Of a stretch of 29,278 bases of DNA, positions 1 through 29,278 are shown piece by piece. Source of the stretch: a virus; IMG/VR virus record IMGVR_UViG_3300042879_001403, positions 1-29,278 of that record; one strand, written 5' to 3'. Position numbers and translations under genes: made by a program. The notes below the pieces were generated by a model that ran no database searches, had not been told where the DNA came from, and worked only from the letters and a program-made list of their open reading frames with translations. Within the stretch, counting starts at the first letter, position 1. Each line of letters starts with the position of its first letter.

Positions 1-279
1 TTCTGCACGGTTCTCGTTGATCCAATCAACGTGCGCCTGCAGAGCCTCTGCGATGTCTTCTTGTTCAGTGACATTGAGCAAAGGGATTGAAAGCAACTTG
101 CCGAAGCCCCCTTGATAGGCTTCGGCAAATTTGTCGGCAAGGTCTATGATGTCCGGGTAAAATTTACCCAGCGCTTTATGAACAGCGTAGCTGCGAGTCT
201 TTAAATGCTCACGGTGCGCCATGTCGCGGGACATGAACATCAAACCCATGAACTCGCCAGCGGTTTCGTGCTGCGCCAT
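1..279 (-). CDS. DUF5856-like phage protein (3' end cut by window edge)
   Basis: Reading back from ATG at 279 gives 93 residues with no stop before the window edge, so the C-terminus is missing. The segment SYAVHKALGKFYPDIIDLAD followed by KFAEAYQG (about residues 34-61) resembles DUF5856, a helical, ferritin-like-looking family common in phage structural regions, with no established function. The start overlaps the upstream stop as TAATG, so it is probably translationally coupled to the fibre-like gene before it. It is the last visible gene of the minus-strand structural run. Family assignment is from memory of the pattern and the function is unknown. Confidence 0.8.
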   Translation of the reverse strand, partial: MAQHETAGEFMGLMFMSRDMAHREHLKTRSYAVHKALGKFYPDIIDLADKFAEAYQGGFGKLLSIPLLNVTEQEDIAEALQAHVDWINENRAE

Positions 280-974
280 TATTTGATTCTCTGCATGTTG
301 AAGATGACGGACGGCACCTCAGGAGCACTACCAGTCGCAGACGTGTAATCAAGTGTGACGGCTGTGTTACTAGCAGACCAGACGAGCTGTACATAGCTGC
401 TGATGGTCATAGATTCGAAAATCGTGACCTGAGCTAGCGTTTTACCACCGTCCGCTACCTTTGGCACCGAAATGATCGACGCAGAGTTTGGAATGTTCGT
501 ACCGTCTTTCCTAAACCAGAATGTCGATGTATGGTTGGTGGTATCCGAGTTTGCAAACTGAATACTGGCGTTGATGGAATAAACACCAGACGCGGCGACC
601 GTGACGTTCGTGCTCGACGCAATCGTTATGCCGGTATTAAAATCAGCCGCGTTGTTCATTTGCACAACATAGGCGACGTTGGCCGACACAGCCGACTGAT
701 CAACATGAGACTCGAACTGACCGATGGCCCGGTTAGTGATCGTGTTAAACGGTACCGCACCAGCCGTAATCGTAATAGAGTCAAATTCACCGACAGCGTT
801 GCTGATCGTTACCGACCCTAACACACCGCCGGTGATGTTGAGCGAGTTACCTACAAACGTCTTAATCTGATCTGCGGTAAGTTTAACCGAAGCAGCCGAT
901 TGAACCGACTCAAACAACTCAGTACCGCCGAGCGCGGTACCTGCCGTGAGATCAGTAATTTTGACGTTAGCCAT
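279..974 (-). CDS. Phage structural protein, probable tail fibre/spike-like with TNF/C1q-like C-terminus
   Basis: A 231-residue protein opening with MANVKITDLTAGTALGGTEL and a short segment containing SVKLTADQIKTF, an N-terminal form typical of phage fibre and virion appendage proteins. The middle is rich in short beta strands and T/S/N/V. Residues from about 85 (GQFESHVDQSAVSANVAYVV) to the end look like a compact jelly-roll domain of the TNF/C1q type, which usually trimerises and binds a receptor. No enzyme motif is visible. It lies 3 bases after the stop of the preceding structural gene and overlaps the next start by one base. The structural role follows from composition and position. The exact location in the virion is inference. 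Confidence 0.7.
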   Translation of the reverse strand: MANVKITDLTAGTALGGTELFESVQSAASVKLTADQIKTFVGNSLNITGGVLGSVTISNAVGEFDSITITAGAVPFNTITNRAIGQFESHVDQSAVSANVAYVVQMNNAADFNTGITIASSTNVTVAASGVYSINASIQFANSDTTNHTSTFWFRKDGTNIPNSASIISVPKVADGGKTLAQVTIFESMTISSYVQLVWSASNTAVTLDYTSATGSAPEVPSVIFNMQRIK

Positions 975-977
975 GTT

Positions 978-1613
978 TTACTGCGTCGACTGCTGCACGA
1001 TGGTGAAACGGATAGAACCAGTACCAGAATTGACTTTCAAGCGAACCGCTCGCATCAACGTCGTGGTAAACTGTGTTTCATCTCCGGTCGCCGCTGTGAG
1101 GCTGGCAGCCGGGTGCGGTACCGCTAATTGCGTAATCGAACGGTCAAACGGGTCTTCGTTCGTATATTGAACAGAGTAATTGACCGTACCGCTCGCCTTA
1201 GCCGAAATATTCGTTACTTGGTTCGGCACATAAATATCAAGCGGAATCCAATCGGTGTAACCGATAACAGCGTTACCAACAGAGATAGTCGCACTAGTGG
1301 CGGCAGACGCGGCCACATTAGTCACCGTCGCAAACGCGATACTACCCGTGACCGTACCCGACGCTGTAAACGCAATCGTCTCGGTTTGAGTAGTAACGCC
1401 ACCGGGCTTGGTGCCGGTAACGATAAAACTTACAGTAGCCGACTTATCATTCGTAATGGTAACGTATGCCGGGCTAGAGGTAAAATCAGCCACCCCACTC
1501 ACGACCGCAGAGCCGTTAAGCGTGATCGCTCCTGAAGCGTTCAGCAATTGAGGCGCGGCAACGCTATCGGCGTCAGCAGCAGCCTGAGAATACGTAAAAC
1601 TAATCGGGCGCAT
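978..1613 (-). CDS. Beta-rich phage structural protein
   Basis: A 211-residue protein of low charge, very rich in T, S, V and A, with alternating hydrophobic residues characteristic of beta-sandwich or Ig-like modules (for example residues 50-65, AYVTITNDKSATVSFIV). It has no signal peptide or catalytic motif. ATG at 1613 is preceded by AGGAG at good spacing. The gene lies downstream of a hairpin terminator-like element, so its expression may be partly uncoupled from the capsid genes. It is probably a virion surface or fibre-associated protein, though no named family is recognised. Confidence 0.65.
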   Translation of the reverse strand: MRPISFTYSQAAADADSVAAPQLLNASGAITLNGSAVVSGVADFTSSPAYVTITNDKSATVSFIVTGTKPGGVTTQTETIAFTASGTVTGSIAFATVTNVAASAATSATISVGNAVIGYTDWIPLDIYVPNQVTNISAKASGTVNYSVQYTNEDPFDRSITQLAVPHPAASLTAATGDETQFTTTLMRAVRLKVNSGTGSIRFTIVQQSTQ

Positions 1614-1624
1614 GCCGGTCTCCT

Positions 1625-1649
1625 AAAAAGGCAGGGGGCCGTAGCCCCC
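1625..1649 (-). terminator. Intrinsic terminator-like hairpin inside the structural operon
   Basis: On the minus strand the sequence forms a 6-bp all-GC stem, GGGGGC/GCCCCC (1644-1649 with 1634-1639), with a 4-base loop, followed a few bases later by TTTTT (1629-1625). It sits just after the stop of the gene at 1657-2358. The T-run is next to the AGGAG ribosome-binding site of the gene starting at 1613. The geometry fits a rho-independent terminator or attenuator that would reduce transcription of the distal structural genes. Confidence 0.65.
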
Positions 1650-1656
1650 GCCCTGT

Positions 1657-2358
1657 TTATCGCTGCTTAGCGGCGTAAATGTAGTCCACCGTCATGGTCT
1701 TAGCGGCAGCCGCACCATTCTGAATGGCGAAGGAAACCGTCAAGTCCGTGTCCGGCAGATACGAGGACGACGCGCTCATAGAACCGGTAACCGTGCCGTT
1801 CACCGAGTACGCGAGCGTACCCTGACCGTCATAGTACCAGCCCAGCGTGACGAACGTATCGTTAGCCATCGTAGCAACAGCAGAAGCCACGTTTGAACCC
1901 GTCGTCGCATTTTTGCGGCAAACGAGATTCACCGAGGTGCTGCCATCAGACTTGATGAAGTAGATACCGTCCGTGACGTCAAGCGGCGTGGTGTCTGTCA
2001 CCTGCAAACCGATGACCACGTCCGAATCAGTCGCGTCGCTGACTTTGAAACGGGTCTTGAAGAAAGTCTCTTTGCCCGACTCAAGAAGGAAGGACTCGCC
2101 TACCTTTTGCAGAGCACAAAGACTATCGTCTTGATCCGAGTTCGTCACCAGCAGGAGACCACCATCGCCGTCAGTCAGAGCCTGAGTAGCTGTTGATGAT
2201 GTCTCCGTTACCGTCCATTCACCAGCGACATACGTATCAAAATCATTGAAATACGTATGAAGTTGGGTCGGGTCGGGCATCGCCAGATCGCAGAAAAGAT
2301 CGTTCTCAGCGACGTTCGTCACGCCGTTAGGAAAACGAGTTACGAGCAGATTTGCCAT
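1657..2358 (-). CDS. Phage structural protein with lectin/LamG-like beta-sandwich
   Basis: A 233-residue protein. Residues from about 35 to the end (HTYFNDFDTYVAGEWTVTE onward) have the layout of a concanavalin A-like/LamG beta-sandwich: FFKTRFKVSD, VVIGLQVTD, FVTLGWYYDGQG and LAYSVNGTVTG are typical strands of this fold. Such modules are used by phages as head decoration or fibre carbohydrate-binding domains. ATG at 2358 has AAGGAG seven bases upstream. It follows the major capsid gene across a 70-base gap holding a large hairpin, so it may be a capsid-associated protein. No catalytic residues are evident. Confidence 0.65.
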   Translation of the reverse strand: MANLLVTRFPNGVTNVAENDLFCDLAMPDPTQLHTYFNDFDTYVAGEWTVTETSSTATQALTDGDGGLLLVTNSDQDDSLCALQKVGESFLLESGKETFFKTRFKVSDATDSDVVIGLQVTDTTPLDVTDGIYFIKSDGSTSVNLVCRKNATTGSNVASAVATMANDTFVTLGWYYDGQGTLAYSVNGTVTGSMSASSSYLPDTDLTVSFAIQNGAAAAKTMTVDYIYAAKQR

Positions 2359-2380
2359 GGTTGTCTCCTTAAGAGAGTTG

Positions 2381-2427
2381 TATCAAGAGAGAGCGGGGCC
2401 GTCACCAGCCCCGCTTTCCGCTTGATA
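2381..2427 (-). promoter_or_regulatory. Long hairpin immediately after the major capsid gene
   Basis: Two nested inverted repeats: outer TATCAAG (2381-2387) with CTTGATA (2421-2427), and inner AGCGGGGC (2392-2399) with GCCCCGCT (2408-2415) around an 8-base loop. The outer arm touches the stop codon of the capsid gene. On the minus strand there is no T-run after it (CTCTCTCTTG follows), so it is not a classic intrinsic terminator. It could protect the 3' end of the capsid mRNA, act as a processing site, or attenuate. Confidence 0.6.
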
Positions 2428-3342
2428 TCAGACTCCCGCCGTGCCGTAGATGGTACGGGGATCAGTCCAACCGAAGGCATAACGCTCGGTGGCCTTGTAG
2501 CGCATGGAGTCGGTTTCAAAGTCACCTTCCATGCTCTTCTCAAGACCGCGACGCATCATGAGCTTCAAGCCTTCCGGCGCGTCCGTCTTAATCCACCATG
2601 CAGTGGTCGACGTGATACGCGACAGGTTGGCCTGACCATCAGCCAGCAAGCCCATCGACTTGACCGGGTTGATGTCGTTGTTGGCCGCGCCCGTGCGGAG
2701 GACGCTCTTGAGGAGCACCTCGGCCTGGAACACGTTGCTCGGGCCAGCGACGATCGCCTTGGGCGTCAAACGGATACGCTTGCCGTTGTTGTCAACAGCG
2801 TTGCGGATCTGGATGAGCAACTGCTCGAGCGACGTCTGCGAAAGGTTCGCAGCGGTCGACAGCTGGTTGCTGAACGTGCCGTTGACGATCGGGTGATCGG
2901 TCGCCACGAGCGACTTACCGTCGCCGCCCGGATACGATCCGTTGAACGCACGGTTAAGGATGTTCGCGCCGAGCGTCTCCTTCGTCTCGATGAGCGACTG
3001 CGCCAAGTGCTTGGCATAGGTCTGACCGATACGAATGTGATCGCCGTCTTCCACGAGGACCTTGGTCAGCGCGAAGGCGAGACCGTAGACCTTGTAGAGG
3101 TAGCGCTGCAGGAAGAGGACGCCACCTGATTGATAGGTGACAGCCATGCCGTCCGGGAGCTCCGGAGCAGCACCGAATCCGTACAGGACCGGCTCTTCGT
3201 GGTAGTTACGCGGAATGCCTTTCCTCTCGTCGAAGATCTGCTTCCACTCGTCAGCACGCTGGTCGTACACACCGTCGAAAGTTTCGTTGAGGATCGGCTC
3301 AACAATACTGCGAAAGTCTGTACTGCGCATTGGGGTTGCCAT
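2428..3342 (-). CDS. Major capsid protein (HK97-like fold, Mu gpT-like)
   Basis: A 304-residue protein forming the head shell. It has the Mu gpT-type/HK97-type capsid pattern: an N-terminal segment around a stretch of E, W and F residues (FDGVYDQRADEWKQIFDERK, about 24-43), a helical region (KVYGLAFALTKVLVEDGD), the segment SLIETKETLGANILNRAF, a loop with DHPIVNGTFSN, and the P-domain-like stretch LTPKAIVAGPSNVFQAEVLL. The C-terminus, RYAFGWTDPRTIYG, is also typical. It follows decoration, scaffold and portal genes in normal phage order. The start ATG at 3342 has GGAGT upstream. There is no N-terminal prohead-protease propeptide visible, which agrees with a separate scaffold gene. Confidence 0.85.
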   Translation of the reverse strand: MATPMRSTDFRSIVEPILNETFDGVYDQRADEWKQIFDERKGIPRNYHEEPVLYGFGAAPELPDGMAVTYQSGGVLFLQRYLYKVYGLAFALTKVLVEDGDHIRIGQTYAKHLAQSLIETKETLGANILNRAFNGSYPGGDGKSLVATDHPIVNGTFSNQLSTAANLSQTSLEQLLIQIRNAVDNNGKRIRLTPKAIVAGPSNVFQAEVLLKSVLRTGAANNDINPVKSMGLLADGQANLSRITSTTAWWIKTDAPEGLKLMMRRGLEKSMEGDFETDSMRYKATERYAFGWTDPRTIYGTAGV

Positions 3343-3357
3343 GTGTCAGTACTCCTA

Positions 3358-3951
3358 TTAGACTGAAGCAACCGAGGCCTTGTAGTGATGTTCGTTCACA
3401 CGAACAGTCGCAACTACATAAGCATCAGTCAGGACGTTATCGGGGCCGTAACCGAACCCGGTGATCTGGAACTGACCAGTACCGGCTTCAATCACACCAA
3501 GATACGCGCTAGAAAGACCCGTCGCGGTGGAACCACCCGGCGAGGCCACTACCCAGTCACACTCTTCGCCGACCGCGGTTTGAACCGTGGTACCGGCCGA
3601 AGGATTGTTGTACTGGACATCAAACAGCGTTTCCGGATCGTCGTACACGTAGCACTGAATCTCAGTGCCGGTGGTCGACGCAGGCCAGTAGTTAGAAACC
3701 ACCGGACGGCTGTTGCTGTCGCGATACTGAACACCGGCGAAAATGCCGAGCAGGTTGAAACCACCAGTGGTGCCCGAACGGGTACCATCGGAAGTTCCCA
3801 ACTCAACAACACCGGAATCAGTCAACTTCACCGGATCACCGGAGAAGATATTTACGCCATACCCGGAGGTGATGACGTAGGCTTTCGGCCGCATCTGGCC
3901 ACTGTTGTGGAAGGACGGACGAAAACCGAAGGGTGCGCTTGTCGATGACAT
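3358..3951 (-). CDS. Putative head decoration/structural protein
   Basis: A 197-residue protein beginning MSSTSAPFGFRPSFHNSGQM, a form often seen in proteins encoded next to phage capsid genes. The body is beta-rich with glycine-rich turns (for example VFIFSGDP-like and LLGIFAGVQYRD segments) and no enzyme motif. It lies 15 bases upstream of the major capsid gene and has AGGAG nine bases before ATG 3951. By position and composition it is a likely capsid stabilisation or decoration protein. A minor capsid role cannot be excluded. Confidence 0.65.
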   Translation of the reverse strand: MSSTSAPFGFRPSFHNSGQMRPKAYVITSGYGVNIFSGDPVKLTDSGVVELGTSDGTRSGTTGGFNLLGIFAGVQYRDSNSRPVVSNYWPASTTGTEIQCYVYDDPETLFDVQYNNPSAGTTVQTAVGEECDWVVASPGGSTATGLSSAYLGVIEAGTGQFQITGFGYGPDNVLTDAYVVATVRVNEHHYKASVASV

Positions 3952-3981
3952 GCGATTTTACTCCTTGGTTAATATACAGGG

Positions 3982-4509
3982 TTAAGTGAGCTCAAAACGA
4001 GCTGATCTCTCTTCTGCAAGTCCCGCCATACCATCACCCATGGACAACTGAGAACCGGCAGCGCGAGCTTGCTGTTGCATAAACTCGGCGGTGTCGGTGA
4101 GCTTCTCCTCCTCGCGGAGTGGAGCATCGTGGTGCGCTTCCCGCATGAACTTCTCATACAAGCTCATAGGGAGTTTGAACGCCAACATCTCGTTGATTCC
4201 AATTAGGCCCGTCCACTCGCCCGTCTTGAGCGTGACATACTCGCAGCCGGGAACGTCTTCCGGCTTAATAGGCTCGTAACCAAGACGAATGCGCCCTTGA
4301 ATTGAGTCACGAGGGTTAGTCGTGGTCAACCAACAGGTGTGGTATCCGGGGATATTAGGTAAATCGGGCAGTGCAGAATTGAAAAGTTGCTGCCTGAACA
4401 TCTCAACCCGCTCGTCGTCCGTCACTTCACGGTTTTCGACCACAGCTCGATCTTGCATCGTGCGGCTAGTGCGGTTTTCAGCGGATTTCTTTAATCGTTC
4501 ATCAGTCAT
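3982..4509 (-). CDS. Conserved phage head-module protein of unknown function
   Basis: A 175-residue charged protein. The N-terminal 40 residues are highly polar and probably flexible. The central segment, with LPNIPGYHTCWLTTTNPRDS then GRIRLGYEPIKPEDVPG (about 51-90), is a pattern I associate with conserved uncharacterised proteins next to phage scaffold and capsid genes. The C-terminus is helical. ATG 4509 has TAGGAG at good spacing, and a sigma70-like promoter lies just upstream, so this may be the first gene of a capsid transcript. Its role is not known, but assembly or capsid-associated function is suggested by position. Confidence 0.65.
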   Translation of the reverse strand: MTDERLKKSAENRTSRTMQDRAVVENREVTDDERVEMFRQQLFNSALPDLPNIPGYHTCWLTTTNPRDSIQGRIRLGYEPIKPEDVPGCEYVTLKTGEWTGLIGINEMLAFKLPMSLYEKFMREAHHDAPLREEEKLTDTAEFMQQQARAAGSQLSMGDGMAGLAEERSARFELT

Positions 4510-4534
4510 GTGTCGCTCCTACAGCGATGAGGGA

Positions 4535-4563
4535 ATTATAACGTGGAATACGGTGGAAGGCAA
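4535..4563 (-). promoter_or_regulatory. Sigma70-like promoter ahead of capsid genes
   Basis: On the minus strand TTGCCT (4563-4558), a 17-base spacer and a perfect TATAAT (4540-4535) lie in the gap between the scaffold gene and the gene starting at 4509. The TTGCCT hexamer is the same -35 as in the two plus-strand early promoters at 23.67 and 24.85 kb. It would boost capsid expression relative to portal and terminase. Confidence 0.55.
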
Positions 4564-4564
4564 A

Positions 4565-5536
4565 TCACGCCTTGTTCCGGTCATACTCCATATATTTTTT
4601 GATGTACTTCTGGCGCAGTACGGGGTCATCCCACACACCGGCCTCGATGAGCGCGTTTTTACGCTCGGGGCTGATGTAGACCTCGCGCCGCGTCGAAGTC
4701 GGTGCGTGTTCGCGCCCGGAACCCACTTGCGGGCCGCCGCGTGCTTGACGCTCGGTCTTCTTGGCCGGAGCGGAAGACTCTTGGAATTTTTCCGGCAGCC
4801 GACGCTTGACGCGGTCGCGGAGTTCGTCCCAGTAGTCTTCCGAACGCGGATTAAATCCTTCTTTGACCAGTGAGTTGTCAATAGCCAGCACGATCGCCGA
4901 GCTCTCGTCAGCACCCTGCGGGTTGTACCACGGGTTATCTTTGATGAACTCACGCGCATGAGCGAGCGCCACGTCGTCAACCTGCGGTTGGGCGGGGGGC
5001 TTGACTTCCTGCGCTTGCTTTTTAGCGGCTTCAAGCTGGCGAGCCTTGAGCATCGCCTGATCACGGTAGCGGAGCGCCTGAGCGACGTCCTCGCCGTTCT
5101 GAGCGGCAACCGCCTTGGCGATCACCTTCTCGGCGAGTTGGACCTCGTTGACGGCTTCCTTGAGCTTCTGGTCAAGTATCGACAAGTCGCTCTTTTGAGC
5201 TCGCTCTTCGATACCCGAGATACGACGCTCAAGATCATCGTTCCGCTTACGCAGGAACTCCAGTTCAATCTTATCACGCTCAATGGCGCGCTCGCGTCGC
5301 TCTTTACGCTCTTTCTTTTCAAGACGGCGGCGCTCGCGGATAGCCTCGCGCTCGTCGTCGCCTTCGCTTGACTGCCGGGCAACCGGCTCATCATCAACGT
5401 CGTCATCGTCTTGCTCGGGGGCCGCAGCGTATTGCTGGGCTTCCTCCGGGCTTAACTCGACTTCAACCCGTTCGTCGGGTTCGCGACCTTCGACGACTCT
5501 CTCGTCGTCTTCGGTCAATAAATCTTTATCAGCCAT
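4565..5536 (-). CDS. Capsid scaffolding protein
   Basis: A 323-residue, highly charged, mostly helical protein. The first 60 residues are acidic (runs of E and D). Residues about 65-175 are a long R/K/E-rich coiled coil (for example REAIRERRRLEKKERKERRE). A conserved-looking block follows, AREFIKDNPWYNPQGADES and VKEGFNPRSEDYWDELRDRV, which I associate with phage scaffold proteins next to capsid genes. The C-terminus is basic, as expected for a capsid-binding helix. Its place just before the capsid gene cluster, after portal, is the usual scaffold location. ATG 5536 has AGGAGAT upstream. Confidence 0.75.
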   Translation of the reverse strand: MADKDLLTEDDERVVEGREPDERVEVELSPEEAQQYAAAPEQDDDDVDDEPVARQSSEGDDEREAIRERRRLEKKERKERRERAIERDKIELEFLRKRNDDLERRISGIEERAQKSDLSILDQKLKEAVNEVQLAEKVIAKAVAAQNGEDVAQALRYRDQAMLKARQLEAAKKQAQEVKPPAQPQVDDVALAHAREFIKDNPWYNPQGADESSAIVLAIDNSLVKEGFNPRSEDYWDELRDRVKRRLPEKFQESSAPAKKTERQARGGPQVGSGREHAPTSTRREVYISPERKNALIEAGVWDDPVLRQKYIKKYMEYDRNKA

Positions 5537-5551
5537 GTCTCATCTCCTGTG

Positions 5552-5962
5552 TCAGATGAATGCTCGGATCTTGGTCGGGTCGGTGGTTACCTTGCCTACA
5601 ATATCCAAATCGTTAAAGATCACAAACAGCGCCACACCCCGGTCATCAAGGTCGACCTCCCAGCGGTCGCCGCCGTACTTAGGGACTCGCACGAAGTCAC
5701 CGGTTTTACACCAGTCACCCTCGGGCCAAGGCTCCATCGTGTTACGGTTTTTGAACGCTAGCGGACCGACAGCAATAACCTTAGCGACTTGCGTATTCCA
5801 CTTCTCGGTCTCTTGCGAGCCGAGGTCAATGATAATGCCGCCCGAGGTTTTTTGCTTAGGGTTGCGGATCTGTACCAAAACGCGGCTACCGAACGGCTGA
5901 ATGCCCGGATCTGCATCCGGAAAAGCCGCCTCCATCGCGTCTTCAAAGGTCTTTGTCGCCAT
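5552..5962 (-). CDS. Phage GroES-like co-chaperonin (chaperonin-10 family)
   Basis: A 136-residue protein. Residues 22-46 (IQPFGSRVLVQI then NPKQKTSGGIII) match the start and mobile loop of GroES, where the K-T-x-G-G-I segment contacts GroEL. The segment VAKVIAVGPLAF, the turn after it, and GDFVRVPKYGGDRWEVD correspond to the later beta strands, with an insertion (about 70-90) longer than bacterial GroES. Phage co-chaperonins such as T4 gp31 replace host GroES for folding large capsid proteins. Its position between portal and scaffold/capsid genes supports that role. The start overlaps the preceding 64-residue gene and has GAGGAG before ATG 5962. Confidence 0.85.
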   Translation of the reverse strand: MATKTFEDAMEAAFPDADPGIQPFGSRVLVQIRNPKQKTSGGIIIDLGSQETEKWNTQVAKVIAVGPLAFKNRNTMEPWPEGDWCKTGDFVRVPKYGGDRWEVDLDDRGVALFVIFNDLDIVGKVTTDPTKIRAFI

Positions 5963-6137
5963 ACTTCTCCTCTTGGACTATTCCCAGTAAAATGTTGATT
6001 GCCATCTCATACCCCGCGATAACGCCCACCGCATGACCGTATTCAAACGAGTCTTTCTGGCTGGGCCGCTGCAGGGCTCCTATGGCATATTCCCGCTGCG
6101 CCTCTTTCAGGCGCACGAGGAGCTTTTGCTCAATCAT
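5943..6137 (-). CDS. Small conserved phage protein, unknown function
   Basis: A 64-residue protein, MIEQKLLVRLKEAQREYAIG onward, mostly helical: an amphipathic N-terminal helix, then a second helix (GHAVGVIAGYEMAINILLGI) that is hydrophobic on one face. The start codon shares bases with the stop of the preceding 43-residue gene (ATGA), and its 3' end overlaps the GroES start by 20 bases, so it is firmly in the operon. No family with known function is recognised. Confidence 0.65.
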   Translation of the reverse strand: MIEQKLLVRLKEAQREYAIGALQRPSQKDSFEYGHAVGVIAGYEMAINILLGIVQEEKYGDKDL

Positions 6138-6265
6138 GCGGGGGTTTTCTTAGCGGGCTGCTTCTTCGGCTCAGCACCGCCCTTGGGGGCAAGTGACTGA
6201 CCGTCGAGCTTTTCACCCATCGCGATGCGCTTGTGCTGAGGAACCATTTCCTTCTCGCTAGCCAT
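6134..6265 (-). CDS. Very small basic phage protein (43 aa)
   Basis: ATG at 6265 opens a 43-residue frame, MASEKEMVPQHKRIAMGEKL onward, ending AKKTPA and TGA. It begins 13 bases after the portal-gene-side... that is, downstream of the portal stop, and an AGGAGA-type site precedes the ATG. Its stop overlaps the next start as ATGA. The protein is lysine- and proline-rich and probably unstructured. Such small genes between portal and chaperonin are common in phages. No function is known. Confidence 0.6.
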   Translation of the reverse strand: MASEKEMVPQHKRIAMGEKLDGQSLAPKGGAEPKKQPAKKTPA

Positions 6266-6278
6266 GGCTTAGGTCTCC

Positions 6279-8777
6279 TTACGGTTGCGGGTTGATACCA
6301 GTGCCGGTGGAGACTTCGAACTTCTCTCCGGCGGCGATCTCGGCAGCGGCCAACTGCTTGGCCGTCTCGTTGTCCGAGGTGTTCATAAATACGCGGGCCT
6401 CGATGTCGTCCGCGGTGCGAGCGTTTTGGCTCTGCTCGCGTAGCTGTACCAGCGATGCTTCTTGCTGCAGTTCGGCCTGCTTCATCTGCAGCTCGGCTTG
6501 CTTGACTTGAGCGTCTTGCTGGGCCTTCTGCTGCTCGAGTTGGAGCTTGGCTTGGTCGGCTTGCGCCTTCATCTGCATCGCCATCTGATCGACCTGCGCA
6601 CGGAGCTGCGCCACCGCCATCGAGTTATCCGGCGGCATTTGCGGCTGCATGTACTGATCGGCCATCTGCTTGACCTGCCCCATAACCTGAGGCAAGAATC
6701 CGAGTTGTTTTTCGACCACAGACTGAACCTGCATGATGAAGTCGGCTTCCTGCATCGATTCAGCCGGAATGATGCCTTCTTCCGTGATACCCTGCAGACC
6801 CTTGTGAGCCTCGACTAGGTAGTAGTTGAGCAGGTGATCGCGCAGGTGCCCGAGTATTGAGGGCATGTACGTAGGCGCTATTGCAGGGTTACTACCCAAC
6901 ACAGGCGACTGAAGGAAGGCAAGATGCACACGGAGGTGCGCGATGTGATCCTGTTTGGGCAGCACGTAGATCGGCTGACCCATCGACGCGGCGACGTTCT
7001 CAGACACTGGATCACGGTCGTCTTCTCCTACCTTGGGCGCGAGTACATCGTCCGGCACTTTGAGCGCCGTGATGAACATTTCCTCAATTTTGCGCAAATT
7101 GTACATTTGCGGCATCATTGCGGAGCGTTGAATGAGCGCCTGAATCTGAGCGAACCGTTGGGTCTCGCTGAAAATGTTAGGGTCAGAGACCGGAATGACG
7201 TCCATCGGGCCGTCAAAGTCTGATGGCTCCACTTCCATATCGCCCGACTGGAGCTCGATGAGGTCCTCGGTCAAGTAAGCGGAGTTGAGCCGGTGCAATA
7301 CTTTGAGCACGCGGGCCATCGAGTTGTGCAGCCGCGAATGAATCGAGCTGAACACCACCATTCCCTGTTCAATCAGCGCGAGCGTCGTGCCGACCGGCTG
7401 GTTGGGGTTTTGGTCGGAGAGTTTCTCAAACGACGTCTGCACCACACCCTTGCCGGCATCTACGAGGAAGCCGAGCAACTGGAACAATACGGGCGACGGC
7501 GGGTTGAACGGCACCGGCATCGCGATCTTGCGGACGTCGTCAACATTGACGCCGCCTTCAATATCAACGATCTCGGTCGGCATCAGGTTGATAGTCTGCC
7601 CGTTGGGGCCACCCTTCAACTTGAGCATCGTCGGAATGTTCTGAATATGCGCCGAGTCAAGCAGAGCGCGGAGCGCACCGGTGGCCGCCCCCGACAGACT
7701 GCCGATCATGTGCGTCAGGCCGATGGCATACGCACCGCGCCAAGGGACGAACGGGAACTCGATAACCCATTCAAGTTCGTTACGCACCGGGTCGTTAGGT
7801 TCCCAGTTACGGTACAGCGCGAGTCCTTTACCGGTCGTTTTGTCAATGGTGAGTAGGTAAGGTACGGTGCCCTCGCCAAAGTCGAGGAACGTGCACACCT
7901 CGTAAACGGTGCGCAATCCGTCCTCGTTGTAGTTCATCTCTTGGCGGCCTTCGATCTTGTCGTTGGCTTTGCTCGCTTTTGAGAAGTCTATTTCACCCGG
8001 CGACCCCAAATCGACGTCGCGGTACATACCGGCTTCAACCCGGCGCTGGTATTCAAACTTGGTGATGTACTGCACGTGCGTTTTGCGCTCGGCAGTGTAG
8101 AAGTTGGTCGCGGCGAACGGCAAGTAAATGTCGTCAACCGGAATGAACTCGCAGGTGGGGCGCTGGCGGCGCTTATCCCACGTGAATTTCAGGTATTGCG
8201 ACCCACCGAGCGGGAGCTGCGTTGACAACTGTTCGAGCTCACCCCGGAACTCCGGGATCTGCTCGGTCAACTGCCAATTCATATAGTCCGTCTTACGCTT
8301 CGCCTTGGTGAGCACGTCAGGATCAGCGTTACCGACGATCTTGCTGCGCACCGGCCCGTTAGGAGGCATCATCTCCTTCATCATACGGGCAGAAAAGTCT
8401 ACGCAGGCCTCAATGAGCATCGGGTGAACGACCTTGGAGGCACCCGTGAATTGCGCCCCGCCCGGTGCGTCATCGCCGAGTCCGGTGCGTCGGAGACCTT
8501 CCTCGTACACTTCGTCACGACGCTTGCGTGCGTCTTTGTCACGCGAGATCTTGTCCAGCAAATCCTCGATTACAATACCGAGCTCGCGCTGGTCGACTTC
8601 CTCAATGATGTTAGCAAAGTGTTCGCTTTGCTGAACGGCGTCCATCTCGTTCTCGAGTTTGACGATAGCGCCGCCGTCGTCGGTGTCAATCACCTCGGCG
8701 GGGGCGTCCATTTCAATCTCGACCATTTCGGCCTGCATTGCGACGGGTTCTTCAGCCGGGTTCATCGGGTCAGCCAT
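6279..8777 (-). CDS. Portal protein
   Basis: An 832-residue protein forming the dodecameric DNA entry channel at one capsid vertex. Features of large portal proteins are visible: GGAQFTGASKVVHPMLIEAC and FSARMMKEMMPPNGPVRSKI (about 105-145), the segment with LPLGGSQYLKFTWDKR and CEFIPVDDIYLPFAATN, a beta-rich clip/wing part, and a long alanine/glutamine-rich C-terminal coiled coil (about 700-800), which could be a barrel extension. Length is greater than most portals (about 500-700), like P22-type portals. The gene overlaps the PcfJ-like gene by 8 bases. ATG 8777 has a GAGAG site upstream. Confidence 0.85.
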   Translation of the reverse strand: MADPMNPAEEPVAMQAEMVEIEMDAPAEVIDTDDGGAIVKLENEMDAVQQSEHFANIIEEVDQRELGIVIEDLLDKISRDKDARKRRDEVYEEGLRRTGLGDDAPGGAQFTGASKVVHPMLIEACVDFSARMMKEMMPPNGPVRSKIVGNADPDVLTKAKRKTDYMNWQLTEQIPEFRGELEQLSTQLPLGGSQYLKFTWDKRRQRPTCEFIPVDDIYLPFAATNFYTAERKTHVQYITKFEYQRRVEAGMYRDVDLGSPGEIDFSKASKANDKIEGRQEMNYNEDGLRTVYEVCTFLDFGEGTVPYLLTIDKTTGKGLALYRNWEPNDPVRNELEWVIEFPFVPWRGAYAIGLTHMIGSLSGAATGALRALLDSAHIQNIPTMLKLKGGPNGQTINLMPTEIVDIEGGVNVDDVRKIAMPVPFNPPSPVLFQLLGFLVDAGKGVVQTSFEKLSDQNPNQPVGTTLALIEQGMVVFSSIHSRLHNSMARVLKVLHRLNSAYLTEDLIELQSGDMEVEPSDFDGPMDVIPVSDPNIFSETQRFAQIQALIQRSAMMPQMYNLRKIEEMFITALKVPDDVLAPKVGEDDRDPVSENVAASMGQPIYVLPKQDHIAHLRVHLAFLQSPVLGSNPAIAPTYMPSILGHLRDHLLNYYLVEAHKGLQGITEEGIIPAESMQEADFIMQVQSVVEKQLGFLPQVMGQVKQMADQYMQPQMPPDNSMAVAQLRAQVDQMAMQMKAQADQAKLQLEQQKAQQDAQVKQAELQMKQAELQQEASLVQLREQSQNARTADDIEARVFMNTSDNETAKQLAAAEIAAGEKFEVSTGTGINPQP

Positions 8778-11361
8778 TGAGTTTCTCTCTTACTCGGTTG
8801 ACGATCTCATCAACGACCGCCGGATTATAACCTACTTTGCCGCCTGCCGCCATTTTCACCGCGCCGCCATGAGCAAACTCGGGCGCAGGGAAACCCTGAG
8901 CGGTACCTTTGTCAAACCATTCTGACAACCGTTTGTGTTCATCTTCCGTTAAGAAGTAATCGCCCGCTTCGGAGCGTAACGCTGGTGGTTTGTTGCCGGT
9001 TCGCTTTAACGCAGCGATCATCATGTTATCCTTAGGTAACTTGACGAATCCGGTGTTCCTCTCATCTCCGGCAATTTCATATTTGCCCGACCGGATAAAG
9101 TCCTGCACGAGCGGGATGTCTTCCGGTTGAGGTTTCCGGTTATTAGCGCCTTTGACTTGGATGATCTGCATCGGCAGGTCGGGTAACACGTTACCCTCTT
9201 CGTCTACGAACCCCTGCTTGTATAATATCTCCATCTTGGCGTTGTCGTCAAGATCCGCGGTGTTTGGGTCGGTATCAATCTGCTGCTTGGCCTGTTCAAA
9301 CGTCATTTTCTGGTTAGAGTTAGGCTGCACTTCAATCGTCACCCGCGGACGACCATCGTAATCGCGCAGGCTGAAGATGCGACTGCGACCCTGCACGACG
9401 TCCTCGCAGTAACCGCCGACGCAATGTTGGAGCATTTCGCCTTCGTACTTGAGTGCGTCGGCGAGTGCTTTTTTGCGTTCTTCCCGCTTGTACAGGTTGC
9501 GCGCTTCTTCCGGTGTAGCGCCTGCGGAGACCGACTGCCCGGTCTTTTGGTCAATAATACCGTGCAAACTGGGATAACCGGATACAGGGCCGGGGCCGTG
9601 ACCGGGTTCAAATTCTGGCTCCGGCATCTTGAGCTCAACCCACTTGAGTCCCTGCTCGGGATACTCTTTCACGGGCACCGTAGCGATGTTACCAGCGCGG
9701 GCCGCGTTGACTTCGGTTGCGCGGGTGGCGCGGAACGCATTGATGTCGTCGACGAGTTTAGAAGCCTGAGCCATGTTGAGCATCTTCAACTTGTCTGGCG
9801 TGATCTTAAGCGCGTCGGGTAGGTCGCTTTCTGGGTCGAGCGCGTTGCGGAGCTCGTCACGCATGTGACCGAAGCCAAGGTCGTCAAACTGACCCCGATC
9901 AACCTGATACACCCGCGTTTCGGGCGGTACTTTGGTCAACCACGGGTTTTCTTCTATTTTAGCATTCAACTCTTTTGTAGAATACAATTGGGGATCGATC
10001 AGAACACGCGCTCTCGTAGGCCGGATTGACATGTCGGCCATGTTCTCCCAACCCTTACCCAGCGGCGTCTCGCCGATACCCTGAACCTCGTACCCCATTC
10101 GCTCCCGCATATCAGGGACACTTTCCGGCACCCACCGGTTAGCCAACTCGAGTTCTCGCGGATTGATGTGTGAGCCCGACTGCCTAGCGATATAGTCTCG
10201 CTCGCGACGTAACTCGCGCAACCGGGCTTGCGACCGGGTGAGCATCTCCGGCGTGAACCCGCGCTCGGCGCGAGCCTTTTCAAGATCCAGCATCGCTTTG
10301 TTAATCTGCTGGTCTTTTTGCTCAAGCAATTGCTTTTTCTTGACCGCGAACTGGTCAATCTGTTTACGAATCGGGTCGTCAGGTGACGCCATCTCGCTCT
10401 TGACGTACTTGGCGAGCTTTTGGTCGAGCCATGTATCAAGCGCCGCGTTGCGGGTTTCGCTTTCAATCTCTTGTTGTAGGCCGTACGCGGCATCGTTGTT
10501 ACGCGGATCGTCAAGATCTAATTTGTTTAGCTGCGCTCGGTAACTGTCGACGAGTTCTTGCGGAGTTTGCGGTTTAGGCAAAGCCAAATTGATCCACTGG
10601 TAGTATGCGTCGGGATCTGTTTCACGAGCAGAGTCAAGCCAAGCCGGGGTTATTAATGCAGGAAGCCGCTTAGGTGTCTTGATGTTACCCACCGTCTTTT
10701 CAACCGCACCGGCAGGCCAGTTGCCACCCTTGGGCTTGATGACTTGCGTAGTGGGAACGGTTTTGCCTACCCCGCGTGTGGGGTCGAGGAGCATCTCCGC
10801 GGTCAACTGCGCACCAAACTGCCCGGCAGACTCCGGGGTCGCGGCGGCCACCTTGGCGGGTAGCTGCTTGGCCGACTCCACCCCGCTCAACACCATGTCC
10901 CGCAACCCGGCAGGTAGCTGCTTGAGCAGCGCGATCTGCTCGGCGGGCTCTAACTGGTACAGGTACGTGTTGAGCGCGCTCAGCATGTCAACGTAACCGG
11001 TGGCGACGCCTTGGGCCGCACCCGGGAGTGACTTGAGGAACGAGCTGCCGAACCGAGCAAGACGGTCGTCGGGCCGTTGACCCGGCGCTCGATAGCCCGT
11101 GGCGCGGTCAGCCGGGAGCACCGGGCCGCCCTCAGCGTAACCCTCGGCTTCTTTGAGTATACGCATAAGCTCACCCCCGTCAAGGGTACGGAACATTTCG
11201 CGGGCCTTGGCCTCGCTACCGTACTTCTTGATGAGCGCTTTGAGTATGCGTGCGTTCAGTTGGTCGTAGCCGCCCTCGACCGCACCGCCCTCAGCCATAT
11301 TGCGGGCTTTGAACTCGCCCACGATACGCTCAACACGCTCGCGGTCGTAGCCGCTCACCAC
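8770..11361 (-). CDS. Large protein with PcfJ-like domain (probable polyvalent/injected protein)
   Basis: An 863-residue protein. Residues about 640-745 match the PcfJ-like domain: LQHCVGGYCEDVVQGRSRIF then SLRDYDGRPRVTIEV and later IIQVKGANNRKP. PcfJ-like domains occur in the large polyvalent proteins of phages and conjugative elements, which are thought to enter the recipient cell with the DNA. The rest is mostly helical and charged, with no protease or polymerase motif that I can recognise. Short AEGGAV/AEGGPV/AHGGAV motifs appear near both ends. It sits between terminase and portal. GTG 11361 and GTG 11358 are both possible starts; the latter makes a GTGA overlap with the upstream stop. 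An ejection-protein role is inference. Confidence 0.75.
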   Translation of the reverse strand: MVSGYDRERVERIVGEFKARNMAEGGAVEGGYDQLNARILKALIKKYGSEAKAREMFRTLDGGELMRILKEAEGYAEGGPVLPADRATGYRAPGQRPDDRLARFGSSFLKSLPGAAQGVATGYVDMLSALNTYLYQLEPAEQIALLKQLPAGLRDMVLSGVESAKQLPAKVAAATPESAGQFGAQLTAEMLLDPTRGVGKTVPTTQVIKPKGGNWPAGAVEKTVGNIKTPKRLPALITPAWLDSARETDPDAYYQWINLALPKPQTPQELVDSYRAQLNKLDLDDPRNNDAAYGLQQEIESETRNAALDTWLDQKLAKYVKSEMASPDDPIRKQIDQFAVKKKQLLEQKDQQINKAMLDLEKARAERGFTPEMLTRSQARLRELRRERDYIARQSGSHINPRELELANRWVPESVPDMRERMGYEVQGIGETPLGKGWENMADMSIRPTRARVLIDPQLYSTKELNAKIEENPWLTKVPPETRVYQVDRGQFDDLGFGHMRDELRNALDPESDLPDALKITPDKLKMLNMAQASKLVDDINAFRATRATEVNAARAGNIATVPVKEYPEQGLKWVELKMPEPEFEPGHGPGPVSGYPSLHGIIDQKTGQSVSAGATPEEARNLYKREERKKALADALKYEGEMLQHCVGGYCEDVVQGRSRIFSLRDYDGRPRVTIEVQPNSNQKMTFEQAKQQIDTDPNTADLDDNAKMEILYKQGFVDEEGNVLPDLPMQIIQVKGANNRKPQPEDIPLVQDFIRSGKYEIAGDERNTGFVKLPKDNMMIAALKRTGNKPPALRSEAGDYFLTEDEHKRLSEWFDKGTAQGFPAPEFAHGGAVKMAAGGKVGYNPAVVDEIVNRVREKLNG

Positions 11362-11630
11362 TTCACCTTGTTCGCCCAGTACGCTGCGGAGCTCGGCCCC
11401 TTGGCGATGTTCTTTGAGTGGCGCGCCTTGAACGATTTACGCTTTTGGGTCATGCGGTCGGACTCACCCGACTTTGGCTTACCCGCGGTTGAGGCACCCT
11501 GCTCGCCAAAACGGATGATCCGCTCTTGGCCGTCGTAACACGCTTTGACGACATGCGACTTGTCAGGATGCGACGGGGTGCGCCGCGGCTTGTTGCAAGC
11601 CAGCGACGCCTTGTCAACTCGGCTAGCCAC
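11355..11630 (-). CDS. Small basic conserved phage protein
   Basis: A 91-residue protein from GTG 11630, reading (M)ASRVDKASLACNKPRRTPSH and later ERIIRFGEQGASTAGKPKSG, MTQKRKSFKARHSKNIAKG and AAYWANKVKW. This basic, conserved-looking pattern recurs in phages, but I know of no proven function. The conserved-looking frame begins at this GTG, which overlaps the upstream stop. Two further in-frame starts, TTG 11660 and GTG 11645, would add residues lying inside the preceding gene, so I prefer 11630. A nucleic-acid-binding role is possible from its charge. Confidence 0.6.
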   Translation of the reverse strand: MASRVDKASLACNKPRRTPSHPDKSHVVKACYDGQERIIRFGEQGASTAGKPKSGESDRMTQKRKSFKARHSKNIAKGPSSAAYWANKVKW

Positions 11631-11793
11631 GCTTGCGGGCCGCACGCATATTGTCGACAAGGTTCGGGTAGGGTCGCCCCGCCGCCTTAGCCGCCGCCTT
11701 CGCGCTCGACTTCTGGCTTGAGCTCAGGGGCTTCGACTCGCCGAGGCCTTTCGGTCGCGATTTGTCCCATACCTGCTTTTTGGCCTTGCTCAT
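11623..11793 (-). CDS. Small lysine/alanine-rich protein (56 aa)
   Basis: ATG at 11793 opens 56 codons ending with TAG at 11623: MSKAKKQVWDKSRPKGLGES, then a K/A-rich stretch (SSAKAAAKAAGRPYPN) and a basic end (AARKRG). The start overlaps the stop of the upstream 141-residue gene by 4 bases. Net charge is strongly positive. It may bind DNA or be a small head protein, but nothing decides between these. It is real by frame packing and coupling rather than by family recognition. Confidence 0.55.
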   Translation of the reverse strand: MSKAKKQVWDKSRPKGLGESKPLSSSQKSSAKAAAKAAGRPYPNLVDNMRAARKRG

Positions 11794-12215
11794 GCTGCAC
11801 CTCGCTTGGCTTGGACGACGTCGTCGCCCTTGGTTACGGTCACATGGTCGCCCTCGACGTCGACTCGCATCGGCATCTCTTTGCGGTCGAGTTTGTCGAG
11901 CTTGGCGATCAGGTCTTTGATGACCAGGAACTCCGGCTTGTCTTCCTTCTCGGTCGCGCCAGCGATTGACGCCAGCATGCTGATGAGCGCCGTCAGGCTG
12001 GCTCCGAGCAGGCCCATCACCGCGGCGATCTTTTCGCCCTCTAGTGCGAGGCTACTCAGCACGCCGATGACGACGATCGCCGTGATGTACTTGAGCCCAT
12101 CTTTACCGATCGCTTTACCCGCGACGTCTTTGGCCGAGGACTGAGCCTCCAGCCGGTTGAGCTCGGCTTGTACCTGCGCCTTGAACAGCTCGAGGTCTGT
12201 GGTCGGTTCAGTCAC
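11790..12215 (-). CDS. Two-helix membrane protein, possible holin-like
   Basis: A 141-residue protein from GTG 12215, which overlaps the upstream stop and has AAGGAG ten bases away. After a charged N-terminal helix, two hydrophobic segments are visible (about 49-66, YITAIVVIGVLSSLAL, and 71-97, IAAVMGLLGASLTALISMLA), followed by a charged helix and a hydrophilic tail. Two membrane helices and a charged tail fit a holin or other small membrane protein. No endolysin lies beside it in this window, so a lysis role is only a suggestion. Confidence 0.5.
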   Translation of the reverse strand: MTEPTTDLELFKAQVQAELNRLEAQSSAKDVAGKAIGKDGLKYITAIVVIGVLSSLALEGEKIAAVMGLLGASLTALISMLASIAGATEKEDKPEFLVIKDLIAKLDKLDRKEMPMRVDVEGDHVTVTKGDDVVQAKRGAA

Positions 12216-12495
12216 GGTTGCGCTGCTCCTTGATGAATGCGTCGAGCTTGCCGTCAAGTCGGTCAAGGCGGTCGAGCACGCGGTTGATGTCGTTGTGTAC
12301 GTCGGCCTTGGTGACGTACTCCTTGGCGACTTCCTCGCGGGTGCGGTTGAGCAGGATGGTTACCCGGCCCAGCTCACCCCGCGCTGCTTCAATCTCGCGC
12401 TTGGTGTCTTCAATCTCTTTGTCTTTCACTTTCACTGCCCAGCCCAGTAGCGCCATGAGCAGTGTCAGCATTGCGTTCCACACCATCAACTCCAC
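12208..12495 (-). CDS. Membrane-anchored coiled-coil protein
   Basis: A 95-residue protein from GTG 12495, chosen because AAGGAG lies six bases upstream; a longer frame to 12558 lacks such a site. Residues 1-23 (MELMVWNAMLTLLMALLGWA) form one N-terminal membrane helix, followed by a long heptad-containing helix (KDKEIEDTKREIEAARGEL and DRLDRLDGKLDAFIKEQ). This layout matches i-spanin-like or other membrane-tethered phage proteins. It is next to a second membrane protein, so the pair may act in lysis. That is inference. Confidence 0.5.
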   Translation of the reverse strand: MELMVWNAMLTLLMALLGWAVKVKDKEIEDTKREIEAARGELGRVTILLNRTREEVAKEYVTKADVHNDINRVLDRLDRLDGKLDAFIKEQRNRD

Positions 12496-12505
12496 GCGGG
12501 TCTCC

Positions 12506-14101
12506 TTACGCTGCGTATGGGTTAACGCGCTCACGGCGCACCGGGGGCGGCGCGTCAACGTCGCGCGCCTTGGGCAGCTCGAACCACCCGGAGTCTCGCA
12601 GGTAGATGACCGCTTGGGTGAAAGTGTCTACGTAGTCGTCGTGCTCGGCCACTGGGAACTTCCCAAGTTGTTTGACGAACCCTGCCGCCCAGCTCGCCGG
12701 ATGACCGGGGTTCTTGCTGGACTCGGGGATCCACAGTATACCGAGTTCGAGCGTCGGCGCGGCTTGGTGCGCACGGCTGATCTTGTCGGCTGCGCCGGGA
12801 TTATAACCGATTGCTGGAACCTTGGCAAGTCGGAGGTCTTGCAGGAGTGATTGACCACTCGCCTTGGCCTCCACGAGTATGCGGTCGGGCCGCCTTGCGC
12901 GGTTGAACGCGCTGTCCTTGGTCATACCGCCGTACTCGGTGCCCCAATCCTTGATTGCGCGAGACCGCAGGTCGGGGTAGGACAGGTGCTCGTCCCACGC
13001 ATCAATCAACATCGCTTGACGCTGGCCCTCAAACGTGAACATCGCCCACACCGTACAGGCCGTTGGGTCGCCGCTCGTCTTCTCGGTGAACGCACAGTCA
13101 TACGACTGCAGTATGTACTCAAACTGCGGCAGCGCCTTGTCATGCGGCCAGAGCCGGAAGTGCGTGGTCTTGAGGATACCACCCTCGGCCGGGGTGGGGT
13201 CTTGCTGTAACTGACCCGCTGCTCCGTACACGCCGAGCAGCTGTTTGAGCTCGGTGACTTCCTTCTCGCCGAACCGCTCGGGGCAGATGAGCTCGCCGAC
13301 CTTCTTGCGCGGGTCGTAGGGGCCGAGGCTCGTCTTGCGCCGCTTGCCGTCCCACTCCGCGGGGATGCACAGGTGCTCCCACCCGCCGATGTCCTCAAGT
13401 ATGTGACCACTGATGTCGCGCTCGTGTAGGCGCTGCATGATGGTGACCATCGCATCACGCTTGGGATCGTTGAGTCGGGTCGACCATACGACGTCAAACC
13501 ACTCGAGCGCCGACTCACGTATGACGTCGGACTGCGCCTCTTGTGCCGAGTGAGGGTCGTCGAGTATCAGGCGGGAGCCGCCTTCACCGGTCGCCGTACC
13601 ACCCACGCTGGTGGCCAGCCGGTAGCCGGTCTTGTCGTTCTCAAACCGCTGCTTCGCGTTCTGATCGCCAGCGAGCTCGAACAGATGCCCCCACCGCTCC
13701 TGATACCAAGGACTCTGCACCAACCGGCGCGCCTTCAGGTTATCGCGGATGGACAGGTTGCCGGAGTACGACGCACACAAGAACTTCTGCTCGGGCTGGG
13801 CGCACCACTCCCACATCGGCCACATGACGCTGACGATGGTCGACTTGCTGTGCCGCGGCGGGATGTTGACCAAGAGCTTGCGTATGTCCCCAGCAGACAC
13901 CGCCTCAAGATGCTCACAGATCTCCTCGATATGCCACGAGGGGATAAAGGGCACACCGGGCTCCACCACCGGCCAGCTCTGACGCACAAACTCGTAGAGC
14001 TTGGCTGAGGCCAGCCGCCGCTCCTTCTCCCGCCGCACCATGTCAAGCATGACGGCAGGGGTCATCGCGCCGGTAGCGGTGGCTTGGGGGGCGGCAGCCA
14101 T
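12506..14101 (-). CDS. terL: Terminase large subunit
   Basis: A 531-residue DNA packaging motor. The N-terminal ATPase has a Walker A-like PPRHSKST (80-87), Walker B LILDDPHS (178-185) and the segment TGEGGSR before it. The C-terminal RNase H-like nuclease has acidic residues in YDCAF (D335), the VEAKASG motif (410-416) and HDDYVDTF (487-494, D488, D489, D492). It translocates DNA into the prohead through the portal and cuts concatemers. The gene lies 9 bases after the small-subunit stop. A TerL-TerS order next to portal is standard. Confidence 0.95.
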   Translation of the reverse strand: MAAAPQATATGAMTPAVMLDMVRREKERRLASAKLYEFVRQSWPVVEPGVPFIPSWHIEEICEHLEAVSAGDIRKLLVNIPPRHSKSTIVSVMWPMWEWCAQPEQKFLCASYSGNLSIRDNLKARRLVQSPWYQERWGHLFELAGDQNAKQRFENDKTGYRLATSVGGTATGEGGSRLILDDPHSAQEAQSDVIRESALEWFDVVWSTRLNDPKRDAMVTIMQRLHERDISGHILEDIGGWEHLCIPAEWDGKRRKTSLGPYDPRKKVGELICPERFGEKEVTELKQLLGVYGAAGQLQQDPTPAEGGILKTTHFRLWPHDKALPQFEYILQSYDCAFTEKTSGDPTACTVWAMFTFEGQRQAMLIDAWDEHLSYPDLRSRAIKDWGTEYGGMTKDSAFNRARRPDRILVEAKASGQSLLQDLRLAKVPAIGYNPGAADKISRAHQAAPTLELGILWIPESSKNPGHPASWAAGFVKQLGKFPVAEHDDYVDTFTQAVIYLRDSGWFELPKARDVDAPPPVRRERVNPYAA

Positions 14102-14110
14102 GGAGTGAGG

Positions 14111-14608
14111 TTACGCCTCGGTGGGAGATGTGGAGGCTTTAGCGAGTAGACGCTGCATGTTCTCTAACTCCTCGTCCGACAGGTTCTTCATGTCGATCGC
14201 CGCCAGTGCGATGGGGCCGCCCCCCGCGCCGGTGTGTTCGTTTGTGACGCGGTCGCCGTAGTCCCGCGGTGCGATAGCCTTGGCGCGCCACCGGTAATGG
14301 TGCGCGAGCTCTCGTGCCTTCTCTAACGCGAACCGGTCGGGGGCTGACGCAATCACCTCCTCCGCTTTCTGATCCCAGAGACGGGCCGAGAGGACGCGAG
14401 CGGCTCGTGCGCGTGCGGAGCGTTGAGGATCTTCCTCAATCCACCAGATCAGAGTAGACACATCCACGCCGACTCGAGCAGCGATACCACGCAGGCTGTC
14501 GCCGCCGACAATGTCCGAGCAGATAGCATCGATGCTGTACGCAGTGAGCTTGTTCTGCGCAACGGGCGGGGGGCCGGGCTTCTTACGAGCAGGGGTGGGA
14601 GTATTCAT
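14111..14608 (-). CDS. terS: Terminase small subunit (HTH DNA-recognition)
   Basis: A 165-residue protein from ATG 14608 (a TTG nine bases earlier is possible). After a proline/lysine-rich N-terminus, residues 30-65 form a helix-turn-helix: DAICSDIVGGDSLRGIAARV and GVDVSTLIWWIEED. The central part contains helices with EKARELAHHYRWRAKAIAPR, typical of small terminases of this kind, and the C-terminus has a short acidic helix. It recognises viral DNA and guides the large subunit. It begins the late operon, right beside the iteron-like array, which might include its target. Confidence 0.8.
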   Translation of the reverse strand: MNTPTPARKKPGPPPVAQNKLTAYSIDAICSDIVGGDSLRGIAARVGVDVSTLIWWIEEDPQRSARARAARVLSARLWDQKAEEVIASAPDRFALEKARELAHHYRWRAKAIAPRDYGDRVTNEHTGAGGGPIALAAIDMKNLSDEELENMQRLLAKASTSPTEA

Positions 14609-14616
14609 AGCAGGCA

Positions 14617-14645
14617 ATTATAACCTCATTGCGTCGAGCAGCCAA
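14617..14645 (-). promoter_or_regulatory. Late-operon promoter ahead of the terminase genes
   Basis: On the minus strand TTGGCT (14645-14640), a 17-base spacer and TATAAT (14622-14617). The -10 box ends only 8 bases before the small-terminase ATG at 14608, so transcripts would begin at or next to the ATG. The nearby TTGATCGTTCG repeat lies just upstream of the -35. Confidence 0.55.
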
Positions 14646-14651
14646 AGTGAT

Positions 14652-14992
14652 TGATCGTTCGTCTCTTCGAGAGGGGTATCCGAACGATCAAACCGAACGA
14701 TTACCCTCGCCCTATAAAACACAGTACTTTCCGCTCCGCTGCCAAAAAGTGAGAAAATTCCCGAACGATTACTCCGAACGATTACCCACACGATTGGGTG
14801 TAGAACGGACGTAAGTCGTTGTTTTTAGTGAATCGTGTGATCGTTCGACCCATCACTCTGATCGTACTCCGGAGGAGGGCCGACTGGCCCCCTCCTCCGA
14901 CGATCGAGCGCTTCAGATTGTGCTCCCGGGTAATCGTTCGGTCGGCCCAATCGTTCGAACGATTACCCCGAACGATTAAAACCGAACGATTA
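14652..14992 (+). repeat. Iteron-like array of CGAACGATYA motifs (non-coding island)
   Basis: Between the stop of the 75-residue gene and the terminase small subunit no convincing gene exists. Instead there are eleven copies of the 10-mer CGAACGAT(T/C)A or its reverse complement. Plus orientation: 14681, 14694, 14762, 14775, 14956, 14969 and 14983. Minus orientation: 14652, 14838, 14931 and 14948 (the last with C in place of T at the outer base). Pairs are 13 bases apart (14681/14694, 14762/14775, 14956/14969) and the copies at 14948 and 14956 meet head to head as the palindrome AATCGTTCGAACGATT (14949-14964). Candidate origin, pac site or operator. Confidence 0.85.
14870..14899. other. Strong GC-rich stem-loop inside the repeat island
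   Basis: CGGAGGAGGG (14870-14879) pairs with CCCTCCTCCG (14890-14899), a perfect 10-bp stem with a 10-base loop that itself contains a short CC/GG pair. No T-run follows on either strand. It lies in the centre of the motif array. It may be an origin structure or a terminator lacking a U-tract. Confidence 0.65.
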
Positions 14993-15217
14993 CTTTTCAT
15001 CCGCTGCCCCACCCATCGGGCGGTAGGTCAGTAAGTATTGAACTTGTGAGCGCAGAGCCTCAATCTCGCGGGCCAGCTCGTTGGCCTCTTGGGTCAACCC
15101 CGCCGCCCTCACCCGCGCCAAGAGCTCATGCGTACTCGGCAGCGGTTTGAACCGCCAAGGGGCCGCTCTAATCTCATCAGCCCATGACCCCGGTGGGGAC
15201 TCTCTGTCAATGGTCAT
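14990..15217 (-). CDS. Small helical protein, unknown function (last gene of early minus operon)
   Basis: A 75-residue protein from ATG 15217, which overlaps the stop of the TPR-glycosyltransferase gene (ATGA). Residues 1-30 are polar with W residues. From about 28 on it is helical, with STHELLARVRAAGLTQEANE and LAREIEALRSQVQYLLTYR forming a probable coiled coil. Its stop codon TAA lies inside one copy of the 10-bp repeat. No family is recognised. Confidence 0.6.
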   Translation of the reverse strand: MTIDRESPPGSWADEIRAAPWRFKPLPSTHELLARVRAAGLTQEANELAREIEALRSQVQYLLTYRPMGGAADEK

Positions 15218-16557
15218 ACGAACCTCCGCTCTAACTCCGCTTTAACTCTCTGCACCACATTGTCCCAAGGCGCCATCACGTGGTCACGCGGGTACACTGT
15301 CAGGCTCGGATACCACAGGCTCTGATCACCCGACTTGTTACCCCAATACCACAGCTTATTGGCATCCATCAAGAGTACCGGGCGGCCGAGCGCCCCGGCA
15401 AGGTGGACTGTTGAGCTGCTCACGCTCACCACCACATCACACAACTCGAGCAACGCGGCGAGCGCCTCAAAGTCGTCGCGGCAGTTAACCCGTGGGTTCA
15501 TGATGCGCGGGTCTACGGTTTCGGTTGCGCTCTGAACATATTGCAAGTTGACAAACCGACAAGGTAAGTCCAGCAGCGGCTTCAGAGTCTCCAACGCGAT
15601 GCTTTTGTGTGGTCCTATTTTGATCGCGGCGCTCGTCCAACTCAACCCGACCAACGGCGGGCCTGCTGGCAGCCGCGCCCGCAGAGCGGCTACCCGCTCG
15701 GGGTCGGCTTTGATATAGTTCCGGCTAGCGGCTAGCGGAATGTCATCAAGCGACTTGACAAACTGCGCCCCAATCGAGGCGATAGGCAGGTGCGAGTCAT
15801 GGTCGCCTGCTTCCACCTCCGACGTGTTAGGTAGGAAGTCAATCGTCGGCATCGACCGGCTGAACAACGAGATCAACCGCGGGTCGACGAGCATCGTCAC
15901 TTTGTCAACCTCGTACCGCAACCGGTTGAGCATACTAGCGTAAAAGATCTGGTCGCCGATACCCTGCTCACCCCACACGAGCACTCTGCGGAGTCCACTG
16001 TCGGGTGACCATTGGGGTTTAGTAGTCACCAGCGGCCTAGATTTGAACCGCGCCGACCGCCACCGAGCATCATACCGTGACCAACCCGTATCAAACTTAC
16101 CCACCTGTAACTCAAGCAAACCATTCACCCAAATTGTTTCCGGTTCGTTGGGGGCTAGTTTGAGCGCTTTTTCAAAATCAGCCTTGGCCTTAGCCCAGTC
16201 GCGCATCTCCCAGTAAGACCCGCCGCGCCTGAGGTACAACTCTGCGTTGTCGGGGTTGATTAATTCAGCCACCTCGAGGTCCCGTATCACCCCCAAGTAA
16301 TCTGACATTTCGTTGCGAGCCGCAGATCTACCGTAGTGTCCATCAAAACTAGGGGGGCCGTTGTTGATGTAAGCGGTGAACCAACGCTCGGCTTTTTTAT
16401 GCATTTTAAGCGCGTGGTAAATGGAGGCTTTTGCCCGGTACAACCCTCGGTCCTCGGGACTATGAACCAAAGCGTATTCCGTTAGCGCCAAGGCTTTTTT
16501 GAACTCTTTAACAGCAAACAGCCGGTCGATTTCTCTGTGTAAATTCAAATTTATCAT
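15214..16557 (-). CDS. TPR protein with GT9-like glycosyltransferase domain
   Basis: A 447-residue protein. Residues about 15-160 carry TPR-type helices (GLYRAKASIYHALKMHKKAE, ELYLRRGGSYWEMRDWAKAK and ADFEKALKLAPNEPE). The linker GWSRYDARWRSARF leads to a GT-B-type domain: RVLVWGEQGIGDQIFYASML (191-210), LVGLSWTSAAIKIGPHKS (302-319) and DVVVSVSSSTVHLAGALGRP (374-393), like family GT9 heptosyltransferase-related sequences fused to TPRs. The acceptor is unknown: host surface sugar, virion protein or modified DNA. Start overlaps the methyltransferase stop (ATGA). Confidence 0.75.
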   Translation of the reverse strand: MINLNLHREIDRLFAVKEFKKALALTEYALVHSPEDRGLYRAKASIYHALKMHKKAERWFTAYINNGPPSFDGHYGRSAARNEMSDYLGVIRDLEVAELINPDNAELYLRRGGSYWEMRDWAKAKADFEKALKLAPNEPETIWVNGLLELQVGKFDTGWSRYDARWRSARFKSRPLVTTKPQWSPDSGLRRVLVWGEQGIGDQIFYASMLNRLRYEVDKVTMLVDPRLISLFSRSMPTIDFLPNTSEVEAGDHDSHLPIASIGAQFVKSLDDIPLAASRNYIKADPERVAALRARLPAGPPLVGLSWTSAAIKIGPHKSIALETLKPLLDLPCRFVNLQYVQSATETVDPRIMNPRVNCRDDFEALAALLELCDVVVSVSSSTVHLAGALGRPVLLMDANKLWYWGNKSGDQSLWYPSLTVYPRDHVMAPWDNVVQRVKAELERRFV

Positions 16558-17213
16558 TGGCGCACCAACCGGATCATGTCGTTAGGCAGCAACACCGCTG
16601 TGTTGCAGCACCCCGCTAAGTTATGTTCCCGCAGCAGTTCCCGCTCCGGTGGGTAAATAACCTGATACCCCGGTTCAATTCCATGCAGGTTGAACAAGTT
16701 GGCCACCCCTTTCTCGTTACCCTCGAAGTCATCCAGTACGAAAACGCGAGTAAAAGGTAACACTTGCAGGTCGTGATCGTTCAACCGACCGTCAATGTGC
16801 AGCAGGTCGATTGACTTCTCCTGCGCCTTTATGGCAGTGAACATTTCAACCGAGGACTTCTTGGGGTATTGCACTACCCGGGAACCCAGCGCCAAGTCAA
16901 TGTCGTTTGACAGGTCACAGGTGTGTAGCACTGCGTCCGGCGCGCCGCGGTGGAGCGCAACCGTACTGCGGCCGATGAACGTACCGACCTCGGCGATCAA
17001 CTCAGGTCGCAAGTAACGCGCCAACGAGTACAACGCCCATCCCGCCGCCAGCGAGATGCTGCCCGTATTGTAATCAGCATGCTCCCGGTGACGTTCAAGT
17101 TCGTCAAACTCGGCCATCAACCGGGGTCGAGCAGATGAATCCGCACTGTGCTCTAACACGGTTGCCCAAAAGAGTCGGCTTAAGTGCCGACGGTTTATAC
17201 GTAGCGTTTCCAT
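16554..17213 (-). CDS. SAM-dependent methyltransferase (Methyltransf_24-like)
   Basis: A 219-residue class I methyltransferase. Motif I is AEVGTFIGRSTVAL (74-87), the acidic ribose-binding end is HTCDLSND (D100), and the strand DLLHIDGRLNDHD (136-148) followed by RVFVLDDFEGNEKG (156-169) resembles Methyltransf_24 proteins, with D161-D162 and D141 as candidate metal or substrate residues. These enzymes often methylate sugars or polyketide-like acceptors and occur with glycosyltransferases. Here the upstream and downstream genes are glycosyltransferases, suggesting sugar methylation in the same pathway. Substrate is inference. Confidence 0.75.
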   Translation of the reverse strand: METLRINRRHLSRLFWATVLEHSADSSARPRLMAEFDELERHREHADYNTGSISLAAGWALYSLARYLRPELIAEVGTFIGRSTVALHRGAPDAVLHTCDLSNDIDLALGSRVVQYPKKSSVEMFTAIKAQEKSIDLLHIDGRLNDHDLQVLPFTRVFVLDDFEGNEKGVANLFNLHGIEPGYQVIYPPERELLREHNLAGCCNTAVLLPNDMIRLVRQ

Positions 17214-17863
17214 TCTGCTGCATACTCCACGTTTTGATAGTTATCAAGCCAAGGCCCACCCCGAGTAAAGTGCACCGCCGCGGGGTCGGCGCAGTCTTCC
17301 TGCGTGTGCCAACCCTCAAGGTAGTTCCACTCCACCGGCAACTCACCGATCACGTCATCAGTAAGCCATTTGAACTGATGCAAGTAAAGCGCAGTTTGCG
17401 TGTTCACGTCATACGGCATCAACCGTTTAACCTGCTCGTGACCGCAGTTGATCAACATCAGGCTCGACCAGTTTTTACGGTCGTATTGATGCTGCACTCG
17501 GTTGTCCATTTTATGCGTGTCTTTGGGTTTGTAGTCGTGCTTAACGCACATCACCGCGTACCGGTCATCACACAGTTTGAACAAGTCAGCGATGTCACGA
17601 CGGAACAAAAAGTCACAATCACAAAACAACGCCCACCCCCGGTACTCCTGCAAGTGTGGTACAAGGAACCGTGTGAGCGAAAACTCCGTTGACGCCAACG
17701 GGTCGGCCGAACGCCAATAGTGCCCTTGCTCACGGAGCCAAGGCTGCTGTAACGGGTAAATGTTAATCAGTGCGTTCGTGTGCCTAAACATCGAGTCCTT
17801 AGCGACGCGGAACGCTTCCTGCTCGCGCGAGTCCCAACCTACGTAAATATCAAGCGGCCACAT
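17195..17863 (-). CDS. GT-A family glycosyltransferase (small)
   Basis: A 222-residue protein from ATG 17863 (GGAG nine bases away; this start overlaps the upstream stop by 14 bases; a longer frame to 17890 lies inside that gene). It opens MWPLDIYVGWDSREQEAFRV, has STEFSLTRFLVPHL (58-71) and the metal-binding DxD motif in WALFCDCDFLFRRDI (77-91, D82 and D84), matching small nucleotide-sugar transferases. The C-terminus contains HFTRGGPWLDNY. It transfers a sugar to an unknown acceptor. It overlaps the methyltransferase start by 19 bases. Confidence 0.75.
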   Translation of the reverse strand: MWPLDIYVGWDSREQEAFRVAKDSMFRHTNALINIYPLQQPWLREQGHYWRSADPLASTEFSLTRFLVPHLQEYRGWALFCDCDFLFRRDIADLFKLCDDRYAVMCVKHDYKPKDTHKMDNRVQHQYDRKNWSSLMLINCGHEQVKRLMPYDVNTQTALYLHQFKWLTDDVIGELPVEWNYLEGWHTQEDCADPAAVHFTRGGPWLDNYQNVEYAAEWKRYV

Positions 17864-18812
17864 TCTTACGCGCTCCCTTGTAATGTACAATCAAAGGCGA
17901 ACTGTTACCGATGTATTCAGGTAAACAGGCGATCACCGCCTCCTCGATCAAATTGAACTCGCTCGCTTTGAGCGTATTCACAAACTCACGCAATGCTTCT
18001 TGATCCCCGTACCAACGATGATACTTTTCATCAAGAACCCGGCACCGATCGTATAATGGTAACAAGTCCGCACTGGTGCGCGCTGCAATAAAACAACTTA
18101 CATAAGGGAATACCAACCCTATAGGACGGTCGGCGTGTTCGGTGAAGTCGAGCCCACGTTGTTGCCCGTTGAACGGCACCATGCGGTCAAATGAACGGTT
18201 ACAAAATGCGTACTTTTTGTCACCGAGGATGGCGAGCAAGTTAACGAACCCCCGCACGACCATGTCTGTATCAAGGTAAATGGCGGGCTCTTGCAAGTCG
18301 AGCTGCGTATAAGCGCGCAACCGCTCGGACATAATGCGGTCAGGGTTGATGTCAAACTCACGCCGCTCTACGCCTTGTAGCCCCGGAGTGACTTTGTCCG
18401 TGAGCATGATGATCCGCGCACCGGGATTAGTTTTTTCAAGTGAGTCAATCAACCGGGCAGGCTGCGTAGTGTCCTCACCAATATGAAAAAACACAAACGT
18501 CGCAGCGGGAGGTGTTAAAGTTTTGGTTGGGTCATACAAAAGAACGCCCGCGGCGTCATTGCTACCATCAGCAAAGTTACTGATAAGCGTGTTTACCCGC
18601 TGTAGTGTTTCTTTCCGAGTCACCACTAACAACTTACAAGTCGTCATCACTTGATCGCGAGCGCCGTTTTCACCCGCATTGTCAAATTGTTGAGCTTGCT
18701 GCTCGACAAAAGTCCAGTCTAAAAATTCAAGATCACCGGCATCGCTTAAACGACACCATGTTTGTTCTGCTTGCTCAACGACGTCTCGTTTGATGTATTC
18801 TTTCTCGCTCAT
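17850..18812 (-). CDS. Glycosyltransferase with DxD motif and extra N-terminal domain
   Basis: A 320-residue protein. Residues about 105-315 look like a GT-A domain: TFVFFHIGEDTTQPARLIDS, LRAYTQLDLQEPAIYLDTDM (DTD 181-183), then a Y/G/D-rich region with YGDQEALREFV and a C-terminal VHYKGARKN, like GT8-type and related enzymes in which such residues bind UDP-sugar and metal. The first ~100 residues are a separate, mostly helical part that I cannot assign. Start overlaps the preceding stop as ATGA. It probably acts with the neighbouring glycosyltransferases. Confidence 0.7.
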   Translation of the reverse strand: MSEKEYIKRDVVEQAEQTWCRLSDAGDLEFLDWTFVEQQAQQFDNAGENGARDQVMTTCKLLVVTRKETLQRVNTLISNFADGSNDAAGVLLYDPTKTLTPPAATFVFFHIGEDTTQPARLIDSLEKTNPGARIIMLTDKVTPGLQGVERREFDINPDRIMSERLRAYTQLDLQEPAIYLDTDMVVRGFVNLLAILGDKKYAFCNRSFDRMVPFNGQQRGLDFTEHADRPIGLVFPYVSCFIAARTSADLLPLYDRCRVLDEKYHRWYGDQEALREFVNTLKASEFNLIEEAVIACLPEYIGNSSPLIVHYKGARKNVAA

Positions 18813-19360
18813 TTGAACTCCACGCTATAGGTTCGTGAGGGGGAACGCCACCGCGGTAGCGGGGACGGCTGATTGATCCAACTCGGGTCTTCCCAAATTA
18901 GTTTATTATTCGGGTACGCAACCCACTGCCCGCTGCCGAGCGCGATGATGTGGTGATTTTTGTGTTGGTCAGGTATCTCAGACCAACCGCCGTGCGACCA
19001 GTCGACCGTGAACAAGTAGTTACCCTTGCGTAGTTGGCCGTCGCGTCCGTAACACTTCACCGCGTGGTTGCGCAGAAAGGTGAACTCGTGCACCGTGCAG
19101 TGACGACTAAAAGAGTCCCACCAACACGACAACTCAAGCGGTAGCGGGTCGCAAGGTTTTGAGCAAAGCATATGCACCGGCACTCGCGCCCACTGCGCAC
19201 CGTTCTCGAGCATGACCTGAAACATCGGCACTCGCCCCGGCTCTGCGCGGAAGCCGAACACGGTACACAGCGTGAACTGACCGTGACCTTCTTGCTCATC
19301 AAACAGGAACTCATTCCGCACATACGCAGTGACGTAAGGTGTATCAACTAAAAAGCTCAT
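18809..19360 (-). CDS. Conserved-looking unknown protein in the sugar cassette
   Basis: A 183-residue soluble protein rich in aromatic residues, histidine and cysteine, for example YVTAYVRNEFLFDEQEGHGQ, FTLCTVFGFRAEPGRVPMFQ, MLCSKPCDPLPLELSCWWDS and DWSHGGWSEIPDQHKNHHII. The pattern suggests a conserved beta-rich protein in which Cys and His might bind metal, but I recognise no family. It is encoded immediately before the glycosyltransferases and overlaps the next start by ATGA. It is a candidate accessory of the sugar cassette or a DNA-module protein. Confidence 0.6.
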   Translation of the reverse strand: MSFLVDTPYVTAYVRNEFLFDEQEGHGQFTLCTVFGFRAEPGRVPMFQVMLENGAQWARVPVHMLCSKPCDPLPLELSCWWDSFSRHCTVHEFTFLRNHAVKCYGRDGQLRKGNYLFTVDWSHGGWSEIPDQHKNHHIIALGSGQWVAYPNNKLIWEDPSWINQPSPLPRWRSPSRTYSVEFK

Positions 19361-19602
19361 GGGTAATCATCCTCTAAATGACAGCGGATATATTCACTCG
19401 CTACCAGCCTCGCGCTCGCGCTGTGGTATAACTCGTTCTCCAGTATCTTGAGCACTTCGCGCAAGATTTCTTTTTCTTCGGCGCTCGTCTTGTTTATGGC
19501 GAGCGCATTGCCGTCCACGGATGCACTCCACACCACACACGGGGCACCGGTGAACAGGTCGAGTTGGTAAACCGTATTTTTCACGCCAGTCGGGCCAATC
19601 AT
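19357..19602 (-). CDS. Small helical protein, unknown function
   Basis: An 81-residue frame from ATG 19602, MIGPTGVKNTVYQLDLFTGA then a helical region (NKTSAEEKEILREVLKILEN) and an acidic end (HLEDDYP). Stop overlaps the next start as ATGA. There is a C-x-W pattern early on. No known family is recognised. Operon packing supports expression. Confidence 0.55.
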   Translation of the reverse strand: MIGPTGVKNTVYQLDLFTGAPCVVWSASVDGNALAINKTSAEEKEILREVLKILENELYHSASARLVASEYIRCHLEDDYP

Positions 19603-19605
19603 GTT

Positions 19606-19791
19606 TTACCCCAGCCATGCCCCTAATCCGTACCCTATCAAGCCAAAACACACGCACAGTGCGATCTCGGCCACCAAGGCACGACCCCGCTCGGCATCAT
19701 GTTCAAGCTGGATGTCTATAATTTTCAACTCGAGCCGTTTGATCTCAGCCTCGAGCCGATCCCGCGAATACTCCATGTAACGCTCGCTCAC
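19606..19791 (-). CDS. Small membrane protein with one C-terminal TM helix
   Basis: A 61-residue protein from GTG 19791, chosen because it has GGGAGG eight bases upstream and overlaps the preceding stop as GTGA. After a polar, charged helix (YMEYSRDRLEAEIKRLELKI) the C-terminus is hydrophobic: ALVAEIALCVCFGLIGYGLG, one membrane helix with a short tail. A tail-anchored layout. No function is known. Confidence 0.55.
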   Translation of the reverse strand: MSERYMEYSRDRLEAEIKRLELKIIDIQLEHDAERGRALVAEIALCVCFGLIGYGLGAWLG

Positions 19792-19904
19792 CAATAATCC
19801 CTCCCACTTCGTTTAGCGGCCCACTCTGGCGGGGGCACACTCGCCCAGTCGCGGTGCATTTGAGCCTGACGACGTTTGAAAAAGTCCAGCAGCCATCTGA
19901 TCAT
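19788..19904 (-). CDS. Very small protein (38 aa) linking primase and membrane gene
   Basis: ATG 19904, with GGAG seven bases upstream, opens MIRWLLDFFKRRQAQMHRDW followed by ASVPPPEWAAKRSGRDYW and TGA. The start follows the primase stop by 2 bases and the stop overlaps the next GTG as GTGA. The N-terminal part is amphipathic (W, L, F against R, K), which may bind a membrane. The coupling at both ends makes it a plausible real gene. Confidence 0.55.
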   Translation of the reverse strand: MIRWLLDFFKRRQAQMHRDWASVPPPEWAAKRSGRDYW

Positions 19905-19906
19905 AG

Positions 19907-22009
19907 TTATACTCCGTATTTAGTTTGTTCATGTGCTTTAACGACGTCTTCGTCTACGGTCAAATAGTGATTCGCGCGTCCTTGCGGCTTGTCCAACTCA
20001 ACCCGTACTACCAGCCCATCGGCTAGCAGCGTGGTCAGAACTCGCTCTTTACGGTCTTGCGCAGCTTTTACGCCACCTTGCGCTACGGGGAGTCGCTCGT
20101 AATATGAGCGCGACTTGTTAGGATGATTCCGTATCAAGTCCAGCATGTTGGCCGCTAACTGCTCCCATGCTTTATTCTCTTTCTGCTCTTTGATGTCTTC
20201 CTTCAACTGGGCGCGCTCACCCGGTGCGAGCGGTCGCGCTACCGAGTGACTGAACCAGATAGTTGAATCATAGCCGAGCACATCCTTGTGCTGCTCACGG
20301 TTGCTCACTAGGTCGAATGTCAACTCTGAGAACTTAGTTGGGAACCTGACTTTGACCGCTTTAAGCACCCGCGGCGCGTCTTCCATGTCGCCGTCTTTGA
20401 AAACCGTATAAACCCCTTGCGCGTCACCTGTCCATGCTGACGCACCGCGGGGACTCAAATACTCCGACTCCCCTTGCCCGAGCATTTTAGCCGTATGGCT
20501 GACGATAATAACAGGGAACGCGGAAAAGGCCTGCTTTATGTAGGCCATCGCGCGCCCGACCTCGGCATTGTCGTTTTCATTCTCAAGGTCAAACACCGCG
20601 TTCGCAGTGTCAAAAAGCACGAGCGGGAGTGCCTTGAATACATCACCGTCGGCGCGCTGGTTGTCCACCGTCCAAGAACGGTATTCATCCGCGACTTGCG
20701 CAACGATTTTAGGATCCAGACGTTGGGCGGCGATCACCCGCACCCGCTCGTCAAAGTCGCCAGCTGCAGCCCCAGTATAACCCCAAGTGAACAGCGAGTA
20801 AATGACGCGCTGTACCTGCACCACAGACTCCGTGATGATGATCACGTTGCGACGTACTTGCGGCTTGAGCGGGTAATCATACGGGCACAAGTGCGCAGTG
20901 GCTAGCGCCATTGGCACAATGAGCGTTGTTTTACCTACACCCGGAGCACCCGCGACGACGTTCACGCCGGTTGACATAAAGTCGTCGTAAATATATTCAA
21001 ATACGGTTACGTGGCTCGCGCCGGAACCTGTTGAGCGCACCAGCGACAGCGGGTGAGGCTCGTTAGGGTTCGCCGCGGGGTCAGGCGCTTTCACATTACC
21101 CGACCAACCGTTATCCATCGCCATCCGGAAGATTGACCGGTACGTTATGCTGTGCGGGTGATCAAGATCCCGCTCCCACTTGCGTCGTTGGGCCGCGGCA
21201 TCAAACTTGTCCGAGCGCGATGACCACTCAGTCCATATTTTATAGCCATTCTCGCCGTAAGGTTTGAGCACCATACCCACGTTAACCCACGTGGTATAGT
21301 CATCAGCATCTACGTAGTTGAGTGCCGAGCGGAGGTCGTCAAAGGTTTGCGCTGTGGCTACCGGCACCCCGCCGCGCTCGGTGAGGCTATAACTCGCCGG
21401 TGTGCGCGCTTTACTCGCGATTAATTGCGGGAGCGGGGAAGGTTGCGCAGGGCGCGATTGACTGAGCGGTGAGCGGCCCGACTCCCACCGGTACGCACCG
21501 GACGGCCCGAGCGTAGGCGCAACGCAAATATAACCATGATGCTTTAAGTCCAGTCCCGCCCCGAGCGAGGCCGGGTACGTGAGCGCCGCATCCGCGGTAA
21601 AGAGGCGGTGCTCGCCGCCCCCTTGCGTAACCGCCACGCAGTCACTATGCAATACGCCGTGTTCGGCCTCCAGCGCGCTCAGGGACTCTCGCCCGCCGTT
21701 CTGCGGGTCAATGTCTAAAGCGAGCAGCCCGGAGTCAGCAAGGCTGATACCGATACCCGCCTCGGGGTCAGTCGCCCACCAGTCTCTGATTTGCTGTTCG
21801 TCAAGCGTAGAGTCGTTATGACCGTGCGGTACAAGGTTACTTTGCGGGTGTTTACCCGGCTTGTGACCCTTCTCGTTGTTCGGTCGCCCGCAGCGACACT
21901 GCCCGTGCTGATCAACCGACCACACGGGCAACACGGCCCAACCCAATTTAGCATACGCCAGAGCGTAATCTAATACGCTCGGAGCGGGTCGGCTATCAAC
22001 CGACCACAT
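19907..22009 (-). CDS. Prim-pol primase/helicase fusion
   Basis: A ~700-residue protein (ATG 22009; GTG 22033 or TTG 22042 could extend it). N-terminal prim-pol domain, about 14-195: LAYAKLGWAVLPVW, the catalytic acidic motif LLALDIDPQNGG (95-106) and GGGEHRLF (131-138). A PriCT-2-like helical domain follows (223-300, DDLRSALNYVDADDYTTWV and YGENGYKIWTEWSSRSDKFD). The C-terminal RepA-like/RecA-fold ATPase has Walker A GAPGVGKTT (354-362), Walker B-like LPLVLFDTANA, and a sensor-like VIIVSHTAKM. It primes and probably unwinds DNA at the fork. Acts with the helicase encoded just upstream. Confidence 0.85.
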   Translation of the reverse strand: MWSVDSRPAPSVLDYALAYAKLGWAVLPVWSVDQHGQCRCGRPNNEKGHKPGKHPQSNLVPHGHNDSTLDEQQIRDWWATDPEAGIGISLADSGLLALDIDPQNGGRESLSALEAEHGVLHSDCVAVTQGGGEHRLFTADAALTYPASLGAGLDLKHHGYICVAPTLGPSGAYRWESGRSPLSQSRPAQPSPLPQLIASKARTPASYSLTERGGVPVATAQTFDDLRSALNYVDADDYTTWVNVGMVLKPYGENGYKIWTEWSSRSDKFDAAAQRRKWERDLDHPHSITYRSIFRMAMDNGWSGNVKAPDPAANPNEPHPLSLVRSTGSGASHVTVFEYIYDDFMSTGVNVVAGAPGVGKTTLIVPMALATAHLCPYDYPLKPQVRRNVIIITESVVQVQRVIYSLFTWGYTGAAAGDFDERVRVIAAQRLDPKIVAQVADEYRSWTVDNQRADGDVFKALPLVLFDTANAVFDLENENDNAEVGRAMAYIKQAFSAFPVIIVSHTAKMLGQGESEYLSPRGASAWTGDAQGVYTVFKDGDMEDAPRVLKAVKVRFPTKFSELTFDLVSNREQHKDVLGYDSTIWFSHSVARPLAPGERAQLKEDIKEQKENKAWEQLAANMLDLIRNHPNKSRSYYERLPVAQGGVKAAQDRKERVLTTLLADGLVVRVELDKPQGRANHYLTVDEDVVKAHEQTKYGV

Positions 22010-22013
22010 GTGT

Positions 22014-23558
22014 TTAGGCGGCTTGCTCGGCACTTCCCTCAACCCCCGTAAAATGCTCCGCGACTACATTCCAATACTTGCCCGCCTTACGCACTTGTAA
22101 TTGCTTAGGTACGCGGGCAGCTCGGACAGCCCAAGCCACGGATTGTGCGGGTGCTGGTATCTTAACGGCCAGCCCGCGCTGTTTAAAGAACTGATAGTCC
22201 TGCTCACGCGGCACTACGGTGTTTACGAACAGCGTCGCATCAATGCGAGCATTCTCGGCCGTAGTGCATGCGTACTGAACCATCAGGATATAATTGTTCG
22301 GGTCGCGCTTGGTTTTTATAGCCACCGCGCTCACCGCGTGTACGTCAACCGTGAGTGCCGTACCGTTGCCCGCAGCCAACCCGGTCATCGGGTCGATCGG
22401 GGTGAGCTTACGCACCCCCGGCAAGTATTTACGCTCCCGCTTAACGTGCGGTCGGAGCGGTTTGGCCTCGACTTCCTCAAGGCTGTCCTCGCGGTAGTAC
22501 CGCTCGTACATGTCAACCCCGCCTAACCGGATGAGGTTGCCTACGTAGTCGAGCACGAGGCAGTTTTTCTTGTTGTTAGCGAGCCGTGTACCGCGACCCT
22601 GAATCTGAACCCACAGCGAGGAGGACAGCGTCGGGCGCAAGCAGACAATACAGTCTAGCGACGGTAAGTCGAACCCGGTGGTGAGCGTGTCAATGGATAC
22701 GAGCACCCGCGTCTCACGCTCCGCAAAACGCCGGAGGATGGCTTTACGGGCCTCGGGAGCCATCGCCCCGGTGATCAACTCGGCTCGCCAGCCGGTCTCC
22801 TCGAGGATTGCTGACAGCGCACGGTTAGCTGCTACTACTGTCGGGCAGTACACGGCGATATGTTTACGCTCACCCGCTAAATGCGGGAGCGACCGGGCGA
22901 CCGACTCGAGCCACTCCTGCGTTTGCAGCTCGCCGACTTCTTCTTGATTGAAGTCGTCGTCTACGTCTACCTCATCCACGTCCAACTGGATCGCGGTCTC
23001 AACCCCGACGAGCGGAGTGAGCCAACCGTCCGCGACCGCCTGCTTGACCGGATAGTTGAACGCGAGGTCATCAAACCAGAAGCTCTCGCCGTCGCCGTAA
23101 ATGATACCGTTGTCCATACGCCACGGAGTCGCGGTCATCGCTATACGCTTGGCTCGCGGGTAACGGCGCAATATTGAGTCATACATTGAGTGTTCACCCC
23201 GGCGATGCGGTACGCGGTGAGCCTCGTCAATGATAATCAAGTCGGGCTCGGGCAGCTCGGCCAACACCCCTTTAATGCTCTGAATGGTCGCAAAAATGAC
23301 TTCAGCCCGAGTGTCCTTACGCTTGAGCCCCGCACAGATGATACCCGGCGCGCTGCCCGTGAACCGCTCGTAGGTCTTGGCGTTTTGCTCAACTAACTGC
23401 TGGATGTGCGTCAACACCCACGTGCGGGGTTGCGCGAGTGCGGCTATGATGAGCGACTTACCGGTACCGGTAGCGAGCTGTAATACGGGGTTACGTCCAG
23501 CCGCAAGCGACGAGCGTGCCGCCGACACCGCGTCTTGCTGGTAACGTCTCAGTTGCAT
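22014..23558 (-). CDS. SF2 DEAH-box helicase
   Basis: A 514-residue helicase. Motif I ATGTGKS (29-35), motif II DEAH (111-114), motif III TAT (142-144), and motif VI QIQGRGTRL (318-326) are all visible, as in SSL2/UvsW-type phage helicases. Residues 390-514 are a C-terminal extension that may bind DNA or a partner. It unwinds branched or duplex DNA during replication, repair or origin opening. First gene of the minus-strand early operon, with GGAG eight bases before ATG 23558 and a divergent promoter region upstream. Confidence 0.9.
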   Translation of the reverse strand: MQLRRYQQDAVSAARSSLAAGRNPVLQLATGTGKSLIIAALAQPRTWVLTHIQQLVEQNAKTYERFTGSAPGIICAGLKRKDTRAEVIFATIQSIKGVLAELPEPDLIIIDEAHRVPHRRGEHSMYDSILRRYPRAKRIAMTATPWRMDNGIIYGDGESFWFDDLAFNYPVKQAVADGWLTPLVGVETAIQLDVDEVDVDDDFNQEEVGELQTQEWLESVARSLPHLAGERKHIAVYCPTVVAANRALSAILEETGWRAELITGAMAPEARKAILRRFAERETRVLVSIDTLTTGFDLPSLDCIVCLRPTLSSSLWVQIQGRGTRLANNKKNCLVLDYVGNLIRLGGVDMYERYYREDSLEEVEAKPLRPHVKRERKYLPGVRKLTPIDPMTGLAAGNGTALTVDVHAVSAVAIKTKRDPNNYILMVQYACTTAENARIDATLFVNTVVPREQDYQFFKQRGLAVKIPAPAQSVAWAVRAARVPKQLQVRKAGKYWNVVAEHFTGVEGSAEQAA

Positions 23559-23592
23559 GGGTGTTGCTCCAAGTTATGCGTTATTGTGCTCA

Positions 23593-23621
23593 AGTATGCC
23601 CCAAGCAAATTATAAAGGCAA
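23593..23621 (-). promoter_or_regulatory. Minus-strand early promoter for the helicase operon
   Basis: TTGCCT (23621-23616) and CATACT (23598-23593) lie 17 bases apart on the minus strand, ahead of the helicase. The -35 is part of the CCACTTGCC arm shared with the plus-strand promoter. An overlapping TATAAT (23614-23609) directly follows the -35 and is an alternative -10 only if a different -35 is used. Confidence 0.45.
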
Positions 23622-23671
23622 GTGGGGCCGCGCACTTACGCGGCAAAATTATTTTTACTTGACCACTTGCC
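23617..23671. repeat. Inverted repeat in the divergent promoter region
   Basis: GGCAAGTGG (23617-23625) and CCACTTGCC (23663-23671) are perfect 9-bp inverted repeats, 37 bases apart. Each covers the -35 hexamer of one of the two divergent promoters, so this looks like a symmetric promoter pair or an operator at which a regulator could control both operons. Confidence 0.6.
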
Positions 23672-23694
23672 TTCTTGATTCAGATGAGTATAAT
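23646..23694 (+). promoter_or_regulatory. Plus-strand early promoter P1 with UP-like element
   Basis: AAATTATTTT (23646-23655), then 11 bases, TTGCCT (23667-23672), a 16-base spacer and TATAAT (23689-23694). The block matches P2 at 24831-24879 in every element and spacing. It drives the plus-strand early genes starting at 23766. The A/T block resembles a sigma70 UP element. Confidence 0.75.
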
Positions 23695-23704
23695 GGTTTC
23701 CATG

Positions 23705-23722
23705 GTGGTTGATGATAACCAC
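23705..23722 (+). promoter_or_regulatory. Leader hairpin 1 downstream of P1
   Basis: GTGGTT (23705-23710) pairs with AACCAC (23717-23722) around a 6-base loop, in the transcribed leader after the TATAAT box. It occupies the same place as the hairpin after P2, though the stem bases differ, and the common ATAACTGA follows both. This suggests structure is conserved. Confidence 0.65.
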
Positions 23723-23765
23723 GATAACTGATAACGAAACACTGCATAACATAGGGTAAAAGCAA

Positions 23766-23981
23766 ATGAAAGCGATCAGCAACGAACTCCGCTACTTCAA
23801 CCTTACCTCAAGTGAGGAAACCTCCCTGCTTGAAAATCTTCGCGCCAAGCGACGGGCTGAAGCCATTGACATGGCTCCGCTGTATGGTGACTCGTTCGCT
23901 TCAAATCTGCGTACGCTCGGTATGCACAAAGAAGCCGCCCAAGTCGAAGCTCTTGTCAAACATATCTACAAACTTTCATAA
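23766..23981 (+). CDS. Small early protein, unknown function
   Basis: A 71-residue mostly helical protein, MKAISNELRYFNLTSSEETS onward, with a K/R-rich middle (LLENLRAKRRAEAIDMAPLY) and a C-terminal hydrophobic helix. First gene after P1; the leader has AGGG about nine bases before ATG 23766. No family is recognised. Such short early genes often act against host functions. Confidence 0.65.
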   Translation: MKAISNELRYFNLTSSEETSLLENLRAKRRAEAIDMAPLYGDSFASNLRTLGMHKEAAQVEALVKHIYKLS

Positions 23982-23995
23982 CTGAGGATACTCGA

Positions 23996-24304
23996 ATGAA
24001 CTTCGCAAATCACATTGGTTACTCTGACGTCAACCCGTACGAGGTTATTCGTCGGGTTAGTGACAAAACGATTGACATTCGCCCCATGGACGCCGAGCGC
24101 GACCCCAGCTGGCAGCCCGACTTTGTGCCCGGCGGTTTCTGCGGTACCGTCATTAATCAAAGCGAGCAGAAATGGGTTATCAATAGCAACCCGCAGGCCC
24201 GCACCGTCCGTATCCGCTTAGGCAAGCAAGGTTGGCGCGATGCTCACGGTAACCGTTATCGGCTAGCCGACAAGCCCGTCAAGTTTCACGATTATAACTT
24301 CTAA
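23996..24304 (+). CDS. Conserved small phage protein
   Basis: A 102-residue protein, MNFANHIGYSDVNPYEVIRR then SDKTIDIRPMDAERDPSWQP and a C-terminal block IRLGKQGWRDAHGNRYRLAD ending KFHDYNF. This layout is common in small early genes of many phages and some plasmids, in my recollection. No proven function is known to me. GAGG lies eight bases upstream of ATG 23996. Soluble and probably a compact beta protein. Confidence 0.7.
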   Translation: MNFANHIGYSDVNPYEVIRRVSDKTIDIRPMDAERDPSWQPDFVPGGFCGTVINQSEQKWVINSNPQARTVRIRLGKQGWRDAHGNRYRLADKPVKFHDYNF

Positions 24305-24318
24305 CTGAGGTACCCGCC

Positions 24319-24507
24319 GTGTATAAGCAAATCAAGCTCCCGCTTAAGAAAGTGTTCAAGGGCTACGACTACACCCGCAACCTCGAGTTGCAGATGACCG
24401 GTAAGGAGTGGCACCAGCACGCCAAGGTTGAGTTCTTCCGCATCGCGCCCGACCGGGACAACCGCGACGCTACCGGCAACCATAACGAAGTGTGGGGTGT
24501 CAAATGA
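24319..24507 (+). CDS. Small early protein, unknown function
   Basis: A 62-residue frame with GTG start at 24319, MYKQIKLPLKKVFKGYDYTR onward, containing ELQMTGKEWHQHAKVEFFRI and ending NEVWGVK. GAGG lies nine bases before the start. Stop overlaps the next ATG as ATGA. Basic N-terminus with beta-like alternation. No family is recognised. Confidence 0.55.
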   Translation: MYKQIKLPLKKVFKGYDYTRNLELQMTGKEWHQHAKVEFFRIAPDRDNRDATGNHNEVWGVK

Positions 24508-24713
24508 AATTCTATATCGTTCAGAACCGCGGTGGCGAGGTCGACAACTGTTATTTACTCAAGCGGCAGGCAGTCGCCAACTGCGAGGGCGAAGGCTGGA
24601 CTATACACGAAGTCGAGTGCCCGGCTAACAAGTGGACTATCCGTCGCATTTTGGCTGGTGAGGGTTACGCTACCAAACAGGCGCACTATAATCACAAAGG
24701 TAAACCTTTATGA
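24504..24713 (+). CDS. Small early protein, unknown function
   Basis: A 69-residue protein from ATG 24504, which overlaps the preceding TGA. It reads MKFYIVQNRGGEVDNCYLLK, then NCEGEGWTIHEVECPANKW and a C-terminal basic stretch. Contains several Cys. Coupled by ATGA to the next gene at 24710. No family is recognised. Confidence 0.6.
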   Translation: MKFYIVQNRGGEVDNCYLLKRQAVANCEGEGWTIHEVECPANKWTIRRILAGEGYATKQAHYNHKGKPL

Positions 24714-24832
24714 AAAACCAGAGCGCGCTCCCTCAAGTGGTCCTGCTCATTTTACTGTACGCGCTAGCCGCGGTTATTGAACCTTGTGACAACGCACCGG
24801 ACTGCCGGGCAAAGACGGCGCAGCGGCGGTAA
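24710..24832 (+). CDS. Tiny membrane protein (40 aa)
   Basis: ATG 24710 overlaps the preceding stop (ATGA). The frame has MKNQSALPQVVLLILLYALA and AVIEPCDNAPDCRAKTAQRR, then TAA. Residues 8-24 are a hydrophobic membrane or signal segment, followed by two Cys and a basic end. The stop abuts the UP-like element of P2. A lipoprotein reading is unlikely because there is no lipobox before the Cys. Confidence 0.5.
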   Translation: MKNQSALPQVVLLILLYALAAVIEPCDNAPDCRAKTAQRR

Positions 24833-24879
24833 ATTATTTTGCCGCCCCCACTTGCCTTTTTGAAAATGGGCACTATAAT
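24831..24879 (+). promoter_or_regulatory. Plus-strand early promoter P2 (near-copy of P1)
   Basis: AAATTATTTT (24831-24840), 11 bases, TTGCCT (24852-24857), a 16-base spacer and TATAAT (24874-24879). The elements and spacings are identical to P1. It starts transcription of the second early group, at 24929 onward. Confidence 0.75.
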
Positions 24880-24886
24880 TCATTCC

Positions 24887-24904
24887 ATGGTCACTGATGA
24901 CCAT
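24887..24904 (+). promoter_or_regulatory. Leader hairpin 2 downstream of P2
   Basis: ATGGTCA (24887-24893) pairs with TGACCAT (24898-24904) around a CTGA loop. It is at the same place relative to P2 as hairpin 1 is to P1, but with a different stem sequence. TCATAACTGA follows it, then the ribosome-binding site of the next gene. Confidence 0.65.
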
Positions 24905-24928
24905 CATAACTGAATAACTGGAGAGCCT

Positions 24929-25108
24929 ATGAAAAGCAGCATCATCGTCCGCATCACCAACGTCTACGGCAACCGCGTGGTTTACCCGGTTTGCGACGTT
25001 GCCTGCAAACTCGCCGCGCTGATCGGCACCAAAACCTTCACCGACCGCGCCCTCCGCCAGATTAAAGATCTCGGTTACGAGCTCGTCGTTCAGCCGGAGG
25101 TGCTCTAA
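24929..25108 (+). CDS. Small conserved phage protein
   Basis: ATG 24929 follows GGAG at six bases. The 59-residue protein reads MKSSIIVRITNVYGNRVVYP then VCDVACKLAALIGTKTFTDR and ALRQIKDLGYELVVQ. I recognise the pattern as a small early protein repeated in many phages, without known function. First gene after P2. Its stop overlaps the next start as TAATG. Confidence 0.7.
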   Translation: MKSSIIVRITNVYGNRVVYPVCDVACKLAALIGTKTFTDRALRQIKDLGYELVVQPEVL

Positions 25109-25746
25109 TGAACGGTGATATAGAACACCCGGCAGCGTACGAAGCCGCTATCCGCAACGCCATCAAAAGAAACGCCAACAAGACGCGCCGTAAAAATTGG
25201 TTAGCCGCTCATCCCGACGCACAGCGGTTATGGGACTGGTTGTACGGCCACGGCGAGTTTGAAAACAAATATAACGATCAGGGCGAGTTGGTCAAGTCGA
25301 ACCCGCTCCGCGACGGTATGTTTGCGGGCAACTTCGGCGAGGTGTTGCTCGAAATGCGTGAAGCGATTGAAGAGTGGGGCGGTCTGACCGACAAGCAAAC
25401 CGACCTCGTGCGCCGCGCCCTCGCCCGTGCCGAAGAGCGCGTCGCTAAGGCTAACCAGCGCCGCGAGGAACGCATCGCCACCGAGCGTGCCACCAGCCAG
25501 CACGTGGGCACCGTCGGCGAGCGCCGCGATTTTACGCTTACCGTTAACAAAGTGTTTTCGTTTGAAGGCCAGTACGGGTTCACGTACATCAACATCTGTA
25601 AAGATGCTGCCGGCAACGTCATTGTGTATAAAGGTTCAAACAATTTCGAAGAGGGTGAAACGCTCACCGTCAAGGCTACCGTCAAGGCTCACGATGAGCG
25701 CGACGGTATCGCGCAGACCCTTATCGCCCGCCCCAAGATCATCTAA
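25108..25746 (+). CDS. Helical/OB-like early protein, possible nucleic-acid binder
   Basis: A 212-residue protein. The N-terminal ~130 residues are helical and basic (RNAIKRNANKTRRKNWLAAH, DWLYGHGEF and long R/E-rich helix AEERVAKANQRREERIATER). The C-terminal ~75 residues look like a small beta-barrel: RRDFTLTVNKVFSFEGQYGF, TYINICKDAAGNVIVYKGSN and EGETLTVKATVKAHDERDG. This is reminiscent of OB-fold-type domains, but I cannot confirm it. Related sequences occur in phages and plasmids. Possible ssDNA-binding role is inference. Confidence 0.55.
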   Translation: MNGDIEHPAAYEAAIRNAIKRNANKTRRKNWLAAHPDAQRLWDWLYGHGEFENKYNDQGELVKSNPLRDGMFAGNFGEVLLEMREAIEEWGGLTDKQTDLVRRALARAEERVAKANQRREERIATERATSQHVGTVGERRDFTLTVNKVFSFEGQYGFTYINICKDAAGNVIVYKGSNNFEEGETLTVKATVKAHDERDGIAQTLIARPKII

Positions 25747-25762
25747 CTAGGAGCTGATAACT

Positions 25763-26473
25763 ATGGCTAGAATCAAGTGGACACGAGACGAGCGCGACGC
25801 GGTTGTGCAAGAACTCGTCAATGTTTACGTTGACAACCCGTTCCTGAACGGTTACGACGCCATCATGCGCGCCCAGCGAGTCCTGCCTAAAGACCGGCAG
25901 CGCGCTACGATGAGCAAAACGATGCCGAGCCTTTACGCCGACGACATCGCCGAGGCTAAGTCCGAGGCTAACAAAGTACGCAAGGCGGTGCGGGAGTTTC
26001 AAGAGGCCGCGCCCGCACCGGTGCTTGAGCCGACACTCGGTGACGTGTTTGAAAAGCTCGTAGACATGATCGTCAAGCGCGTAGTCGCCGAGGTTCGGCG
26101 GGAGTTACCCGCGGCCTCACCCACTGCACCGATCTTTGCCGAGGCTAGTGCCCGGATGGAAGAGCGCCAGCGCCGACAGGCTGAAAACAAGGCGCGTCCG
26201 ACCATTGACGTATTGATCATCGGGCTTAACGGTTGGCAGCTGTCAGCGATTGAAGATCTTGAAGATAAGTTGAACATGGACTTCCGTATGTTGAACGCGG
26301 AGGAAGCCAAGACGCGGCCTTACCTCAACCGCACGTACACCATCCTGATGACCAAGTTTATCTGCCACGCGGTACAAGACAAATACCGCTCGGCTAGCAA
26401 TTTGACGTATTGTAACGGCGGGGTCACTGAGCTCCGCAACCTTTTGAACAGCATCGCGGAGAAGCACAAATGA
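25763..26473 (+). CDS. Early protein with DUF2325-like C-terminal domain
   Basis: A 236-residue protein. N-terminal ~60 residues (KWTRDERDAVVQELVNVYV and onward) may be a Myb/HTH-like DNA-contact part. A helical linker follows. The C-terminal region (about 160-236) reads TIDVLIIGLNGWQLSAIEDL, YTILMTKFICHAVQDKYRSA and NGGVTELRNLL, a Rossmann-like pattern similar to DUF2325. AGGAG lies nine bases before ATG 25763. Function is not known. Confidence 0.55.
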   Translation: MARIKWTRDERDAVVQELVNVYVDNPFLNGYDAIMRAQRVLPKDRQRATMSKTMPSLYADDIAEAKSEANKVRKAVREFQEAAPAPVLEPTLGDVFEKLVDMIVKRVVAEVRRELPAASPTAPIFAEASARMEERQRRQAENKARPTIDVLIIGLNGWQLSAIEDLEDKLNMDFRMLNAEEAKTRPYLNRTYTILMTKFICHAVQDKYRSASNLTYCNGGVTELRNLLNSIAEKHK

Positions 26474-26886
26474 TAAATGAGCTGATCAATCTTCACATTA
26501 TGCAAGGTAAAGAGCTGGTCGACCTATACAACCGGTACAGCTCTAACAAGGTGTTGCGGTTTAGCGACCGGGCTACGGCTATAAAGCGATGCACGCAGGT
26601 GCTCACTGAGGCCGCACTGCGCCAGCCCGAAGTCATCAAAGACCGACCGAACATGAAGGACTCGCTCAAACTTGACCGCGCTATTCAGTGTTTTGAAAAC
26701 GGTAAGCGCATTGACATATGGGCTAACGCTCACCAGATGTGGAAGGATCGCCCCGACCTGCTCACTAGCAGCCAGCAAGACCGCCTGACCAAGCAGTTGT
26801 ACTCGGCTGCCAAGCAAGGCGTCCGGCTCGTCGTAACGATAAACGATCGGCAGTTTTCACTTGTTAACGTCGCAGGAGTGAATTGA
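26470..26886 (+). CDS. Conserved early protein, possible DNA-binding
   Basis: A 138-residue protein starting MINELINLHIMQGKELVDLY (an inner ATG at 26500 is possible). The block MQGKELVDLYNRY, then KVLRFSDRATAIKRC, resembles the K-x-L-V-x-LYN ... K-F-x-DRATA helical repeat seen in some phage and bacterial proteins. The rest is helical. Start overlaps the previous stop (ATGA). No proven function. Confidence 0.55.
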   Translation: MINELINLHIMQGKELVDLYNRYSSNKVLRFSDRATAIKRCTQVLTEAALRQPEVIKDRPNMKDSLKLDRAIQCFENGKRIDIWANAHQMWKDRPDLLTSSQQDRLTKQLYSAAKQGVRLVVTINDRQFSLVNVAGVN

Positions 26887-27845
26887 TGAACACCGTATTC
26901 CCGCAGTTGACTCTTGACCGTGAACAGGTACACTGGGAAGACTACTTAGGCACACTCACCCCGTGGGAAAACCGCGGCGGTATTCACTTCAAGCGCGATG
27001 ACTATTTTGCCCCGCTCGGTTATGGCGGCCCCAACGGTAGCAAAATGCGCCAACTCATTTGGTACATCAACCGTTACCGGCCCGGTAAGAACCATATTGT
27101 CACCGGTGCGAGCATTCAGTCGCCGCAGCTTAGCATGAGTGCGATCGTCGGGCAGCACTACGGGTTACAAGCCCGGCAGGTGGTTTATAGCAAGCCAGAA
27201 ACCGTGCTCAAACATGAGAATCCGCGCATCGCCGCGGGGTTCGGTGCGGTGTTTGAATACGCTAGCGGCCCGTACAACCCGATCATTCAGAACAAAGTCG
27301 TTAACCTGACCAAGCCTAACTCGCTCGTAGTTGAGTATGGCATCACGCTTCCGCACGACCGCTACCCGGCTGACGATGTGCGCAAGTTTCACGAGGTCGG
27401 CGCGCACCAAGTGAGCAACATGCCCGAGCAGGTTGAGACGCTCATCGCCCCGGCGGGTTCGTGCAACTCGCTGTGTAGCATACTGCTCGGCCTAAGCCGC
27501 GACCCTAAAAACGTCAAGCGGTTGTTCACTATCGGTATCGGTCCAGAAAAGCGCGATTGGGTCGAGGAGCGTATGGGTCTCATGGGTGTTGATACTAATT
27601 GGCTACCGTTCAAGTGGGAACACCACAGCCTACACACGACCAAGTTCGCCAAGTACAGCGACAAGTTCACCGGCGAGAACTTTGAAGGCATTACGTTTCA
27701 CCCGACCTACGAGGCCAAAATGTGGCGGTGGCTCCGGCAGAACCCGAACGCGCTGCCGCGCAACGATACCGTAGGCTTTTGGATCGTAGGCTCGGCCCCA
27801 AGCACTAAAGTGATTGAACCGTTTTTCACCCGGAGGTTGTCATGA
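26886..27845 (+). CDS. Fold-type-II PLP-dependent enzyme (ACC deaminase/D-cysteine desulfhydrase-like), probable DNA-base tailoring enzyme
   Basis: A 319-residue protein from ATG 26886 (AGGAG seven bases away; TGATG overlap). It shows the ACC deaminase/D-cysteine desulfhydrase pattern: FKRDDY (35-40), GGPNGSKMRQL with probable PLP lysine K53, IVTGASIQSPQLSMSAIVGQ (71-90) for substrate binding, the phosphate-binding-loop analogue in PAGSCNSLCSILLGL (from 189), and a late HPTYEAKM. Its neighbour at 28362 is an aGPT-PPlase-like protein, a pair expected for thymidine hypermodification, where PLP enzymes alter the attached amino acid. A free amino-acid role is also possible. Confidence 0.8.
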   Translation: MNTVFPQLTLDREQVHWEDYLGTLTPWENRGGIHFKRDDYFAPLGYGGPNGSKMRQLIWYINRYRPGKNHIVTGASIQSPQLSMSAIVGQHYGLQARQVVYSKPETVLKHENPRIAAGFGAVFEYASGPYNPIIQNKVVNLTKPNSLVVEYGITLPHDRYPADDVRKFHEVGAHQVSNMPEQVETLIAPAGSCNSLCSILLGLSRDPKNVKRLFTIGIGPEKRDWVEERMGLMGVDTNWLPFKWEHHSLHTTKFAKYSDKFTGENFEGITFHPTYEAKMWRWLRQNPNALPRNDTVGFWIVGSAPSTKVIEPFFTRRLS

Positions 27846-28054
27846 GCGACAAACTGCTACAGTATGAAAAGCTGCTTAAAGCACACGATTGGTACTACGA
27901 TTATTCAGATGATCACCGCGTATGGCGTAAAGGTTCAGACGAGTTTGACGCTCTGCGTAAACTCCGTAACGAACTGAAAGAAGAGTTTGATGTCAGGGTG
28001 CTTGACCAAATATGGAACAAGTACTCTCCGTTCTCAAAAGAGACGCAGTCATGA
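27842..28054 (+). CDS. Small protein between the two modification genes
   Basis: A 70-residue protein, MSDKLLQYEKLLKAHDWYYD then YSDDHRVWRKGSDEFDALRK and LRNELKEEFDVRVLDQIWNK. It is helical and charged with aromatic residues in the middle. The start overlaps the PLP gene stop (ATGA), and the stop overlaps the next start (ATGA). Similar small proteins occur in phages. Function unknown. Confidence 0.65.
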   Translation: MSDKLLQYEKLLKAHDWYYDYSDDHRVWRKGSDEFDALRKLRNELKEEFDVRVLDQIWNKYSPFSKETQS

Positions 28055-28365
28055 CCCGCGACGACATGAAAGATTGGGTCAAACAACTATGCCCAGAGAT
28101 TGCAGGCTGGCAGGCTGATTTGATTGTTGAACAGGTTGATCTTGCTGTTGCAGCCGAGCGGGAGAAGGTAGCCGCGTGGATGATTGAGCGAGGCTATGCC
28201 ACCGGCCACGGCGATACCATTGAAAATTTGCTTAAGGAGCTGGAGTGGCAAGTCAAGGAGCGAGAGTTGAAAGTATGCGCAGAGGAGTGTGAAGACTCGC
28301 TTTACTGTGCCGCCGTCACCCGTTCTCGCGGTAACACCGGAATCAAGTGGGAGATCGAACCGTGA
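28051..28365 (+). CDS. Small helical protein, unknown function
   Basis: A 104-residue protein from ATG 28051 (overlapping the previous stop); an upstream ATG at 28012 would add residues inside the previous gene. It reads MTRDDMKDWVKQLCPEIAGW, then a long helix (ADLIVEQVDLAVAAEREKVA) and an end with CAEECEDSLYCAAVTRSRGN. Stop overlaps the next GTG (GTGA). No family is recognised. Confidence 0.6.
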   Translation: MTRDDMKDWVKQLCPEIAGWQADLIVEQVDLAVAAEREKVAAWMIERGYATGHGDTIENLLKELEWQVKERELKVCAEECEDSLYCAAVTRSRGNTGIKWEIEP

Positions 28366-29278
28366 TTGACTACCGGCAGCCCCAACACCGACGCGACTAC
28401 TTCACGCGGCTATACGAGCTCAACCTGACCCGCGGTATCATGCCGGGGCTGGTTTATTTGTACATGCCCGCGCTCGCCGAGCGTTATAACTGGGACGACG
28501 AACAGCGGCTCTGGTTTGCGTTTTTGAACGGCCTGACGCAGAACCCGATCACGTCGCTACGTCTGTTTCAACAACTACCCGAGGTGCCCCCCGCCCACGC
28601 GCCGCTCACCCGTTTTGAGCAGTGGTTCAACGATAACTGGGAGACTCTTCAGTTTGACACCGACCGCCGGTATCAAAAGAAGGACACCGTCGACGCGATC
28701 AAACTCTACGCGCCGATCGTCGCTACGCTCGGCTCGCAGAAGGCGCTTTTTCAGGGTCATCCGTTCTCATTCTTGTGGGAGTCGGTGCGCCACGGGTTTC
28801 ACTCGTTTGGCCGACTGTCTGCGTTCAGTTACCTAGAGTATATCTACCTGAACGGGTTCGGCGCAGACTGCGATAACTTGCATTTTGACGACAAGTCGGG
28901 CAGCAAGTCGCACCGCAACGGTATGATGTTCCTGCTCGGTCAGGATCAATACGTGTGGGACAAGCGTATGCCGAACGGGTTCGACGGCACTTACCCGGAC
29001 TTCAAAAAGATGTGCGAGTGGTTAGACTCTCAGTCAGTAGCCTACCTTGCTAACTTCCGTATAACTCACCCCAACGTACCGCATGTGGGTAAGTTTACGC
29101 TCGAGTCTAACCTGTGCACTTTCAAGAATCACTTCTTCGGTCGTCGCTACCCCGGCGTCTACGCAGACATGGCGCAAGAGCGTATTGAATGGGCTGATGA
29201 GCGCGGCCAGCAGGACGTTACCGCGGTGTTCAAAGACATCCGCGCCGGGTTGCTCCCCGAGTGGCTTCGGTGTGAATG
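28362..29278 (+). CDS. Alpha-glutamyl/putrescinyl-thymine pyrophosphorylase-like protein (amino acid:DNA transferase family), 3' end beyond window
   Basis: GTG 28362 opens a frame of 305 codons with no stop. Motifs match the aGPT-PPlase family: WDDEQRLWFAFLNGLTQNPI (44-63), FDTDRRYQKK (98-107), SFGRLSAFSYLEY (148-160), DDKSGSKSHRNG (176-187), TLESNLCTFKN (246-256) and GRRYPGVYADM (260-270). These enzymes displace pyrophosphate from phosphorylated 5-hydroxymethyl-dU in DNA and attach an amino acid or polyamine. The GTGA overlap shows coupling to the upstream gene. Needed partners (a 5-hmdU synthase and DNA kinase) would lie outside the window. Confidence 0.8.
   Translation, partial: MIDYRQPQHRRDYFTRLYELNLTRGIMPGLVYLYMPALAERYNWDDEQRLWFAFLNGLTQNPITSLRLFQQLPEVPPAHAPLTRFEQWFNDNWETLQFDTDRRYQKKDTVDAIKLYAPIVATLGSQKALFQGHPFSFLWESVRHGFHSFGRLSAFSYLEYIYLNGFGADCDNLHFDDKSGSKSHRNGMMFLLGQDQYVWDKRMPNGFDGTYPDFKKMCEWLDSQSVAYLANFRITHPNVPHVGKFTLESNLCTFKNHFFGRRYPGVYADMAQERIEWADERGQQDVTAVFKDIRAGLLPEWLRCE

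Follow-up and report, generated by a model that had tools for sequence, protein, structure and literature searches.

The window analysed here, a 29,278-nt stretch of DNA from the viral IMG/VR record IMGVR_UViG_3300042879_001403, contains an array of short iterons at 14652–14992, located in a gap bounded by the gene for the terminase small subunit (terS) and a 75-aa ORF (14990–15217, minus strand) that is 86–88% conserved among close relatives. The first-pass annotation had described eleven copies of CGAACGATYA in both orientations within 341 bases. Ten of these were found to be exact, at 14652 (−), 14681, 14694, 14762, 14775, 14838 (−), 14931 (−), 14956, 14969 and 14983, while the eleventh (CGAACGATTG, 14948–14957, −) carries a single mismatch. 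Since dinucleotide shuffling yielded on average 0.15 and at most one exact match per whole window, the iteron array is confirmed as real and far above chance. The rest of the window held no exact copy, in agreement with the annotation, and the five sites with up to one mismatch beyond the array are to be compared with 4.28 expected for the whole window.

Starting from the terS side, the exact iteron CGAACGATCA (14652–14661, −) adjoins the terS promoter, and beyond it lies a small palindrome, CTCTTCGAGAG (14663–14673), which is flanked by two inverted iterons and has TCTATATAGA in its place in many relatives. Two tandem pairs of exact iterons follow (14681–14703 and 14762–14784, both +), and single exact minus-strand copies are found at 14838–14847 (CGAACGATCA) and 14931–14940 (CGAACGATTA). 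At 14948–14965, two overlapping inverted iterons, one of them with the mismatch, form the palindrome AATCGTTCGAACGATT (14949–14964), after which two more exact direct iterons (14969–14992, +) complete the array, the last one sharing three bases with the 3' end of the 75-aa ORF. The three 13-base-spaced pairs noted earlier could be placed at 14681/14694, 14762/14775 and 14956/14969, and the 16-base palindrome is the one just described; the spacing of 14969/14983 is 14 bases.

Two further elements had been overlooked in the first-pass annotation. Within the array, a strong 46-nt hairpin is predicted at 14860–14905, with an outer stem GATCG/CGATC, an asymmetric internal loop and an 11-bp GC-rich inner stem. 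Next to the array, a sigma-70-like promoter recognised by sequence match, TTGGCT-17-TATAAT (14617–14645, −), precedes terS (phrog_1482), the longest ORF of which spans 14111–14617 (−) with a likely ATG start at 14608. Here and in most relatives the −10 box lies only a few bases ahead of the ATG, and the terS mRNA may therefore be leaderless.

On the other side, approximately 4.9 kb of other genes separate the array from a proposed initiator gene (19907–22042, −). Its product, hereafter PrimPol, joins primase, ATPase and a C-terminal winged helix in one protein, with Pfam matches to Prim-Pol, PriCT_2 and an AAA_25 ATPase and with the winged helix (19949–20167, −; residues ~625–697) assigned by structure prediction and fold comparison. 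The ATPase part matched AAA_25, and the Pfam search of PrimPol returned no SF3 family. A partner helicase of the ResIII/DEAD type, identified by domain matches, is encoded next to it (22014–23558, −). Between PrimPol and the array lie five accessory genes (15214–19360, −), some with TPR/glycosyltransferase- or methyltransferase-like matches, and relatives carry different genes or none at this place. At the far end of the window, an open ORF (26883–29276, +) matches an amino acid:DNA transferase (PF18724) and, judged by this match, is the start of a thymidine hypermodification cluster, to which thymidylate-synthase-like and kinase-like genes are added in complete relatives.

Dozens of IMG/VR relatives carry the same array, and the paired form of the motif was found in 46 IMG/VR DNA stretches, nearly all of them upstream of terS. 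In relatives of 50–59 kb, represented by complete or long records, the repeats are clustered at one genome position as in the window, with the motif copies confined to a single cluster of approximately 200–330 bp upstream of terS, except that G005 has one stray copy and G009 a reduced set. Five records (G002, G003, G004, G007 and G037) were assembled as circles, as their short identical ends show. Many copies scattered across the genome, which the first-pass annotation had named as a finding that would speak against a dedicated site, were thus not observed in complete relatives. The 43 distinct arrays follow a common plan, in which the hairpin stands between iterons with the overlapping palindrome and a further group of direct iterons; towards terS, an inverted pair surrounds the small palindrome, followed in 37 of the arrays by a terS promoter-like sequence (0.7 expected). 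In seven genomes, cumulative GC skew, a check proposed with the original description, was lowest at 2.6–6.8 kb from the array; this is mildly supportive of a nearby origin but confounded by the direction of transcription. Among annotated phages, Roseobacter phage CRP-901, Paracoccus phage Pkon1, Pseudomonas phage YuA and MW202455 showed no such array upstream of terS.

The hairpin was followed across relatives by an automatic search in which the iterons were masked, since an unmasked search picks up the iterons themselves. An alignment of 18 hand-chosen hairpins, two of which (L163 and L163b) are one hairpin trimmed differently, displayed compensatory changes in 11 of the 12 predicted stem-loop pairs. 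In the outer stem, 69 of 76 pairs were kept across 13 different arms, compared to 22.6 after re-dealing the arms, a count in which L176, whose anchoring is off, is scored as a mismatch. The retained pairing together with the compensatory changes indicates that the structure of the stem-loop is conserved, while its sequence is not. A known RNA family at the hairpin was considered and rejected, the sole match being a chance miRNA.

The array-bearing phages have in common PrimPol, a PolA-type polymerase and genes for recombination and modification, and most of them also have the partner helicase. The same motif is present in G010 and G012, which have a different structural module (TerL ~42%), and it is missing in phages with the same structural module that lack a close homologue of the window PrimPol. 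The array thus goes together with the replication module, also in phages whose structural module has been swapped. In the L100 type, which has another replication module, the array (CCCGAGAT) begins directly after a DUF5906 gene.

Within PrimPol, the domain proposed to read the iterons is the winged helix. Its AlphaFold model reached a pLDDT of ~90 over the domain, while the full-length PrimPol model, at 66, was of low confidence, and only the domain model was therefore used. The nearest solved folds include MecI and MarR; a sequence search yielded no significant relatives of the winged helix in the PDB. Residues varying with the motif, R650 and Q662 in the window protein, are positioned at the end of helix 2 and at the start of the recognition helix 3, respectively.

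A search for PrimPol relatives returned 79 loci, and residues were compared with motifs where array and PrimPol lie on one record. In linked loci with the standard motif TRATCGTTCG and without a stand-alone winged helix, helix 2 always ends with YER or FER, and helix 3 begins with S/A-Q-E/D-R-K/R-E/Q-R or -EL. Where the motif departs from this form, the residues usually do so as well: L284 combines TAATCGTGT with SDER, L269 and G037 combine CGAAWGCCCG with SKERKLQ, L339 and L340 combine TRATCAAGT with YEQL, and L323 combines CCTAAATAAG with LEQV and GKEKKMR. In L343, the PrimPol N-terminus is retained, the C-terminal half is foreign and the motif, CGCCGGGT, is unrelated. A replacement of Arg by Gln accompanying a change from ATCG to ATCA would fit common protein–DNA contacts. 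Such non-standard classes are few, and CGAATGCGCG and CGAGCGATCA are tied to their PrimPol only through the same metagenome. In L326 and L328, the motif differs and yet R and Q are kept at the key positions, with changes just after them.

Over 29 non-redundant loci, a Mantel-type test gave a correlation between motif distance and winged-helix distance of r = 0.67, and of r = 0.66 for the rest of PrimPol. The partial correlation with the winged helix was 0.34 given the rest of PrimPol (p = 0.012) and 0.72 given TerS. The repeat sequence thus appears to change together with the winged helix of the initiator, though this domain is not cleanly separated statistically, because the rest of PrimPol is nearly as well correlated. 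Early genes of the phages with the motifs GAAAGCCCG and GAATGCGCG were also considered as readers and rejected; the shared ones close to the array mostly reach an identity of ~90% or higher between the two motif types, and so do not switch with the motif.

The most probable reading, in our view, is a replication origin composed of iterons and a stem-loop, with the PrimPol winged helix as its reader, and the origin is also the best supported of the three functions proposed in the first-pass annotation, as the motif tracks this C-terminal domain. Binding, melting, priming and origin activity would proceed as follows. The C-terminal winged helix of the PrimPol-helicase would bind the CGAACGATYA iterons, many PrimPol copies would assemble on the array, and the ATPase would open the DNA. 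This would expose single strands at the stem-loop or close to it, on which the primase could start, and the PolA-type polymerase and other phage replication proteins would extend the primers. The same iteron binding may also regulate the abutting terS promoter. In several loci the first iteron starts 1–24 bp past the PrimPol stop codon, which speaks for the origin, and in others the two are 1–11 kb apart. Against the origin stand the incomplete statistical separation of the winged helix, the small number of non-standard motif classes, the exceptions L326 and L328, the result that the pRN1 PrimPol did not bind its origin specifically (PMC4234260), and the position of the array, which lies closer to terS than to PrimPol.

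A further point against it comes from phages that encode stand-alone paralogues of the PrimPol winged helix. One or two such copies lie between the array and terS in L012 (2607–2822), L014 (5513–5968), L017 (5759–5974), L275 (909–1121), L285, L307 (5138–5341) and L315 (15654–16127). In most of these phages the array has shifted from TRATCGTTCG while PrimPol keeps its usual residues, so that in several of them the motif has changed without a change in the PrimPol winged helix. This suggests that in some relatives the array was handed over to the stand-alone protein.

The same binding might also govern the late promoter, since the array abuts the conserved terS promoter, and such control constitutes the main rival to the origin. 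On this view the array would be mainly an operator, at which bound PrimPol or stand-alone winged helix would repress or activate transcription from the terS promoter and so set the timing of the late operon, with the hairpin acting as an RNA element or a transcription barrier. The location directly upstream of the sigma-70-like promoter in 37 of 43 arrays fits such a role, as do the distances: the array is a short distance from terS in every linked locus, while its separation from PrimPol varies between 1 bp and 11 kb (~11 kb in L269). In L012, L014, L017 and L275, moreover, the gene for the stand-alone winged helix follows the array directly. Eleven sites in 340 bp around a covarying stem-loop are, however, more than an operator usually needs, the last site lies 160–300 bp from terS in L343 and the G037 type, and the best-matching reader is a domain of a replication enzyme. 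The late-operator function suggested in the first-pass annotation therefore keeps its support from the promoter but ranks behind the origin, and we consider it improbable, if worth retaining, as the main role of the array.

A scheme combining the two functions is somewhat easier to entertain, although still speculative. One fold could serve as a replication-to-packaging switch, in which the array-bound PrimPol winged helix starts replication and holds the terS promoter, a stand-alone copy having taken over the array in some lineages. The lineages would then expose a natural recognition code, in which, for example, Gln in place of Arg at the helix 2 end accompanies ATCA in place of ATCG.

The first-pass annotation had also proposed that the array is a packaging site (pac or cos) recognised by the TerS encoded next door, and the array does always adjoin terS, near which the packaging site is located in several phages. 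This proposal is contradicted by the independent assortment of motif and TerS type, by which TerS was likewise rejected as the motif reader. On a conserved scaffold, L255, L259 and L260 carry GAAAGCCCG, while L256, L257 and L258 carry GAATGCGCG; L255 and L256 nevertheless have near-identical TerS with these unrelated motifs, and one further TerS type is common to L257 and L258 on the one hand and L260 on the other. Conversely, TRATCGTTCG occurs beside TerS of unrelated N-termini. Motif distance correlated poorly with TerS (r = 0.18) and TerL (r = 0.03), and the partial correlation with TerS was −0.13 once the winged helix was accounted for. A packaging site is thus very unlikely, and closeness to terS proves a poor guide to one. 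Least probable of all is that the array serves in partition, as an immunity operator or as the target of a host protein. Oppositely oriented repeats whose motif switches do resemble centromere and repressor systems, but the replication regions examined showed no partition gene, the motif follows the phage replication module, and 257 billion bases of bacterial genomes contained six matches to the paired motif, single pairs or nearly so and approximately at chance level, by which arrays in host genomes were rejected.

The candidate origin would operate in the manner of P4 alpha, SaPI Rep and Cch2, and pRN1, and shares features with several known systems. As in P4 alpha, primase, helicase and a C-terminal winged helix are found in one polypeptide, and the P4 winged helix reads origin repeats (PMC4234260); P4 alpha, however, has a Toprim primase, while the protein described here is a PrimPol of the archaeo-eukaryotic kind that carries PriCT_2 and an AAA_25 ATPase, and a covarying stem-loop lies among its proposed iterons. 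The pRN1 protein ORF904 likewise combines Prim-Pol, helicase and a C-terminal winged helix, and its stem-loop origin, downstream of the gene, is conserved in structure and not in sequence (PMC4234260). In the strict sense the array is not of the pRN1 type, as pRN1 has an SF3 helicase, a stem-loop of ~100 nt and no iterons, in contrast to the AAA_25-type ATPase, the 46-nt hairpin and the many iterons described here. Short iterons read by the C-terminal domain of the initiator are also known from SaPI Rep and SCCmec Cch2, where they lie downstream of the initiator gene (PMC7581432), though those systems use separate helicase and primase proteins of other families and belong to satellites or chromosomal cassettes, not to a phage. 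In RSF1010, where RepA, RepB' and RepC act with oriV, iterons and hairpins are used by a dedicated primase (PMC4234260); there the three proteins are separate, while here their activities appear fused into one.

These findings bear on how PrimPol-type replicons recognise their origins and on what the C-terminal winged helix does there; for pRN1, specific binding of the PrimPol to its origin could not be shown (PMC4234260). In the present lineage, winged helices and iterons are naturally paired many times over, some pairs differing by only a few residues and one by a swap of the whole domain, which makes recognition directly testable. The lineage also defines a candidate iteron-plus-stem-loop origin for widespread uncultivated phages whose DNA appears to be hypermodified.

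Some minor observations concern individual records. The window also encodes an 863-aa head-region protein with a PcfJ-like match (8770–11361, −). Three to five motif cores were found on small contigs, one from Bradyrhizobium campsiandrae (L246) and one, at its end, from a Myxococcales MAG (L250), which are possibly phage contigs within bacterial assemblies. Finally, the 101,830-base record G010 (L172, L222 and L224) contains two arrays 57.6 kb apart, a pattern that could reflect more than a single genome length, or two related phages, within one record.
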